The notes under the pieces are model-generated. The model searched no databases. It saw only the letters and a program-made list of their open reading frames with translations, and was not told where the DNA came from. Positions 1 to 64,000 of a DNA stretch of 64,000 nucleotides are shown piece by piece. A program made the position numbers and the translations under genes. The stretch's first letter is position 1, and every line of letters starts with the position of its first letter. The DNA is from Candidatus Zixiibacteriota bacterium (GTDB taxonomy: Bacteria; Zixibacteria; MSB-5A5; WJJR01): assembly GCA_040752595.1 (NCBI GenBank), contig JBFMGX010000004.1, positions 219,440 through 283,439 of the forward strand, written 5' to 3'.

Positions 1-68
1 TCGATACGTTCGCCGTCGGACCGGCGCCGCCGACAGACCCGGGAGACTCTCTGGGCAACCGGCGTTGA
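1..68 (+). CDS. Possible 3' end of a gene entering from the left edge
   Basis: The third forward frame is open from the window edge to a TGA at 66-68 and reads like a hydrophilic Pro/Asp/Gly-rich tail (DTFAVGPAPPTDPGDSLGNRR). Only 21 residues are visible, so no function can be given. The other forward frames also stay open for some distance, so this is weak. No feature was recognised between 69 and 174, which is the leader of the next gene. Confidence 0.2.
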   Translation, partial: DTFAVGPAPPTDPGDSLGNRR

Positions 69-174
69 ATCCTGTGCCATCGCCGCCATCCGACGGCCGG
101 GGAGAAGCGTATAAGAACAAAGCCGTCCCCGTCCGGGACGAAGTGGTTATCCAGGCTCACATTCCGGAGAGTAC

Positions 175-702
175 ATGCACGCATCACGCCTGTTCAGACA
201 GATCATCCTCCTGGCCTGCCCCGCGGTGATTCTCGGAGTTGGACGCAACCTGGTCGTCCCGGGGGGGATTCCCTGGGTCGGGCAATGGGGAGCCACTGTC
301 CAAGCCGCTGCCGACTCGATCGTGCCGCCTTCGTCCGTACAGCCAGGTGATCCCCCGTTTCTCACGCTCACGCAGGCCGAGGCCAAGCACACCGACAAGA
401 ACGTCGTCTTCGTGGACGCGCGCTACCCGGCCGACTATGAGCAAGGCCACATCACCGGCGCGGTCCTGCTTCCCTTCGAGATGTTCGATGATTACTGGGC
501 CGGCGTCGAGGAACGTCTGCCGAAGGATCGGGAGATCGTCACGTATTGCGGCGGCTCCGAGTGCGAGTTGTCGTTGTTCCTGGCCCGACTGCTCCGTCAG
601 AAGGGATACGGGCAGGTCTCGGTCTTCTTCGGCGGTTCCACAATCTGGGAACAAGAGGGTTTGCCGATGGAGAAGGGTGCGGCGCCGCCTCCCGGTGTGT
701 GA
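175..702 (+). CDS. Exported or membrane-anchored rhodanese-like domain protein
   Basis: 175 residues. An N-terminal hydrophobic stretch (about residues 8-25) follows a basic start and should act as a signal sequence or anchor. A single rhodanese fold occupies about residues 62-165: the VDARYPADYEQGHI motif near 80-93 is the classic rhodanese entry, and the active-site loop is VTYCGGSEC with the likely persulfide-forming Cys125. Rhodaneses move sulfane sulfur or act as redox/sulfur carriers. The gene is followed within 14 nt by a MauE/DoxX-like membrane protein, a pairing that suggests an extracytoplasmic thiol or sulfur redox role (inference). The start is the only ATG ahead of the signal sequence. 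Confidence 0.88.
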   Translation: MHASRLFRQIILLACPAVILGVGRNLVVPGGIPWVGQWGATVQAAADSIVPPSSVQPGDPPFLTLTQAEAKHTDKNVVFVDARYPADYEQGHITGAVLLPFEMFDDYWAGVEERLPKDREIVTYCGGSECELSLFLARLLRQKGYGQVSVFFGGSTIWEQEGLPMEKGAAPPPGV

Positions 703-716
703 ATCGAATGGGGTCC

Positions 717-1187
717 ATGATGTCGATTCTGCGCAGTGAATGGCTGGGATTGCTCTTTCGCCTGATTCTCGGGGGCGTATTCATCTATGCCTCGCTCGAC
801 AAGATTGTCCACCCCGCCGGTTTCGCCAAAGCGGTCCACAACTACCACCTCCTTCCCGGTTCCCTTGTGAACATCTTCGCCGTGGTTCTGCCCTGGCTGG
901 AATTCCTCTGCGGCGCGGCGCTGATCCTCGGGACCCGGGTCGACGGCGCCACCACCATCCTTGGTGCTCTTCTGGTCGTGTTTCTCGTGGCCGTCACGAT
1001 CAACCTCATCCGCGGCGTCGACATCGCCTGTGGCTGTTTCACCTCGGATCCGCAGAGTCGCAAGGCCGGATTCGACGTGATCTGGCAAGACTCGTTGCTC
1101 TTGCTGATGGCAATCCACTTGTTCTTCCGCGGCCCCGGTCGTCTGGCCCTGGCCCGCCGCCGTCTGCCGACAGCCATGACGCCGTGA
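717..1187 (+). CDS. MauE/DoxX-like four-helix membrane protein
   Basis: 156 residues, almost entirely hydrophobic, with about four membrane helices. It carries the D-x-x-C-G-C-F motif (Cys105 and Cys107) typical of MauE-like proteins, which are thought to work with periplasmic redox partners in disulfide or sulfur handling. It begins 14 nt after the rhodanese gene stop and is surely co-transcribed with it. Alternative in-frame ATGs lie at 708 and 720; none has a clear ribosome-binding site, so 717 is a compromise. The family assignment rests on motif and topology. A specific methylamine role is not supported, because no other mau gene is present. Confidence 0.82.
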   Translation: MMSILRSEWLGLLFRLILGGVFIYASLDKIVHPAGFAKAVHNYHLLPGSLVNIFAVVLPWLEFLCGAALILGTRVDGATTILGALLVVFLVAVTINLIRGVDIACGCFTSDPQSRKAGFDVIWQDSLLLLMAIHLFFRGPGRLALARRRLPTAMTP

Positions 1188-1191
1188 CCCG

Positions 1192-1959
1192 GTGGCCGCC
1201 TCGCGTATAATGGGGTCATCCGATTCCTACACGTTTCTGGCGCGTCATTACAATGCGATGACTGGGTACCCGGATCGCATCGACGCGATAACCGCATCGA
1301 TCGGACCTTGGGTTTCTGAGTACGGGATCCGCACGGCCCTCGACGCCGGCTGCGGCGGCGGTGCACTCCTCTTTGCCCTTCGGAAATGCGGTGTTTCGCC
1401 GGTCGGCCTCGATCTCTCTGAGCCGATGCTTCGGCTGACCCTGGAGAACGTTCGGGCCCGCGGGGAGCGGTTTCCCCTCCATGGCGCCCCGTTTCGTTCT
1501 GCCCACGTCATCTATCCCGGCCACTTCGATGCGGTCTTTGCGATGGGGAATGCGCTTGTGGGCCATGAGGACGATGAGCGAATGGAGGATTCGCTTCGGG
1601 GACTGCTTGGCTCCCTACGTCTTGGTGGGCTGCTCCTTGCTCAGATGCTCAATCTCACCCCCTTCTTCCTCGGGCTGCGTCGGCTGGTCTCGCATCGCGT
1701 CGTCGACGGTACCCACTACTGGCGCTATGCCGTTCCCGATGCCGATGGCCTGCTGTTCTCCCTCGTTGTGGCCGGACCCAAAGACTCGTTCGAGCTTCAT
1801 ACCTCGCGCTGGAAACGCTGGGACCACTTCCGAATGCGGGAGCGATTGGAAAATGCCGGGTTCACCGGCATCCATGTCTATGGCGACTTGACCCGGAAGC
1901 CCTTCGACGAGAGGCGCTCGACCGATCTGGTGATCGCCGCATGCCGCCCCAATCCCTGA
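1192..1959 (+). CDS. Class I SAM-dependent methyltransferase
   Basis: 255 residues from a GTG, or 249 from the ATG at 1210. Motif I of Rossmann-fold methyltransferases is clear (LDAGCGGGALLFALR, near residue 50), followed by an acidic residue after beta-2 (GLDLSEPML) and the post-motif FDAVFAMGNAL. The substrate cannot be read from sequence; the fold resembles small-molecule methyltransferases of the UbiE/Methyltransf_25 type. It starts 4 nt after the MauE-like gene, so it probably ends that short operon. A hairpin repeat and a terminator follow. Confidence 0.85.
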   Translation: MAASRIMGSSDSYTFLARHYNAMTGYPDRIDAITASIGPWVSEYGIRTALDAGCGGGALLFALRKCGVSPVGLDLSEPMLRLTLENVRARGERFPLHGAPFRSAHVIYPGHFDAVFAMGNALVGHEDDERMEDSLRGLLGSLRLGGLLLAQMLNLTPFFLGLRRLVSHRVVDGTHYWRYAVPDADGLLFSLVVAGPKDSFELHTSRWKRWDHFRMRERLENAGFTGIHVYGDLTRKPFDERRSTDLVIAACRPNP

Positions 1960-1975
1960 AACTCCCCAACGAGGA

Positions 1976-1996
1976 CAGGGGGCTTTCAGCCCCCTG
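1976..1996. repeat. GGGGCTTTCAGCCCC palindromic repeat, copy 1
   Basis: A near-perfect palindrome CAGGGGGCTTTCAGCCCCCTG. The same sequence or close variants recur at 3835-3854 and several times in 13612-13802, always between genes. It looks like a REP-type extragenic palindrome and not a gene-specific signal. Confidence 0.75.
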
Positions 1997-2005
1997 ATAA
2001 ACGAA

Positions 2006-2033
2006 AAGGGCCTCGTCCCCGCCAGAGGCCCTT
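2006..2033. terminator. Hairpin terminator, probably bidirectional
   Basis: A nine-base-pair stem AAGGGCCTC/GAGGCCCTT encloses a 10-nt loop. On the reverse strand it is followed by a T-rich tail (TTCGTTTAT); on the forward strand the tail is weaker. It lies 46 nt after the methyltransferase gene and in the convergent gap before the reverse-strand M50 gene. Confidence 0.55.
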
Positions 2034-2035
2034 CT

Positions 2036-2436
2036 CGACTGCTTGTTCCTTCACCTATGGGTCAGTACTGCGTTTTTGCGTGGGTGGGATCACGCGTATC
2101 GTCACCATCCTTTGGCTTGGGGGTTTCTTCCGTGAAATGCCTTCGACTACCACTCCCGCGTTTGATCCCACCCTGTGTTGCGACGAAGAGTCTTACAGGT
2201 CCAGAGAGAACTGACACAACTTGCATGCCGATATCGCTCCCGCGCACACCCTTCTGGTATCACGCAGTCAATCAATGAACTACACCCGACGATCGACTTC
2301 TGACTGTCTTGAAAATGCCGTTCAAGACGCAGCGTCTGCGCCTCGTCTCCTCGCCCGTTCGGATCGGAGCTGTAATCTGTTGCCAGGACGTTGAATAGAC
2401 GGCGCAGATCATGCGCTGTGACTTCTGCGTTTCTGT
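2036..2436. other. Convergent intergenic region, no confident gene
   Basis: About 400 nt between converging genes. No strong coding signal. A reverse-strand open frame (2147-2470) contains the string VTAHDLRRLF, reminiscent of the HxLRR box of tyrosine recombinases, but the rest of that family is not visible, so at most this is a decayed fragment. Confidence 0.5.
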
Positions 2437-3483
2437 CTAAGGAATTCGGAACGGGACCGGCGTGAAACACAGGATGAAGATGACGAAGGCCACGGCGCCC
2501 AAGATCCGACGTGTCCGCCCCACGGCGATCTCATCGACCAGCGTGGGCGGATGCTCCGGGCGCAGGAACAACCCGATGGCCACCCACACCAGCCACCACG
2601 GCCACCATAGGGAGATCGCCACCAGTCCGGCAATCGCCGCCAGAGCCAGCCAACGCTGCCCGCGCTTCAGGATCGCATAGGCGATGTGCCCGCCGTCGAG
2701 TTGCCCCATTGGGAACAGATTGAACATCGTCACCAGCAACCCGGCCCATCCGGCGAAAGCGATCGGGTGCAGCATGACGTCCTGATCGGGCGTCATCGTC
2801 GGCAACACCAGGGCGGCAACGCCCCGAAACAACAGCGAATCGCCGAGGATGATCTGTGTTCCCTCCGCGCCCGCCGCAACAATCGTCGACTTGGCCAACC
2901 CGACGAAGAGCGCCGTGACCGCGACCACGAATCCCGCCAGCGGCCCCGCGATCGCCATGTCGAACAACGCCGTCCGATCGCGAATCGGCGAGCGCAGTTG
3001 AATGAATGCCCCGAATGTCCCGAGAATGTTCGGGGCCGGGATGAAGTACGGCCATGACGCGTCGATCCGTCGCCGCCGCGCCAGTGTGAAGTGGCCAAAC
3101 TCGTGACAGATCAGAATCGCCATGAACCAGGCCGCAAATGACGCCCCGCCCAGCCAGGTCGTCGATATGACGGTCGCGGCGAACAACAACACATTGACCC
3201 AGGGGAATCGGGCCGTCTGCTTCTCCAGTTGAACGGTGACGAGGGCCCTGATGCTTCCGGCGCCAAGTTCCGGCGATGCCTCGACTGTCCCGTCAAAGCC
3301 CGCCGCTTCAAGGCGGGCCCGCACCGTCGACTCAAAATCGCCGACTGGCACCCGCGGCATGCCCCGAAATGTGACGCTCGCGCGCGAGGTGTACACCGCT
3401 TCCAGCACGATCAGATCGTCCAGGAGAGCACGAATCTGCCCCACCTGCTCCTGTAGCGCTTCACGTTTCATCTGTTGTCCCAT
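2437..3483 (-). CDS. M50 family (site-2-protease-like) membrane zinc metallopeptidase
   Basis: 348 residues from the ATG at 3483 (MGQQMKRE). The N-terminal ~90 residues are soluble and start with a possible coiled coil. The membrane part has the zinc-binding HEFGH motif (His127, Glu128, His131) inside a helix and the third ligand motif QLDGGH (Asp263) in a later helix. Both are diagnostic for M50 intramembrane peptidases, which cleave substrates within or next to the membrane. About six to seven membrane helices are visible and there is no PDZ insertion, resembling the EGY-like branch. A longer frame to 3594 exists but would run into a dispersed repeat, so the internal start was preferred. 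The substrate is unknown; no anti-sigma gene is nearby. Confidence 0.87.
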   Translation of the reverse strand: MGQQMKREALQEQVGQIRALLDDLIVLEAVYTSRASVTFRGMPRVPVGDFESTVRARLEAAGFDGTVEASPELGAGSIRALVTVQLEKQTARFPWVNVLLFAATVISTTWLGGASFAAWFMAILICHEFGHFTLARRRRIDASWPYFIPAPNILGTFGAFIQLRSPIRDRTALFDMAIAGPLAGFVVAVTALFVGLAKSTIVAAGAEGTQIILGDSLLFRGVAALVLPTMTPDQDVMLHPIAFAGWAGLLVTMFNLFPMGQLDGGHIAYAILKRGQRWLALAAIAGLVAISLWWPWWLVWVAIGLFLRPEHPPTLVDEIAVGRTRRILGAVAFVIFILCFTPVPFRIP

Positions 3484-3570
3484 GCCACAGTCGGCATGCT
3501 CTCTATATACCCGCCGAACGGCCATGGTGCCATCGACAACTTCTCCGGCCACCTGCCGGAGGACCTGGCC

Positions 3571-3758
3571 AGGTTGCTGACAAGCGCCGTTCATGTCATT
3601 CTGAGCCCCGCCGCTCTTTGGCGGGGCGAAGAATCTGCTGTTACGTTCAGATGAAGAAACAGCAGGTCCTTCGCTTCATCCCGCGCTCGCAGAGCGCGGG
3701 ATTCGCTCAGGACGACATGGGAGGGTCGATTCCCGTTTCGTGCGTCCTTCAGCAACGT
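3571..3758. repeat. MITE-like long inverted-repeat element, copy 1
   Basis: Outer arms AGGTTGCTGA (3571-3580) and TCAGCAACGT (3749-3758) are inverted. An inner pair, CATGTCATTCTGAG (3592) and CTCAGGACGACATG (around 3706), is also inverted, with AATCTGCTGT and AAACAGCAGGTCC between them and a GC-rich side hairpin. The same design recurs at 57024-57188 and a solo arm sits at 9240-9279. No coding capacity. It lies directly upstream of the M50 gene. Confidence 0.7.
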
Positions 3759-3802
3759 GTGAGATCTGCTGCATCCTTGGGTCACAAATCCATAGGTATG
3801 CA

Positions 3803-3854
3803 GGGCGTATTGCCGTACGCCCCAACTGCGAGGACAAGGGGCTTCAGCCCCTTG
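3803..3854. repeat. Pair of short palindromes
   Basis: GGGCGTATTGCCGTACGCCC (3803-3822) is followed by CAAGGGGCTTCAGCCCCTTG (3835-3854), the second being a member of the GGGGCTTTCAGCCCC family. Confidence 0.65.
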
Positions 3855-3860
3855 CGACAC

Positions 3861-3896
3861 AAAAAAGAGATCCCCCCGCTCAAGCGGGGGGATCTC
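3861..3896 (-). terminator. Intrinsic terminator of the 1526-residue protein gene
   Basis: On the reverse strand the stem GAGATCCCCCCGC/GCGGGGGGATCTC has a TTGA loop and is followed by six Ts. It sits about 34 nt after the stop codon at 3930. Confidence 0.9.
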
Positions 3897-3929
3897 AGGA
3901 CTAACAGACTTACCAGCGAGAACCGGAGA

Positions 3930-6900
3930 TTAGAATCTCCAAGCGCCCACCGGCCGATCCGCGGGATGTCCGGACACCCAACTGAGGAGCTTCGTGACGT
4001 CGGCGCCGTCGTTCAGGCCGTCGGCATTCACGTCACCGCAGTAGTCGCCCGGATACTTCGGCAGAAGAGCGATCATCCACGCGACGTCGGCGAGGTCGAC
4101 AAACGCGTCCTCGTTGACATTACCGCGAGCGAAGCCGGCCCAACGAGCAGCCCGCTTGGCCACACCCAGGGCATTCTGTTCGATGGTGGCGGCGTTGTCC
4201 GTGCTGGCATCGACGCCGTAGACAGCCGCAGTCCACTCGGCGGTGGTCGCGCCCGCACCCAGCGAGAACGGCTTGCCGATCAGGACGCTCGACTTGTCTT
4301 CGTACGTACCCGGATTGTCGATCATCCGGGCCGGGAAGATGTTCATGACGTCGCCCCACACACCCGTCCGTCCCGGACCGTCGCTGTAATTCCAGTAGTT
4401 GCTGTAGATGCGATCCGGGTTGGAGATGACATAGATGCCATGCGGCGAGTTCGGCGCAGGATCGATACCGTCGTACGTCGACGGCATATTGACGTCGAAC
4501 ATACCATAGGCGATCGTCGCGTTGACTCCCGCATCCCACTGCGCATAGCCGTTGAACAGATCCGAAACCAATCCGGTGTTGGCGCCCGTGTTGATGTCCC
4601 AGTCGATATGCGTGCCCGGATAGATCGGACCCTTCGCCAGGCCATCGCCGAACGGCGGTATGCGGTTGGTGAACGTCCAGTGGATCAGCTTGAAGTCCCC
4701 ATACAGAGGATCGTACGCGCCGACCTCTTTCTGGAGGATGTCAAAGCCGATCGCAGCCAACGGGGTGCCCGCTGGGGCGGCAAAATCCGTGTCGGAGTAG
4801 GCCGACTGGATCCATTCGCCATAGATGTCCACCGGTCCGCCGCCTGTCCGGTACCGGCCCAAGACAACGTTCGTCGCCTTCTGCATCGCGCATCCGCCCG
4901 GCGGCTGCGGGTTGCCGGCGTAGTTCTCCTGGCCGCCGAACATGTCGACGAACAACTGCGCCCCGCCGATCGCTGCCGACGAGTCACCGAACAGCATGAA
5001 CGTGCCGTCGTAGAAGTTGTTGTCCGGCGAACCGCCATCGGCCACGAAACGGAACTCCCGTGACGAGCTGGCATCATCGCCCAGGTTGCCATGGTTGTAC
5101 ATCGTCTCGTAGTTGGCCGTGGCGGCCCCGTGCACGTCGCCGAAGTACAGCGTGTCGGCCGCAAACAGGCAGCCGCCGACCGCGGTCACTCCGAACTCTG
5201 CCACCGAATGCGGCGGCAGGAAGTCGAAGTCAGGATCGTCGTTCGTCAACTCAATGATGTTCAGGTCGATCCCACGACCGAGGTACGGAACCGTGCCGTT
5301 GATGTCGAACGTGAGATCGCCGAACGCGCCCGCGCCGATGGCGGTCGGGATGGCCGCGCCGTTGATCTTCACGTTGCCGACACGGACGTTGCTGGCGCCC
5401 GCCGCCATGCGGTTCTCGGAACGCTTGCTGCCTTCGACCAACACCGGATTGCACGTGAGCTCGCCATCGATCATCCGCGTGCTCAGGCCGGCCATGTGCT
5501 GCTGCTTCGTCAGGGACGCATCGGTGAAGTACGAGTTGTAATCAGCATCCACCGAAGGATACAGCGAGCGACGCTGCATCAAATCCTGGCGGGCATGGCG
5601 AATCGACGCCGCCGAGCCATCCGGCAACGGATCGGCGATGTTCAGCGCCGTGAAGTTCAAGGCCGCGTTCCCGATGTTCTCAAAGGCGTCATCCACAGTC
5701 ACGGAAACGTCCGTTCCGAATGGAATCGGAACGTCGATCTCGAACTCATGCTGTACCAGACGCGGACGCGGTCCGGTGTTCAGACGGTAGACCAACAGCA
5801 GGCCCGCCGTCGTGATCTGGCGGACGCTGACCGCGGCGTAGTCGTAGGTGTTCGTCGAGTGCGAGGCCAGCGCCGTGCCCATGACAATGTCGCCGCCCGT
5901 GTGCACGTACCCCAGCGACCACTCCTTGCTCTGATTGTTGGCGTTCAGCAGGTGCCAGTACCCGTCGCGGTCGCCCGCGAAGACGTACTTGTCGCACGAG
6001 ATCGTCGCCGACTGCGTCACCGACGCCACGCCTTCAGCGGAGAAGTTGTGAACCGCCAGACCGATGGCCTTGTCGATCATCAAAAGACCAAACGACGGGT
6101 TGTCCTGCGGGATGTACACGAAGTTGTTGCCGATCGCCGGGGCGCCGTAGAGCACCACGCCCTGGTTGAACTTCCAGACGATCGACGGGGTCACGTTGCT
6201 CGACACGTCGAGTTTGTAACGCCGACCGGTGTTGTCGCCATTGCGGGTCGCGCCGTAGAGGTAGCTTCCCTCGACCGACACGCCGCCCGGCCAACCGTCA
6301 CCAGCCACATCGACCCAGCCCACTCCACCATTGACCGCGCCCCACTGGAAGGCACCGTTGGTAGCGTCGATCTTGTAGAGTGATCCGGTGTTAAGCGTGC
6401 CGCCAATCTGGGTGCCGACGTACAAGTACGACCCGTCAAAAGTCGGCCCATGCGCGACCGCCGCATCGAAGGTGATCGGGTTGGTCGGCCAGTTGCCCCA
6501 CAGCGCACCGGTAGCCGCATCCAGCGCGTATAGCTGGCCCGGAGCTCCGAACGGCTCGGTCGCGACAAACACGACATCCGTGCCGGAGACATTGGCCACC
6601 ACGCAGGTGTTGAACCGGTTTTGCCCGCTCAGGCCGCCGGGGACAGGACCGTACGAGGTGTTGACCGACCAGATGATCCCGCTGGCCTCGAGGTTCGGGC
6701 CCATCTTGGTGATGGCGTTGAAGTTACCACCGGTCGCATAGACGTTCCCGGCGGCGTCGATCGTGGTGTTGCCACGGTTCGACGAACCCATCTCCGGGGC
6801 GCCTTTGAAGTCGCCCAAGAAAGCGCCCGTGGCGAGATCCCAGCAGGTCACTTCCTGGTCCGACGAGATGTAAACACGGTCGTTGGCAACCGTCGGAGAG

Positions 6901-8510
6901 CAGAAGCTGTTCAGACGCGGCAGGGACTGCGCCCACTCCAGCTTGATCCCGTTCGGATCGCCCACGGCGATCGAAGAGAACGAGGTGCGCTGGGCATCAT
7001 GCCCCCACTGGTTCCAAACGTCCGGACCAGGTGTGGTGCAGTGAGCAGGAACGATCGGCACCTTCTCCTTGCAAACATAGGCGTTGATGCCGAACTCACG
7101 ACCCGTGCCTTGCGCTTGGGCCAGGTACTCCCAAGTCGCCACGCCACCGTTGAACGTGGCAAACGGGTAGTATGCCATCGAGAACATCGGAGAAGGCGGA
7201 CAGGACGGCCCGGCGAACGGAGGGCCGTAGGCAATGCACCCAACGCCGCCTGCCGTCTGCACCGGACTAATGGCCACGAACAGGTTCTGCGGGAGGCCGC
7301 CGTTCAGTGTTCCCCAGATGATGTCGGGAATCGCCACGTAGTTCGGTGTCGCCCCATCCCAGATCAGGGAGGCGTTGGGAATGACCACCGAATACAAGAG
7401 GCCGCCCATCGCCGGATCGGGAACCGGTCCACAGGCGCGCGTGAAGCCCAGATCGCCGAAGATCTCGACCTGCCAATCATCGGTCGTTCCAGCGCCATAG
7501 AGAATAAACTCCACGCCCTTCAGGGTGTCCAGACCGATCGCCTGGAAGAGCACCGCCTCTTTCGTCCGTCCGCCCGCAACGCCAGACGGCAGGGGATAGT
7601 ACGCCTCCCAGCAGTCGTTGTTGCGGAGGCCGGGGGTTCCGGTACCGCAGTCGGCCGCTTCGCCGACATAGTGCCACTGCCAGTCGCACAGACCGGGTGT
7701 GCAATGGGTCGCCGGATCGTCCGGGGTGTACCCCTCGGCGAACAGAATGTACTCGAGGTTGTAGGGACCGGGATCAGGCCAAGTGAAGTACTTGGACAAT
7801 TCATCCCAGCCGAGGCCATACTCGTTGAACACGCCGCAAGTCACACCCATCGGCGCCGGGTAGCCGGCATTGCAACCGAGGCGCAGGGCACCCCCTGTTG
7901 GGCTGTACCAGGCCGCAAAGAACGGGCCGGACAGGCAGCATTCAATCGGGAACGGGAGGTTGATGATATAAGTGGCCGCAGCCGTCCAGGTCACTGCGTA
8001 CGCCGGACCGACACAGAGCGCGCCGCCCGCTACCGGAGCCGGGGCGATCGCACACTCTGCCGTCGAGCTGACGCCGTAAACCAACGGCTGGAAGACAAAC
8101 GTCATGGGGAACGGCCCGGCGGAGAACCGATTGATCATGTTGATCGCGGTCACGTCAAAGCTGGGAGTATTGACGCAGGTCCCGTTCCACCACGACGCGT
8201 TCGACGGATCCTGGTAGGCCGCATAGAACTCCATGCCGACATACCATCCGCCGACCGAGTAGGCGTACGCACCCTGCCACCGGCCATCGCAGAACGTCCC
8301 CGGCACCACCCGGTTCGTTCCGGCATTGACCGTGACCAGCGACCCCGAGGCCGCCTCCACAGACGGTGTGCCTTTGCTCTGCGGAGTCCTTCCCGCGTCG
8401 CCCTTCGGGTACACGCCATTGGCTGGATCGTAGTCCGTGGCGAATACCGTGACGCTCGCGAACAGAAGCAATCCCAGAGCGAGAACTGCAATAAGGGGTT
8501 TTTTGTGCAT
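3930..8510 (-). CDS. Large exported protein with PQQ-type beta-propeller and C-terminal dockerin
   Basis: 1526 residues. A clear Sec signal peptide (MHKKPLIAVLALGLLLFA, cleavage after about residue 25) is preceded by an AGGAGG ribosome-binding site. The N-terminal third (about 60-480) is aromatic-rich with paired cysteines and matches no family I know. From about residue 497 (WNQWGHDAQRTSFS) to about 900 the sequence has PQQ-like propeller blades with recurrent 'ALDAATGA', 'DGSYLYVGT' and 'VYISSDQEVTCWDLATGA' style blades. A region with Ig-like features follows at about 913-1450. The last ~64 residues form a dockerin-like pair of calcium loops (GNVNEDAFVDLADV; GDVNADGLNDGADV). No sorting tail of the NYPNPF type is present. 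Probable surface or secreted protein; the propeller could be structural or bind a ligand. It is flanked by a strong promoter and terminator, so it is monocistronic. Confidence 0.88.
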   Translation of the reverse strand: MHKKPLIAVLALGLLLFASVTVFATDYDPANGVYPKGDAGRTPQSKGTPSVEAASGSLVTVNAGTNRVVPGTFCDGRWQGAYAYSVGGWYVGMEFYAAYQDPSNASWWNGTCVNTPSFDVTAINMINRFSAGPFPMTFVFQPLVYGVSSTAECAIAPAPVAGGALCVGPAYAVTWTAAATYIINLPFPIECCLSGPFFAAWYSPTGGALRLGCNAGYPAPMGVTCGVFNEYGLGWDELSKYFTWPDPGPYNLEYILFAEGYTPDDPATHCTPGLCDWQWHYVGEAADCGTGTPGLRNNDCWEAYYPLPSGVAGGRTKEAVLFQAIGLDTLKGVEFILYGAGTTDDWQVEIFGDLGFTRACGPVPDPAMGGLLYSVVIPNASLIWDGATPNYVAIPDIIWGTLNGGLPQNLFVAISPVQTAGGVGCIAYGPPFAGPSCPPSPMFSMAYYPFATFNGGVATWEYLAQAQGTGREFGINAYVCKEKVPIVPAHCTTPGPDVWNQWGHDAQRTSFSSIAVGDPNGIKLEWAQSLPRLNSFCSPTVANDRVYISSDQEVTCWDLATGAFLGDFKGAPEMGSSNRGNTTIDAAGNVYATGGNFNAITKMGPNLEASGIIWSVNTSYGPVPGGLSGQNRFNTCVVANVSGTDVVFVATEPFGAPGQLYALDAATGALWGNWPTNPITFDAAVAHGPTFDGSYLYVGTQIGGTLNTGSLYKIDATNGAFQWGAVNGGVGWVDVAGDGWPGGVSVEGSYLYGATRNGDNTGRRYKLDVSSNVTPSIVWKFNQGVVLYGAPAIGNNFVYIPQDNPSFGLLMIDKAIGLAVHNFSAEGVASVTQSATISCDKYVFAGDRDGYWHLLNANNQSKEWSLGYVHTGGDIVMGTALASHSTNTYDYAAVSVRQITTAGLLLVYRLNTGPRPRLVQHEFEIDVPIPFGTDVSVTVDDAFENIGNAALNFTALNIADPLPDGSAASIRHARQDLMQRRSLYPSVDADYNSYFTDASLTKQQHMAGLSTRMIDGELTCNPVLVEGSKRSENRMAAGASNVRVGNVKINGAAIPTAIGAGAFGDLTFDINGTVPYLGRGIDLNIIELTNDDPDFDFLPPHSVAEFGVTAVGGCLFAADTLYFGDVHGAATANYETMYNHGNLGDDASSSREFRFVADGGSPDNNFYDGTFMLFGDSSAAIGGAQLFVDMFGGQENYAGNPQPPGGCAMQKATNVVLGRYRTGGGPVDIYGEWIQSAYSDTDFAAPAGTPLAAIGFDILQKEVGAYDPLYGDFKLIHWTFTNRIPPFGDGLAKGPIYPGTHIDWDINTGANTGLVSDLFNGYAQWDAGVNATIAYGMFDVNMPSTYDGIDPAPNSPHGIYVISNPDRIYSNYWNYSDGPGRTGVWGDVMNIFPARMIDNPGTYEDKSSVLIGKPFSLGAGATTAEWTAAVYGVDASTDNAATIEQNALGVAKRAARWAGFARGNVNEDAFVDLADVAWMIALLPKYPGDYCGDVNADGLNDGADVTKLLSWVSGHPADRPVGAWRF

Positions 8511-8940
8511 TTACAAAGTCCTCCTGAAAGATACACGATGTGAAGCTTCGTCAGATGAGGGGGCCACTTGTCCTGGGTTACTGGCTTGCCGGCCGATCCT
8601 TGCCTCTCTTCTCATATCGGCCGAATCTGATGCCGCTTTTTCAGTCCAACTGGCTTGATCCCCATCTTTCCTAAGTCTTCCGCAAGCATGGGCGGCTGTC
8701 GATCCATCATCGTGAATCGTGGTTGTCGCCATCCCGACGCCTGCTCGTTAGTCGAACGTCCTACGGCCTATGGCCGCGATGCGGGGATAGGAAATTTTCG
8801 GAACGGGCTAGGAGGAAAATACTGACCCGCTCGGCTTTCTACCTTTCCCACGCGAAAGGGAGCACCGTTCGGATAGGTATTTTGATTCGAAGAGTCACCC
8901 CGTCCGCCTTAGGCGGGCAGGGCTTTAAACGCTCGACCGT

Positions 8941-8968
8941 AAGATAGCACCCCCAGAAAACCTGTCAA
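8941..8968 (-). promoter_or_regulatory. Sigma70-type promoter for the 1526-residue protein gene
   Basis: Reverse strand: TTGACA (8968-8963), 16-nt spacer, TATCTT (8946-8941). The same -35/-10 pair and spacing occur at 17304-17277. Transcription would give a leader of roughly 430 nt before the ATG at 8510. No riboswitch family was recognised in the leader (8511-8940). Confidence 0.6.
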
Positions 8969-9108
8969 CGGTTTTTCGCGTTTTTTTTCTTGAAACAGAC
9001 GAAAATCTTCACGATGGTCCGCATGGTCGACCAAACAGGGGGGCATGGGGCACCAGCACCATGCATCGACCGACTCCATCCAGACTATCTAACCTCTCCC
9101 CCCAGCTT

Positions 9109-9279
9109 GCCCCGAGCGGCTTGCCCCGAGCGAAGCCGAGGGGAGCCGAGAGGGAGAGGTCGATTCGACCAGAGGTCGGATCGGCTTGCCCTGAGCGGAG
9201 TCGAAGGGGTGAGGGAACAGCCCGGCGTACCCGCATCGACCTGTCATCCCGAGCCAAGCGAGGGATCTGCTGTCTCTGG
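9109..9279. repeat. Cluster of dispersed-repeat fragments
   Basis: Contains repeated units of the type CTTGCCC(C/T)GAGCG-GAAGCCGAGGGG at 9109-9145 and 9182-9212, then a solo arm of the MITE-like element (TGTCATCCCGAG near 9242 through GGGATCTGCTGT near 9273). The cluster fills the gap upstream of the next gene. The open frame running through it is therefore unlikely to be coding. Confidence 0.6.
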
Positions 9280-9282
9280 AAA

Positions 9283-10944
9283 GTGTTGCTCTCACCGATG
9301 CTCATCTGTATCGCCGCCTGCCCAAGGCCGGTTTTCAGCTCCTACCCGCCCCCTCTGGCTCCAAACGCCAAACTTCAGCCAGACGGCTCCATACTGGTGA
9401 CTTGGTTCCATCCCGATGTCTTCGCCGACTCCCTATCTGCGCACCAAGGCAGCACGACAAAGGGGGGTTTCCATGTTGGCGGCTACCCCGAGCCACGCGT
9501 GGCCTTCCGCCTCCCTGTCGCAGAGGGCGGAGCATTGCTGCACTCGATTGGGGCGTATTTCTTTGCGGCTGCCGATGTGACCGAGTTGGAGTGGGATTCG
9601 TTGGCGGCCTTTCACTGGTCGGTCCACACTGATTCAGACGGCGTTCCAGGGCCGGCGCTACTCCCCGGAATCAGTTGGGATCTCGGTGATGGTCCCTGGA
9701 TTCGTTTTGGTTCAATGGGTTACAGGACTGTCGACTGGCGCCTTCCAGAGTCGATCGCCGGGTCGATCTGGCTGGTCGGCCTGTGGCCGCTTGGTGCTGA
9801 CGGTGTCGTGCGTTTGGGCCGTGACGATCTTCCGCCCGCCCTCGAGACACTGGTCGGGTATTCGGACAACGGCGAAGCCGCCTGGCAGCCATGGTCTGGG
9901 GGCGGCATCTTCGTTGATGCCGTACTCCTCAAGTCCCTCCCTAACGAGCCGGGGGCTCTGGGATCGAGCCTCATGGCCGAGGAAGCGTCTCAGGACGGCA
10001 ATCCGGCGTTCATTCTGACTGCCAACGCAGTCTCCGGACCCAGATCGCCTCACTCCGATACGATTCAGGGTACCTTCTTCGGGGGACTGCAATACGCGGA
10101 CACCGGCATCGTTGTCGGGCAGTCCCACGAGTATCGCCTCGCCGCCGTCAACGGCGGCGACACCAGCGCGTGGGTAGGGACAGGACCTGTATTCGTGCCG
10201 TCCCGCTGGGGTATTTCCTTGTCAGGAAGCGAGATACACATACACGCCCGGCTTGGAGAAACGGCAACCGCCAGTCTGGGATTGGAGAACATAGGCATCG
10301 AGACGCTCCGAGTAGCCCTGGCGGACTCGTTTTCTCTGGCGCCCAGTCATGGGCCTCAAGCAGGCCCTGCTGGCTCGATTGGGATACGAGTGACCCCGAG
10401 TCTGGTGAATCTGCCACCCTACTCGAGAGATTCGGCGACTATTTCTATTTTCGGCTTGGCCACCGAGTTGGGCTCCTATTCAGGGTTTCTTCCGATGGTC
10501 GTGGAAGGAAGCGGACGTCCGGATCGCGATCGCTGGCTCTTGGAAGTCACTGCCACCGTTGATGCCAACACAGGTGTGTCAGAAAGAGGCGATGACAAAG
10601 GCAGCGTGCGCGGTGACGGGCTCCCCGTTGTCACCGTTAGGCCCAATCCCTTTTCCGACAAGCTTGCTGTCGATATCGTGTTGTCCGACAACGCATTTCA
10701 CGAATGGGCGTGTTCCGGCGGTCGTTCACTCACAGGCCCGATTGAAGTTTCGCTTGTAAACGTCATGGGCGCAACTGTCGCTTCCCATCTGGCCAGCAGT
10801 GAGTTGTCTTGGGCGGGTGATCGACTGACGAATCTGGCAACGGTCGAATTCGAGGGTACCGGGGCCTTGTCGTCAGGTGTATACTTCTGCCGGGTGACAT
10901 GGGGGCACTATTCGCATGTCGTCCCCGTGGTTCTGATCCGTTGA
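9283..10944 (+). CDS. Exported, probably lipid-anchored protein with C-terminal sorting-type tail
   Basis: About 553 residues from a GTG at 9283; ATG 9298 is an alternative. The start is followed by LLSPMLICIAAC, a short hydrophobic run ending in a lipobox-like IAAC, then a Pro-rich linker. The body contains FN3/Ig-like beta segments (residues about 25-380) with 'EYRLAAVNGG' typical of FN3 strands. The C-terminus, VRPNPFSDKLAVDI ... SSGVYFCRVTW, matches the FlgD-like/T9SS-type-A sorting-domain pattern. The longer frame back to 9061 translates a repeat cluster and is rejected. It lies 36 nt before the DUF1573 gene and probably shares its transcript. Exact start is uncertain. Confidence 0.68.
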   Translation: MLLSPMLICIAACPRPVFSSYPPPLAPNAKLQPDGSILVTWFHPDVFADSLSAHQGSTTKGGFHVGGYPEPRVAFRLPVAEGGALLHSIGAYFFAAADVTELEWDSLAAFHWSVHTDSDGVPGPALLPGISWDLGDGPWIRFGSMGYRTVDWRLPESIAGSIWLVGLWPLGADGVVRLGRDDLPPALETLVGYSDNGEAAWQPWSGGGIFVDAVLLKSLPNEPGALGSSLMAEEASQDGNPAFILTANAVSGPRSPHSDTIQGTFFGGLQYADTGIVVGQSHEYRLAAVNGGDTSAWVGTGPVFVPSRWGISLSGSEIHIHARLGETATASLGLENIGIETLRVALADSFSLAPSHGPQAGPAGSIGIRVTPSLVNLPPYSRDSATISIFGLATELGSYSGFLPMVVEGSGRPDRDRWLLEVTATVDANTGVSERGDDKGSVRGDGLPVVTVRPNPFSDKLAVDIVLSDNAFHEWACSGGRSLTGPIEVSLVNVMGATVASHLASSELSWAGDRLTNLATVEFEGTGALSSGVYFCRVTWGHYSHVVPVVLIR

Positions 10945-10980
10945 CCGTTGCGCTCTTGTCTGTAGCTTGGGAGGTTTGGG

Positions 10981-11703
10981 ATGCGTTCTTCGGCCGCTCG
11001 CAGATGTCCTCGCTCAATCCAGTTCCTCGTAATCGCTTGTTTTGCAGGCGGTTTGTCGTTGTCGTCGGACGCCATTGCCGACCCCAAGATACGGCTCTCG
11101 GAGGAGATGTTCGATTTCGGCTTCCTTCCTGAAGGTCCGCATGTCTATCACCGATACTGGCTCTGTAACGACGGCACAGACACGCTGAAGGTCACGGACG
11201 TACAGCCGGGGTGCGGCTGCACGACCGTTCCGCTTCCCAAGAAGACGGTGTCTCCAGGCGATTCTGTGCCTCTCGATCTGGCCTTCAACACACGGCATCA
11301 GGACGGCAAGGTGCAGAAGTCAGTCCTCCTGGTCAGTAACGATAAGGCAATGCCGGAGAAGAGATTGCTCTTCGTGTCCATGGTTGGCGCCGCCGAGGGG
11401 CTTGTCCGCGTCGCGCCGCGAGCCGCCTATCTGGACACGCTGGGCAAGGAATCACAGTCGTTTGTGATCACCAACACAAGTTCCACACCCTATAAGATCA
11501 TGGTGACATCCCCTCCCCCAGAGTTCATGTCGTTGGTTTTGTCCAGCATGGACTTGCCGGCAGGAGGCAAGATCTCTGGGACTTTGGCCGCAGGCGCAAA
11601 GACCCCAATCGGGGTTTACACCGGGTCTTTCACGCTGAAGTTTGATGGCGAACAGTCTCATTCCGTGACCGTCCCGATCTACGGCATGGGGTTCTATCAC
11701 TGA
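10981..11703 (+). CDS. Exported DUF1573 domain protein
   Basis: 240 residues with a GGGAGG ribosome-binding site. N-terminal signal peptide (Arg-rich start, hydrophobic to about residue 35, SSDAIADPK cleavage region). The DUF1573 hallmark is present: a beta-sandwich starting FDFGFLPEG, then LKVTDVQPGCGCTTVPLP with the characteristic CGC cysteines, and SPGDSVPLDLAFNT. A second similar beta-domain occupies about residues 140-240. DUF1573 proteins are common in FCB bacteria and are presumed to be periplasmic or surface proteins of ASPM-SPD-2-Hydin/MSP-like fold. Nothing ties it mechanistically to the RNA-repair genes that follow 13 nt downstream. Confidence 0.85.
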   Translation: MRSSAARRCPRSIQFLVIACFAGGLSLSSDAIADPKIRLSEEMFDFGFLPEGPHVYHRYWLCNDGTDTLKVTDVQPGCGCTTVPLPKKTVSPGDSVPLDLAFNTRHQDGKVQKSVLLVSNDKAMPEKRLLFVSMVGAAEGLVRVAPRAAYLDTLGKESQSFVITNTSSTPYKIMVTSPPPEFMSLVLSSMDLPAGGKISGTLAAGAKTPIGVYTGSFTLKFDGEQSHSVTVPIYGMGFYH

Positions 11704-11716
11704 TTTAACATTATAA

Positions 11717-12148
11717 ATGACATTCAATTACAGATTCCTGCCGGATGTCGCCTTGGCGGATGCAGCATTTGCCGTCGAAGCCGACAGTTGGAGCGAGTTG
11801 TTTCTCGGGGCGGCGCTGGCGACGACGTCGGTCATGGTCGCGCTTGACGATCTGCGTTCTGACCTGAGCCGAATCCTCGAACTGACAGCCGCATCGGTGG
11901 AGCAATTGCTTTACGATTGGTTGTCTGAGATCGTATATCTTAAAGACACTGAGGGACTTTTGGTCAAGATGGGAGAGGTCGCCGTTGCTCCCGGTGACAC
12001 GTGGCAAGTGCATGCTGTGCTGCACGGGGACAGGATCGATCGCGACCGCCAGCGACTCGGACAGGATGTCAAGGCGATCACCTATCACTTGTATGAAGTT
12101 GTTCAAGACGGCGACTCGTATCGGGCCCGTGTCGTCCTTGATATTTGA
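11717..12148 (+). CDS. Archease
   Basis: 143 residues, close to the family's usual size. The diagnostic C-terminal signature DVKAITYHLYEV followed by YRARVVLDI is present, as are the N-terminal FLPDVALADAAFAVEA segment and the acidic metal-binding residues. Archease activates RtcB by promoting its guanylylation and metal loading and allows turnover. The gene sits 6 nt ahead of rtcB, the standard arrangement, so the partner assignment is secure. It is cytoplasmic, although it follows two genes for exported proteins. Confidence 0.93.
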   Translation: MTFNYRFLPDVALADAAFAVEADSWSELFLGAALATTSVMVALDDLRSDLSRILELTAASVEQLLYDWLSEIVYLKDTEGLLVKMGEVAVAPGDTWQVHAVLHGDRIDRDRQRLGQDVKAITYHLYEVVQDGDSYRARVVLDI

Positions 12149-12154
12149 TCGATT

Positions 12155-13606
12155 ATGAGAGAGTTAGCGCGACAGATTCGACCGTATGTCTGGGAGATAC
12201 CCCCTGACGCCAAGGCGGGAATGCGCGTTCCCGCGCGCATCCTTGCTTCGCCGTCAGTCTTCGCTTCGATGGACGATGGTGTCTTCAACCAGATAACCAA
12301 TGTGGCCATGCTGCCGGGGATCCAACAGCATGCCCTGTGTATGCCTGATGGCCATTGGGGTTATGGTTTCCCCATCGGCGGAGTCGCGGCATTTGACTTG
12401 GAAGAGGGGGTGATCTCGCCGGGAGGGATCGGCTTCGACATCAACTGTGGGATGAGACTCCTACGCACGAACCTGACGTATGACGAGGTCAAGCCAAAGC
12501 TGGCCCAGTTGATGGACACGCTGTACTCTTTGGTTCCCTGCGGGGTCGGGTCCAAGGGATTCATTCGATTGAACGACAGCGAGTTTCGCGAAATGGCCGT
12601 GCAGGGTGCCGGGTGGTGCGTCAAGAGGGGATATGGGCGTCGCGAGGACCTCGATCACATCGAGGAAATGGGATGTATCCCTGATGCCGATCCCGATCAA
12701 TGTTCCGGTAAGGCCATCCACCGCGGCCTTGACCAACTGGGCACGCTCGGCTCCGGGAATCACTACCTGGAAGTTCAAGTGATTCGCCCCGAGAACGTAC
12801 TTGATCCGATTGTTGCTCATAGACTTGGAGTCGGAGTCCCGGACCAGATCTGCGTCATGGTTCATTGCGGTTCGCGTGGCTTTGGGCATCAGATTGGCAC
12901 CGATTACCTCCGCGCCTTTGTACCGGTGATGGCCCGTCATGGCATCGTGACCGCGGACCGTGAGCTGGCATGTGCGCCGTTCTCGACTCCTGAGGGGCAA
13001 AGCTATTTCAAGGCAATGAATTGCGCCGCCAACGCCGCCTTCGCCAATCGGCAGGTGATCACCCACCGCATCCGCGAGGGATTCGCCAAGACATTCGGTA
13101 GGAATGAGTTGGACCTTGGGCTCGAGGTTGTCTATGACGTCGCGCACAACATCGCCAAAGTCGAACGATACACCGTAGGTGGGACGGAAAGGGACCTGCT
13201 TGTCCATCGCAAGGGCGCTACCCGTTCTTTTGGCCCCGGCCAAGCCCAGTTGCCATCCGCGTATCACGATATCGGACAGCCAGTTATAGTAGGCGGGTCG
13301 ATGGAAACCGGCTCGTATCTCTTGATAGGGACCCAAGAAGCGATGGACTCCACCTTTGGTTCCACGCTCCACGGCTCAGGCCGCACGATGTCCCGTACCA
13401 AGGCCAAGCACATGATCCGGGGGGAGAAACTCAAGCAGAGTCTGCTTGATCGCGGCATTGCCATCAGAACCGCATCCTTGGCCGGCTTGGCCGAAGAAGC
13501 CGGCTTCGCCTACAAGGACATATCGGAAGTCGTTGCGGCCGTGCACGATATCGGCATATCCCGCCGTGTCGTCCGCTTCCTCCCCATCGGCAACATCAAG
13601 GGATAG
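12155..13606 (+). CDS. rtcB: RNA-splicing/repair ligase RtcB
   Basis: 483 residues. RtcB ligates 2',3'-cyclic-phosphate or 3'-phosphate RNA ends to 5'-OH ends using GTP and Mn2+. Visible motifs: DGHWGYGFPIGG (metal-site aspartate), GIGFDINCGMRL (metal-binding Cys), LGSGNHYLEVQ, VHCGSRGFGHQ, YDVAHNIAKVE, VHRKGATRSFGPG and HGSGRTMSR with the likely guanylylated His406. All expected catalytic residues appear intact. The order archease-rtcB indicates a working tRNA-splicing or RNA-repair module. No Rtr sigma54 activator is adjacent, so this is not the classical rtcR-controlled operon. It is followed by a cluster of palindromes. Confidence 0.96.
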   Translation: MRELARQIRPYVWEIPPDAKAGMRVPARILASPSVFASMDDGVFNQITNVAMLPGIQQHALCMPDGHWGYGFPIGGVAAFDLEEGVISPGGIGFDINCGMRLLRTNLTYDEVKPKLAQLMDTLYSLVPCGVGSKGFIRLNDSEFREMAVQGAGWCVKRGYGRREDLDHIEEMGCIPDADPDQCSGKAIHRGLDQLGTLGSGNHYLEVQVIRPENVLDPIVAHRLGVGVPDQICVMVHCGSRGFGHQIGTDYLRAFVPVMARHGIVTADRELACAPFSTPEGQSYFKAMNCAANAAFANRQVITHRIREGFAKTFGRNELDLGLEVVYDVAHNIAKVERYTVGGTERDLLVHRKGATRSFGPGQAQLPSAYHDIGQPVIVGGSMETGSYLLIGTQEAMDSTFGSTLHGSGRTMSRTKAKHMIRGEKLKQSLLDRGIAIRTASLAGLAEEAGFAYKDISEVVAAVHDIGISRRVVRFLPIGNIKG

Positions 13607-13611
13607 ACCAC

Positions 13612-13802
13612 CAAGGGGTTGAAAACCCCCTGTCCTCGATTCGAAGCCACAACCTCGCGGACAGAGGGGCTTTCAGCCCCCTGCGGTGGGTGCGAAGCAC
13701 CCACCTTGCGTCCCTCAACTCCATGGCAAACAAGGGGCTTCAGCCCCTTGCGCTACAGCCAGAGAACGTCCAAACAGCGGACAGGGGGCTTTCAGCCCCC
13801 TG
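13612..13802. repeat. Cluster of five extragenic palindromes
   Basis: Within 190 nt there are CAAGGGGTTGAAAACCCCCTG (13612-13632), CAGAGGGGC...GCCCCCTG (13662-13683), GGTGGGTGC-GAA-GCACCCACC (13685-13705), CAAGGGGCTTCAGCCCCTTG (13731-13750) and CAGGGGGCTTTCAGCCCCCTG (13782-13802). Three repeat the family seen at 1976 and 3835, and the first looks related. None has a good T-tract, so they are repeats and not terminators, though they could stabilise the 3' end of the rtcB transcript. Confidence 0.75.
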
Positions 13803-13816
13803 CTTTCTTTGCTGCA

Positions 13817-13853
13817 CAAACAAACCGCCCCGGTCCACAGAGGACCGGGGCGG
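13817..13853 (-). terminator. Intrinsic terminator of the 1037-residue protein gene
   Basis: On the reverse strand the stem CCGCCCCGGTCC/GGACCGGGGCGG is followed by TTTGTTTGT. It lies about 22 nt past the stop at 13875. Confidence 0.9.
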
Positions 13854-13874
13854 AGTTCGTTCGTGTGAACGAGG

Positions 13875-16800
13875 TTACTTCAGAAGTGTCATCTTCTTGG
13901 TCGCCGTGAAGGTATCGGCCTTCACACGATAGAAGTAGACACCAGAAGCAACTTGGTTGCCGGAGGCGTCATTGCCGTCCCAAGCGACTTGGACCGTGCC
14001 CGCGTCGCTCGAGCCGGAGAACGTCCGGACAACCTGGCCGGCGATGTTGTACACGGTCAGAGACCAATCCGTCGCCTTCGTCAGGTTGAAACCGATCACG
14101 GTTCCAGCGTTGAACGGGTTCGGATAGTTCTGAAGCAGCGCGTACTCCTTCGGCGGTCCAACCTTGGCGGCGGTGGTGGAGAGCATCGCGCCCGAGGCAT
14201 CCGACAACTGCACATCCACCAACTCGACCGTGCCCTCACCCGTGGTCGGGATCGAGACGATGTCGTTGGTGCCGGCGCTCACCGACGCCATGCGCGCAAT
14301 GTCCGGATAAACCACGACACGCAGCTCGCCATTGCGGGCCGACGACTGGACCTTCAGCCCGGAAGCCGCGGAGGACAACTCGGCCTGGCCCATACCCATG
14401 CCGCTGTAGCGGAAGGTGAAGGCGGCGCCGGCCACGGCCACCGGCGAGGTGGTCGTAACATGCAGTGCGCCATCCTCCAGCCGGTAGCTGGCAGTGGCAG
14501 AACCCGCATACGGCGACACCTTGGGATTGCCGCCGGGCGGGAAGGGTTCGGCATCACCGGTGATGATACGGATCATGTAGATCAGGTCGGCGACCGTCAA
14601 CACTACACCGTCGTTGTTGACGTCGGAGGCCAGGATCTGCACGTCTTTGTAGCAGGCAGCCGGCGGGTCTGGGCAGTAGGTCGAGAAGACCCCGTCGCCA
14701 TAGATGAAGTAGTTCGTGAACAGAACCGCGTCGCCAACCTCGTTGGCCAGACCGTTCAGGTTCATGTCGCCACGATCATCCAGCGGCTCGTCGATGCAGA
14801 TCTTGCTGTCGCACAGGTGCAAGACTCTGCGCACGACTCTGCCCTTTGAGGTATCGCCCACGCATAGTGAGCCATCGATCGCGACAAAGAGCGTGTCGCC
14901 CGAGACGCTCGAGAAGGTGTTGTCGCCGCACTCCAACGTGCAGAAGCCGACGTTGAAGCACTGGCCGATCATGTTCCGATCGGCGGTGGCTTGGAAGGTC
15001 AACTCGATGATTGCGCCATCCAGATAGAAGGTGGACGGGTGATGTGTCGGGCCATTGTCGAGGTCGGCAATGGACACGATGCGGAGGTAACCGGTCGGGC
15101 ATCCGCCCTCGCAGTTCGACTGCGAGCTGTAACGCCAGGTGAAGTACTCCCACGTGGACATGTTGCCGATCTTGTTGGCGCCGAGGAAGGTCAAACCGGT
15201 CTGATCGTAGCAGATCAGCAGGTTCAAGCCGCCCACTGCCAGGAGGTAGCCGTCCGACACGTTGACATACGTCTTTACGGTCAGCCCGTTCAGCGTATGC
15301 ACGTAGGCGTCCATCGTGCACGGCGGCTTGGTGGGATCGCCGATCCACACCAAGAGCTCGGCCTTCACCAGGATGGTGAACGTGCAGATGTCGTAACCGC
15401 CGCAATTGTCGTCGACGCGGATCGCGGCTTCCCACAGTCCTTCATCGAGGTCGTTGGAGTTTTCGGTGTTCCACGTGAAGTGCCCGTCGTTCGTGAAGAT
15501 CGGTGCATGATTGGGGCCGCCAGGCGGCGGGCCTGCGAGCTTCACGAAGCTGACCAGCGTGAAGGTCTTCCCGTCACAGGCGTTCGCGTCCGTCGCAGTC
15601 GCCCACACATCCACATCCTGCCCGGAGACCAGCAACGGGATGTTCGCCGGGCAGGTGATGACCGGTGCCGCGTTCGTCACGGTGACATTGAACGTCTGCG
15701 AGCATGACTTCTCGCCGTCGAACGCTGTCACGGTGATGGCAAACGGGCCGCCAGTAACATCCGGGCAATCCGGATCGAACACCACTTTGGCATTCGGATG
15801 GACACCGCTGATCGTGACCGCGTGCGCCGGTGCGCTCACCGCCGACCAGGACAGGTTCGACAGGCAGTTGTCGTCGGTGGCGACCAACGGAACCTCGAGA
15901 TTGGCACCGCACCACTCGACCGATTGGTCGGCAATCGGGCTGCAAATCGGCGCGTTCTGGTACACGGTCACCTGGAACGAGCACTGAGTGACCTCGCATC
16001 CATCGCTCACGTCGAAGGTCACCGTATGCACGCCGACATCAGCGCAGACCGTCGCCCAGTTGTACATGCCGCTGGGATCCACCGCGCCCTTGCTCGCATT
16101 CGAGAACGTGAGCGGATCGCCGTTGGGATCGGAGGCGTTCAACTGCTTGTTGACCACGCCGGTCTGGAAGTACACGTTCTCCGCCGGGTTGCTGCCGCAC
16201 ACCGGCTTGTCGTTGGTCACCGTCACCTGGAAGTCGCAGTCAACATAGGCGCCGCACTGGTCGGTGGCCCGGAAGGTCACCGTGTGCACGCCCTTGTCGA
16301 CACAGTTCGCGGTGTAGGAGAACTTGTCGTCCACGATCTGGATGGTGCCTGTGAGACCGCCCGCATCGGCCAACGAATAAGCCAGCGGGTTGTCACAGAC
16401 GTCCGGATCGATGGCGACCAACTGCTTGTCAACGATGCTGCCATTCCAAGCCACGCTCGCGGGGTCATTAGTCCCGCAGTACGGAATTTGGTTGGTCAGC
16501 GTGAAAGTCCCCTTCACAAAGGCCGCGGGCGGAATAACAGTCGCCGCGCAGTCAATCAGCATGTACGCCCCTGCTGGCGGGAAGAAGGGGAGGTAGTCGA
16601 TTTCGATCGTGCCCGTGCACGCGGACGGTGTCATGACTGTCAGGGTAAAGATATGCTGCATTACCCCAGGCAGCAGACATCCGCCGACGGCATTGACGAT
16701 CCCAGAAGTCCCCAAAGTGAAGTCTTGGCCGATCAACCAGCCGCCGGCAGGCGGCAGAGCCGCACCGAGAGTCGCACTGGTGATCGTGGCGCCGCCGGAG

Positions 16801-16988
16801 ATCGTTAGCGGCAAGCCAATACCCATCAATGGGGTGGTGTTGGTGATGTACACATCGACCGTCTGACCTGCTGCGCAGCGGTAGAGTGTACCACCAGGTA
16901 TCGTGATCGTCTCTTGGGCAAAGGCGAAACCAGTCGAGAGAAGCAGGGCCAGACCTACGCAGGCCAGTACTGTCAGTTTATGCTTCAT
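13875..16988 (-). CDS. Exported cohesin-like/Ig-repeat/dockerin protein with sorting tail
   Basis: 1037 residues. Signal peptide MKHKLTVLACVGLALLL ending SAFA-like around residue 24; ribosome-binding site AAAGGAG. Order of parts: a cohesin-like beta-sandwich (about 26-165); four Ig/cadherin-like repeats of about 85-100 residues (about 170-540), each with paired cysteines and 'DPNGDP'/'HTVTFDVSDGC' type strands; a second cohesin-like domain with WEYFTWRY and CPTGYLRIVSIADLDNG (about 545-720); a dockerin-like module with calcium loops DMNLNGLANEVGD and DVNNDGVVLTVAD (about 740-810); and a C-terminal tail LLQNYPNPFNAGTVIGFNL ... GVYFYRVKAD (about 950-1037) of the FlgD-like/T9SS-type pattern. Its last ~490 residues are paralogous to the end of the 2682-residue protein. 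Probably surface-attached; monocistronic. Confidence 0.9.
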   Translation of the reverse strand: MKHKLTVLACVGLALLLSTGFAFAQETITIPGGTLYRCAAGQTVDVYITNTTPLMGIGLPLTISGGATITSATLGAALPPAGGWLIGQDFTLGTSGIVNAVGGCLLPGVMQHIFTLTVMTPSACTGTIEIDYLPFFPPAGAYMLIDCAATVIPPAAFVKGTFTLTNQIPYCGTNDPASVAWNGSIVDKQLVAIDPDVCDNPLAYSLADAGGLTGTIQIVDDKFSYTANCVDKGVHTVTFRATDQCGAYVDCDFQVTVTNDKPVCGSNPAENVYFQTGVVNKQLNASDPNGDPLTFSNASKGAVDPSGMYNWATVCADVGVHTVTFDVSDGCEVTQCSFQVTVYQNAPICSPIADQSVEWCGANLEVPLVATDDNCLSNLSWSAVSAPAHAVTISGVHPNAKVVFDPDCPDVTGGPFAITVTAFDGEKSCSQTFNVTVTNAAPVITCPANIPLLVSGQDVDVWATATDANACDGKTFTLVSFVKLAGPPPGGPNHAPIFTNDGHFTWNTENSNDLDEGLWEAAIRVDDNCGGYDICTFTILVKAELLVWIGDPTKPPCTMDAYVHTLNGLTVKTYVNVSDGYLLAVGGLNLLICYDQTGLTFLGANKIGNMSTWEYFTWRYSSQSNCEGGCPTGYLRIVSIADLDNGPTHHPSTFYLDGAIIELTFQATADRNMIGQCFNVGFCTLECGDNTFSSVSGDTLFVAIDGSLCVGDTSKGRVVRRVLHLCDSKICIDEPLDDRGDMNLNGLANEVGDAVLFTNYFIYGDGVFSTYCPDPPAACYKDVQILASDVNNDGVVLTVADLIYMIRIITGDAEPFPPGGNPKVSPYAGSATASYRLEDGALHVTTTSPVAVAGAAFTFRYSGMGMGQAELSSAASGLKVQSSARNGELRVVVYPDIARMASVSAGTNDIVSIPTTGEGTVELVDVQLSDASGAMLSTTAAKVGPPKEYALLQNYPNPFNAGTVIGFNLTKATDWSLTVYNIAGQVVRTFSGSSDAGTVQVAWDGNDASGNQVASGVYFYRVKADTFTATKKMTLLK

Positions 16989-17276
16989 TCTCCTTTGCTC
17001 CTTTACGTTGTCTCACTTACCAAGGATGTCAGCCGAAGCTGACCTGAGTTGCATTGGCCACGAAATACCTTGTCGGCGCGACTTTTGTCGCATACACGAC
17101 AAGCGATGGCCACGCAGACAGTTAGAGCACTACAGGGAGTAATCTATTGGCAAAGGAAACCCAAAAAGCGCAGGACGCCGTCCGGGTTGGAATCATTCAC
17201 GATTCAAACCGAAAAGGGCGCTCGATATTGGGGCACTTCACGTTAAGCAGTTCAGCAAACTGCTCGGCACACAAGC

Positions 17277-17304
17277 AAGATACCCACAATCTTCCATCTG
17301 TCAA
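17277..17304 (-). promoter_or_regulatory. Sigma70-type promoter for the 1037-residue protein gene
   Basis: Reverse strand: TTGACA (17304-17299), 16-nt spacer, TATCTT (17282-17277), identical in both boxes and spacing to the promoter at 8968-8941. It lies immediately past the terminator of the upstream enzyme gene, leaving a leader of about 280 nt. Confidence 0.65.
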
Positions 17305-17316
17305 GAGAAATTCTAC

Positions 17317-17341
17317 AAAAAAACGGCCACTCGGCAATGGC
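17317..17341 (-). terminator. Intrinsic terminator of the PLP enzyme gene
   Basis: Reverse strand: six-base-pair stem GCCATT/AGTGGC (one G-T pair) with a GCCG loop, then CG and seven Ts. Sits just after the stop at 17359 and just before the next promoter. Confidence 0.75.
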
Positions 17342-17358
17342 GAAGCATCGATGGGACT

Positions 17359-18396
17359 TCAGACCATAAGTCCCTCACGTCTCATCCAGTCGTCGCTCAG
17401 GAACTTCGAAACGTACCTCTGCCCGCTGTCCGGGAGAATGGTCACGACATTCAGCGGCCCCTGTTCTGGATGCCTCTTCGCCCATTCGGCCACACCCGCA
17501 ACCGCCGATCCCGATGAACCTCCAACCAGAAGCCCTTCTTCCCGCACCAGTCGACGGGCGAAGTGAAATGCCTGATTATCATCGATTTGCACGATTTCGT
17601 CGATCACCGACATGTCGAGTGCGCCACAGGGCGTGTCCGAGCCGATGCCCTCGACATGATACCGTCCGGGAACAGATAATTCATTGAAATAAAACAAGTT
17701 ATTGAATATGGACCCGACCGGATCGACGGCGACGACCCGCACCGACGGCCTTTGCTCCTTCAGAAACCGTGCCGCCCCGGACAGAGTGCCCCCAGTGCCG
17801 ATGCCGGCAATGAAGACGTCGACAGTGCCATTCGTCTGCTGCCAGATTTCTGGCCCGGTCGTGGCATAGTGGCTCTCAATGTTGAGAGGGCTATTGTACT
17901 GGTCGAAGAGATAGGCGCCTCGCTCGGAAGCGATTCGCCGAGCCGCAAGGTAATACCCGTCAGGATGATCATGTGGTACATCTGTAGGACAGACAACGAC
18001 TTCTGCCCCAAAGGCCCGAATCAAGTCGATCTTCTCCTTGGAGGTCTTGTCGGGTACCGTGAACAAAGACCGGTACCCCTTGACGGCGGCCACCATCGCC
18101 ACCGAGATCGCGGTGTTGCCTGACGAATTGTCGACAATGAGATCCCCGGGGCGGATAATCCCGAGACGTTCCGCCTTCTCAATGATGTAGAGCGCGATCC
18201 TATCCTTGACCGAACCGGTAGGATTAAGGAAATCGAGCTTTGCTAACACATTGTGGCACAATTCACTGCTGGTCTGGCCCAACACGACAAGCGGCGTATT
18301 TCCGACGCAATCCAAAAGCCGCCGATGTGTCCGCTCTTCAGTCTGAGATAGCTCGGAAACCACCTGGCAACGAACCTCTGCTCGATGAGATGACAT
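17359..18396 (-). CDS. PLP-dependent cystathionine beta-synthase / cysteine synthase family enzyme
   Basis: 345 residues from the ATG at 18396; a TTG at 18423 would give 354. Fold-type II PLP enzyme: CVGNTPLVVL at the start, the Schiff-base lysine in NPTGSVKDR (Lys64), the substrate loop NSSGNTAISVA, and the phosphate-binding GIGTGGTLSG. The C-terminal SDSGQRY-like ILPDSGQRYVSKFLSDDWM is nearer to cystathionine beta-synthase than to CysK, but no regulatory CBS domains follow. It would condense serine (or O-acetylserine) with homocysteine or sulfide. No cystathionine gamma-lyase gene is nearby, so the exact reaction is open. It is divergent from purD and has its own terminator. Confidence 0.87.
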   Translation of the reverse strand: MSSHRAEVRCQVVSELSQTEERTHRRLLDCVGNTPLVVLGQTSSELCHNVLAKLDFLNPTGSVKDRIALYIIEKAERLGIIRPGDLIVDNSSGNTAISVAMVAAVKGYRSLFTVPDKTSKEKIDLIRAFGAEVVVCPTDVPHDHPDGYYLAARRIASERGAYLFDQYNSPLNIESHYATTGPEIWQQTNGTVDVFIAGIGTGGTLSGAARFLKEQRPSVRVVAVDPVGSIFNNLFYFNELSVPGRYHVEGIGSDTPCGALDMSVIDEIVQIDDNQAFHFARRLVREEGLLVGGSSGSAVAGVAEWAKRHPEQGPLNVVTILPDSGQRYVSKFLSDDWMRREGLMV

Positions 18397-18712
18397 AGCA
18401 TCGACAAGATCGAAAGCCGACAATGGGCCGTGCGGGCAACTCGAGTCTCTACAAATGGAACCGCCGCGCTCCCTGCACGACCCTCCTGGGCACAGAACGC
18501 GGCGGATGCTCTATCTGGCCTTTCAATAAGATCTTACAGCGTCATGTCGTGAGCAGAGTCCGCTCCAGAGAGCACGACGCGCAGGGATGATAGAGGTGCC
18601 AAAGAGGGCTGTCAACGGAAATCGACCCACGACGCAAGTCGGAAACCCATCCCGCTCTGCGGGCCTTGGTCGGAAGGGCGTGTTGAAGAAGCCCCGAATG
18701 CCGCAGAGGTGC

Positions 18713-18773
18713 GGTCGGGTGCCCACACCCGACCGATGATTCACCGTCACTTGCGCTGGGTGTGGGCACCCGG
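18713..18773. repeat. Palindromic repeat in the divergent gap
   Basis: GGTCGGGTGCCCACACCCGACC (18713-18734) is itself a hairpin, and its arm pairs again with GGGTGTGGGCACCCGG (18758-18773). The remainder of the ~570-nt gap between the divergent PLP enzyme and purD (18397-18965) shows no convincing gene. Confidence 0.6.
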
Positions 18774-18965
18774 CGCCACAGGAACGGGAGGTCCTTCAAC
18801 GGGCCCCGGAAGTGCCGGGTATCAGTAGAGACCATCGAGGATCGGCTGCGGCCGATGTGCATGACTGCGGGGCGTCGAACCCACGTCCTGTAGGGGACAA
18901 CATATGGCTTGGCTATGCTCCGGCATGCAGGTATCATTGCGTTTCATGCCATCGAGGTGGAAACA

Positions 18966-20285
18966 ATGGCGAAATCGCTGAAGATACTGGTCGTCGGCGG
19001 CGGCGGTCGCGAACATGCCCTTTGCTGGTCCTTGAGGCAGTCAGGTCAGGTGCGCGAGGTCTTCTGTGCTCCTGGGAACGCCGGGATCGCTGAGATCGCC
19101 ACAATAGTGGACATTCCCGACCATAACGTGCCCGCTCTTGTGGACTTTGCCCGTCGGGAACGGATCGATCTGACGATCGTCGGGCCGGAGCGCCCTTTGG
19201 CCGCCGGCATCGTGGACGTGTTTCAGGAGGGGAAACTGCGGGTTTTCGGGCCGACCGCAGCCGCGGCACGGTTGGAATCCTCCAAGGTCTTTGCCAAAGA
19301 GTTTATGCGTCGGCACGCTGTGCCGACCGCCCCGTTCCGCACGTTCGATGTGGCCGAGGACGCGTTACGCTTTCTGTCGGATTGTCCGGGACCGATCGTG
19401 GTCAAGGCCGATGGTCTGGCGGCCGGCAAGGGAGTCATGGTCTGTCGGGATCGCGAGGAGGCCGAAGCCGCGGTCAGGAAGATCATGGTAGAACGGGTCT
19501 TCGGCGCCGCGGGTGAGCGGGTCGTGGTTGAGCAACTGCTCGCCGGGGAAGAGTTGAGTGTCATGGCGTTCGCCGATGGTGAGCGGGCCGTGCCGATGAT
19601 CCCGGCCCGAGACTACAAGCGGGCCTTTGATCAGGATCAGGGACCCAACACCGGAGGCATGGGAGCCTACGCCCCCGTCCGCCCCCGCGACGACAGCGTC
19701 CTCGATCAGGTGGCCGATTCGATCCTCACCCCCACGATCCGGGGAATGAAATCCGAGGGGACCTCGTATGTTGGGGTTCTGTATGCCGGCCTGATGCTGA
19801 CTGAGACAGGTCCCCGGGTCCTGGAGTTCAACTGCCGATTTGGGGATCCGGAGACCCAGGCCGTCTTGCCTCTTCTTGAGACCGACTTGGTCGACGTCCT
19901 CGGGGCGGCGCTGGCCGGCCATCTCGACTTTGAGCCGCTCTCCTGGCGCGATGCCTGTTGCGCCGGGGTCGTGCTGGCCGCGCGCGGGTATCCCGGGCGC
20001 TATGAGAGCGGTGCTCCGATTGAAGGGGACACCCGGACGGCAAAAGACAACGTCTTTTGCTTTCATGCCGGGACCCGGCGCGACTCCACGGATCGTCTGG
20101 TCAGCTCGGGGGGACGGATTCTTGGTGTCTTTGCCAGGGCGGCGACGCACGAGGGGGCCGTCGCCGGGGCCTACACCGCCGTTGAACGAATATCGGTCAA
20201 GGGCGCCCACTATCGCACGGACATCGGCCTGCGTTCTAAGCAGGCGACAAGGGTTCGCCGACAGGAGTCTGGGGCACGCTCCTGA
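18966..20285 (+). CDS. purD: Phosphoribosylamine--glycine ligase
   Basis: 439 residues from the ATG at 18966, chosen because of the GAGGTGG ribosome-binding site and because homologues begin with MKILVVGGGGREHALxW, which is what follows. It makes glycinamide ribonucleotide from phosphoribosylamine, glycine and ATP (second step of purine synthesis). ATP-grasp features are visible: FGPTAAAARLESSK, VVKADGLAAGKGVMV, DYKRAFDQDQGPNTGGMGAYAP and LEFNCRFGDPETQ. Length is slightly above the usual 420-430. It is followed 66 nt later by purE, forming a small purine operon. Confidence 0.97.
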   Translation: MAKSLKILVVGGGGREHALCWSLRQSGQVREVFCAPGNAGIAEIATIVDIPDHNVPALVDFARRERIDLTIVGPERPLAAGIVDVFQEGKLRVFGPTAAAARLESSKVFAKEFMRRHAVPTAPFRTFDVAEDALRFLSDCPGPIVVKADGLAAGKGVMVCRDREEAEAAVRKIMVERVFGAAGERVVVEQLLAGEELSVMAFADGERAVPMIPARDYKRAFDQDQGPNTGGMGAYAPVRPRDDSVLDQVADSILTPTIRGMKSEGTSYVGVLYAGLMLTETGPRVLEFNCRFGDPETQAVLPLLETDLVDVLGAALAGHLDFEPLSWRDACCAGVVLAARGYPGRYESGAPIEGDTRTAKDNVFCFHAGTRRDSTDRLVSSGGRILGVFARAATHEGAVAGAYTAVERISVKGAHYRTDIGLRSKQATRVRRQESGARS

Positions 20286-20351
20286 CGGCCGGCAGAGATT
20301 CAGGACCGACGTTAAGGAAGACCAGCGCCGACACGACGATGAGGGAAGGAA

Positions 20352-20831
20352 ATGGCGACAAAACCGGGGAGCGGTGCAGATAACCGATCCGTCCTGATAC
20401 TGATCGGATCGGAGAGCGATCGACCCACGATGGTCAAGGCGCAGGAGACTCTGGCCGAGCTCGGCGTGGCCTGCCGGCTCGAAGTGGGTTCGGCGCATCG
20501 TTCCCCCGACCGGGTTCGAGATTTGGTCCGGGAAGGGAATGCTGCCGGTGTTGGTGTGTATATCTGTGGCGCGGGGATGGCCGCGCACCTGGCGGGGCTG
20601 GTCGCCGCCTACACGATCCGTCCGGTCATCGGGGTCCCGTTGGGAAACTCACCGCTTGCGGGGTTGGATGCCCTTTTGTCCACCGTGCAAATGCCGCGCG
20701 GCGTACCAGTGGCCACAGTCGCAATCGGAGACCATGGCGCTGTCAACGCGGCCCTTCTGGCGGCACAGATACTCGCCTTGGGCGACCAGGACTTGGCGTC
20801 CCGGCTCGAAACCCGCAGACGGGGATCCTGA
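20352..20831 (+). CDS. purE: N5-carboxyaminoimidazole ribonucleotide mutase
   Basis: 159 residues. Class I PurE signature: [11 protein letters not shown] at the N-terminus (GSxSD phosphate loop), SAHRSPDRV with the catalytic histidine near residue 47, [33 protein letters not shown] and [10 protein letters not shown] near the end. It converts N5-CAIR to CAIR. The usual motif is GxMSDW; here the residues after SD are RPT, a modest variation. No purK is in view. Preceded by GGAAATG rather than a strong ribosome-binding site. Confidence 0.95.
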
Positions 20832-20925
20832 AACGGTGCCAAGCCAGAGACGGGAACGAGGCGCCCTGGGGGATGTTTAATCGCTAGATGGTGTTTGTGT
20901 TCAACAGATTGGGAAGGAGGCGTTC

Positions 20926-21732
20926 TTGCGACGGAAGACAGTGATCCAATTGACCCCTTGTAAGATCGTGACGCCGCTGGTCGCCCTGTCGGCCGCACTC
21001 TTGGTGTCGGCCGGAGCATGTGCGCAGAGTGACCAGGCCAAAAGAGAATTCAACCGCGGCGTCGAACTCACCAAGGCGGGCAAGGCCGATTCGGCGATTG
21101 CGGCCTATGAGGCGGCCGTGAAAGAATCACCCGACTACTTGCAGGCGCACATCAACGCCGGCGCGCTCTACTACGAAAAGGGCCGACTGGGCAATGCGGC
21201 CGCCCATCTGAAGGCGGCAGTGGCGCTCGATTCCACCAGCGCCGATGCCTACAAGAACCTGGCGTTGGTGCACGTCCAAGCCGGGGAATTCGACACAGCC
21301 GCGACGGTTCTGAACCGTCTGACCACCCTGGATCCCAAGAAGGGCGCCGTCGCCTGGGCGGCGCTGGGCCAGGCCAAGAAGAAGAAGGGCGATGTGCCGG
21401 GCGCCTTGGACGCCTACAACAAGGCGATCAAGGCCGATCCCAACGACTACCGGACTTTGTACAATATCGGCAACATTCACAAAGATGCAGGGCGGTTTGA
21501 GGATGCCATCGCGTCCTACAAGAAGTCCATCGCCGCCAATCCTAAGTACATCGAGGCCTACTACAACCTGGCCATCGCCTCGCACCAGATGGACCAAGAC
21601 CACTGCGTGCCGGACTACGAAGCGTTCCTCAAGGCGGCCCGAGGGAGCAGCAAGTGGAAGACGAAGTCCGCCGAAGTCGAGAAGATCGTAGGCCAAATCA
21701 ATGCATATCTCGAGAGCAAGGGCGGGGAGTGA
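20926..21732 (+). CDS. Exported TPR-repeat protein
   Basis: 268 residues from a TTG start placed 5 nt after GGAAGGAGG, a strong site that decides the start. A basic N-terminus and a hydrophobic helix ending in SAGACAQ form a signal peptide. About six TPR units follow from residue 35 ([20 protein letters not shown]) to about 235, including canonical [19 protein letters not shown] and AYYNLAIA. TPRs bind protein partners; location is periplasm or outer surface. The partner is unknown. It may be co-transcribed with purE (95 nt gap), but the functions do not obviously connect. Confidence 0.85.
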
Positions 21733-21896
21733 CAGATCGCGGGAGAATGGCAATCGATGTGCACGCCACGCGCCCTCGCGTGGCGTGTGTCATTGATGCC
21801 TGCGCCACCAGGGGAGCGGGTAACGTGCCGCTGGCAGTCTCACCGATCCGGCCCTGACGCACCAAGCACCGATGACGGCAGAGAGCGAGTCCTACA

Positions 21897-22310
21897 GTGA
21901 ACAGAGCCTCACAAATCACCTACTTTCTACTTCGTCTTGTGTCCGGTCTGCTCTTCTTCCAAGCAGGATCGGTGAAGACGCTCGGGTGGTTCGGCGGGAT
22001 GCCAGGCCAGGCCGGTTCGACAGCGCCGTTCTTCTCCCAGATCGGGATCGGCGGGTTGCTGGAATTCATTGGCGGCATCGCGATCATGCTGGGTCTCTTC
22101 ACGCGCCCGGTCGCCTTCGTCCTGTCCGGAGAAATGGCGGTGGCGTATTGGCAGTTTCATGCCCCGAATGGTACCTGGCCAGTCACCAATAATGGCGTGC
22201 CCGCAGTTCTGTTCTGCTTCATTTTCTTGTACATGGCGGCTCAGGGCGGTGGTGACTGGAGTCTGGATGCGCTGATCAAGCGCCGCCGCGCGGCACAGCG
22301 TGACGGTTGA
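21897..22310 (+). CDS. DoxX family membrane protein
   Basis: 137 residues from a GTG. Four hydrophobic helices and the DoxX pattern: LRLVSGLLFFQAGSVK near the start, then GGLLEFIGGIAIMLGLFTRPVAFVLSGEM and AYWQFHAP. DoxX proteins are small quinone-associated or detoxification-related membrane proteins whose activity is mostly unproven. It overlaps the upstream end of an open frame leading to the CDF gene but the true CDF start is 200 nt further on. Confidence 0.85.
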   Translation: MNRASQITYFLLRLVSGLLFFQAGSVKTLGWFGGMPGQAGSTAPFFSQIGIGGLLEFIGGIAIMLGLFTRPVAFVLSGEMAVAYWQFHAPNGTWPVTNNGVPAVLFCFIFLYMAAQGGGDWSLDALIKRRRAAQRDG

Positions 22311-22512
22311 CGCGCCCATCGCGGCCGCGGCGAGCCACCCAAAATCCTCGGCCATTGACGGGATTGTTTCGCCTGCGCCGGGCGACTACCTTACCTCCGG
22401 CGCGTTCCGTTGCGCCGCTGGGCGGATCGATCGGCGACCGCCGGGTCGGCGGTCGCGGCGCTCAAGCGTGTGCGACGAGTCCGGGCCTCTCTTATTGTCG
22501 AGGAGTCTCTCG

Positions 22513-23454
22513 ATGTGGCGTGATGCCGGCGATCGCTGTCTGCGCATCGGGCTGGCGGCCAATGTCCTGTTGGTCGCGGTCAAGTTCTTCGGTGGCTTCA
22601 AGGGGCACTCGCAGGCGCTGGTCGCCGATGGGCTGAATTCGATGCTCGACGTTGTCGCGGGCACTGTCTCGGTTGTCGGCTACCGTTGGGCGGTACGTCC
22701 CCCCGATCGTACCCACCACTGGGGGCACCATAACGCCGAGACGCTGGCGGCACTTCTCGTCGGCTTGGGTATCCTCGCTACGGGAGGCGTGATCGTTCGC
22801 GATGCGCTCGTGACCCTGAGCTCCGGCGCTGCCCGGGTCCCGACACCCTGGACGATCTGGATTGCCTTGGCCGTCATACTCACGAAGTCGTGCCTCTACC
22901 TCTACACACGCCTCGTCGCCGGTCGCACGAGAAGCCCGGTCGTGAGCGCCACCGCCACGGACCATGCCGCCGACGTCGTGGCAACCGCCGGCGTGCTGAT
23001 CGGTGTCATCGGTGCGCAGTTCGGCATGCCCGCTTTGGACCCGGTGGCGGCCTTCTGGGTGGCGATCGTGATTCTCGTCAACGCTGTACGGGTCCTCCGC
23101 GAGAACACCTCGATTCTGATCGGCGGTGCACCCCCGGAACACACCATGAAGGCAATTACCGACACATTGTCGACCGTCCCTGGGGTGAAAGGGCTGCACC
23201 GGACCAAGGTCCGCAGCGCCGGACGACATCTGTTGATCGACACGGAAGTGCTGGTCGATGGTTCCCTGACGGTCGATGCCGCCCATGAGATCGCCAGTCT
23301 GGCCGGGGACCGTGTGCTCGCGGCGCACCCGACCGTCGCCGACGTTGTCGTGCACATCGAGCCGCATACCGAGCGTCGCGCCGCTGAAGGGGCCGACCCG
23401 CTGACACCACGGGCCCACGCCAGACCACGTCCTGATCATGAGGTGTCGCGATGA
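22513..23454 (+). CDS. Cation diffusion facilitator (CDF) transporter
   Basis: 313 residues from the ATG at 22513, chosen for its GAGGAG site. Six membrane helices and a cytosolic C-terminal domain (about 215-300, EHTMKAITDTLSTVPGVKGLH then VDVHIE-like VVVHIEP) match the family, which exports divalent metals by H+ antiport. The metal-site motifs differ from zinc-type HxxxD: helix 2 reads DGLNSMLD (N-x3-D) and helix 5 reads TDHAAD (D-x3-D). This suggests a non-zinc specificity, which cannot be fixed from sequence. Its stop overlaps the next start by four bases, so it belongs to the operon ending with greA. Confidence 0.92.
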   Translation: MWRDAGDRCLRIGLAANVLLVAVKFFGGFKGHSQALVADGLNSMLDVVAGTVSVVGYRWAVRPPDRTHHWGHHNAETLAALLVGLGILATGGVIVRDALVTLSSGAARVPTPWTIWIALAVILTKSCLYLYTRLVAGRTRSPVVSATATDHAADVVATAGVLIGVIGAQFGMPALDPVAAFWVAIVILVNAVRVLRENTSILIGGAPPEHTMKAITDTLSTVPGVKGLHRTKVRSAGRHLLIDTEVLVDGSLTVDAAHEIASLAGDRVLAAHPTVADVVVHIEPHTERRAAEGADPLTPRAHARPRPDHEVSR

Positions 23455-24800
23455 ACCGTTGGCTGATCGTCACTGAGGGAGGTGGGGCGGGACGGTTCGA
23501 TCCGCTCGATCTGGTCCGTCCGGGGTTTCTGCTGCGTGACGGAGCATTCACGGTTGCCCAGCGATGGATGGAACTGCTTCGACCCGCGGCCGTGTCCGTA
23601 TCTGTTCGTCCCTGGCTGGCCGCCAGCGTGGCCGAGGAGACCGGATGGGACGTCAATCGACTCCCGGCGGGTCCGCTCCCGGACGATCTGTGGGTGTTCA
23701 GCGGCGTCTCCGTGCCCGTCGATGATCCCCGCTGGGCCGATTTGTCGTTCCCACCGCGTTTCGTCTGGGACGAAGGCGGGGCAGTGGCCATGCGTTTTCC
23801 CGCCGCCTCGGTCGCCGATGTTCTCGCCCGCCTTCGGCCATGGATCGAGTCTGGGGCGCAGAGCGCGGCACCGATAGCGATACGCGAGTCATCCGGCACG
23901 CTGCCTCTGTATGCTCCGGCCGGATTGTGGCATCTGATCAGTGAGTTGCCCACGCGACTGGCCTTCGACTGGCAACTGTGGAATCGATGGCAGCGACCGT
24001 CGGCCACGGGGTATGACCCGGAGTTGGAGAGCCGCCAGGGAAGCGTTGTCCTCGGACGTGAATCGGTGTGGCGCGGTCGCGATGTCGTTCTCCATCCGCA
24101 TGTCGTCATCGATGCCCGCACCGGACCCGTCTGGCTCGATGATGGCGTGGTGATCGAGTCGTTTACCCGTCTCGATGGCCCGGCCTACGTTGGCAGGGGA
24201 ACATCTCTCTTGGGTGGGAAGTTGACCGGGGGGTGTGCCTTGGGACCGGGATGCAAGATCGGCGGGGAGTGGGAAGCGTCGATTGCGCAGGGTTTCGTCA
24301 ACAAGGCGCATGCCGGCTTCTTCGGTCACGGATACCTCGGTGAGTGGGTGAACCTGGGCGCCATGACGACCAACAGCGACTTGAAGAACACGTATGGCTC
24401 CGTACGGATCGCGCGGGGCGACGAGACCGTGGACACCGGGCTCATGAAGGTCGGTTCGTACCTTGCCGATCATACGAAAACGGGGATCGGCACCCTGATC
24501 CCGACGGGGGCGACTTGGGGGGCCGGGGTGAACCTATTTGGGGGCGGGCTGGGTCCGAAATCGCTCCCCTCGTTCGTCTGGGGCGAGCCGACGGCTCTGG
24601 CCGAGCACGACCTTGCCAAGATGCTGAAGACGGCCGGCGTCGCTGTCTTTCGCCGCGCGGCAGTCCTGGAACGAGTCGGAAGACCGACCAAGCTCACGGC
24701 CGCTCAAGCTGAGGCGTTGCGCGCCGTGTACGCCCGAACCGCCGGGGAACGCGGCGAATTCCTTTCGCAATGGCGTGCCCGGCGCTCGGCCGGAGAGTAG
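23451..24800 (+). CDS. GlmU-like sugar-phosphate nucleotidyltransferase/acetyltransferase (Bacteroidetes type)
   Basis: 449 residues. The N-terminal ~190 residues are a diverged nucleotidyltransferase-like part; from about residue 195 a left-handed beta-helix begins (GRDVVLHPHVVIDARTGPVWLDDGVVIES...), with hexapeptide rungs and the conserved AHAGFFGHGYLGEWVNLGAMTTNSDLKNTYG. This matches the family annotated as UDP-GlcNAc diphosphorylase/GlcN-1-P acetyltransferase of Bacteroidetes-type bacteria, proposed to replace GlmU. I do not see the usual GlmU N-terminal signature loop, so the nucleotidyl activity is less certain. It overlaps the CDF gene by ATGA and precedes galT by 11 nt. Confidence 0.83.
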   Translation: MNRWLIVTEGGGAGRFDPLDLVRPGFLLRDGAFTVAQRWMELLRPAAVSVSVRPWLAASVAEETGWDVNRLPAGPLPDDLWVFSGVSVPVDDPRWADLSFPPRFVWDEGGAVAMRFPAASVADVLARLRPWIESGAQSAAPIAIRESSGTLPLYAPAGLWHLISELPTRLAFDWQLWNRWQRPSATGYDPELESRQGSVVLGRESVWRGRDVVLHPHVVIDARTGPVWLDDGVVIESFTRLDGPAYVGRGTSLLGGKLTGGCALGPGCKIGGEWEASIAQGFVNKAHAGFFGHGYLGEWVNLGAMTTNSDLKNTYGSVRIARGDETVDTGLMKVGSYLADHTKTGIGTLIPTGATWGAGVNLFGGGLGPKSLPSFVWGEPTALAEHDLAKMLKTAGVAVFRRAAVLERVGRPTKLTAAQAEALRAVYARTAGERGEFLSQWRARRSAGE

Positions 24801-24811
24801 GAGACTCAGGA

Positions 24812-25873
24812 ATGCCGGAGTTGCGCAAAGACCCGGTCAATGGCCGCTGGGTGATCATTTCGACGGAACGCGGCAAGCGTCCCTCCGACTATCCCCAACA
24901 GCCGCCCAGGCGGCTGGATGCCCGGTTCTGTCCCTTCTGTCCGGGTAATGAAGCCGCCACGCCTCCGGAGGTCGCCGCGATCCGCAACAACGGCAGCCAA
25001 CCGAACGAGCCGGGATGGACGGTGCGCGCCATGCCCAACAAGTACCCGGCGCTCCGTATCGAAGGGGACCTCAATCGCGAGGGCGTCGGGATCTATGACA
25101 AGATGAATGGTGTCGGCGCCCACGAGGTCATCGTCGAGACGCCGCGTCACGAAGAGAACCTGGTGGACATGAGCCCCGATCGTATCTCCGCGGCGCTGGG
25201 CGTTTGCCAGGAGCGCGTCAACGACCTCATGAAGGACAGCCGCTTCCGCTATGTGCTTCTCTTCAAGAACCAGGGTGAGGCGGCCGGGGCGTCACTGGAG
25301 CACTCTCACACGCAGTTGATCGCCACTCCGGTTGTGCCGAAGCGTGTTTTGGAAGAACTGGAAGGTGCGCGCTACTACTACAACCATCGCGAACGGTGCA
25401 TCTTCTGCGATATCGTCCGGCAGGAGCTCTCGGACGGGGAGCGCGTCATCGACCAGAACGCCACCTTCGTCGCCCTGTCGCCGTTTGCGGCCCGTTTCCC
25501 CTTTGAGATCTGGATTCTGCCCCGCGTGCATCAGGCCGTTTTTCGATCGATCAGCGACCCGCATCGACTGGAGTTCTCCGAGCTGCTGCGTCGCGTGCTC
25601 TTGCGTCTGCGGAACGCCCTGAACGACCCCGCCTACAACTTCATGTTCCATGCGGCGCCGTTCGGACACGAAAACGACCCGGAGTACCACTGGCATCTTG
25701 AGATCATTCCCAAGTTGACCCGGATCGCCGGATTCGAGTGGGGCACGGGATTCTACATCAACCCGACGGCGCCCGAGGAATCGGCCGAATGCCTGCGGTC
25801 CGCCAGCATTGTCACCACGGAATCGCCCGACGTCGCCGCGATGGACCGCTTGGCCGTGGGGGGAACGACGTGA
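24812..25873 (+). CDS. galT: GalT-like hexose-1-phosphate nucleotidylyltransferase (HIT superfamily)
   Basis: 353 residues from the ATG at 24812 (MPELRKDPVNGRWVI, the usual GalT opening). Zinc-site cysteines CPFC at residues 40-43 and NKYPAL are family typical. The active-site loop, normally HPHxQ, reads HSHTQ (His164, His166, Gln168), keeping the nucleophilic histidine. GalT transfers UMP between UDP-glucose and galactose-1-P; related enzymes act on ADP-glucose. Its TGA overlaps the GTG of glgA, so translation is coupled. With no galK or galE nearby, a role in ADP-/UDP-glucose metabolism is at least as likely as the Leloir pathway (inference). Confidence 0.85.
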   Translation: MPELRKDPVNGRWVIISTERGKRPSDYPQQPPRRLDARFCPFCPGNEAATPPEVAAIRNNGSQPNEPGWTVRAMPNKYPALRIEGDLNREGVGIYDKMNGVGAHEVIVETPRHEENLVDMSPDRISAALGVCQERVNDLMKDSRFRYVLLFKNQGEAAGASLEHSHTQLIATPVVPKRVLEELEGARYYYNHRERCIFCDIVRQELSDGERVIDQNATFVALSPFAARFPFEIWILPRVHQAVFRSISDPHRLEFSELLRRVLLRLRNALNDPAYNFMFHAAPFGHENDPEYHWHLEIIPKLTRIAGFEWGTGFYINPTAPEESAECLRSASIVTTESPDVAAMDRLAVGGTT

Positions 25874-27399
25874 CTGACCGTCCCCTGCGGATTCTCTACG
25901 TCAGTCCGGAGGTCGTTCCGTTCTCGAAAACCGGTGGTCTGGCCGATGTCGCCGGCGCGTTGCCGACGGCTCTGGCGCAGAACGGGTGCGACGTTCGCGT
26001 CCTGTCGCCCTTCTATGGACACCTTCTCAACGGAGATTTCCGAACGGAGCGCGTGGCGACTCCTCCGCTGGCGGTCACGATCGCGGGATGTTCTCAGCCA
26101 TTCCACCTCCGTACGCTGACCGGCGGCGACAGTGCCGTACGCCATTTCTTCATCGAACATGCCCCGTACTACTCCCGCCCGGAGCTGTACGTCGATCCCC
26201 GGACCAGCCGCGACTACACCGACAACGATGAGCGGTTCGCCCTCTTGGCGCGCGGGTTGATTGAGTGGATCCGGCAGGATCGCTGGCATCCCGACATCAT
26301 CCACCTGAATGACTGGCAGAGCGCCCTGGTCGCCCCGTATCTGGCCCTGTTGTATCGTGCTGATCCCGTCCTGGCCGGGGTGCGGACCGTGCTGTCGGTG
26401 CACAATCTTGCCTACCAGGGGTTGTTTCCGGCGGAGCGGTTTGACGGGCTCGGGTTTCCTGCCGACCAATTCTATCCCACGTCGCCGTTCGAATTCTGGG
26501 GCAAAGTAGGGTTCCTCAAGGCCGGATTGACCTATGCGGACAAGCTGAGCACCGTCTCGCCGACCTACGCGCGGGAGATCCAGGAGTCGGAGGAATTCGG
26601 CTGCGGCCTGGAGCACCTCTTGCGGGAACGCGCCGAAGATCTGACCGGCATACTCAACGGCATCGACAATGGCGTCTGGAATCCCGCGGTCGACGGACTC
26701 ATCACACGTACGTTCAGCGTCGACGATCTTTCGGGGAAGGCGGACAACAAGAACGCCCTGTGCCGCCGCTGCGGATTCGCCCCCCAGCGCTTCGACCGGC
26801 CACTGGTCGGCATGATCTCGCGCATCGCCGAGCAGAAAGGGTTCGATCTGATTGCCAAGGCTGGGGAACGACTGTTTGCGCTCGATCTCAATCTCGTTCT
26901 GCTCGGCACCGGTGATCCTGAGTTTCACGAACTCTTCGAGAAGTGGAATCGGCGTTTCGCCGGGCAGTTCCGCGCCTTCCTGACCTTCGACAACGCGCTG
27001 GCCCATCAGATCGAAGCGGGCGCCGACCTGTTCCTGATGCCGTCGCGCTATGAACCCTGCGGACTCAACCAGATGTACAGTTTGCGCTACGGCACGGTGC
27101 CGATCGTGCGCGCCACCGGCGGCCTGGCCGATACGGTCCGCGACGCCGACGTTCATCCGGACGGGAACGGCTTCGTCTTTGCCCCCTATGACGGCGAGGC
27201 GATGCTCGCCGCGGTTCGGCGCGCCGTGGCCGCCTATGGTGATCGTCCCCGCTGGCGGGGGATGATGCGCCGCGGCATGTCGGCCGACTTCTCCTGGCAG
27301 GCATCGGCCCGTCGCTACGTCGCACTGTACGACCAGGTGATCGCCGCCCCCGCCCGACGGGTCGGCGGGTCCACGGCCCCGCGGGGGGTGCAATCGTGA
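25870..27399 (+). CDS. glgA: Glycogen/starch synthase, ADP-glucose type
   Basis: 509 residues from the GTG at 25870, which overlaps the galT stop. GT5 family, GT-B fold. The N-terminal KTGGLADV loop (here FSKTGGLADVAGALP) binds ADP-glucose, HLNDWQSALVAPYL and VLSVHNLAYQG are conserved, and the C-terminal half has the PLVGMISRIAEQKGFDLI and PSRYEPCGLNQMYSLRYGTVPIVRATGGL signatures. It elongates alpha-1,4-glucan. Length is within the bacterial range (about 475-510). No glgB, glgC or glgP is in the window. Its TGA overlaps the greA GTG. Confidence 0.96.
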   Translation: MTDRPLRILYVSPEVVPFSKTGGLADVAGALPTALAQNGCDVRVLSPFYGHLLNGDFRTERVATPPLAVTIAGCSQPFHLRTLTGGDSAVRHFFIEHAPYYSRPELYVDPRTSRDYTDNDERFALLARGLIEWIRQDRWHPDIIHLNDWQSALVAPYLALLYRADPVLAGVRTVLSVHNLAYQGLFPAERFDGLGFPADQFYPTSPFEFWGKVGFLKAGLTYADKLSTVSPTYAREIQESEEFGCGLEHLLRERAEDLTGILNGIDNGVWNPAVDGLITRTFSVDDLSGKADNKNALCRRCGFAPQRFDRPLVGMISRIAEQKGFDLIAKAGERLFALDLNLVLLGTGDPEFHELFEKWNRRFAGQFRAFLTFDNALAHQIEAGADLFLMPSRYEPCGLNQMYSLRYGTVPIVRATGGLADTVRDADVHPDGNGFVFAPYDGEAMLAAVRRAVAAYGDRPRWRGMMRRGMSADFSWQASARRYVALYDQVIAAPARRVGGSTAPRGVQS

Positions 27400-27881
27400 G
27401 CGGCTCCGGCTGGGTCTATCTGTCGCCCGAAGGGCTCGAGAAGCTCACCGGCGAGCTCAAGCGGCTCAAGACCGTGGAGCGCCCGCGCATCGTCGCGGAG
27501 ATCTCGCGGGCCCGCGACCACGGCGATCTGTCGGAAAACGCCGAGTATCACGCCGCCAAGGAACGGCAGGTCCTGCTGGAGCGGAAGATCGCCGAACTGG
27601 AGGATACGCTGCGCCGCGCCAAGACGGTCGATCACACTACTACCGATAGTGACAAAGCGTATCTATTATCATATGTAGTCGTCCGCGAACTCCGTTCCGG
27701 CGAGGAGATCCGCTACCAGCTCGTCTCGCCCGAAGAGGCGGACTTCGACGCCGATCGCATCTCCGTGCAATCCCCCGTGGGCCGTGCCTTGCTCGGGAAG
27801 GGCAGGGGCGACCGTGTGACCGTCCAGGTGCCCGCCGGCCAGATCGTCTACGACGTCCTCGACGTGCAACGTCCGTCGTAG
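27396..27881 (+). CDS. greA: Transcription elongation factor GreA
   Basis: 161 residues from a GTG overlapping the glgA stop. The N-terminal coiled coil carries the tip motif DHGDLSENAEYHAAKERQ, whose acidic residues coordinate the metal used to cleave backtracked RNA in RNA polymerase. The C-terminal FKBP-like part ends SPVGRALLGKGRGDRVTVQVP, as in GreA. The stretch 27634-27680 is unusually AT-rich for this gene (codons such as CTA, TTA, TCA). Its position at the end of a sugar-nucleotide/glycogen operon is unusual and probably just reflects co-transcription. Confidence 0.96.
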   Translation: MSGSGWVYLSPEGLEKLTGELKRLKTVERPRIVAEISRARDHGDLSENAEYHAAKERQVLLERKIAELEDTLRRAKTVDHTTTDSDKAYLLSYVVVRELRSGEEIRYQLVSPEEADFDADRISVQSPVGRALLGKGRGDRVTVQVPAGQIVYDVLDVQRPS

Positions 27882-27909
27882 AGGCATGGCGTGCCGTGGC
27901 CGTGCGCAG

Positions 27910-28004
27910 GGTGCCACGCACAAACTCGTTTGTGCGTGCTTACCGCCGAATGCCCTGGCACGCACAAGTCCGCGACCGTTGCTCGCGGGCTTGTGCATGG
28001 CACC
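27910..28004. repeat. Long imperfect palindrome after greA
   Basis: Begins GGTGCCACGCACAA and ends TTGTGCATGGCACC; internal hairpins pair ACGCACAAACTCGTTTGTGCGT and CCGCGACCGTTGCTCGCGG. No coding capacity. It follows greA directly and may act as a 3' stabiliser. Confidence 0.6.
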
Positions 28005-28023
28005 CGGTAGGTATCGGCATGGT

Positions 28024-28075
28024 GTAGGGGCGAGGCGGTACCTCGCCCGCGGGCGACCCGACGGCTCGCCCCTGC
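28024..28075. repeat. GTAGGGGCGAGGC palindromic repeat
   Basis: Composed of GTAGGGGCGAGGCGGTACCTCGCC and GGGCGACCCGACGGCTCGCCCCTGC. The same pieces in rearranged order occur at 41129-41180, showing a dispersed family. Confidence 0.6.
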
Positions 28076-28098
28076 AAGAATGGTGCATCCAGCGACAA

Positions 28099-28130
28099 GA
28101 AAAACCCCGTCCGCAACGGCGGACGGGGTT
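28099..28130 (-). terminator. Intrinsic terminator of the 2682-residue protein gene
   Basis: Reverse strand: stem AACCCCGTCCGCC/GGACGGGGTT-type hairpin (CCCCGTCCGC paired with GCGGACGGGG around a short loop) then five Ts. It lies 22 nt past the stop at 28152. Confidence 0.9.
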
Positions 28131-28151
28131 CAGTCCATATCGCACGAGACG

Positions 28152-31100
28152 CTACTTCAGCAGCGTCATCTTGCGCGTCTGCGCTCCCTGGGCGGTCTGG
28201 ACGCGATACAGGTAGATGCCGGAGGCCAGCGCGTCACCGTCCTCATTGCGCCCGTCCCAGGGGACATTGACCCAGCCGACGCCCTCGCCCGAGGCACGCC
28301 ACACACGGCGGCCGGTGATGTCGTAGACGGAGACATCGTACTCGCCGCGCTCACTCATGCCGAAGCGTATGACGGTGCCGGCGTTGAAGGGATTTGGGTA
28401 GTTTTGCACCACCGTGAAACTGCTCGGCAACGCGCTGCTCTTGGCCATCGCCGCCGGCAACACAGCGCCGTCGGCCGTGGCCAGATCACTGGAGGCCAGC
28501 TCGGCCCCGTCGGCGTTGGTGATCGGAATCGAGAGAATCTGATGGTCGCCCGCCGCGATCGACGCCCCGGTTGTGCTGTAGACCAGCACGCGCAGTTCGT
28601 TGCCGTCACGGTATGACTTGATCTCCATGTCCGCGGCGGCGGTCGTTAGCACCGGTTTCCCGACTCTGCCGTTCGACGGCACTTGGATCACGAAATGGGC
28701 GCCGCCGACCGCCACCGGTGACTGCCAGCCAATCTCCAACTCGCCGTCGTGGGATTCGCTGACGATCGTCGCGCTGCCGACATAGGGAGAGAGCTTCGGA
28801 TTGGGCGGATATGGTTCCACGTCGCCGGTGATGATGCGAATAAGGTAGACGAGGTCGGCGATGGTCAGGACCAGACCGTCGTCGTTGACATCCGAGGCGA
28901 GGATCTGGATCTCGCGCCAGACGGGATTCCACACCTGGTCGCCGTAGATGAAGAAGTTGGTATAGAGCACAGCGTCGCCGATTTCATTGGCGATGCCATT
29001 CAGATTCAGATCGCCGCGGTCGTCCGGCGGCTGCTGAATACAGATGGCGCCGTCGTTGAAACAAATGGCGGGTATGGCCGTCGGTTTCCCCGGCCCGCTG
29101 GTCAGACAGTCCTCACCCGGAAGCAGGGAGACGATATCGAGAGCCAGCCAAGTTGTGTCACCCGATTTGCTGGAGATTGTGTTGTCGGTACAGTCGAGCC
29201 AGCAGAAGCGGATCGGGATGCAATGGCCGATGAAGTTGCGATCCGACGTGACACGGAAGTCGATGGTCGCGACCGCCCCGATCGGCTTGAATTCCTCGGC
29301 CGGCGGGTGTGGCGTTCCGTTGTCCAGGTCGGCGATGGCGATCAGGTGCACCAGCCCGGTTGGGCAGCCCACGCCGCAATCGCCGTGCGCCGTCAGCCGG
29401 TAAGTGAAATACTCCCAGGACGTGATGGCCGTGCCTTTCGTCACCGTCACAAGTGAGATCGCCGTCTGATCGTAGCACAAGAACAGGTCGAAGCCGCCGA
29501 TGTTCTCGTCCAGCTTGTCGATGTGGACTGGGACAGAAACAGTCTGCCCGTTCAGGGCGCCGATGTTGACGCCGTGATTAACCGAGACGACGATCGGGCA
29601 ATTGCAATCCTCGTGGATGATCTGCACCGTGACGCAGAAGGTGGCCTCGCAGAAGGCCCCGCAGTCATCGGTGCAACGCACCGTGACGCAAACCGTAGTG
29701 TCATGAGTCGGCGTGTAGACCCATTGTCCGCCGATGATTTGGCCTGCTCCGTCGGTGACAACGCATCCGGTGAGGTTGCCGTCCGGATCCGTGGCCGAGG
29801 CCGGCAACGAGATTGTCTGCGGCTCGCACAACTGCAGAATGGTCGTGTCGCGCGGCAGGTGACAGACCGGCGGCTCATTCACGATGAAGGTGACGCGGAA
29901 ACTCGACTCGCAGTACGCGTCGCAGGCGTCCGTGCAGCGAACGGTCACGTTGACCGTCTCATCCCCCGTGGGCGTGAAGCACCAATTCCCGTTTTGCAAC
30001 AGGCCGGGACCGCTGGTGATCTGGCAGGAGACCAGATTGCCGTTCGCATCGGTGGCAAAGGCGGGCAGGCAGACCTGCGTGGCCACGCACTGTGAGATCG
30101 TCGTGTCGTTCGGCAGGTGGCAGACGGGAGGATCATTCGCCCCCGTCGTCACCACGATCGTGTCATAATCCACCAGGCCGCAAGGGTCCGTCACCTTGGC
30201 AATGAGCGTATACACGCCGGGGTTCGGCGGCGTGAAGCAGACCTTGTTCTGCGCCGTGTCGATGGACGTCCCAGTCGGCCCGGACACCAGTGCTTCGATG
30301 AGGCCGGTGAAGCCGTCGGGATCGGACACGGTGTAGGGCAGACACAGCCGTGTCGATGAGCATAGGAAAATGGTCGTGTCGTTCCCGAACGCGATCGTCG
30401 GCGGTGAGTTGAGGTGGACCGTGTAGACGACGGTATCCAGATCGAACAGGCCGCACGGGTCGGTCACGCGGGCGATGATCGTGTACGCGCCCGATGTTGC
30501 CGGTGTAAAGCACACGCGGTTGTTGGCGGTGTCGATGCTCGCGCCCGCCGGGCCGGAGACGAGCGATTCGATCAACCCCGCCGGCCCATCGGCATCGGAG
30601 ACCGTGTACGGCGCGCAGATGATCGTCGCGTTGCACTGCGACACCGTCTGGTCGATGCCGAAGTCGATGACCGGTGCACGGTTCATCGTGACCGTGTAGA
30701 CAATCGTGTCCAGATCAAACAGCCCGCAAGGATCGGTGACACGGGCAATGATCGTGTATGTCCCGTTGCCCGCCGGTGTGAAGCAGACCTTGTTGGCGGC
30801 GGTGTCGATCGTCGCTCCGGTGGGACCGGAGACCAGCGTCTCGATCAACCCGGCTAGCCCATTCGGATCGTCGACCGTATACGACGCGCAGATCGGCGTC
30901 CCCGTGCAGGCGGTGACGCTCTGGTCGTTGCCGAAGACGATGATCGGAGGGTCGTTGACCGTCACCGTGTAGCTGATCGTATCCAAATCACTGGCGCCGC
31001 AAGAATCAGCGACGCGGGCGATGATCGTGTAGGTTCCCGCTCCGGTCGGTGTGAAACAGACGTTATTGCCTGCCGTATCGATGGTGGCTCCGGTCGGGCC

Positions 31101-34100
31101 GCTGACAAGCGTCTCGATCAGTGTCCCGAGCCCGTCCGGGTCGGAGATCGTGTAAGGCGCGCAAATCGGCGACGGCGTGCACTGGGCCACATTCTCATCG
31201 GCACCAAAGCTGATCGTCGGCGGGCCATTGAGCGTCACATCGACGACAACCGTGTCGAGATCCTGGGTATTGCAGGGCATCTCCAGGAGATGGGCAATGA
31301 TCGTGTAGCTCCCTGCCGCCGCCGGAGTGAAACAGATCTGGTTGGCGACGGTGTCGATCGTGGCACCCGGGGGACCGCTGACGAGGGATTCAAACAGCGT
31401 GGCGCCGGGGTTGAAACTGGTCGTCGTGTACGGGACACAGACCGGCTCCAGGGCGCAGAGGAATGGTGCACGGTCGGCGCCGAGATCGATCACCGGCGGC
31501 TGACCCATGGTCACGTTGACCACAAGTGTGTCGTAATCCTCGGCGCTGCAAGTGTCAACGACGCGCACGATGACGGTGTTAGTGCCGGCGCCGGACGGCG
31601 TGAAACAGACGCGGTTCCCCGCCGTATCGATTGTCGCGCCGGGTGGACCACTGACCAACATCTCGACGAGCTTCTCAAGACCATCGAGATCAGAAACCGT
31701 GTACGGGACGCAGATCGGCTCCGGACTGCAAACGAACGTGTTCTGGTCCGGACCGAGGTCGACCGTCGGCGGATCGTTCATGACAATGATGACCCGGAAG
31801 GACCCCTCGCATGTGGCGCCGCAGATGTCCGTGCAGCGAATCGTCACGTCGGCCGTGTCGTCGTCTGCGGGTGTGAAACACCAGTTGCCGCCTGCGACCT
31901 CGCCCGGTCCGACTGCGACCGAACAGACCACCGGTGGATTGGGGCTCGTGGCCGAGACCGGCAGACAGACGGATGTCGGAGTGCAGAGACGAATCGTCGT
32001 GTCGCGCGGGAGATTGCAGGTCGGCGGCTGCTTGGACGGGAAGGTCACGCTGAAGTTGATCTCGCACGAATCCTCGCAGTCGTCAAAGCAGCGGATGATG
32101 ACGTTGATCGTCTCGCCGCCGGTCGGGACGTACGTATATACGTGATCGTTCAATGTGCCGGGACCGTAGAGGACGCACGACGTGGCGTCGCCCTCCGGAT
32201 CGGTTGAGGTGAACGGCACAATGTAGATCGGCGGCGTGCATACCGGCGGTGTCAGCGTCGGGAAGTCGCACACCGGCGGGTCGTTGATGTCGATCGTGAC
32301 CCGGAACGTCTTCTCACAATAGGCGCCGCAGGCGTCGGTGCAGCGGATCGTGACCACGGCGACCTCGTCGCCGGTCGGCGTGTAGCACCACTGGCCGTCT
32401 ACGAGCTGGCCCGGCCCGCTGACGATCTGACAACCGGTCAGATTGCCGTCAGGGTCCGTCGCGTATGCCGGCAGACAGATCGGCGCGGGATCGCATTGGA
32501 AGATTGTCGTGTCATTCGGCAGTTGGCACACCGGCGGCCGGTTGAGCGCCACTGTCACCAGCATGGTATCGCAATCCTGTGCGCCGCACGAATCCACGAG
32601 GCAGACGATCACCTGATACATCCCGGACGTGTCGGGCACAAAGCAGATCCTGTCGTGCCGGTAATTGATCCAGCCGATGTTGGTCGCGTCATATGAGCCG
32701 TTGCCGTCCAGATCGAACTCAATGATCGGGCCGAAGCAAATCGTGTCCGGTTCGCACAGGAACAGTGACGTGTCCTTCGGCAATTGAATGAACGGCGGCC
32801 GATTGACCAGCACGGTCACCTTGATCGTGTCATAGTCGGTCAGATTGCAGGGGTCGGTGACCTTCGCGATGATGGTGCGGGTCCCCGATGTCGTCGGCGT
32901 GAAGCAGACGCGGTTGTTTGCGGTGTCGATCACCGCGCCGCTCGGACCAGAGACCAGGGTCTCAATCAGCCCCGTCAGTCCATCGGGATCGGACACCGTG
33001 TACGGCACACAGATCTGCTCCGGTGTGCATTGGAAGACTGTGAAGTCGTTGCCGAAGGCGATGGTTGGCGGTCCGCCCTGGGTCACCGTGTAGACAATCG
33101 TATCGAGATCATCGCTGCAGCCATCGGCCACTCGGGCGATGATCGTGTAGACGCCCGAGCCGGATGGCGTGAAGCAGACCTGGTTGGCCGCAGTGTCAAT
33201 CGTCGCACCGGCAGGACCCGAGACCAGTGTTTCAACGAGGCCCGCCAGCCCATCCGGATCCGATACGGTGTACGGCGCACAGATTTGTGCCGGCGTGCAC
33301 TGGGCAACGGTCTGATCGGTACCGAATGCTATCGTCGGAGGATGATCCAACGTGACATTGTAGACAATCGTGTCCAGATCAGAGACGCCGCATGAATCCA
33401 TGACTCTGGCGATGATCGTATATGACCCCGAGCCGGAGGGTGTGAAGCAGACTTGATTGAGTGCGGTGTCGATCACCGCGCCGGTTGGCCCGGAGATCAG
33501 CATTTCCGACAGCCACGCCAACCCATCTGGATCGGAGACGGTGTATGGAGCGCAGATCGGTTCCGGCGTGCACTGGGTGAGCGTCTGATCGTCGCCGAAG
33601 GCGATGGTCGGCGGCGCATTCACGGTGACATCGTAGACGATCGTGTCGAGATCGTAGGCACCGCACGAATCTGTGACCCTGCCGGTGATCGTGAATGTCC
33701 CCGAACCCGAAGGCGTGAAGCAGACCTGATTCAGTGCGGTGTCGATCACCGCGCCGCTCGGTCCTGAAATCAACGTCTCCAATAATTGTGCCGGACCGTT
33801 CGGATCAGAAACCGTGTACGGGGCGCAGATCTGTTCCGGCGTGCACTGGGTCAGCGATTGATCGTCCCCGAAGGCGATGGTCGGCGGGGCATTAACCGTG
33901 ACATTGTACACAGTCGTATCGAGATCGTAGGCGCCGCAGGAATCCATGACCTTGGCGATGATTGTGAAGACGCCCGACGCCGCCGGCGTGAAGCACACCT
34001 GATCCAACGCAGTGTCGATGGTCGCGCCCGTCGGTCCGAAGACCAGCGTCTCAACCAACAGCGCCGGACCGTTCGGATCGGAGACCGTATAGGAAGCACA

Positions 34101-36200
34101 GATTTGCGCTGGTACGCACTGGGTCAGATCCTGATCGGGTCCGAACACAATCGTCGGGGGTGCGTTCACAGACACATTGTAGACGATTGTGTCGAGATCG
34201 TAGGCACCGCAGGAGTCGGTCACTTGGGCGATGATCGTGTATCCCCCCGAACCCGACGGTGTGAAACAGATCTGGTTGGTCGCGGTGTCGATCACTGCGC
34301 CGCTGGGTCCCGAGATCAGCGTCTCCACCAGCCACGCCAGACCATTCGGATCAGAGACGGTGTAGGGGGCGCAGATTTGCGCCGGTGTGCACTGGGTCAG
34401 ATACTGATCGGGACCGAACGTAATGGTCGGGGGCGCATTGACGGTTACATCATAGACGATCGTGTCGAGATCATAGGCGCCGCAGGAATCCATGACCTGG
34501 GCGATGATCGTGTAGGAACCCGACGACGATGGCGTGAAGCACACCTGATCCAGCGCCGTGTCGATCACCGCGCCGGCCGGAGCGGAGACGAGCGACTCGA
34601 CCAGCAGTGCCAGGCCGTTGGGGTCGGAGACCGAATACGGCGCACAGATCTGTGTCGGTGTACATTGCGTGAAACTCTGGTCGGGACCAAAGGCAATCGT
34701 CGGCGGCCCGTTGACCGTGATCGTATAGACAATCGTGTCCAGATCAAACGCGTCACACGGGTCGGCCACCTTGGCGATGACCGTGTAGATCCCCGAGCCG
34801 GACGGCGTGAAACACACCTGATTGAGTGCCGTGTCGATGGTCGCGCCGCCGGGACCAGAGACAAGTGACTCCACCAGGCCGGTAAAGCCATCGGGGTCTG
34901 CCACCGTGTACGGCGCACAGACCTGTGTCAACGCGCACTGGGTGACGGCCTGATCAGGACCGAAGGCAATCGTGGGCGGCGAGTCCAAACTGACGTTGTA
35001 AACGATGGTGTCGACATCATAGGCGCCGCACGAATCGGTCACCTTGGCGATGATCGTGTATGTTCCCGGACCCGCCGGCGTGAAGCAGACCTGGTTGGCC
35101 GCCGTGTCGAGGGCGGCACCGGCCGGACCGGACACCAGCGTCTCGATCAGGTGACTGTACCCATCGGGATCCGCCACCGTATACGGCGCGCAGATTGGAC
35201 CGGGCGTGCACTGGGTGATGTTCTGGTCCGGACCGAAGGCAATCGTCGGCGGGCTGTTCACCGTGACATGCAACTGAATCGTGTCGTAGTCCACCCCGCC
35301 GCAGGTGTCGGTCACCCGGACGATGATCGTGTCATACGGGGGACACGGTGTGACGAAACAGATGCGATTGGCCAACGTGTCGATCGTCGCACCGGTCGGA
35401 CCATCGATCAACTGCTCGATGAGCCCTGCCAGCCCATTGGGATCGCTGACTGTATAGTAGATGCAGATCGGCCCGAAGGCGCACTGGAAGATCGATGTGT
35501 CGCTTCCCAGGTCGACGGTGGGGGGGAGGTTGTCGTCGCACGGGGTCTTCGGACGGGCGCCGACGATGCCGCCCATGAAGTCGTCGTAATCGAAGTTCGG
35601 CGACGTGTGATCATCGTCCACGAAGACGAGGATATCGTAATCTCCGGAGAAATCGTTCGCCTCGCCGTCGCCGTCATACCAACGGTAATTGCGGAAGCCG
35701 AGCCCCCGCACGTCGTACATCACAAACCAGATCTGGCTGCCATTGGGCGGATCTGGCAGCGACAGCGCATGCTCGGTGAAGAGATGGGAATCGTCGGGGA
35801 CAGTGTACACAGAATCGACACTCCCCGCTCCGAGATTGACGTCATTGAGCAGGAAGAGACCGAACTGGGTCGACGTCACCGCTTTCCCAGTGGTTCCGTT
35901 CCCCAAGCTGGGGCGCAGGATGGTATTCTGGTCCCGTAAGCCGGGATTGGTCCAGCCGACCCAATTGTTGCCGGACCACGGCGTGTTCTCACCGATGATG
36001 GTGATCGACACGCTGTCCAGAGTTCGAGCCAGCAGCTCCGCCGAAATGGGGGTTCCGATCGGCGTGTCGGTCTGGTCGGTCAGCACGAGGTTCAGCGCCC
36101 GTGCGGGCGTTGCCCCCGAAAGACACAGGATGACCAGCGACGCGAGAACGCCGACGCGGGAGCCGTACCGCAGAGACAGGGCAGACCGGGTCATAGGCAT
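28152..36200 (-). CDS. Giant exported protein: DUF4114-like head, 22 Ig-like repeats, cohesin-like, dockerin, sorting tail
   Basis: 2682 residues from the ATG at 36200 (second ATG 36194); signal peptide with a hydrophobic core LASLVILCLSG ending before ALNLVL. The head (about 35-210) includes YRWYDGDGEANDFSGDYDILVFVDDD, typical of DUF4114-type calcium-rich domains. Then 22 tandem repeats of 83-92 residues follow: most begin PPTIAFGPDQ and contain CAPYTVSDP, SGPTGATIDTA, VCFTPSGSG and DSCGAYDLDTI; repeats 11-14 and 21-22 are of another subtype (PPVCxLPxDTTI). A cohesin-like domain with WEYFTYRL and CPTGLVHLIAIADLDNG is next, then a dockerin (DLNLNGIANEIGD; DVNDDGLVLTIAD) and the tail NYPNPFNAGTVIRF ... 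GIYLYRVQ. Expected on the cell surface, with calcium and disulfides stabilising it. It has its own promoters and terminator. Confidence 0.9.
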   Translation of the reverse strand: MPMTRSALSLRYGSRVGVLASLVILCLSGATPARALNLVLTDQTDTPIGTPISAELLARTLDSVSITIIGENTPWSGNNWVGWTNPGLRDQNTILRPSLGNGTTGKAVTSTQFGLFLLNDVNLGAGSVDSVYTVPDDSHLFTEHALSLPDPPNGSQIWFVMYDVRGLGFRNYRWYDGDGEANDFSGDYDILVFVDDDHTSPNFDYDDFMGGIVGARPKTPCDDNLPPTVDLGSDTSIFQCAFGPICIYYTVSDPNGLAGLIEQLIDGPTGATIDTLANRICFVTPCPPYDTIIVRVTDTCGGVDYDTIQLHVTVNSPPTIAFGPDQNITQCTPGPICAPYTVADPDGYSHLIETLVSGPAGAALDTAANQVCFTPAGPGTYTIIAKVTDSCGAYDVDTIVYNVSLDSPPTIAFGPDQAVTQCALTQVCAPYTVADPDGFTGLVESLVSGPGGATIDTALNQVCFTPSGSGIYTVIAKVADPCDAFDLDTIVYTITVNGPPTIAFGPDQSFTQCTPTQICAPYSVSDPNGLALLVESLVSAPAGAVIDTALDQVCFTPSSSGSYTIIAQVMDSCGAYDLDTIVYDVTVNAPPTITFGPDQYLTQCTPAQICAPYTVSDPNGLAWLVETLISGPSGAVIDTATNQICFTPSGSGGYTIIAQVTDSCGAYDLDTIVYNVSVNAPPTIVFGPDQDLTQCVPAQICASYTVSDPNGPALLVETLVFGPTGATIDTALDQVCFTPAASGVFTIIAKVMDSCGAYDLDTTVYNVTVNAPPTIAFGDDQSLTQCTPEQICAPYTVSDPNGPAQLLETLISGPSGAVIDTALNQVCFTPSGSGTFTITGRVTDSCGAYDLDTIVYDVTVNAPPTIAFGDDQTLTQCTPEPICAPYTVSDPDGLAWLSEMLISGPTGAVIDTALNQVCFTPSGSGSYTIIARVMDSCGVSDLDTIVYNVTLDHPPTIAFGTDQTVAQCTPAQICAPYTVSDPDGLAGLVETLVSGPAGATIDTAANQVCFTPSGSGVYTIIARVADGCSDDLDTIVYTVTQGGPPTIAFGNDFTVFQCTPEQICVPYTVSDPDGLTGLIETLVSGPSGAVIDTANNRVCFTPTTSGTRTIIAKVTDPCNLTDYDTIKVTVLVNRPPFIQLPKDTSLFLCEPDTICFGPIIEFDLDGNGSYDATNIGWINYRHDRICFVPDTSGMYQVIVCLVDSCGAQDCDTMLVTVALNRPPVCQLPNDTTIFQCDPAPICLPAYATDPDGNLTGCQIVSGPGQLVDGQWCYTPTGDEVAVVTIRCTDACGAYCEKTFRVTIDINDPPVCDFPTLTPPVCTPPIYIVPFTSTDPEGDATSCVLYGPGTLNDHVYTYVPTGGETINVIIRCFDDCEDSCEINFSVTFPSKQPPTCNLPRDTTIRLCTPTSVCLPVSATSPNPPVVCSVAVGPGEVAGGNWCFTPADDDTADVTIRCTDICGATCEGSFRVIIVMNDPPTVDLGPDQNTFVCSPEPICVPYTVSDLDGLEKLVEMLVSGPPGATIDTAGNRVCFTPSGAGTNTVIVRVVDTCSAEDYDTLVVNVTMGQPPVIDLGADRAPFLCALEPVCVPYTTTSFNPGATLFESLVSGPPGATIDTVANQICFTPAAAGSYTIIAHLLEMPCNTQDLDTVVVDVTLNGPPTISFGADENVAQCTPSPICAPYTISDPDGLGTLIETLVSGPTGATIDTAGNNVCFTPTGAGTYTIIARVADSCGASDLDTISYTVTVNDPPIIVFGNDQSVTACTGTPICASYTVDDPNGLAGLIETLVSGPTGATIDTAANKVCFTPAGNGTYTIIARVTDPCGLFDLDTIVYTVTMNRAPVIDFGIDQTVSQCNATIICAPYTVSDADGPAGLIESLVSGPAGASIDTANNRVCFTPATSGAYTIIARVTDPCGLFDLDTVVYTVHLNSPPTIAFGNDTTIFLCSSTRLCLPYTVSDPDGFTGLIEALVSGPTGTSIDTAQNKVCFTPPNPGVYTLIAKVTDPCGLVDYDTIVVTTGANDPPVCHLPNDTTISQCVATQVCLPAFATDANGNLVSCQITSGPGLLQNGNWCFTPTGDETVNVTVRCTDACDAYCESSFRVTFIVNEPPVCHLPRDTTILQLCEPQTISLPASATDPDGNLTGCVVTDGAGQIIGGQWVYTPTHDTTVCVTVRCTDDCGAFCEATFCVTVQIIHEDCNCPIVVSVNHGVNIGALNGQTVSVPVHIDKLDENIGGFDLFLCYDQTAISLVTVTKGTAITSWEYFTYRLTAHGDCGVGCPTGLVHLIAIADLDNGTPHPPAEEFKPIGAVATIDFRVTSDRNFIGHCIPIRFCWLDCTDNTISSKSGDTTWLALDIVSLLPGEDCLTSGPGKPTAIPAICFNDGAICIQQPPDDRGDLNLNGIANEIGDAVLYTNFFIYGDQVWNPVWREIQILASDVNDDGLVLTIADLVYLIRIITGDVEPYPPNPKLSPYVGSATIVSESHDGELEIGWQSPVAVGGAHFVIQVPSNGRVGKPVLTTAAADMEIKSYRDGNELRVLVYSTTGASIAAGDHQILSIPITNADGAELASSDLATADGAVLPAAMAKSSALPSSFTVVQNYPNPFNAGTVIRFGMSERGEYDVSVYDITGRRVWRASGEGVGWVNVPWDGRNEDGDALASGIYLYRVQTAQGAQTRKMTLLK

Positions 36201-36464
36201 GAAATTCAACCTCACGTTAGGAATCCGAATATGTGCCCCCACAACACAGCATGTTCATGATCACCGAAGAACTCGCTCCACACATCGCAGGTGGTGTCGA
36301 CAGACACAACTCACCCTCACAGAGGTGCCTTGCCATACAAAACCTCACCCCGTTCCTTGAGGTGGATGGGCGAACGACAAACCCGCCGATGCTTAAACCA
36401 TTACTTCCATCACAACGCGAGGACAGACAACAAGACCTGCTGGCAGAACCTGCCCAGCATAGAT

Positions 36465-36492
36465 AATGTAAGCCGTTTCTCTTTGCTGTCAA
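36465..36492 (-). promoter_or_regulatory. Proximal promoter candidate for the 2682-residue protein gene
   Basis: Reverse strand: TTGACA (36492-36487), 16-nt spacer, TACATT (36470-36465). Leader would be about 260 nt, similar to that of the 1037-residue paralogue. Confidence 0.5.
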
Positions 36493-36899
36493 GAACTTAT
36501 CTCCCAACGAGATGCTGTGATTGTCGTTGCCATTAAACACCGTTGCTATCCCGATTTTCCGCTCGGCTCAAGCAGTACTTTAGGTCCAGAACTACGTCCC
36601 CCGACAACTCCCTGCATGTCGCCAAGTCGTTTGCTGCCATGTCAGGATCGACCAACGACGGCTCGTGCCCGAACCTCGGAGCCGGACTGCGGTGTTGGTC
36701 ACTCAACTGCAGGCCATCTTGGTACCTGGGAACCGGCTTGCCAGTGCCGGCGCTCGCAAGGACCGCGGTCCGTGTTTCTGTCTGTGATTGTGCGTCGGGG
36801 TAGTTTCTGTTGCCCGACGTCCGATCGTTCGCGGTGGGTAAGGGGTGGGGCTCCCTCGTGAGGTGAAGGCCATCACAGCGATCACCGATCTCGCACTGC

Positions 36900-36928
36900 A
36901 ATTTACCAAATAGCCCCGATCTTGTCAA
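36900..36928 (-). promoter_or_regulatory. Distal promoter candidate for the 2682-residue protein gene
   Basis: Reverse strand: TTGACA (36928-36923), 17-nt spacer, TAAATT (36905-36900). Its TTGACAAGATCGGGG start is nearly the same as the promoter at 58964 (TTGACAAGATAGGGG). Confidence 0.45.
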
Positions 36929-37462
36929 CATCAGATCAGACCCTGTTCCTTTTGCCGTCCTGTGCAACGCCACTCACTCCAACTGCAGAGCATGTTCACG
37001 CGTTTCCTGCCACGGCCCGGCGATTCCGCGTTAAGTGCATAGCATACAGCGCCTTATCGAATCGTCGCTAAACCATGATTGGATGACATCCTCTCGACTT
37101 TCAGGTAATCGCGCAAACCGGATACCGACTCCTCAATTCAGGATTCGTGAGTTCGAGAATCGGGGTCACTGTTGTGCCTTCTCTGTCCAATTCGTGACAA
37201 TTTCCTCTTGACTCTGTCCAGATTTGATCGCGTCGCAGGAATTGCTTCCGCGCAGCTCTCTCACCGAATCCGCAACACAATGCGAATCAACGGAGTGCGG
37301 AGATATGCGGGCGGCAGTACCACGGCATACCTATTGCATGCCCCCCAAAATGGTCGGCCCGCGGATGAAGAGGGCCGAGACGATTAAACCCGGAGCTTGG
37401 AGGATTCCCGGACCTTTGACGTTATGCAGCGCGAGTTCGGAGATGGTGCCATGGAGGAAGGC

Positions 37463-37747
37463 ATGCAATGCCCGACTTGCGCGTACGTGCTGACTCGGAG
37501 CGATCAACTGCTCTGTCGTGTTGGTGAGTCGCTGTACTGCCCATCATGCTGGAGCCGCATCGGCCGTGTCGACCAGCCCGAGAGCGGGGCAGTCGGTTCC
37601 GGAGGGGACGCCAAGGGTAGGCAGGCCGATGGCTGCGACCGAGACGAAGTGGAAAGCGCCGGCGACGAGGAATCCCACGGGTTGCCATCCGGGGATGAGG
37701 CTCTGACAAAGAATCGAATTCATCGAGATAAACAAAACATGCCGTAA
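37463..37747 (+). CDS. Small zinc-ribbon-like protein
   Basis: 94 residues from the ATG at 37463, which follows GGAGG at 5 nt; in-frame upstream starts (37397, 37424, 37451) have weaker sites. The N-terminus MQCPTCAYVLTRSDQLLCRVGESLYCPSC is given here in pieces: CPTC near residue 3, a central LLC, and YCPSCW near residue 25, a plausible zinc ribbon. The rest is hydrophilic and acidic, rich in Asp/Glu/Gly, and looks disordered. I do not recognise a family. It sits 21 nt before a tiny HTH gene, suggesting a two-gene operon with a regulatory role (inference). Confidence 0.5.
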   Translation: MQCPTCAYVLTRSDQLLCRVGESLYCPSCWSRIGRVDQPESGAVGSGGDAKGRQADGCDRDEVESAGDEESHGLPSGDEALTKNRIHRDKQNMP

Positions 37748-37768
37748 GGCAGCAGACGCGGAGGAGCA

Positions 37769-37948
37769 ATGAATCGGAAAGAGCGAATCGAGATGGTGCG
37801 ACGCCTCCTGTGGACGAATCGCCAGATGCCGCTGAATGAGATCGCCAGGGCCTCGGGTGTGTCGCTGCGGACAACGTACCGCGACCTGCACTCGCTGCTG
37901 TCGCGCCCGGCCATGTCGCCCAGCACAACGGTTCTCATGAAGCCGTAG
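37769..37948 (+). CDS. Tiny helix-turn-helix protein (59 residues)
   Basis: 59 residues, ATG at 37769 preceded by GAGGAG at 2-3 nt. The sequence has MNRKERIEMVRRLLWTNRQ, then LNEIARASGVSLRTTYRDL, a clear DeoR/HTH_11-type helix-turn-helix (recognition helix around residues 31-42), and a short tail. It lacks any effector domain, so it is either a minimal DNA-binding protein or the stump of a larger regulator. It follows the zinc-ribbon-like gene by 21 nt and precedes the histidine kinase gene by about 180 nt. No phage genes are nearby. Confidence 0.6.
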   Translation: MNRKERIEMVRRLLWTNRQMPLNEIARASGVSLRTTYRDLHSLLSRPAMSPSTTVLMKP

Positions 37949-38131
37949 TGTCCCAGCGCCGGCATCGCGCCCGCGTTGTGTCTCGCCGGGTGACAGGGCG
38001 CTCGCAACACAACAGCATTGTCGTTCGGGCCGCCGTTGACCACATTGTCAGCGGCGGCCCGTGTCTTTTGCCGGGCGGGGGCTGATGTCGAGATCCCGTC
38101 GGGCGGTCAGCCAGGGCCCCGGCGAGCGCCC

Positions 38132-39085
38132 ATGCCCGGACTTCCCCCCATCCCGTCGTTTCGCGGCTTCCGTCGTCAGCTTCTCTTGCTGCGGCTGATG
38201 ATCGTGCTGCCTCTGGTCCCCTTGGCCGTGATCACCTTCTGGCTCCCTCCCCGATGGCAACTCGTTTCATGGTCGATGATGCTTGTCATCACCGCAGCGA
38301 CCGTGTTCATCGGGTCGCTGTCTGTCAAGCGAATCATCCGCACGCTGGAGCACCGCGAGACCGAGCTCTGGACGACCCACGAGCAGTTGATCACCGCCGA
38401 TCGCCTCGCCTCGGTGGGGATGATGGCAGCCTCGGTGGCCCACGAGGTCAACAACCCGCTCACGACGATCCGCGTGCTCATTCATTCGGTGCACGAGCAA
38501 CTGCCCCTGACCGATCCGCGCCGCGCCGATTTGGACGTTGTCCAGGCCGAGATCGACAAGATTCGTGCCCTGATCCTGCGCTTGCTGCAGTTCGCCAAGC
38601 CGCGCGAGCCGGAGTTGGCCGCCGCATCGTTGAGCGACATCCTGGCGCGGGTGGTCGACCTGATACGGCCGCAGGCGCAGATGCAGAACGTCACACTCGT
38701 CGAGCACTACGAGTCGTTGCCGCCGATCTGGGCGGACGGCGGGCAGTTGGGCCAGGTGTTTCTCAACATCCTGCTGAACGCCGGCGAGGCAGTACCTCCA
38801 GGGGGAACGATTCGTCTCTCCACGCACTCGGCCGGGGCGGATAGCGTCGGCGCCACGATTTGGAATTCCGGTCCCGGACTGGCGCCTGGCCTCGAAGAAC
38901 GCATCTTCGAGCCCTTCTTCACGACGAAGGCGACCGGGACGGGGCTGGGACTCTCCATCGCGCGCATGATCGTCGAAAAACACCATGGGTCGATCCGGGC
39001 CATCGGACACGGACCGGATGGCACGAGCTTCCGCATCTCGCTGCCTTTGGGTTCCGCAGAAGGGACGGTGGATGGAAGACAATAG
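38132..39085 (+). CDS. NtrB-like sensor histidine kinase
   Basis: 317 residues from the ATG at 38132. Two membrane helices (about residues 17-55) with almost no loop between them, so little or no periplasmic sensor. A dimerisation/phosphoacceptor box follows, SVAHEVNNPLTTIRV (His104), then the ATP-binding domain with LNILLNAGEAV (N box), NSGPGLAPG (G1) and TKATGTGLGLSIARMI (G2). This short architecture is typical of kinases paired with sigma54 activators. The stop overlaps the start of the response regulator gene by 14 nt. The signal is probably membrane-derived or comes from a partner protein (inference). Confidence 0.93.
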   Translation: MPGLPPIPSFRGFRRQLLLLRLMIVLPLVPLAVITFWLPPRWQLVSWSMMLVITAATVFIGSLSVKRIIRTLEHRETELWTTHEQLITADRLASVGMMAASVAHEVNNPLTTIRVLIHSVHEQLPLTDPRRADLDVVQAEIDKIRALILRLLQFAKPREPELAAASLSDILARVVDLIRPQAQMQNVTLVEHYESLPPIWADGGQLGQVFLNILLNAGEAVPPGGTIRLSTHSAGADSVGATIWNSGPGLAPGLEERIFEPFFTTKATGTGLGLSIARMIVEKHHGSIRAIGHGPDGTSFRISLPLGSAEGTVDGRQ

Positions 39086-40514
39086 GCATCACGTGCTGGT
39101 CGTCGATGATGATCGGAACCTGCGGTTCGCGTTCCATCGCATTCTCGATCCGGACGTTTACACGATCGAGGAGGCGGCGTCCGGCGAAGAGGCGCTGGAG
39201 ATGGTGCAATCGCGGTCGTACGCGGCGGTCTTTCTCGACCTGCGTATGGGCGGCATCTCCGGGCTGGATGTCCTGGCGCGCCTGCAGGCCATCGACAACA
39301 AGATCCCGGTCATCGTGATGACCGCGTACGGCACGACCGACACCGCGATTGAAGCCGTCAAGAAGGGGGCCTATGACTTCATTCTCAAGCCCTTTGAAGT
39401 TGCCGACATCCAGCGTCTGGCGGAGCAGGCGGTCACCGCGCACCGGCTGATGGCGCGCAAAGTCGACCTGGCGACCGCCGACGAGACGCCGCCGGTCGGC
39501 GAAGGCGACACGTTGGTCGGGCGCTCACGCGCGATGCAGGAGGTCTACAAGCAGATCGGCCGCGTCGCCGAGTCGGACGTCAGCGTCCTCATCGTCGGCC
39601 CCTCGGGATCGGGGAAGGAGCTTGTGGCGCGTGCCATTTATCATCACTCGCGCCGCGCCGACAAGCCGTTTCTGGCCGTCAACTGCGCCGCCATTCCCGA
39701 GGGACTTCTGGAGAGCGAGTTGTTCGGCCACGAACGCGGATCGTTCACATCGGCCGACCACCGGCGTCTGGGGAAGTTCGAGCGCGCCGACGGCGGCACG
39801 TTGTTCCTGGACGAGATCGGCGACATGAGCCCGGCCACGCAATCGAAGATCCTGCGCGTGCTCCAGGACGGCGTGATCGAGCGGGTCGGCGGCAGTGAGA
39901 CAGTCGACGTGGACGTGCGGATCATCGCCGCCACGCATCGCGACTTGATGCATCTCGTGCGGCAGGGTCAATTCCGCGAGGACCTGTACTTCCGGTTGAA
40001 CGTCTTCACCATCGAGTTGCCGTACCTGGTCGAGCGGCGCGAGGATATCCCGATCCTCGTGCGGTATTTCGTCGAACGGGAATGCCGGCGCCTGGGTCGT
40101 TCGGTCGTCCATGTCCTGCCGGAGACGATGAACAGGCTGGTCGGGCACGTGTGGCGGGGAAATGTCCGCGAGCTGGAAAACGTCATCAGCCGCGCCCTGG
40201 TCGTGACGACGGGGCCGACGCTGCTGCCGGAGTCGATCATGTTTGCCGAGACGACGGGCGCGACGGACCGCCCGGCGGGTGCGGCGAGCGACGACGAGCT
40301 CCTCGATGACATCTTCGCGCGTCTGGCCGCACGTTTCGAGGAGGGATCGGATCAGCCGATTCTCAGCGTTCTCGAACGAGAAATGCTCACGCGGGCGTTG
40401 GACCACGTCGACGGCAACCAGGTCCAGGCGGCGCGGCTTTTGGGCATGTCCCGCCAGACGTTACGCAATCGCCTGGCGGATGAAGATTTCCGACAGGATG
40501 AGAAGATGGATTAG
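39072..40514 (+). CDS. NtrC-type sigma54-dependent response regulator with unusual GAFTGA loop
   Basis: 480 residues from the ATG at 39072. Receiver domain at about 1-125, with the phosphoacceptor Asp56 in FLDLRMGG and the conserved PVIVMTAYGT / KKGAYDFILKPF segments. AAA+ domain about 150-385: Walker A GPSGSGKE, Walker B GGTLFLDEIGDM, and arginine-finger region REDLYFRLNV. The sigma54-contacting loop, normally GAFTGA, reads GSFTSA here (near residue 222), keeping the key Thr but changing the second and fifth residues. A Fis-type HTH ends the protein (NQVQAARLLGMSRQTLRNRL). Co-transcribed with the kinase. Target genes are unknown; no clear -24/-12 promoter was noticed in the window. Confidence 0.94.
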   Translation: MEDNRHHVLVVDDDRNLRFAFHRILDPDVYTIEEAASGEEALEMVQSRSYAAVFLDLRMGGISGLDVLARLQAIDNKIPVIVMTAYGTTDTAIEAVKKGAYDFILKPFEVADIQRLAEQAVTAHRLMARKVDLATADETPPVGEGDTLVGRSRAMQEVYKQIGRVAESDVSVLIVGPSGSGKELVARAIYHHSRRADKPFLAVNCAAIPEGLLESELFGHERGSFTSADHRRLGKFERADGGTLFLDEIGDMSPATQSKILRVLQDGVIERVGGSETVDVDVRIIAATHRDLMHLVRQGQFREDLYFRLNVFTIELPYLVERREDIPILVRYFVERECRRLGRSVVHVLPETMNRLVGHVWRGNVRELENVISRALVVTTGPTLLPESIMFAETTGATDRPAGAASDDELLDDIFARLAARFEEGSDQPILSVLEREMLTRALDHVDGNQVQAARLLGMSRQTLRNRLADEDFRQDEKMD

Positions 40515-40532
40515 CAACAATTGGTGGATGCA

Positions 40533-40593
40533 GTAGGGTGCGTTCTCTGAACGCACCGGCTCCAATCCGGTGCGTGCGGAGCACGCACCCTAC
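40533..40593. repeat. GTAGGGTGCG palindromic repeat
   Basis: Begins GTAGGGTGCGTTCTCTGAACGCACC and ends GGTGCGTGCGGAGCACGCACCCTAC, so the outer ends and both internal halves are self-complementary. Located between the response regulator and the thioredoxin-like gene. Confidence 0.65.
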
Positions 40594-40619
40594 ATGACCT
40601 TCGTGAATGGGAGGTTATG

Positions 40620-41132
40620 ATGAAACTCGCGACATGCGTCATCGCGGTGGCAATGGTCGTTCTGATGTCGGAGGCCGGTATGGCGGGATGGTATGTTGAT
40701 TCCTTGAAAGACGCGCGCGTCGTCGAGATCCGCGGCGAGACCGCCGACACGCTCCAAGTCGGCAAGGGCAAGCCGGATCGCTACGTGGAGGACAACCTCG
40801 ATTACCTCTTGGCAAACCACGAATGGCTGATCGTCTGCTTCTGTGCCTACTGGTGCGGCGACTGCAACAACTACAAACCCGATTATGTCGGGGCCTCGCA
40901 GCAACCGGAGTACGCCGGGATTCGTTGGGCCTGGGCCGACGTCGATGGCGTGGTCGGCAATGAAGGTCTCCGCAAGGGCTTCGAACTTCCGGGCACGCCG
41001 GTGACGATCCTCTTTCACCAGGGTCAGATCATCAAGGCCCCCGATGGTTCGAAGTCCATCCTCGAAGGCCAGGAGGGGGACAAGACGTACGTCGATCTGA
41101 TCGCGCTTTTGAAGAAATTCTATAGGCCGTAG
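40620..41132 (+). CDS. Exported thioredoxin-like protein
   Basis: 170 residues from the ATG at 40620, 6 nt after GGGAGG (an adjoining ATG at 40617 is too close). Signal peptide: MKLATCVIAVAMVVLM ending before GWYVDSL. The thioredoxin fold has the active-site motif WCGDC in FCAYWCGDCNNY, followed by WADVDGV and the cis-proline segment FELPGTPVTILFHQG. It probably reduces or isomerises disulfides, or forms them, outside the cytoplasm. It stands convergent to the 4746-residue, cysteine-rich protein, for which it would be a plausible folding helper (inference). Single gene between two palindromic repeats. Confidence 0.85.
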   Translation: MKLATCVIAVAMVVLMSEAGMAGWYVDSLKDARVVEIRGETADTLQVGKGKPDRYVEDNLDYLLANHEWLIVCFCAYWCGDCNNYKPDYVGASQQPEYAGIRWAWADVDGVVGNEGLRKGFELPGTPVTILFHQGQIIKAPDGSKSILEGQEGDKTYVDLIALLKKFYRP

Positions 41133-41180
41133 GGGCGACCCGTTGGGTCGCCCAAGGGCGAGGCACCGCCTCGCCCCTAC
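41129..41180. repeat. GTAGGGGCGACCC palindromic repeat
   Basis: Contains GGGCGACCCGTTGGGTCGCCC and GGGCGAGGCACCGCCTCGCCC. It overlaps the stop codon region of the thioredoxin-like gene and is related to the element at 28024-28075. Confidence 0.65.
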
Positions 41181-41206
41181 CCATCAACAATTGACGGTGC
41201 AAATAG

Positions 41207-41239
41207 AAAACGGCCCCCCGGGTGATCCGGGGGGCCGTT
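41207..41239 (-). terminator. Intrinsic terminator of the 4746-residue protein gene
   Basis: Reverse strand: stem CGGCCCCCCGG/CCGGGGGGCCG with a short ATCAC loop, then four Ts and C. It lies 30 nt past the stop at 41269. Confidence 0.88.
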
Positions 41240-41268
41240 GATGTTTCGCCGTTCGGTCTTGGCGACGG

Positions 41269-44200
41269 TTAGTTGCCGGCGGAGGAGCCACCCACGCGGG
41301 TCGGTGACTTGACCGGTGGTGTGGTGCTCTTTGCCTGATCGGCGCACGGCGCCTTGCCGCTGTCGAACAGGTAGCTCGACAGGTAGTCGGCATCGGCGTC
41401 GTTCACCGTGCCGTCGCAGTTGACGTCAGCCGCTTGCAGGTCGAATATCCCGCGATCCGGCAGCGATGCCGACCGCACCGCGCCCGTCCCGGTCTTGATG
41501 CCGGTGTTGGAGCGGCGCAGGTAATGCATCAGCTTGGCCAGGTCGACCAGGTCAACGACGCCCGAGTGATCCACGTCACCCGGCAGCGCCGCGGCCATCT
41601 CCGGTGCCGGTCCGGGTGTGAAGTCGGCTCCGGCCGCGCCGCCCTGGCAGTCCGCCGGATCGATCTCGATCTTGTACGTGCGGGACGTCGTACAGACCTC
41701 GCCGCACGCATTCGTGCACCGAATCGTGATGTTGACCGTGGTGTTGGCGCTGGCATAGTAGCACCAGTAGTTGCCGCTGATGTACCCTGGCCCGTCCTGG
41801 ACAGTGCAGGTGACGCCGATCGGCGCCGGGCCCGTGCTCCAGGTCGGCAGACAGAGCGTTCCCGCCTGGCAGAGGATATAGGTCCGATTGTCGGGCAGAT
41901 CGCAGGTCGGTGAGGAGACCCAATTGATGATCACCGTCATCGTCCGCTGGGCCGTGGCGCCGCAGCCGTCGGTGGCGCGGATCGTCACGTTGAATGTGGT
42001 GCTGCCGGTCGCCGTGTAGCACCACGAGTTACCGTTCATCTGCCCCGGCCCGCTGATGACCTGGGCGCCGGTGAAGTTCCCCTCGTCGTCGCGGAAGGTG
42101 ATCGGGATGCAGATCTGCTGCGATCCGCACGTCGACACCGTCGTGTCCTCCGGCAGGCGGAAGGACGGCGGGTCGTTCTGGTACGGCTGCACGCGGAAGG
42201 TCTTCTCACAATACGCGTTGCAGCTATCCTCACAGCGGATCGTGACCACGATCTCGTTCTCGTTCGGCGGCGTGTAGCACCAGTTGCCGCCGACGATCGA
42301 GCCCGGGCCGCTGACCACCCGGCACGAGCGGAAGTTGCCGTCGACGTCGGTTCCCGCCACCGGCAGACAGATCTGCGACGGCCACTGGCAGAGGACGATC
42401 GTCGTGTCGCGCGGCCAGACAGTGCACGTCGGCGCCGTGTTCGTCACGAATTGAACCTGGAATGAACCCTCGCAGAAGCTGCCGAGCGCGTCCGTGCAGC
42501 GGATCGTCACGTTGGCCGTACCGGCGCCGGTCGGTGTGTAGCACCAGTTGCCGCCGGAAATCTGGCCTGGTCCGCTCACAACCGCGCACGTGATCGGTGG
42601 GTTCTGGCCACTGGCCTGAACCGGCAGACAGACCTGCGTCAGCGTACACAGGCGGATCAATGTGTCTGAAGGCAGATCGCAGATCGGCGGCGCGCACTGC
42701 GGCACGGCGACGCTGAACTGGGTCTCGCAGATGGCCCCGCAGACGTCGCGGCAACGGATGGTCACCGAGAAGTTCTGTCCGGGCACCGGCGTGTACTGCC
42801 AGCCCCCTGGCACCATCTGGCCGGGTCCGGCCGCCAACTCACAGGTCACGGCGCCTTGTTCCGGATCGGTGGCGGTGATTGGCACGAACATGACGGTCGT
42901 TGTGCACGACGGCTGCGTGAACTCACCCAGTTGACAGATCGGCGCGTCGTTGATGTTGAACGTCACATGGAACGTTTTCTCACAGACGGCGCCGCAGGCG
43001 TCGGTGCATCGGATCGTGACCGTGACCGTCTGGTCTCCGCTCGGCGTGTAGCACCAGTTCCCGTCTATCAACTGCCCGGGACCGGTCATGATCCGGCATC
43101 CGGTCAGGTTGTTGTTGACGTCGGTCGCCGACACCGGCAGGCAGACCTGTGTCGGCGTGCACTGGAAGATGGTCGTATCATGCGGCACGTTGCAGACCGG
43201 CCCGTCATTGATGTCGAAGGTGACATGGAACGTCTTGGTGCAGACGGCGCCGCAGGAGTCCTCACATTGGATGGTGACGTTGGCAACGCCATCTCCCGTC
43301 GGCGTGTAGCACCAGTTGCCGCCGGAGAGCGTCCCCGGACCGCTGGTGATGCTGCACCTCTCGAAGTTGCCGTTCGGATCGGTGCCGGAGACCGGCAGAC
43401 ACACCTGCGCTGCCACGCACTGGAAGATCGTCGTGTCGCGCGGCACATTGCAGCTCGGCGCATCGTTGATCTCGAACGTCGCTTGGAACGTCTTCTCGCA
43501 GACGGCGCCGCAGTCATCCTCACATCGCACGGTTACGCTTACCGTCGTGTCGTGATCGGTGAAGAAACACCACTGACCCTGGCCACCCTCGCCCTTGTCT
43601 TCGCCGAGGATCTGGCAGTAGAGGAGATTGCCGTCCGCGTCCGTGGCGCCGTAGTTCAGGCAGACCTCGGTCGGCTCGCACAGCCGGATCGTGGTGTCGC
43701 GCGGCACCTGACAGATCGGCGCGTCGTTGACGACATACGTCACCGAGAACCGGCCGTCACACGAGTCGCAGAGTGAGGCGCAGCGGACACTCACGTTCAC
43801 TGTCTGTTCGCCGGTCGGCGTGTAGACCCAGAACCCGTTGCGGATCACGCCCGGCCCAGTGAGTATGCGGCAGTGGGCCTCTTCCGAGCCGCCGGAGACC
43901 GGCAGTGAATCGGTCTTCAGCGTGCACAGGAAGATCGTGGTGTCGTTCGGCACGTGGCATTCGGCCGGCTGCGGCTGCGGATAGACGCGCTCGAAGTGGA
44001 TGACGCACGAGTCGCCGCAGTCGTCGTAACAGACAATCGTGACGATGGCCGTGGTGCCGGGGGTCGGACTGACGTACTGCCAGCCGCCCGGGATCAACTC
44101 GCCGGGGCCGTAGAGCGTGCACTCGGTCGCGCCGCCCTCCGGATCGGTCGAGGTGAACGCCACGAAGTCCACCGGAGGTGTGCACACCGGCGGTGTCGTC

Positions 44201-47200
44201 TGCTGGAAGTTGCAGGTCGGCGGCTCGTTGATGTCGAAGTGGACCGTGAAGTCCTCTTCGCACGTCTGTTTGCACTCGTTGGTGCACTGGATCGTCACCA
44301 CGACGGTCGTGTCGTGGTCGGGCGGCGTCCAGCACCAGTATCCGCCACTGAGCACGCCGGGTCCGGAGATGACCTGGCACCAGCTCGGCGTGCCGGCCTC
44401 CAGCGAACCGGAGGAGGTGCCGACCGAGGCCCCACCGGGGCTGCTCGGACGGTGCATAGTCTTGCTATTGTTGCCGCCAATGGGTGAGAGTCCGGGCGTT
44501 GTGATCGGAACGGCGGAGGCGGGCGGAATGGTGCCGACCACGCCCACAGGGATGCACACTTCCACCGGATCGCAGAGCACGATCGTCGTGTCATTGACCG
44601 GCGGGCAGACCGGCGGCTCGCTCACATCGATCACCACGTGGAACGACTTCTCGCAGGTGGCGCCACAGGTGTCCTCGCATCGGATCGTTACCGTCAGCGA
44701 AGTATCCGCCTCAGCGTCGAAGCACCACTCGTTGCCGAACGACTTGCCGGGCGTGCCGGTCACGATCCCGCAGCGGACCGGACCCTGCTCGGGATCGATG
44801 GCTCCGTACGGCAGGCAGATCAGCGTCGGTTCACAGAGGAAGATGACGGTGTCGTTCGGCACCTGACAGATCGGCGGCTGGTTCATCACGAAGGTAACCG
44901 TGAACTTCCCTTCGCACCGCGCCTCGCACGAGTCGATGCAGCCGAACTCGACTTCGACCGTCTCGTTCCCCTTGGGCGTGTAGCACCACAAGCCGTTGTT
45001 GTAGCTGCCGGGGCTTTGACCCAGCAGGCGGCAGTACATCAGGTTCCCGTCCTCGTCGGTCGCGCCCGCGGGCAGACAGACCTCATGCGGCTCGCACATG
45101 AAGATCGTCGTGTCGTTCGGCAGGTGACAGACCGGCGGGTGATTCAAGCGAACGGTGACGTGCATCGTGTCACACGCCTCCGCGCCGCACGAATCGACGA
45201 GACAGACAATGATCGTGTACACGCCGCCGGTGTCGGGCACGAAGCAGAACCGATCGGTGCGGTCGTCGACCCAGCCGATGTTGGTCCGGTCGAAGGCGCC
45301 GTTGTGATCGAGGTCAAACTCCGGAATCGGCCCGAAGCAAATGGTATCCGGTTCGCAGAGCGTGATCGTCTGATCCGGCGGCAGTTGGATGAACGGCTTC
45401 TGGTTGTAACGGAACTTCACCGTGAATGTGCCGCGGCACTCGTTATCGCACTGATCGACACAGGCCACGGTCACCGACACCGAAGCCGGCATCGATGTGG
45501 GCGTGAAGCACCACTTGTCCTCCACGAGTTCGCCGGGCCCTTCAACCAGCCGGCATTCCGCCGTGCCGCAATCGTCCTCGGCCCAGACCGGCAGACAGAT
45601 CGGCACCGTGGGATCGCAGACAAAGATGCTGGTGTCGGGCGGCACGTGGCAGATCGGCGGTGTCGTGTCGTTGAAGGACACGTCTTGGTAGCACGAATCC
45701 GAGAGGTTCTCGCAGTGATCCGCGGCCATGTACACGATCCGATAGATGATCGGGCACTCCTCGATCTGGATCGGATAGGCATTGACGATCGCCCAGAGCG
45801 GCTCCGGATCGCAATTGTCTATTACGATCGGCGTACCGAACGGACCGTCGACTGTCTTGGTCGCGCTGCGCACATCCTGCGCCTTGAGCGCCTTGATCTT
45901 GTTGAGCGCCTCGATGTCGCCGCAGTAGAACGATGTATCCGGCGGGCAGGTGATGACCGGCGGCGTCGTGTCGACGATGCGGATCGTCTGCCAGCAGGTG
46001 TCGGATTTCAGACCGCAGGCGTCAATGGCCAGGAAGCCGATGCGCAGCCACGCCGCGCACGGATACTGGCCGCCCTCCTCGACCCGGCCGAGGACGATCT
46101 GCGGCTGCGGATCGCAGTTGTCTTTGGCCGTCGGCGTGCCGAACGGCCAGTTGTTCGTGACGGTCTGCAGATCCTTCCCGGACGGTATCTCATCGCACTC
46201 GACCAACGTATCGGGCGGACAGGTGATCTGAGGCGGCACGGTGTCCACAATGATCAGGTTCTGGTAGCAGGAATCCGAAATGTTCTGGCAGTGATCGGCT
46301 GCTTGGAACACCAGACGGATGACGGAACGGCACGGGCTCTCTTCGAGCGGATAGACGTTGACCAGAGCGTAGATCGGCTCGGGGTCGCAGTTGTCGGTCA
46401 CGCTGGGCCGGCCGAATCTGTAGTCATACTCGTGCCCGCCCTTGAGCGCGTCACTGCGCACGGACCGCTTCATGGCCAGCAACGACTTGGCATCTCCGCC
46501 GAGTCTCTCATCGCACGAGATGACGGTATCCGGCGGGCAGGTGATCACAGGCGGGGTCGTGTCGACCACCTGGATCGTCTGCCAGCAGGGTTCGGAGGTG
46601 TTGCCGCAGGTGTCGGTTGCCACGTAGGCAATCCGGAGGATGGCCTGGCACGGGAACTCGCCCTCCTGCTGCACGTCCACGATGTGAATCCACGGATCAG
46701 GATCGCAGTTGTCGGTCGCCGTCGGTGTCCCGAAGTAGAATCCGTTGGTTGCCAGACCTTTCAGGCTCTTGGCGTCGGGAACTTCGTCGCATTCAATCAG
46801 CGTATCGGGCGGGCAGACCACGACCGGCTTGGTCGTGTCGACCACCCGGATCGTCTGATAGCACGAATCCGAGACATTGCCGCAGTGATCCGCCGCGAGG
46901 AAGACGAGCCGCACGGCCCGGTCATACGGGCAATCCCCCTGCTCCAGCACGTACATGTTGGCCAGCGCGATCAGCGGTTCTTGGTCGCAGTTGTCGATCG
47001 CCGTGGGCCGGCCGAAGCGGAAGTCGTACTCGTCGCCCTTCAGATTCATCACCGACTCGACGCGTTGCAGGTCGTCGCAATTGACCAGCGTGTCGGGCGG
47101 ACAGGTCAGTATCGGCGGGGTCGTGTCGACAATCGTCACCGCCTGCGAGCAGGTGTCGGAGAAGTTCTCACAGTGATCGGCCGCCAGGTAGACGATCCGC

Positions 47201-50200
47201 ACGACGTAGTGGCAGAGGCTGGTGTCGGTCACATACGCACCGACGATCCCCGCCAACGGCTCCGGATCGCAGTTGTCTGTCACGATCGGTTCCCCAAACG
47301 GGAACTGCAGCAGGGCATTCTCCAGCCCCTTGCCGGGACGGACCGCCTTCACGGCGGCGAGCTTCGTCTCCGGAATCTCGTCGCAGGAGATTACCGTATC
47401 CGGCGGGCAGGTCAGCTCCGGCGGTGTCGAGTCGACGATGATTGCCGTCTGCCAGCAGGTATCGGACCAGTTGCCGCACTTGTCGACCGCCTGATAGCCG
47501 AGGTGGTAGAACACCCGGCAGGGGAGACCACCCGCCTGAACCGAAACCAGCTCGATACGCGGTTCGTTGTCGCAGTTGTCCTCAGCGGTGGGCCAGCCGA
47601 ACGGTGACTGTCCGTCACCCTTCTGCGGCGGCTGCGGATTGTATTCATCGCACGAAATCACCGTATCGGGCGGGCAGGTGATCGCCGGCGGCGTTGTGTC
47701 TACAATGTAGACCGTCTGCCAGCAGGTGTCGGAATGGTTTTCGCAGCGATCGTAGGCCGAGAAGCCGATCCGGATAAACGCCTTGCAGGGGAACTCACCG
47801 CCCTGTTCAACGCCGACCAACTCGACGACCGGGTTGGGATCGCAGTTGTCGACCACAGTCGGCTGGCCGAACGGTGACTCGCCGCCGACCTTCAATTCCG
47901 GCAGTTCGTCGCACTCGATGGTCGTATCCGGCGGGCAGGTGACCACCGGCGGCGTCGTATCGACGACGTGGATCGTCTGCCAGCAGGTGTCGGACACATT
48001 GCGGCACCAATCGGTGGCAATGAACCCAAGCTGGATGATCACGTCGCAGGGATCATTGGTGTTCACGCGCATCTTCACGAAGCAGATGCCCGGATTGGGA
48101 TCGCAGTTGTCGGTGGCCGTCGGCCAGCCGCACGGCGTCGATCCGGGATCGCTGCTCAGGCACGACTTCGATGTCTTGAACGATTCGAGCGTCTTGGTGC
48201 CATCCCATGTGCTGCACTCGATCGTCGTGTCGGGCGGGCAGGTGATCTCCGGCGGCGTCGTGTCCACGACGATGACGCGCTGATAGCAGGTGTCGGAGAA
48301 GTTACGGCAGTGATCGACCGCCAAGTAACCGAAACTGAAGATGATGTAACAGGGATCCTTGTCGTCGACGCCGGCGAAGAACCATCCGGCGAACGGCTCG
48401 GGATCACAGTTGTCCGTGACCGTCGGGGTTCCGAACGGGAAGTTCGGATCGCCGCCCTTGAGGGCCTGATCGGCGGTGCGGCTCTTGAGCGCATCGATGT
48501 CGGCGCGTGGCAGGTCGTCGCATTCGATCACCGTATCCGGCGGACAGACGATCTGCGGCGGAGTCGTATCGACCACGGTCACCGACTGCCAGCAGATTTC
48601 CGAGTTGTTGCCGCAGGTGTCGGTGGCCATGTAGGCAATGCGCAGCGTCAACTGACATGGCGGCTCGCCGCCTTGCTGCACGTCGACGATGTGAATCCAC
48701 GGATCGGGATCGCAGTTGTCGACGGCGGTCGGCCAGCCGAACGGGGAGACCACATCGCCCACGTTGACGACCAGATTCTTGCCCGCGATGTCGTCACACT
48801 CGATCAACGTATCCGGCGGGCAGACGATCCGCGGCGGGGTCGTATCCGTCACGATGATCATCTGGTAGCAGGAATCAGAGATGTTCCCGCAGTGATCCGC
48901 GGCCTGGAAGACCATGCGGAGTGCCAACCGGAATGGGCAGTTGCCCTGCTCGACCGGGTACATGTTGACCAGCGCGACCAACGGCTCGGGATCGCAGTTG
49001 TCATTCGCCCTGGGCCGGCCGAAGCGGAAGTCGTACCCGGGGAAGTCACCGGGCTTCATATCCTTCAACGCCTGAACGTGAATGAGTTCGTCGCACTCCA
49101 CCAGCGTATCCGGCGGGCAGACAATCTGCGGCGCCGTCGTGTCGACGATGATCACCGCCTGCGAGCAGGTGTCGGAGTAGTTCTGGCAGTGGTCGGCCGC
49201 CAGGTAGACGAGGCGAACCACGTAGTGGCAGCGGCTGGTGTCGGTCACATAGGCGCCGACGATTCCGGCCAGCGGCTCCGGATCGCAATTGTCCCTCACG
49301 ATCGGCTCGCCGAACGGGAACTGCACTACGGCGTTCTCCAGCCCCTTGCCAGGGGGGATCGCCTTGAGCGCATCCAACTGACCTTGTGTGAATTCGTCGC
49401 ACTCGATGACGGTGTCCGGCGGACAGGTCAGCTCCGGCGGTGTCGTATCGACCACGAAGATCCGCTGGAAGCACGTGTCGGAGGCGTTTTCGCAGAGATC
49501 GAAGGCCTGGAATCCCAGGCGAATGAAATAGCGGCACGGCGGCTCACCACCGCGCTCCACGGAGACGATCTCGATACGCGGGTCATTGTCGCAGTTGTCC
49601 TCGGCGGTGGGCCAGCCGAACGGCGACGGGCCGCCGCCCTTCTGGATGTTGACGGTCGGCAACTCGTCACATTCCACCAGCGTGTCGGGCGGGCAGGTGA
49701 TCGCGGGCGGTGTCGTATCTACAATGTAGACCGTCTGCCAGCACGGCTCCGACGTGTTGCCGCATGTGTCGGTCGCGACATAGCCGATTCGATAGTAGGC
49801 CTTGCACGGGAACTCGCCGCCCGGCTGCACATCGACGATGTGAATCCACGGATCGGGATCGCAGTTATCGCGTGCGGTCGGCGTCCCGAACGGGAATCCG
49901 GGAACCGGAATCTTGGCGTCAAAGCCGGCCGGGAGATCGTCACACTCGATCGTCGTATCCGGCGGGCAGACGATCAGCGGCGGCGTCGTGTCGGTCACCC
50001 AGACTGTCTGGAAGCAGGAATCCGAAATGTTACCGCAATGATCCTTCGACAGGAAGACCAGACGGTACGCCAGCCGGTAGGGGCAATCCCCTTGTTCAAT
50101 CGGGTAGATGTTCACCAACCCGTACAGCGGCTCCGGATCGCAGTTGTCTTTGACTTGCGGCCGACCGAAGCGATAGTCGTACCCGTCGCCCTTGAACGGG

Positions 50201-53200
50201 TCGGCGCCGAGGCGAACGTTTTTCAACGCCTCGACTTCTTGGAGATCGTCGCACTCGACCAGCGTGTCGGGTGGGCAGGTCAACTGCGGCGGCGTCGTGT
50301 CGACGACGTTGATCACCTGCGTGCAGGTGTCGGCGTTGCCGCAGTGGTCCATCGCTTCCCACATGATCGTCAGGTGATATCCCTGGGGACACTCAATCGT
50401 GGTCGACGAGGCGCGGCCGATCTCTTTCAGGGTCGGCTGGGGATCGCAGTTGTCGGTCACCGTCGGCATCGGGAACACCGTCGGTACCTCGTCGCATTCA
50501 TACAACAGCGGATCCGGGCACACGACCACCGGCGCCGTCCGGTCAACAACTGTGATGACCTGCTGGCACCGGTCGATGGCGTTGCACTCGTCGCTGGCCA
50601 CGTAATTCAGCACGAGACGGTACGCCTGCGGACAGTCGCCGCTCGGCACCGAGTCGCGGCTGACCAAAGTGATATTCGGATCGGGCTGATCATCCGTCGC
50701 CGTCGGCCAGCCGAAATCGCCGATCGAATCGCAGTCAAAGGTCAGATCCGGCGGGCAGGTGATCACCGGCGGATCGTTGACGTTGAACGTCACCGTGAAC
50801 GTGTCCGCGCAGACGGCGCCGCACGAGTCGATGCACAGCTCTTCGATTACGTAGGTGCCCTCCACGATGGGAGGATTGAAGCAGATCCGGATTCCCTCGA
50901 CGGTACTGTTCTTGGTCGGCGCGCTCAGCAGGCGGATCTGGCAGGTGGCCATGTTGCCGTCCGGATCGTACGGCGAATCCGCCGAGAAGCAGACCGTGGT
51001 GTCGGCGTCGCACAGGAAGAGCGTCGTGTCGCGCGGCATATCGCAGACCGGAGGACGGTTCAGCCGGACGTTGACGGTGAACGTCTTCTCGCAGTACTCG
51101 CCGCAATCGTCATAGCAGCGGATGGTGACGACGATCGTCGTGTCATGATCGATGTAGCAACACCACGCGCCTTGACCGCCGGTCTTGCAGCCGTTGGGGT
51201 CCTTGCACGGTTCGCACGAACCGGCGACGATCTCGCAGTAGTAGAAATTCCCGTCGGCGTCGTCAGACGAGAACGGCAGGCAGACCTCCCCCGGTTCACA
51301 CAGGAAGATCGTCGTGTCGTTCGGGACCGTGCAGGTCGGCGGCTCGTTGAGGTTGATCCGCACGCGGAATGTCTTCTCGCACACGGCGCCGCAGGAGTCG
51401 ACGCAGCCGACCGTCACGCTGACATCCTCGTCGCCGGTCGGCGTGTAGCACCACAGGCCGTTGGCCAGCGTGCCGGGGCCGTTGAGCAGGCGGCAGGAGA
51501 CAAGATTGCCGTTCGGATCGGTTCCAAAGACCGGCAGGCAAATCTCCTCCGGCTTGCATTGGAAGATGAGGGTATCGTTCGGGACATGGCACTCGGGCGG
51601 ATCATTCCGGACGATCGTGAACCGGATCGTGTCCCGGCACACCGCACCGCATGAGTCGTAGCAGACAATCGGCACTTCATACGGGCCGGGCGGCAGGTCA
51701 TATCCGCATAACTGATATCCCTGCAGGAAACCGGGCGGAACGCCTTTGGTGTCGAAGGTGCAGTACGCCAGATTGCCGTCCTCATCGGTCGAATAGAACG
51801 GGATGCAAACCGTGTCCGGTCCGCACACGAAGACCGTCGTGTCCCCCGGCATGTGGCAGACCGGCGGGTGGTTGACCTGAATCGTGACCGTCATCGTGTC
51901 GACGCAGATGGCGCCGCAGGAATCGATGCAGGAATCCTGCAGAACATAGACCCCGGGCGGAATCGGCGGGAAGAAGATCCAGGCATTGGACCAGCTCTTT
52001 TCGACCGGCCCCGACAGGAAGCGGTGCTCGCAGTGGGCCAGATTGCCGTCCGGATCATCCGAGAGCCAGTCGAACCGGATCGTCGTGTCGGGATCACAGA
52101 GGAAGAAGCTCGTGTCGTTCGGCATCCCGCAGACCGGCGGCCGGTTGACCATAAAGTGCACGCGGAAGAGGCCGCGGCATTCGGCGCCGCAGGAATCGAC
52201 GCAGAGGACGTTCACCTCGACCGTCTCATCCCCCTTCGGCGTGTAGCACCACTGCCCGTTGACAAACGTGCCGGGACTTGCGACTAGCGAGCATTCGCGC
52301 AGGTTGCCGTTGGCGTCGGTGGCATACACCGGCAGACAAACCTCCTGCGGCTCGCAGAGGAAGATGGTCGTGTCGTTCGGCAGAACGCAGACCGGATCAT
52401 CATTGATCACGAACTTCACCGAGAAGGTGGCAACGCACGAATCCTCGCAGAAGTCGAGGCAACGCACCGTGACCGTCGCCGTCTCATCACCCGTGGGCGT
52501 GTAGCACCAGGTGCTGTCGACGATCCGGCCCGGCCCGCTGATCACCTCGCAGATGGTCGGCGGATTAATGCTGGTCGCTTTAACCGGCAGACAGACTTCG
52601 GCGGGTTGGCACTGGAAGATCGTCGTATCGTTCGGGACGATGCAAAGCGGCGGCTGCTTGACCGGGAAGGTCACCTCAAAGGCGATCTCGCAGGAGTCGC
52701 ATTCGTCGTAGCAGCGGATGATCACATGGATTGTCTCGCCGCCGGTCGGGATGTACTGGTACACGTTCCCGTTGATCGATCCGGGGCCGTACAGGACGCA
52801 GTTGGTCGGTTGGCCCTCGGGATCGGTGGACGTGAACGGCACGACGAAGATCGGCGGCGTGCACTGCGGCGGCGCCGGGGTGCGGAACTCGCAGACCGGC
52901 GGCAGGTTCACCTTGAAGATGACGCGGAAGCGCCTCTCGCAGTAGGCGCCACACTCGTCCACGCAGCGGACCACCACCTGAACCGTGTCATTCCCCGTTG
53001 GCGTGTAGCACCACTGTCCGTTGACCAGCTTCCCGGGGCCGCTGATGAGCTCGCAACCCTCGAGGTTGCCGTCCGGATCCCCGACGGGCCCGAGGGGCAA
53101 ACACACCTCGGTTGGGGAACACATCGCGATCGTCGTGTCGGTGAACAGCGGGACCGGTGGCTGGCACAGGACCGAGGCCCCGCAAATGGTGGCAATGCCG

Positions 53201-55509
53201 ATGTTGCTCCCGGCCTTGGGCGCGAAATCGGACTGCTCGACTGCCAGCACGCGGTTGATCGTGAAGCAGAACTGCACCGGTGTGTTGGCCGGGATGCCGT
53301 TCGGTGTGTCCCACTTGATCCCATACAAGCCGGTGGACCCATCGGCGCCGATGGTGGCGCCGGCCGGGGTGGAGGAGACCAGGTTGCCCGCGTTCAGCTC
53401 CGAGCAGAGCTCAATGATCAGATGGCTGAGCGCCGGGGCTGTGCCATCCCAGATGATCGTGTAACACCACGTGGACGTGCCCGCGCTGGGATCGTACGAC
53501 GCCCCACCGAACGCCATGGTGAAATGACCGCTGAGTTTGACGGAATCACAGTCCGGAGCCCCGCACACCGGCGGCTCGTTGATATTGACCGTGACCGTGA
53601 AGGACGTCTCGCAGTAGGCGCCGCAGGGGTCGGTGCAACGGATCGTGACCCTGACCGTTTCGTCGCCGGACGGCGTATAGCACCACTGACCATTGTCCAC
53701 CTGCCCCGGCCCGGCGACAACCTCGCAGCGCAGCAGATCGCCGTTGGGGTCGGTGCTGATCACCGGCAGGCAGATTTCGGCTGGCGCGCATAGGTAGATC
53801 GCCGTGTCATTGGGCGCCGTGCAAACCGGCGGGTCGTTGATGTCGAAGGTGACCCGGAATGTGTCGGCGCAGGTGAGCCCGCAGGAGTCGACGCATGTCA
53901 GTTCGACGACGTAAGTGCCTTCGAAGATCGGGGCTGTGAAGCACACTTCGTCCGTGCACTTCGCGTCCTTCGGACCGCTCAACAACCGGACACTGCAATG
54001 GGCGAGATTCAAATCGGGATCGTACGGCTTGCTGTAAGGGAAGCACACGGTCGTGTCGCCGTCGCACAACGTGATCGTCGTGTCATTCGGCAGATTGCAG
54101 ACCGGCGGATGGTTCGGACAGATGTAGATGGTATGGTGTCCGACCGGTGCATTCGGCGGGCTGGCGACCGTCGACTGGCCGTCGGAGGCCGTGATGTAGA
54201 AGTCCACTTCGTCGGTCCCACATGGGATCATGGCTGCCGGGATCGTATAGCAGAATGTGTTCCCCGAGCGCGACATGGGGACGTCCGCGTACGATCCGAC
54301 CGCGCCGATGCGATAGAAGAGGCGGACAATCAGGTCCTGCGGCGGCGTGTCGGAATCCGTGACCGTGGCGCAGATCGGCAGCGGGGTCTCCCAACGACGG
54401 CACACTGTGTCGACGTCGATCGTGATCACCGGCGGGAACGGCTCGCAGTAGTTGCCGGTGTCGCACGGCGTGCAGGTGCCGTCGGCATTGTGCCGACAGA
54501 TGATGACGTCGTGGCAGTCGCCGTTGCGGATCGTGTCCGGGCTCGTGTAGCAGATCAGGTAGCGGCTGCAGAGACGGAGCTTGATCTCGTTGTAGATGGA
54601 ATCGAGCTGGGAGCCGGTCGGGGCATGGAAGTAGTCGCCGCCCGAACCATTGGCCAGCCCGCGCAGATACTGGGGATCAAAACTGGTGCCCAGCGCGATG
54701 CTGTAGATCGGGATGCCGGCCCCGAGGGCGAGATTCACGATCAGGGCGGAGTCATCCGCGAATCCGTCATCCAACCCGTCCGGCGGCGCGCCGCAGTTCT
54801 CGGAGTTGTTCTCCATCCCGTCCGAGAGCGCGATCACCGCCTTGCTGCCGAATTCGGGGATGGTCAGATTGGTGCCTGCCCAGATGCCGTCCAGCGCCGC
54901 CGTAAATCCGCCGGCGGAGAGCGCATTGATCTTGTTGATCAACACCGTCGTGTCGCTGGTGAAGACCTGCTCCACCGAGTAGCAACTGGAGAACTTGACG
55001 ATCGCCATGCGATCGTACTGATCCATGTGCCGGACCAGATTCTTGGCGGCATTCTTGGCGGCCGTCAATTTCCCGCCCGAACTCATGCTCCCGGAGACGT
55101 CGATGACAAGGCAGATCGAGGTGATGCAGGAGTCAACCGGTGTCTGCACGACCGAGAACGAGTCGATCTTGTTGGTATCCTGCCAGACACAGATGCTGTC
55201 GTCATCGAGGCCGCCGAGCGGGTAGCCGGTCGGGCCCGTGATCGTCACATACGAGCAGATGTAGGGGAACCCGCTCGGATCGATCTGGGTGATCGTGACG
55301 TCGTTGGCCAGGGGATTGACCGCAACGGATTTGGCGGCATCCTCGGGCACTTTCTCCACCCGGTTTTCGATCATCTCATAGGGGTCATCCTCCGGACCCA
55401 TGATCGGGCCGGCCAACGCCGGCCCGGCCAGCACGGCCAGGATCGTGAGAATGATCAGACATCGGGGCGCGGCGAGCGCCGCCCAACGTGCCAGGTTGAC
55501 GAGGGACAT
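41269..55509 (-). CDS. Giant exported adhesin-like protein: vWA domain, cysteine repeats, HYR-like repeats, dockerin
   Basis: 4746 residues from the ATG at 55509, 8 nt after AGGAGG; an upstream ATG at 55590 lacks such a site and would hide the signal peptide (LIILTILAVLAGPALA). Order: von Willebrand A domain (about 125-320) with an intact MIDAS start DVSGSMSSGG and later ALSDGMENN; a linker Ig-like domain; about 11 cysteine repeats (about 466-1578) of the PPVCxxPNDTTIFLC ... DSCGAxCExTF type, interrupted by one atypical insert; 18 HYR-like repeats (about 1578-3283) of the TPPxITCPPDTxxECD ... DNCDPxP ... HCGNxSDxCxQ type; 15 more cysteine repeats (about 3283-4640); and a dockerin-like module (DVDHSGVVDLVDL; DVNCDGTVNDADA) at about 4640-4725. 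There is no NYPNPF tail. Likely a surface adhesin or network scaffold; metal- and disulfide-stabilised. Frame is intact throughout. Confidence 0.9.
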   Translation of the reverse strand: MSLVNLARWAALAAPRCLIILTILAVLAGPALAGPIMGPEDDPYEMIENRVEKVPEDAAKSVAVNPLANDVTITQIDPSGFPYICSYVTITGPTGYPLGGLDDDSICVWQDTNKIDSFSVVQTPVDSCITSICLVIDVSGSMSSGGKLTAAKNAAKNLVRHMDQYDRMAIVKFSSCYSVEQVFTSDTTVLINKINALSAGGFTAALDGIWAGTNLTIPEFGSKAVIALSDGMENNSENCGAPPDGLDDGFADDSALIVNLALGAGIPIYSIALGTSFDPQYLRGLANGSGGDYFHAPTGSQLDSIYNEIKLRLCSRYLICYTSPDTIRNGDCHDVIICRHNADGTCTPCDTGNYCEPFPPVITIDVDTVCRRWETPLPICATVTDSDTPPQDLIVRLFYRIGAVGSYADVPMSRSGNTFCYTIPAAMIPCGTDEVDFYITASDGQSTVASPPNAPVGHHTIYICPNHPPVCNLPNDTTITLCDGDTTVCFPYSKPYDPDLNLAHCSVRLLSGPKDAKCTDEVCFTAPIFEGTYVVELTCVDSCGLTCADTFRVTFDINDPPVCTAPNDTAIYLCAPAEICLPVISTDPNGDLLRCEVVAGPGQVDNGQWCYTPSGDETVRVTIRCTDPCGAYCETSFTVTVNINEPPVCGAPDCDSVKLSGHFTMAFGGASYDPSAGTSTWCYTIIWDGTAPALSHLIIELCSELNAGNLVSSTPAGATIGADGSTGLYGIKWDTPNGIPANTPVQFCFTINRVLAVEQSDFAPKAGSNIGIATICGASVLCQPPVPLFTDTTIAMCSPTEVCLPLGPVGDPDGNLEGCELISGPGKLVNGQWCYTPTGNDTVQVVVRCVDECGAYCERRFRVIFKVNLPPVCEFRTPAPPQCTPPIFVVPFTSTDPEGQPTNCVLYGPGSINGNVYQYIPTGGETIHVIIRCYDECDSCEIAFEVTFPVKQPPLCIVPNDTTIFQCQPAEVCLPVKATSINPPTICEVISGPGRIVDSTWCYTPTGDETATVTVRCLDFCEDSCVATFSVKFVINDDPVCVLPNDTTIFLCEPQEVCLPVYATDANGNLRECSLVASPGTFVNGQWCYTPKGDETVEVNVLCVDSCGAECRGLFRVHFMVNRPPVCGMPNDTSFFLCDPDTTIRFDWLSDDPDGNLAHCEHRFLSGPVEKSWSNAWIFFPPIPPGVYVLQDSCIDSCGAICVDTMTVTIQVNHPPVCHMPGDTTVFVCGPDTVCIPFYSTDEDGNLAYCTFDTKGVPPGFLQGYQLCGYDLPPGPYEVPIVCYDSCGAVCRDTIRFTIVRNDPPECHVPNDTLIFQCKPEEICLPVFGTDPNGNLVSCRLLNGPGTLANGLWCYTPTGDEDVSVTVGCVDSCGAVCEKTFRVRINLNEPPTCTVPNDTTIFLCEPGEVCLPFSSDDADGNFYYCEIVAGSCEPCKDPNGCKTGGQGAWCCYIDHDTTIVVTIRCYDDCGEYCEKTFTVNVRLNRPPVCDMPRDTTLFLCDADTTVCFSADSPYDPDGNMATCQIRLLSAPTKNSTVEGIRICFNPPIVEGTYVIEELCIDSCGAVCADTFTVTFNVNDPPVITCPPDLTFDCDSIGDFGWPTATDDQPDPNITLVSRDSVPSGDCPQAYRLVLNYVASDECNAIDRCQQVITVVDRTAPVVVCPDPLLYECDEVPTVFPMPTVTDNCDPQPTLKEIGRASSTTIECPQGYHLTIMWEAMDHCGNADTCTQVINVVDTTPPQLTCPPDTLVECDDLQEVEALKNVRLGADPFKGDGYDYRFGRPQVKDNCDPEPLYGLVNIYPIEQGDCPYRLAYRLVFLSKDHCGNISDSCFQTVWVTDTTPPLIVCPPDTTIECDDLPAGFDAKIPVPGFPFGTPTARDNCDPDPWIHIVDVQPGGEFPCKAYYRIGYVATDTCGNTSEPCWQTVYIVDTTPPAITCPPDTLVECDELPTVNIQKGGGPSPFGWPTAEDNCDNDPRIEIVSVERGGEPPCRYFIRLGFQAFDLCENASDTCFQRIFVVDTTPPELTCPPDTVIECDEFTQGQLDALKAIPPGKGLENAVVQFPFGEPIVRDNCDPEPLAGIVGAYVTDTSRCHYVVRLVYLAADHCQNYSDTCSQAVIIVDTTAPQIVCPPDTLVECDELIHVQALKDMKPGDFPGYDFRFGRPRANDNCDPEPLVALVNMYPVEQGNCPFRLALRMVFQAADHCGNISDSCYQMIIVTDTTPPRIVCPPDTLIECDDIAGKNLVVNVGDVVSPFGWPTAVDNCDPDPWIHIVDVQQGGEPPCQLTLRIAYMATDTCGNNSEICWQSVTVVDTTPPQIVCPPDTVIECDDLPRADIDALKSRTADQALKGGDPNFPFGTPTVTDNCDPEPFAGWFFAGVDDKDPCYIIFSFGYLAVDHCRNFSDTCYQRVIVVDTTPPEITCPPDTTIECSTWDGTKTLESFKTSKSCLSSDPGSTPCGWPTATDNCDPNPGICFVKMRVNTNDPCDVIIQLGFIATDWCRNVSDTCWQTIHVVDTTPPVVTCPPDTTIECDELPELKVGGESPFGQPTVVDNCDPNPVVELVGVEQGGEFPCKAFIRIGFSAYDRCENHSDTCWQTVYIVDTTPPAITCPPDTVISCDEYNPQPPQKGDGQSPFGWPTAEDNCDNEPRIELVSVQAGGLPCRVFYHLGYQAVDKCGNWSDTCWQTAIIVDSTPPELTCPPDTVISCDEIPETKLAAVKAVRPGKGLENALLQFPFGEPIVTDNCDPEPLAGIVGAYVTDTSLCHYVVRIVYLAADHCENFSDTCSQAVTIVDTTPPILTCPPDTLVNCDDLQRVESVMNLKGDEYDFRFGRPTAIDNCDQEPLIALANMYVLEQGDCPYDRAVRLVFLAADHCGNVSDSCYQTIRVVDTTKPVVVCPPDTLIECDEVPDAKSLKGLATNGFYFGTPTATDNCDPDPWIHIVDVQQEGEFPCQAILRIAYVATDTCGNTSEPCWQTIQVVDTTPPVITCPPDTVISCDERLGGDAKSLLAMKRSVRSDALKGGHEYDYRFGRPSVTDNCDPEPIYALVNVYPLEESPCRSVIRLVFQAADHCQNISDSCYQNLIIVDTVPPQITCPPDTLVECDEIPSGKDLQTVTNNWPFGTPTAKDNCDPQPQIVLGRVEEGGQYPCAAWLRIGFLAIDACGLKSDTCWQTIRIVDTTPPVITCPPDTSFYCGDIEALNKIKALKAQDVRSATKTVDGPFGTPIVIDNCDPEPLWAIVNAYPIQIEECPIIYRIVYMAADHCENLSDSCYQDVSFNDTTPPICHVPPDTSIFVCDPTVPICLPVWAEDDCGTAECRLVEGPGELVEDKWCFTPTSMPASVSVTVACVDQCDNECRGTFTVKFRYNQKPFIQLPPDQTITLCEPDTICFGPIPEFDLDHNGAFDRTNIGWVDDRTDRFCFVPDTGGVYTIIVCLVDSCGAEACDTMHVTVRLNHPPVCHLPNDTTIFMCEPHEVCLPAGATDEDGNLMYCRLLGQSPGSYNNGLWCYTPKGNETVEVEFGCIDSCEARCEGKFTVTFVMNQPPICQVPNDTVIFLCEPTLICLPYGAIDPEQGPVRCGIVTGTPGKSFGNEWCFDAEADTSLTVTIRCEDTCGATCEKSFHVVIDVSEPPVCPPVNDTTIVLCDPVEVCIPVGVVGTIPPASAVPITTPGLSPIGGNNSKTMHRPSSPGGASVGTSSGSLEAGTPSWCQVISGPGVLSGGYWCWTPPDHDTTVVVTIQCTNECKQTCEEDFTVHFDINEPPTCNFQQTTPPVCTPPVDFVAFTSTDPEGGATECTLYGPGELIPGGWQYVSPTPGTTAIVTIVCYDDCGDSCVIHFERVYPQPQPAECHVPNDTTIFLCTLKTDSLPVSGGSEEAHCRILTGPGVIRNGFWVYTPTGEQTVNVSVRCASLCDSCDGRFSVTYVVNDAPICQVPRDTTIRLCEPTEVCLNYGATDADGNLLYCQILGEDKGEGGQGQWCFFTDHDTTVSVTVRCEDDCGAVCEKTFQATFEINDAPSCNVPRDTTIFQCVAAQVCLPVSGTDPNGNFERCSITSGPGTLSGGNWCYTPTGDGVANVTIQCEDSCGAVCTKTFHVTFDINDGPVCNVPHDTTIFQCTPTQVCLPVSATDVNNNLTGCRIMTGPGQLIDGNWCYTPSGDQTVTVTIRCTDACGAVCEKTFHVTFNINDAPICQLGEFTQPSCTTTVMFVPITATDPEQGAVTCELAAGPGQMVPGGWQYTPVPGQNFSVTIRCRDVCGAICETQFSVAVPQCAPPICDLPSDTLIRLCTLTQVCLPVQASGQNPPITCAVVSGPGQISGGNWCYTPTGAGTANVTIRCTDALGSFCEGSFQVQFVTNTAPTCTVWPRDTTIVLCQWPSQICLPVAGTDVDGNFRSCRVVSGPGSIVGGNWCYTPPNENEIVVTIRCEDSCNAYCEKTFRVQPYQNDPPSFRLPEDTTVSTCGSQQICIPITFRDDEGNFTGAQVISGPGQMNGNSWCYTATGSTTFNVTIRATDGCGATAQRTMTVIINWVSSPTCDLPDNRTYILCQAGTLCLPTWSTGPAPIGVTCTVQDGPGYISGNYWCYYASANTTVNITIRCTNACGEVCTTSRTYKIEIDPADCQGGAAGADFTPGPAPEMAAALPGDVDHSGVVDLVDLAKLMHYLRRSNTGIKTGTGAVRSASLPDRGIFDLQAADVNCDGTVNDADADYLSSYLFDSGKAPCADQAKSTTPPVKSPTRVGGSSAGN
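46560..47697 (-). repeat. Higher-order duplicated block (HYR repeats 12-15)
   Basis: Four consecutive HYR-like modules in the order C-D-A-B (by internal signatures SPFGWPTAEDNC, AGIVGAYVTDTS, YDFRFGRP, DPWIHIVDVQ). The same order and length recur at 48575-49715. Confidence 0.7.
48575..49715 (-). repeat. Higher-order duplicated block (HYR repeats 5-8)
   Basis: Partner of 46560-47697. The D modules are especially alike at the DNA level (around 47221-47335 and 49234-49350). Three modules of other types (9-11) separate the two blocks. Confidence 0.7.
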
Positions 55510-56453
55510 GGATGAATCCTCCTGCCGGTATGTCGTGGTGGGACTATTAACAACGCGGTTGCGTGTGAACATGTCGGCTCCTGCTAACAAGTCTGTTTCC
55601 CGGCGATGCGGAGACCGTCGGTAAAGCGGGAAAACCGCATCGATTTTGTCCTATATGCGCAACTTACCGGAACGCGAAAGCTCTTTTTTCATGTGGCAGA
55701 TTCGCGTCTTCATGGCATCCTGAAATCGCGGCTCTCCCGACTTCGGTTCCCTTCACGAGGATGTCATCGCGTCCCAAGGCACAAAGCGATCATGGGTCAA
55801 GGTCGTGCCTTGTACCCTTTCATTCCCAGCCGCACCTCGGCCCACATGAGCCACTCGATTCACCCGGGGGCAAAACGAGTTTGCGTGCTCCGTACGGCGA
55901 TATACATATAGTCTTATCGGCGTAATCGCCAAGGAACACACCCGCGCCTGAAGCAGGCGAAACCGATAAAGGACAGGCCTCAACTCATTGTCAGACATGA
56001 AACAACGCTACCGCTGACGGCTCACGGCTCTCAACTCTGCTGGATACAGTTGCCACTTGGCCGTAGACTGACTCCTGACAATCGGACCGCATCATTCTGC
56101 GGATGCGTTGGTGGTAGATATGACCGGACCTCCCCTGGTGACTCTGTTCGACAGCACTCGTTTTCCGGAACCGCCGGACTCTGAATGCACGGCAATCGTG
56201 CCAAGCATTGCCCGGCCACTTGGGAGTCGAATGCCGTCGAGGTTACGTATTACGTTGAACAGACACACCGTCAGGACTTGGTGACCAACACCTTAGTAAC
56301 CCAGTCCCAACTAATGCCAATATACCATGCGATCCAGATCCGTCAATGGGATTTTGAAAGATTAATTCAACTTGGATCGTCCTGATTGCTGTAATAACTC
56401 TTTATCCGGCAAGGCACTGGCTGATCGAGTCTGAGAAGAAGGATGGAACTTAG
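55510..56453. other. Long non-coding leader/intergenic region upstream of the giant gene
   Basis: About 940 nt between the divergent giant gene and the DUF2784 gene. No credible gene. It has lower GC and contains a reverse-strand promoter at 56346-56319 and a weaker one near 55935-55905 (TTGGCG-N16-TATATG), implying a 5' leader of 400-800 nt. Confidence 0.5.
56319..56346 (-). promoter_or_regulatory. Promoter candidate for the 4746-residue protein gene
   Basis: Reverse strand: TTGACG (56346-56341), 16-nt spacer, TATATT (56324-56319). Similar in boxes and spacing to those at 8968 and 17304, but about 810 nt from the start codon. Confidence 0.45.
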
Positions 56454-56867
56454 TTGATTGCGGCGTTGCCAATGCCCGGAATCGGCCTCACTGTCGTGCT
56501 GATCATCCACCTGGCCTGGGCGCTGTGGATGATCGGTGGCGTCGTTCTGGCTATGGCCGGATATCGCTGGCCCTCGTTGTGGAGGTGGAAGCGCTTCCGA
56601 ATCGCGCACCTGGCAGGATTGTTGGCCACTGCCTCCGTACCGCTGTGGAACCGAGGCGTATGCCCTCTGACTGACTGGGAGTGGGCACTGGACACCGCAC
56701 GTCGGAGTACTCCGAGTCCTGAGCCGTTCCTTCCCCGTCTGATTCGCGCTATTCTCTATGTCAACATCAGTCCGGACGTGATCACCGTCGTCACGGTACT
56801 GGGAGCGGCGGTCACCCTCTGGGTGTTCATCCGGCATTCGCCGTGGCAGTCTGCAAGTACTCGGTGA
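56454..56867 (+). CDS. DUF2784 family small membrane protein
   Basis: 137 residues from a TTG at 56454 (GAAGGA about 9 nt upstream), or 131 from ATG 56472. Four hydrophobic segments. Family hallmarks: an N-terminal helix with HLAWALWMIGGVVLA, GYRWPSLWRWKRFRIAHL, then GVCPLTDWEWAL, which is the conserved 'CPLTxxE' motif of DUF2784, and a late IRAILYVNISPDVITVVTVLGA helix. Function is unknown. The gene is solitary and divergent from the giant gene. Confidence 0.78.
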   Translation: MIAALPMPGIGLTVVLIIHLAWALWMIGGVVLAMAGYRWPSLWRWKRFRIAHLAGLLATASVPLWNRGVCPLTDWEWALDTARRSTPSPEPFLPRLIRAILYVNISPDVITVVTVLGAAVTLWVFIRHSPWQSASTR

Positions 56868-57023
56868 GTGTGCGCCGGACTCTCGACCCAAATCCCATCC
56901 GGACTCCGGCTCCGTACCGATTAACTCGGAATTACTACAACCGGTTTCATCACCAGGTTTCCAGGTTGAGCCGCGTGGTGGCACCCGACCGCACAACTGC
57001 GGAGGTTGGGAAACCGATTCTAA

Positions 57024-57188
57024 CAGGCTGCTTGAAAAGGTCAATCCATGTCATTCTGAGCCCCGCCGCTGTTGGGCGGGGCGAAGAATCTGCTGTCGGT
57101 TTCATAGGTAGAAACAGCAGATCCCTCGCTCCGCTCGGGATGACAATGGTCGGACAGGTCCGCATTTCTTGGGTTTCTCAGCAACCTG
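57024..57188. repeat. MITE-like long inverted-repeat element, copy 2
   Basis: Outer arms AGGCTGCTTGA (57024) and TCAGCAACCTG (57178-57188); inner arm CATGTCATTCTGAG (57047) opposite CTCGGGATGACA (about 57134-57145), with AATCTGCTGT and AAACAGCAGATCC between. Same plan as 3571-3758. It abuts the 3' end of the next gene. Confidence 0.72.
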
Positions 57189-57192
57189 CTAG

Positions 57193-58773
57193 TCAATGTG
57201 TCAGTGGGGAGTCTCGCAACCGGTACACCCCGAATCCGTTCCCTCGATACACGGCCGGGCCGAAGCCGGTGGGGGTGTCCGCCGATTCGTCGGGGAGAAT
57301 GACGTGTGTGACGCCCGCTGCCCTTAGCTGCCTCAGCACGGTACTGTCGGGAGCGCTGTAGAATGCTTCGGCCAACCGCAGGCGACCATACCACTCGATC
57401 ACGTCGACGTCCCGATATGGATGGGTCTTGTAATCGACGAAGAGCGGTGCACCGGTCTGCAGGCGAAAGCCCTCCCACCGGGTCGGGACCAGATAGAGCT
57501 GGCCGGGCGCCAGTGAGTCGCGCACAAAGGCGATCAATCCCTGACGATCGTTCTGGTAACGAGCGCCACGGATCAGAAAGCTCACGACGCCAACGATCGC
57601 CAGTACGGCGATGATGGCGACCGCCGCCGCCTTCATCTTTCGACGCCACGGCATGGGGAGTGGGCCGCGCCGGGCCAGCAGGTGGCGGATGGCGGCATCC
57701 AGCACGACGGCGCTGGATATCGGCACCAAGATGACGGAGACGCGCCAGGGGAAGATCAGTGCAAGGGCATCGCTGCCGGTTACGAGTTGGAGGAAGGTCA
57801 ACAACAACGCGCCGACGGCGGGGACCGCAAGGGTGGTGAAAAGCGGCGTGGATCGCACCCGGTACATTGCCGTGCCCAGCAGCAGCAGTTGTAGTACCTC
57901 GGTGGCGCCGAACCATTCCCCAATCACGGCGTGGTGGGGAAGACGGTTGTGGACCAGGATGGCCTGCGCCTGACGCGTGGTTTCGACAGACGTCGGTGCA
58001 AAGGTGGCCCAAGTCACGAGGACAACCGCTGCCAGCAACGCGCCGCCGATGCCTGTGATCGAGACGGCGCGAGCCGGCTTCTTCTCGCGCATCGCGATGT
58101 GGGTGGCGTACGCCGCGATCAGCAGGGCGGCACAGACCGTGTAACTGGGATGAATGGCGGCGGACGCGGCCGCCGTCAGAACGGCCGCGTACGGCCGGTG
58201 ACGCAGAAACCGCTCGATGGATACGACGAGCAACACGCCGAAGACGCTGGGTTGGAACACCGGGCCGAGGACATACTGGCCCGCCATCCCGGCCTGCATC
58301 CACCAGAGGGGATGCTGAAACGGGAGCGCGTGGACTACGACGAACGCGGCGAAGAACACATACAGACGCTCCTCATCCGTGCGAATCGGTCGCAGCCAGT
58401 CGATGATGGACAGGAGCGTCGCCGCATACGTTCCCAGGATGACCAGGTAATAGAAGTGGAAGAGCCAGTCACTCCAGTGCCGATGACTCACCTCGACCAG
58501 CCACGAGAAGACTGGGAACGGATCGGGTGAACGGGCGATGAGGTCATCGCTCAGATGCCCGACGCCGGCGCCAGCGAGACCGTGCAGGAAATAGGTGTTC
58601 TGATTGCTGCTGAACAGCGGTGACTGTGAATAGGCCAGCGCAAAGAGAAGTGAGCCGGCGACGACGGCAAACGCTCCGGTTCGGGACGATGGAAGTGCCA
58701 CGACATGCAATGTATGGCTAACAGCGCCGCCATGACAGGCCGTGCCCCGGAGGCGACAGCGATGGCATGACAT
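57193..58773 (-). CDS. Multipass membrane protein, GT-C-like topology, family not recognised
   Basis: 526 residues. About ten to twelve hydrophobic helices from residue 30 to about 395, then a soluble C-terminal domain of ~125 residues (LAPGQLYLVPTRWEGFRLQTGAPLFVD is cited in part: 'YLVPTRWEGFRL'). Loops carry aromatic and charged residues (HRHWSDWLFHFYY; PFQHPLWWM), and the overall plan resembles polyprenyl-phosphate-sugar-dependent glycosyltransferases or related envelope proteins. No catalytic motif could be assigned. The ATG at 58773 overlaps a GGAGGAG sequence at very short spacing; a GTG about 24 codons later is an alternative start. Monocistronic, next to a MITE-like element. Confidence 0.75.
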   Translation of the reverse strand: MSCHRCRLRGTACHGGAVSHTLHVVALPSSRTGAFAVVAGSLLFALAYSQSPLFSSNQNTYFLHGLAGAGVGHLSDDLIARSPDPFPVFSWLVEVSHRHWSDWLFHFYYLVILGTYAATLLSIIDWLRPIRTDEERLYVFFAAFVVVHALPFQHPLWWMQAGMAGQYVLGPVFQPSVFGVLLVVSIERFLRHRPYAAVLTAAASAAIHPSYTVCAALLIAAYATHIAMREKKPARAVSITGIGGALLAAVVLVTWATFAPTSVETTRQAQAILVHNRLPHHAVIGEWFGATEVLQLLLLGTAMYRVRSTPLFTTLAVPAVGALLLTFLQLVTGSDALALIFPWRVSVILVPISSAVVLDAAIRHLLARRGPLPMPWRRKMKAAAVAIIAVLAIVGVVSFLIRGARYQNDRQGLIAFVRDSLAPGQLYLVPTRWEGFRLQTGAPLFVDYKTHPYRDVDVIEWYGRLRLAEAFYSAPDSTVLRQLRAAGVTHVILPDESADTPTGFGPAVYRGNGFGVYRLRDSPLTH

Positions 58774-58963
58774 CTCCTCCGCACCGCCAACGCTGCGGCA
58801 CGGCGACCTTCATATGGACTCCCGCCGCCACAGCTCTGGGGAGCACATAGAACGCCTTCCGAGACAGGTCCTTGGAGAAGACAGTTGAAGTTGAACGTGA
58901 TGTCGCAGGGACAGGTCCCGATTCGGTCTACTCAACTGTTTGAACAGTAAGGAGTTTACGTCC

Positions 58964-58992
58964 TTGACAAGATAGGGGGGAGTTTGTATTCT
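58964..58992 (+). promoter_or_regulatory. Strong sigma70-type promoter for the 611-residue protein gene
   Basis: TTGACA (58964-58969), 17-nt spacer, TATTCT (58987-58992). Leader about 125 nt to the ATG at 59126. The best promoter match in the window. Confidence 0.72.
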
Positions 58993-59125
58993 TAATATCC
59001 GGGTTGTCCTCAGCGCCAAGGAGCGCCGAGCAGACAAGCCCGTTTACTTCTCCGCGCGAGTATACTGCGATTCATCGCGAAGGATTTTGTCGGCGGCACG
59101 TGAACGATCACAGGAGGGTGATCAG

Positions 59126-60961
59126 ATGAACAGGGCCTTGAGGTTCCTCATGATGGGGCTGCTGGTGTTTTCCGTCCCCATTTCTGCGTCGGCCATCAAT
59201 CTCGTCGAGGTCGAATCCAAGGATGTCGCCCCCGGAACTGACTCGGTGAGGGTGGGCGTCTTCGTCACCAATGACTTTGATGTCGTGGCATTCGTTCTGC
59301 CCCTCGAGTTCCGCTCGGTGACACCGGGCACATTTACCAGAACGCTGTTCCGATTCAATGTCCCGGCGACCAACCGGGTCGGATCGAGTCCGCTGACAGG
59401 ATCGTCCACCAAGCAGACATACCCGACGCCGACCACTCCCGAGTGTAGCGGTCCGGTTTCCAGCACCTACAACACCGGTGGTTCTGTCGATTTCGTGAGT
59501 CCCGACGGCGCCATGTGGACGGGTGTGAGCACAAGTGCTCCACCGAACCTATGGTATCTACCCGCCGGAAGTGACAGCGTGGCCGGTGTCCATCGCGACT
59601 GGCCGCAAGAGGGTGATTCGACGGTGTACGCGGCAGGCGCCTCGTTCAATTTCCTGTTCCACGTCACGTCGACGCCGGGATGGTTTGAGATTGATACCTG
59701 TTGCGTGCTGCCGGCCAACAACCTGTCCTTTGTTGACGTCAACACCAACCTGGTGACCCCGGACTTCATTCGGGGACTGATCAAGGTCGGGGATGCCACC
59801 GCCCCGCCGGTGGTCAGTGACATCCCCGATCAGACCATCGCCGAGGGGCAGTCGTTTGTCACCATCCCCCTCGATGACTACGTGAGCGACTTTGACCACG
59901 CCGACGATCAACTCACCTGGACCGCAACCGGGCAGAGCCAATTGAATGTCAGCATCAGTCCGGCCCGTATCGCCACGATCTCGACACCGGGTCCTGAGTG
60001 GAGCGGGGCGGAGACGATCACGTTCACCGCCCGCGACCCCGACAACCTCACCGGCTCCGATCCGGCGACTTTTGCGGTGACGCCGGTGAACGATCCCCCG
60101 GTGTTAACGCCGATCGGACCGATGAGCGTCCAGTCCGGTTATTCGCTGATCTTCTCGGTGAAGGGGACCGACGTCGACAACGCCGCGCTGACGTTGAGCA
60201 TGGTGAATGCTCCGCCGACGGCGACGCTGTCGCAAGACGGCTCGGGCAATGGGCAGTTCTTCTGGTTGACGGCCTGCCTTGACTCCGGGGCGCACAACGT
60301 CACATTCATCGTGTCCGATGGTGAGTTGGCGGATAGTGAAGTTGTGGTCATCACAGTGCAGCCGAACCCGGATCGCTTCCAGGCGAATCCGGATTCCCTG
60401 GCCTTCCATTTCGCCGTCGGTGTCAATGAGCCGCCCCCGGACACTACGGTCGTTACCGATCCCGGATGCGGTGAGTTGTCGTGGACGGCGACGACGACGG
60501 AATCCTGGTTGCTGATCGATCCGACGGCCGGCACGACGCCGAAAGGCATCGTGGTATCGATCGACACGACCGGCTTGGTCGCCGGGTCGTACGACGCCAA
60601 GATCACGATTACCCAGTCCACCGATTTGAAGCTCGCGCCGGTTCAAATCGAGGTACCTGTCCACCTGGACGTGGAGACCGAAGTGTGCGACTGCCCCTGC
60701 CAGGGCGATCCGATCCCCTTCTGCGATGGGATCACCGATATCCGCGATGTCGTGCAGATCATCTATGTCGTGTTCCGGGGTTATCTTGATGTCGGGTACT
60801 CGACCTGCCCGGTGTCGGTGAACGATGTGAATTGTGACTGTCAGGCCGATGTTGCCGATGTCGTGACGGCCATCGAACGCGTGTTCCGTTACGGGGCGCC
60901 GTTCTGCGATCCGTGCGTGGTGCGTCCCCCTTGTCCGCCCCGGATGGCGACTGCGCACTGA
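59126..60961 (+). CDS. Exported Ig-like/dockerin protein
   Basis: 611 residues from the ATG at 59126, 6 nt after AGGAGGG. Signal peptide MNRALRFLMMGLLVFSV ending ISASA. An N-terminal beta-rich, cohesin-like region (about 22-225, NLVEVESKDVAPGTDSVRVGVFVTN in part 'VAPGTDSVRVGVFV'), two cadherin/Ig-like domains (about 230-425; DIPDQTIAEGQSF, NDPPVLTPIG), a BACON/Ig-like domain (about 428-525; SWTATTTESWLL), and a C-terminal dockerin-like pair (FCDGITDIRDVVQII; VNCDCQADVADVVTAI) with surrounding cysteines. No sorting tail. Probably surface-bound through its dockerin (inference). It has its own strong promoter and terminator. Confidence 0.87.
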   Translation: MNRALRFLMMGLLVFSVPISASAINLVEVESKDVAPGTDSVRVGVFVTNDFDVVAFVLPLEFRSVTPGTFTRTLFRFNVPATNRVGSSPLTGSSTKQTYPTPTTPECSGPVSSTYNTGGSVDFVSPDGAMWTGVSTSAPPNLWYLPAGSDSVAGVHRDWPQEGDSTVYAAGASFNFLFHVTSTPGWFEIDTCCVLPANNLSFVDVNTNLVTPDFIRGLIKVGDATAPPVVSDIPDQTIAEGQSFVTIPLDDYVSDFDHADDQLTWTATGQSQLNVSISPARIATISTPGPEWSGAETITFTARDPDNLTGSDPATFAVTPVNDPPVLTPIGPMSVQSGYSLIFSVKGTDVDNAALTLSMVNAPPTATLSQDGSGNGQFFWLTACLDSGAHNVTFIVSDGELADSEVVVITVQPNPDRFQANPDSLAFHFAVGVNEPPPDTTVVTDPGCGELSWTATTTESWLLIDPTAGTTPKGIVVSIDTTGLVAGSYDAKITITQSTDLKLAPVQIEVPVHLDVETEVCDCPCQGDPIPFCDGITDIRDVVQIIYVVFRGYLDVGYSTCPVSVNDVNCDCQADVADVVTAIERVFRYGAPFCDPCVVRPPCPPRMATAH

Positions 60962-60993
60962 GCGCGATCACGTCGGCTGATGAGATGATTGCA

Positions 60994-61028
60994 GACAGCC
61001 CCGGCCAATTGGCCTGGGCTGTCTTTTT
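60994..61028 (+). terminator. Intrinsic terminator of the 611-residue protein gene
   Basis: Stem GACAGCCCCGGCC/GGCCTGGGCTGTC (one mismatch) with AATT loop, then TTTTT. About 33 nt after the stop. Confidence 0.9.
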
Positions 61029-61087
61029 GCTCTGTCTCCAAGGACATCGACGTCTGACGCGAAGGGGAGGGCGTACCGGTGGCGGCG

Positions 61088-64000
61088 TCACCGTGGCAGG
61101 CCGCCGGCGACGGCGGTGTGTTCCTCCGGCGCAGACTCCGTGTCTGTCGAAACGCCGTTTGTGATCGCGGGGTCGGCGACGGGGAAATAGACACGGACCG
61201 ACGTGCCGACGTTCTCGATGCTGTCTAAGTCGATATAGGCGTCGTGGTCCTCCAGGATGGCGTGAACAACGCTCAGCCCGAGGCCGCTGCCCCGTTTTTC
61301 GTGTCCGGTCTTGGTCGAAAAGAACGGCTCGAAGACGCGGTCGCGAATCTCAGAGGGAATCCCGCGCCCGGTGTCGGCGATCTCCAACTTCACGTAGTCG
61401 CCGGCGACCACGGTGCGGTACAATCGCGGTGGCTTCTCCAGACGGGCGTGCCCGGTCCGGATGGTCAATCGGCCGTGCCCGTTCATCGCTTCCAGCGCGT
61501 TCGTGAGCAGGTTGCTGAGGACCCGGACGATCTCGGTCTCGCCGCCACGGATCGGGCTGATGGTTCCAGTGAAGTGCGTTTCAAGCATCACGCCGGCAGG
61601 GATGTCGAGATGGTCAACGGCCTTCTTGACGAGGGCATTCAGGTCGAGCGATCCGATCTTGTACTGACCGCGGCGGCCGAGCGTGAGCAGATCCTGGTTG
61701 ATCTCGGCGATCTGCAGGGCGGCACTCTCCATGTCGTCGATCAGCGTCTGCATTTGATGATCGGACGGCAGCGCGTCACGGATCAGATCGGGATAGGCCA
61801 CCAGCGGCCCCAGGATGTTGTTAAGATCGTGTGCGATCTGGCCGGCAATGCGTCCGGCCGTCTCCAGGCGTCGGGCATGCGCCAACTCTTCCTGCGTGCG
61901 CAACTGTTCGCTGATGTCCACCAAGGTGAAGAGAACCTGATCCCACGAGTCTTCAGATCCAGGCGCAACGCGGCTGCGACAGTGAAGCACCTTCTCGACG
62001 CCGTCGACGCCGACAACATGGAAGTCGGATTCTTGCGTCATGCTCCCCTCTACCGTGGAGAGGAAGAACTCCCGCATGACCTCGAGTGACTGTTGGGTAT
62101 GGTATGACGAACGCCTTGCAATAATCTCCTGGGCATCCTTGACGTCAAACGCGCGCAGCGCGGCCTGGTTGGCGGCGGTGATTCTCATACCGCTGATGCA
62201 CGTGGTCAGCGCGTCCGGGTGCCGCTCAAAATGAGCCCGCATGTCCGTGACACCCCGGGCGCGAAGGTCATCGATGAACACCTTGACGGCAGACAGGTTT
62301 TCTTCGACCAAACAGAGCGGCGACTCTTCGAACAAGCGCCGGTAGCGACTCTCGCTTTCGCTGAGCCGGATCTCCGCCTGCTGTCGTTCCAGCTCGGCGC
62401 CGGCGCGGGCCGCGAAGATGCGCAGCATCGCCTGTACCGGCTCGGGGTTGGCCAACGGATGGCGGTAGAGGACGCCCATCAACCCCAGCGGACGGCCATC
62501 AGAGGCGAACAACGGGATGGCAGCATAGGCGTCGACGCCGAGCTCGATGAGGAGATGGTCCTGCGGGAACAACTGCTGGATACCGGTGGAGAATGCCCGC
62601 TCACGCTGATTGACGATGCGTTCACAAGGCGTTCCGGCCAGTTCATAGGCGAAGTTGTCCCCCTTCCCGCCTTTGGCGTGAACGGCCACCGTCCGGATCC
62701 GCTCCACCGGCCCCGCTTCCAATTCACCGATGAAGGCATAGTCGGCTGCCACGACACGGGCCAGATGATCGACGAGCGAATCGAAGAACGCCGCCCCGCT
62801 CTGCGCCGAAACGCCGCGGGCGATGTCTTGCAGGACCTGCTCGACACGTTTGCGCTCCGTGATGTCGCGGGCGAAGGCGCAGTCGTATTCCCTCCCTCCG
62901 AACTCGAGGTAGTTGGCGAGGATCTCCACCGGAAATTCGTGCCCGTTCTTCGCGCGGTGCCGGGTCTCGATCGCCCGCGATCCGCTGCGGCGAACGCCGT
63001 CCCAGCATTTCAACCAATCCTCGCGGGGAAGATCAGAATCAATGTCCCAGACGGACATCGAGAGCAACTCCTCGCGCGTGTATCCCAGCTTGTGGCAGGC
63101 GGCCTGATTGACGTTGCAGAATCTGCCATCGGGCTGAATCCAGAAGATCGCGTCCGAGGCACAGTCTACGCCGAACTGCGTCAGGTGCAATGCCTGCTCG
63201 GCCTGCTTCTGGGCGGTGATGTCCTCCTTGACGGCCACGTAATGCGTGATTTGCCCGCTCGGGTCGGTGATCGGTGAAATTGACGCCGATTCCCAGTAGA
63301 GCTCCCCGTTCTTCTTCTTGTTGTGGAACTCTCCCCGCCAGACCTGTCCAGACTTGATCGTTTCCCACATCTGCCGGTACGTGTCCGCAGGGGTTTCTCC
63401 GGACTTGAGGATGCGCGGATTGCGGCCACGGGCCTCATCGGCCGTGTACCCGGTGAGCGCCTCGAACTTGGGATTGACATACTCAATCGATCCCTCTAGA
63501 TCCGTGATCACGACAGAGACAGGACTCTGCTCGACGGCGCGCGAGAGTTTCCGCAACTCCTCCTCGACCCGATGGCGTCCGGTGATGTCGCGGAAGCTCC
63601 AGACCCGTCCGGCGAGATTCCCTTCATGGATCAGAGGACACGAGAAGCGCTCGAACTCCCGTCCGTCTTTGAACGCCAGCGTGTCAGTGTCCTCTTCGCG
63701 GGACTTGTAGAGACGCTGTACCTTGGCGAGAAAGGCCTCCGGAGAGACGAGTTGATCCAGAACAAATTCCAGGAGCTTGGCATCATCCCCGGCCTCCATC
63801 AGTGCCCGGGGGATCCGCCACATCCGCGCAAACCGCTCATTGGCGTGGGTCACCTTGCCGACGGAGTCGACCACGAGGATACCGTCGGCCGTCGATTCGA
63901 GAATCGCCCGGAGGATGCTCTCCCGTTCCTCCAGGGCCCGACGGGCCTGCTGGCGTTCGGTGACATCGGTGCACATGCCGATGTACCCGATGAACTGACC
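61088..64000 (-). CDS. Multi-PAS/GAF sensor histidine kinase, 5' end beyond the window
   Basis: 970 residues are visible; the frame stays open to position 64000 and the first visible residues (GQFIGYIGMCTDVTERQ) are the end of a PAS/PAC unit, so the true start lies outside. Order: PAS (about 20-140), PAS (about 150-270, AVEQSPVSVVITD), PAS (about 275-395, CHKLGYTREELL), GAF (about 400-565), a diverged PAS (about 570-700), HisKA with GQIAHDLNNILGPL (His about 724), and HATPase with LLTNALEAM, DTGRGIP and RGSGLGLSVV. No transmembrane segment is visible, so the seen part is cytosolic. There is no partner regulator in the window and no receiver domain at its C-terminus. Confidence 0.93.
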   Translation of the reverse strand, partial: GQFIGYIGMCTDVTERQQARRALEERESILRAILESTADGILVVDSVGKVTHANERFARMWRIPRALMEAGDDAKLLEFVLDQLVSPEAFLAKVQRLYKSREEDTDTLAFKDGREFERFSCPLIHEGNLAGRVWSFRDITGRHRVEEELRKLSRAVEQSPVSVVITDLEGSIEYVNPKFEALTGYTADEARGRNPRILKSGETPADTYRQMWETIKSGQVWRGEFHNKKKNGELYWESASISPITDPSGQITHYVAVKEDITAQKQAEQALHLTQFGVDCASDAIFWIQPDGRFCNVNQAACHKLGYTREELLSMSVWDIDSDLPREDWLKCWDGVRRSGSRAIETRHRAKNGHEFPVEILANYLEFGGREYDCAFARDITERKRVEQVLQDIARGVSAQSGAAFFDSLVDHLARVVAADYAFIGELEAGPVERIRTVAVHAKGGKGDNFAYELAGTPCERIVNQRERAFSTGIQQLFPQDHLLIELGVDAYAAIPLFASDGRPLGLMGVLYRHPLANPEPVQAMLRIFAARAGAELERQQAEIRLSESESRYRRLFEESPLCLVEENLSAVKVFIDDLRARGVTDMRAHFERHPDALTTCISGMRITAANQAALRAFDVKDAQEIIARRSSYHTQQSLEVMREFFLSTVEGSMTQESDFHVVGVDGVEKVLHCRSRVAPGSEDSWDQVLFTLVDISEQLRTQEELAHARRLETAGRIAGQIAHDLNNILGPLVAYPDLIRDALPSDHQMQTLIDDMESAALQIAEINQDLLTLGRRGQYKIGSLDLNALVKKAVDHLDIPAGVMLETHFTGTISPIRGGETEIVRVLSNLLTNALEAMNGHGRLTIRTGHARLEKPPRLYRTVVAGDYVKLEIADTGRGIPSEIRDRVFEPFFSTKTGHEKRGSGLGLSVVHAILEDHDAYIDLDSIENVGTSVRVYFPVADPAITNGVSTDTESAPEEHTAVAGGLPR

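Follow-up and report, generated by a model that had tools for sequence, protein, structure and literature searches.

The locus and the giant protein BIG

The window, by which we mean the whole 64,000-nucleotide stretch of DNA analysed here, derives from a Candidatus Zixiibacteriota MAG and carries the gene of a giant protein, hereafter BIG. An unbroken frame of 14.2 kb and 4746 residues had been described in an earlier, sequence-only reading that gave no strand. Our analysis places this frame on the minus strand and confirms that it is intact: it opens with an ATG at 55509 and closes with a stop at 41269, with 4746 codons, no stops within and a GGAGG ribosome-binding motif 8 nt upstream of the ATG. 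The mature chain has a mass of ~508 kDa, a pI of 4.2 and 335 cysteines, in agreement with the several hundred disulfide-capable residues of the Cys-rich protein envisaged in that reading. The longest exact DNA repeat within the gene measures only 35 bp, which makes collapse or misjoining of the array during assembly unlikely. Nor is the array a low-complexity artefact, the mean pairwise identity being 39% among the repeats of type A and 47% among those of type B. BIG was segmented by manual parsing, followed by HMMs built from that parsing. The features of the locus are as follows (window coordinates).

41269..55509, minus: coding sequence of the putative fibre protein BIG, 4746 aa (open frame, RBS, domain content)
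55408..55509, minus: BIG signal peptide, residues 1-34 (...LILTILAVLAGPALA-G; by inspection)
54505..55119, minus: BIG vWA domain, residues 131-335, with complete MIDAS (PF00092, PF13519)
54115..54504, minus: Cys-rich module after the vWA domain, residues 336-465, conserved with the head family
50782..54114, minus: first A-repeat block of BIG, residues 466-1576, 11 Big_9-like repeats (HMMs)
53161..53580, minus: odd insert domain of 140 aa inside the first A block, residues 644-783, 7 Cys
45664..50781, minus: B-repeat block of BIG, residues 1577-3282, 18 HYR repeats (HMMs, Pfam)
41653..45663, minus: second A-repeat block of BIG, residues 3283-4619, 15 repeats (HMMs)
41368..41583, minus: C-terminal type I dockerin of BIG, residues 4643-4714 (PF00404)
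40617..41132, plus: exported thioredoxin-like protein with a CGDC motif (PF00085, 30.9 bits; sequence)
28152..36242, minus: neighbour NB, 2696 aa, with 22 A-type repeats, a cohesin, a divergent dockerin and a T9SS/FlgD-type tail; candidate anchor
29037..29600, minus: cohesin module of NB (PF00963, 28.1 bits)
28746..29018, minus: divergent dockerin-like module directly after the NB cohesin (profile)
13875..16988, minus: cohesin protein of 1037 aa with a T9SS/FlgD-type tail; candidate anchor (cohesin profile, FlgD_ig)

The vWA domain scores above the Pfam cut-offs (PF00092, 47.4 bits against a cut-off of 23.8; PF13519, 45.9 bits) and its MIDAS is complete, consisting of DVSGS (DxSxS) at 137-141, T203 and D230. 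It is TIGR03436-like, with 48.1 bits against a cut-off of 81. At the opposite end, the dockerin passes PF00404 (34.1 against 22.9 bits) and contains two complete calcium-loop motifs (DVDHSGVVDLVD; DVNCDGTVNDAD), forming a duplicated F-hand calcium loop. Both termini thus conform to the sequence-only reading, which had proposed a metal-binding vWA head and a dockerin as the chain end. That reading had overlooked two modules, the Cys-rich module that follows the vWA domain and the insert at 644-783. Pfam searches assigned no family to either of these or to the region N-terminal to the vWA domain.

A dockerin profile of three relatives matches solved PDB dockerins at 1.8e-9, and the ability of the BIG dockerin to bind calcium is supported at the level of its sequence. 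The genome encodes at least six further proteins with the same kind of terminal dockerin, one of them subtilisin-like by inspection. This suggests a general tag and not one made for the BIG fibre. Members of this dockerin class (L046, L048-L052 and window 41368-41583) have one cysteine in or near loop 2 and another close to the end, which often reads ...VFRGGxxPxxC; a disulfide clasp around these dockerins is possible. BIG has no T9SS sorting domain of the Por_Secre_tail, CHU_C or FlgD_ig type at its C-terminus and no cohesin. No RTX-type Pfam match was obtained in BIG at E≤0.1, and the chain ends in the dockerin, not in a type I secretion end.

Predicted repeat folds and paired cysteine loss

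Our own HMMs gave a significant domain score for each of 26 A repeats (11 + 15) and 18 B repeats, exactly the numbers expected from the sequence-only reading of about 26 repeats of one type flanking 18 HYR-like ones. The A repeats mostly contain eight cysteines (range 4-12), and 16 of the 18 B repeats contain six. The B block has partly expanded via duplication of a multi-repeat segment: repeats 5-6 and 12-13 (offset 7) are 67% and 81% alike. Among eight B repeats tested, HYR was found in six and HYR_4C in two, the best single repeat scoring above the HYR cut-off (27.2 against 21.7 bits); a stray alignment row of one residue was left out. In the whole protein, the A repeats match Big_9 (E 8e-29; 100.8 against 23.6 bits); taken singly, only 5 of 16 do so.

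We utilised AlphaFold2 to model tandems of both repeat types, with alignments consisting of BIG's own repeats (plus the neighbour's repeats for A). The models are beta-sandwich tandems with a mean pLDDT of 97.8 for A-A and 90.1 for B-B, all beta barring one short helical turn in B. Foldseek places the A-A model nearest to the RTX-adhesin extender 6xi1, SraP, SiiE and cadherins, and the B-B model nearest to SraP and cadherins, with PDB E values of 4e-8 for 6xi1 and of 2e-7 and 1.5e-5 for SraP; 287 PDB matches to the A-A model have an E below 0.001. A PDB sequence search with the B-repeat profile returned chance matches only. The confident beta-sandwiches agree with the Ig/HYR folds that had been proposed, a proposal that repeat models without such folds would have contradicted.

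Across 155 A repeats from BIG and related proteins, Cys3 and Cys5 are jointly present or absent (phi 0.98), Cys2 and Cys7 are rarely missing, and Cys1, Cys4, Cys6 and Cys8 vary as a set, in figures that are inflated by repeats related by descent. As the cysteines of the A repeats are lost in pairs, disulfides can be deduced. With the pairing 1-4, 2-7, 3-5 and 6-8, 25 repeats within BIG alone show a single discordance; when all 155 are taken together, three pairings of Cys1/4/6/8 score 52 to 54 discordances and are indistinguishable. Paired loss is the pattern that disulfides formed outside the cytoplasm would be expected to leave, and the A repeats of BIG offer a clean natural case for deducing disulfide topology via paired cysteine loss.

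The thioredoxin-like gene at 40617-41132 lies tail-to-tail with BIG, and its CGDC protein is possibly involved in disulfide handling. A search for VKOR as a disulfide oxidase found none. A homologue of the thioredoxin-like protein is encoded near the cohesin cluster of the relative G004 (C15:64476).

Cohesin proteins and relatives of BIG

Two proteins encoded in the window contain cohesins. In the 1037-aa protein, the cohesin profile matches at 14793-15314 with an E of 8.8e-52, and the tail is recognised by FlgD_ig (47.4 bits) and Por_Secre_tail. In NB, the cohesin is followed by the dockerin-like module, which scores under the Pfam cut-off and whose profile matches dockerins at 0.003. When the cohesin profile (nine members) was searched against the PDB, all 16 matches were cellulosomal cohesin or scaffoldin proteins (best 3.7e-4). 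PF00963 matches eight of the nine members at E≤1 (best 8.7e-7), and the family alignment is good only over its N-terminal third. Additional cohesin proteins, C3 and C13, are encoded elsewhere in the genome, as is SprA, the T9SS translocon (E 2.4e-37). The cohesin and the divergent dockerin-like module adjoin before the T9SS tail in nine of nine aligned proteins; proteins with the two side by side include NB (window 28152-36242), L016, L018, L036, L038, L040 and L041.

Over 58 genomes, dockerins are present in all 50 with the cohesin family and absent from five of the eight without it (Fisher 1.2e-5, ignoring kinship of the genomes). G045 and G053, which belong to one family, have 30 and 18 dockerins, respectively, and no detectable cohesin. 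A frame of 24,197 aa with a cohesin match in the relative G040 was rejected as an artefact of sequence read as N.

The cohesin genes of the window are part of a surface-protein locus with the order RtcB, 1037-aa type, PALP, ..., GreA-like (named by inspection) and giant repeat protein. Three relatives, G004, G005 and G007, keep this order, and G001 keeps its RtcB end. The conserved locus corresponds to window 12155-36242 and to L077-L085 and also includes an NTP transferase; the type of giant protein differs by genome.

Homology over the full vWA and Cys-rich head, together with the head tree, places BIG in a Zixibacteria vWA-head family. Its entries include the C3 paralogue, JAKAKI010000038, JACRMA010000085, JACQFV010000057, CAUJJY010000386 and WJJR01000113; their heads are 48-62% identical to that of BIG (62% for C3), and they have Ig-like repeats in common with it. 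At E≤1e-30 the family occurs in 20 of 133 genomes of the phylum. Among named genomes, all those found to have the head were Candidatus Zixiibacteriota MAGs apart from one unclassified MAG, in a search with short peptide patterns by which absence elsewhere is not proven. As far as searched, the family appears to be phylum-restricted.

Sixteen family members have a complete C-terminus, and 13 of these carry a T9SS-type sorting tail: nine end in cohesin, dockerin and T9SS/FlgD-type tail, and four in the tail alone. BIG, with its 18 HYR repeats, differs from this majority by its bare dockerin, which it shares with G004 and G005-C61. The G004 protein (L042), cut at its N-terminus by the contig end, reads vWA-2A-5HYR-23A-dockerin, which is the domain order of BIG. 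The C3 paralogue of the same genome is similar, with vWA-A-(HYR-like)-A-cohesin-dockerin-T9SS tail; its two HYR-like repeats were seen by eye and are missed by the B model. The search of related bins suggested in the sequence-only reading therefore succeeded in one relative, G004, so that the layout, for which that reading knew of no named family, has a match. In G002, of the same genus, 23 A repeats are combined with a BIG-like terminal dockerin, a different head and no T9SS tail.

The head tree does not track the type of C-terminal end, which indicates that modules have been exchanged. We had considered the tail-less, dockerin-ended vWA proteins as one old orthologous group; this was rejected, as the G005 member groups with cohesin-ended heads, so that heads and ends appear shuffled.

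Known systems and models of BIG function

A cohesin-dockerin scheme has been described in another FCB phylum. In MAGs of Candidatus Stygibacter (Cloacimonadota), a T9SS-CTD cohesin protein and exported proteins with C-terminal dockerins form a cellulosome-like system, likewise inferred from the genomes (PMC8542988). The clients there are mainly enzymes and one scaffoldin has many cohesins and CBMs (PMC8542988), whereas here we find a giant non-catalytic putative fibre and candidate anchors with few cohesins. In size, Ig-like extenders and a vWA domain as putative ligand-binding domain, BIG resembles RTX adhesins such as AhLap of Aeromonas hydrophila, which has 5047 aa and 42 domains with the vWA near its tip (PMC12077191). 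However, the polarity of AhLap is opposite, with an N-terminal retention module, RTX repeats and a type I secretion signal (PMC12077191), and the Cys-rich repeats and dockerin of BIG set the two apart. HycP of Clostridium cellulolyticum is also a large exported bacterial protein with a long HYR array, consisting of 23 HYR modules plus CBM3, for which no adhesion phenotype was found; unlike BIG, it has neither vWA nor dockerin (PMC3723904). Genomes of ANME archaea encode surface proteins with non-cellulosomal cohesin/dockerin sets alongside HYR and vWA domains. As far as the descriptions of these surface proteins go, they belong to an archaeal envelope and do not include the single-chain architecture of BIG (PMC5244752, PMC9012536).

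A literature search returned no paper joining Zixibacteria with dockerins or type IX secretion. The component parts of BIG are known; their combination is new. Without several cohesins, BIG is not a cellulosomal scaffoldin, and neither is it an RTX adhesin: it would act in the manner of an adhesin and is composed like a dockerin client.

On balance, BIG is probably an exported adhesive fibre that is held through its dockerin by cohesin proteins with a T9SS anchor. From the evidence above we infer cohesin-dockerin pairing, the crossing of the outer membrane, surface position and adhesion. The N-terminal vWA head with its MIDAS metal site would be the tip that binds the ligand, the stalk would consist of about 45 Ig-like repeats of A and HYR type stapled by disulfides, and the calcium-binding C-terminal dockerin would be the proximal end. 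At ~4 nm per domain, the stalk would measure ~150-200 nm if extended. The dockerin would plug into cohesins of proteins that are T9SS-sorted to the cell surface, with NB and the 1037-aa protein of this window and the C3 and C13 proteins as candidate sockets. As BIG has no T9SS tail and proteins encoded nearby have cohesins and such tails, these being the sockets is the simplest reading.

The anatomy of BIG is that of an end-attached adhesin, with a metal-site head, a long stalk and an attachment module at the far end. In line with an exported fibre, the MIDAS is complete, both repeat types are nearest to adhesin extender or cadherin tandems, and the cysteines of the A repeats are lost in pairs. 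Docking is supported by the co-occurrence of cohesins and dockerins across relatives, by the cohesins with T9SS-type tails in the window and elsewhere together with SprA, and by the tail-less dockerin end of three head-family members and of the G002 A-repeat protein. The sequence-only proposal of a fibre or scaffold attached by its dockerin end thus stands as regards the extended fibre architecture and plausible partners, namely cohesin proteins with tails for surface sorting, of which the window encodes two; the layout is not unique, and the scheme has an FCB precedent (PMC8542988).

Several observations speak against this model: no T9SS tail is present to carry the 508-kDa BIG over the outer membrane, VKOR was not found, G045 and G053 have their dockerins without detectable cohesin, and at least six other proteins share the terminal dockerin. 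The last two, together with the cysteines in or near the second loop and at the C-terminus, would fit a terminal dockerin that, instead of being a cohesin ligand, serves in Zixibacteria as a general C-terminal tag for export or retention, or as a disulfide-closed stabilising cap, BIG being released or held by some surface receptor. We regard this as unlikely in view of the overall cohesin/dockerin co-occurrence, the complete calcium loops of the BIG dockerin and the published precedent from Cloacimonadota (PMC8542988). It seems rather improbable that BIG is a matrix or scaffold protein and not a ligand-binding adhesin, linking up cohesin-bearing proteins on the surface of a single cell or of several, its vWA binding a second copy of BIG or a partner repeat protein. 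Hyalin, a protein of the extracellular matrix, does contain HYR repeats (PMC3723904), and same-head paralogues carry both cohesin and dockerin, which makes mixed assemblies possible; however, BIG has one dockerin and no cohesin, which argues for end-attachment and not for branching. We give very little credence to a periplasmic location or to a decaying or non-expressed giant gene. BIG has no recognised outer-membrane export signal, but its frame is intact over 4746 codons, the 8-Cys and 6-Cys repeats are maintained, and tail-less relatives exist in other genera of the family.

Extending the docked adhesive fibre to the phylum, we tentatively propose, with some doubt, that Zixibacteria may build an adhesive surface resembling a cellulosome, where T9SS-sorted cohesin proteins hold giant fibres that are non-catalytic, disulfide-stapled and tail-less. 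Heads and C-terminal ends would be exchanged between paralogues, so that one head may sit on a self-anchoring or a docked chain. Cohesin-dockerin pairs outside cellulosomes are widespread, and their use is mostly unknown. This genome offers a small set: besides the giant putative fibre with its terminal dockerin, it encodes further proteins ending in dockerins and a few T9SS-tailed cohesin proteins, two of whose genes neighbour that of BIG. If the proposal is true, the enzyme scheme of Cloacimonadota extends to adhesion in an uncultured FCB phylum.

Another shuffled combination was observed at L017:3305-8197 on the minus strand, where a protein of 1631 aa has a mid-chain vWA, an HYR half-domain, six A repeats, a dockerin and a T9SS-type tail.
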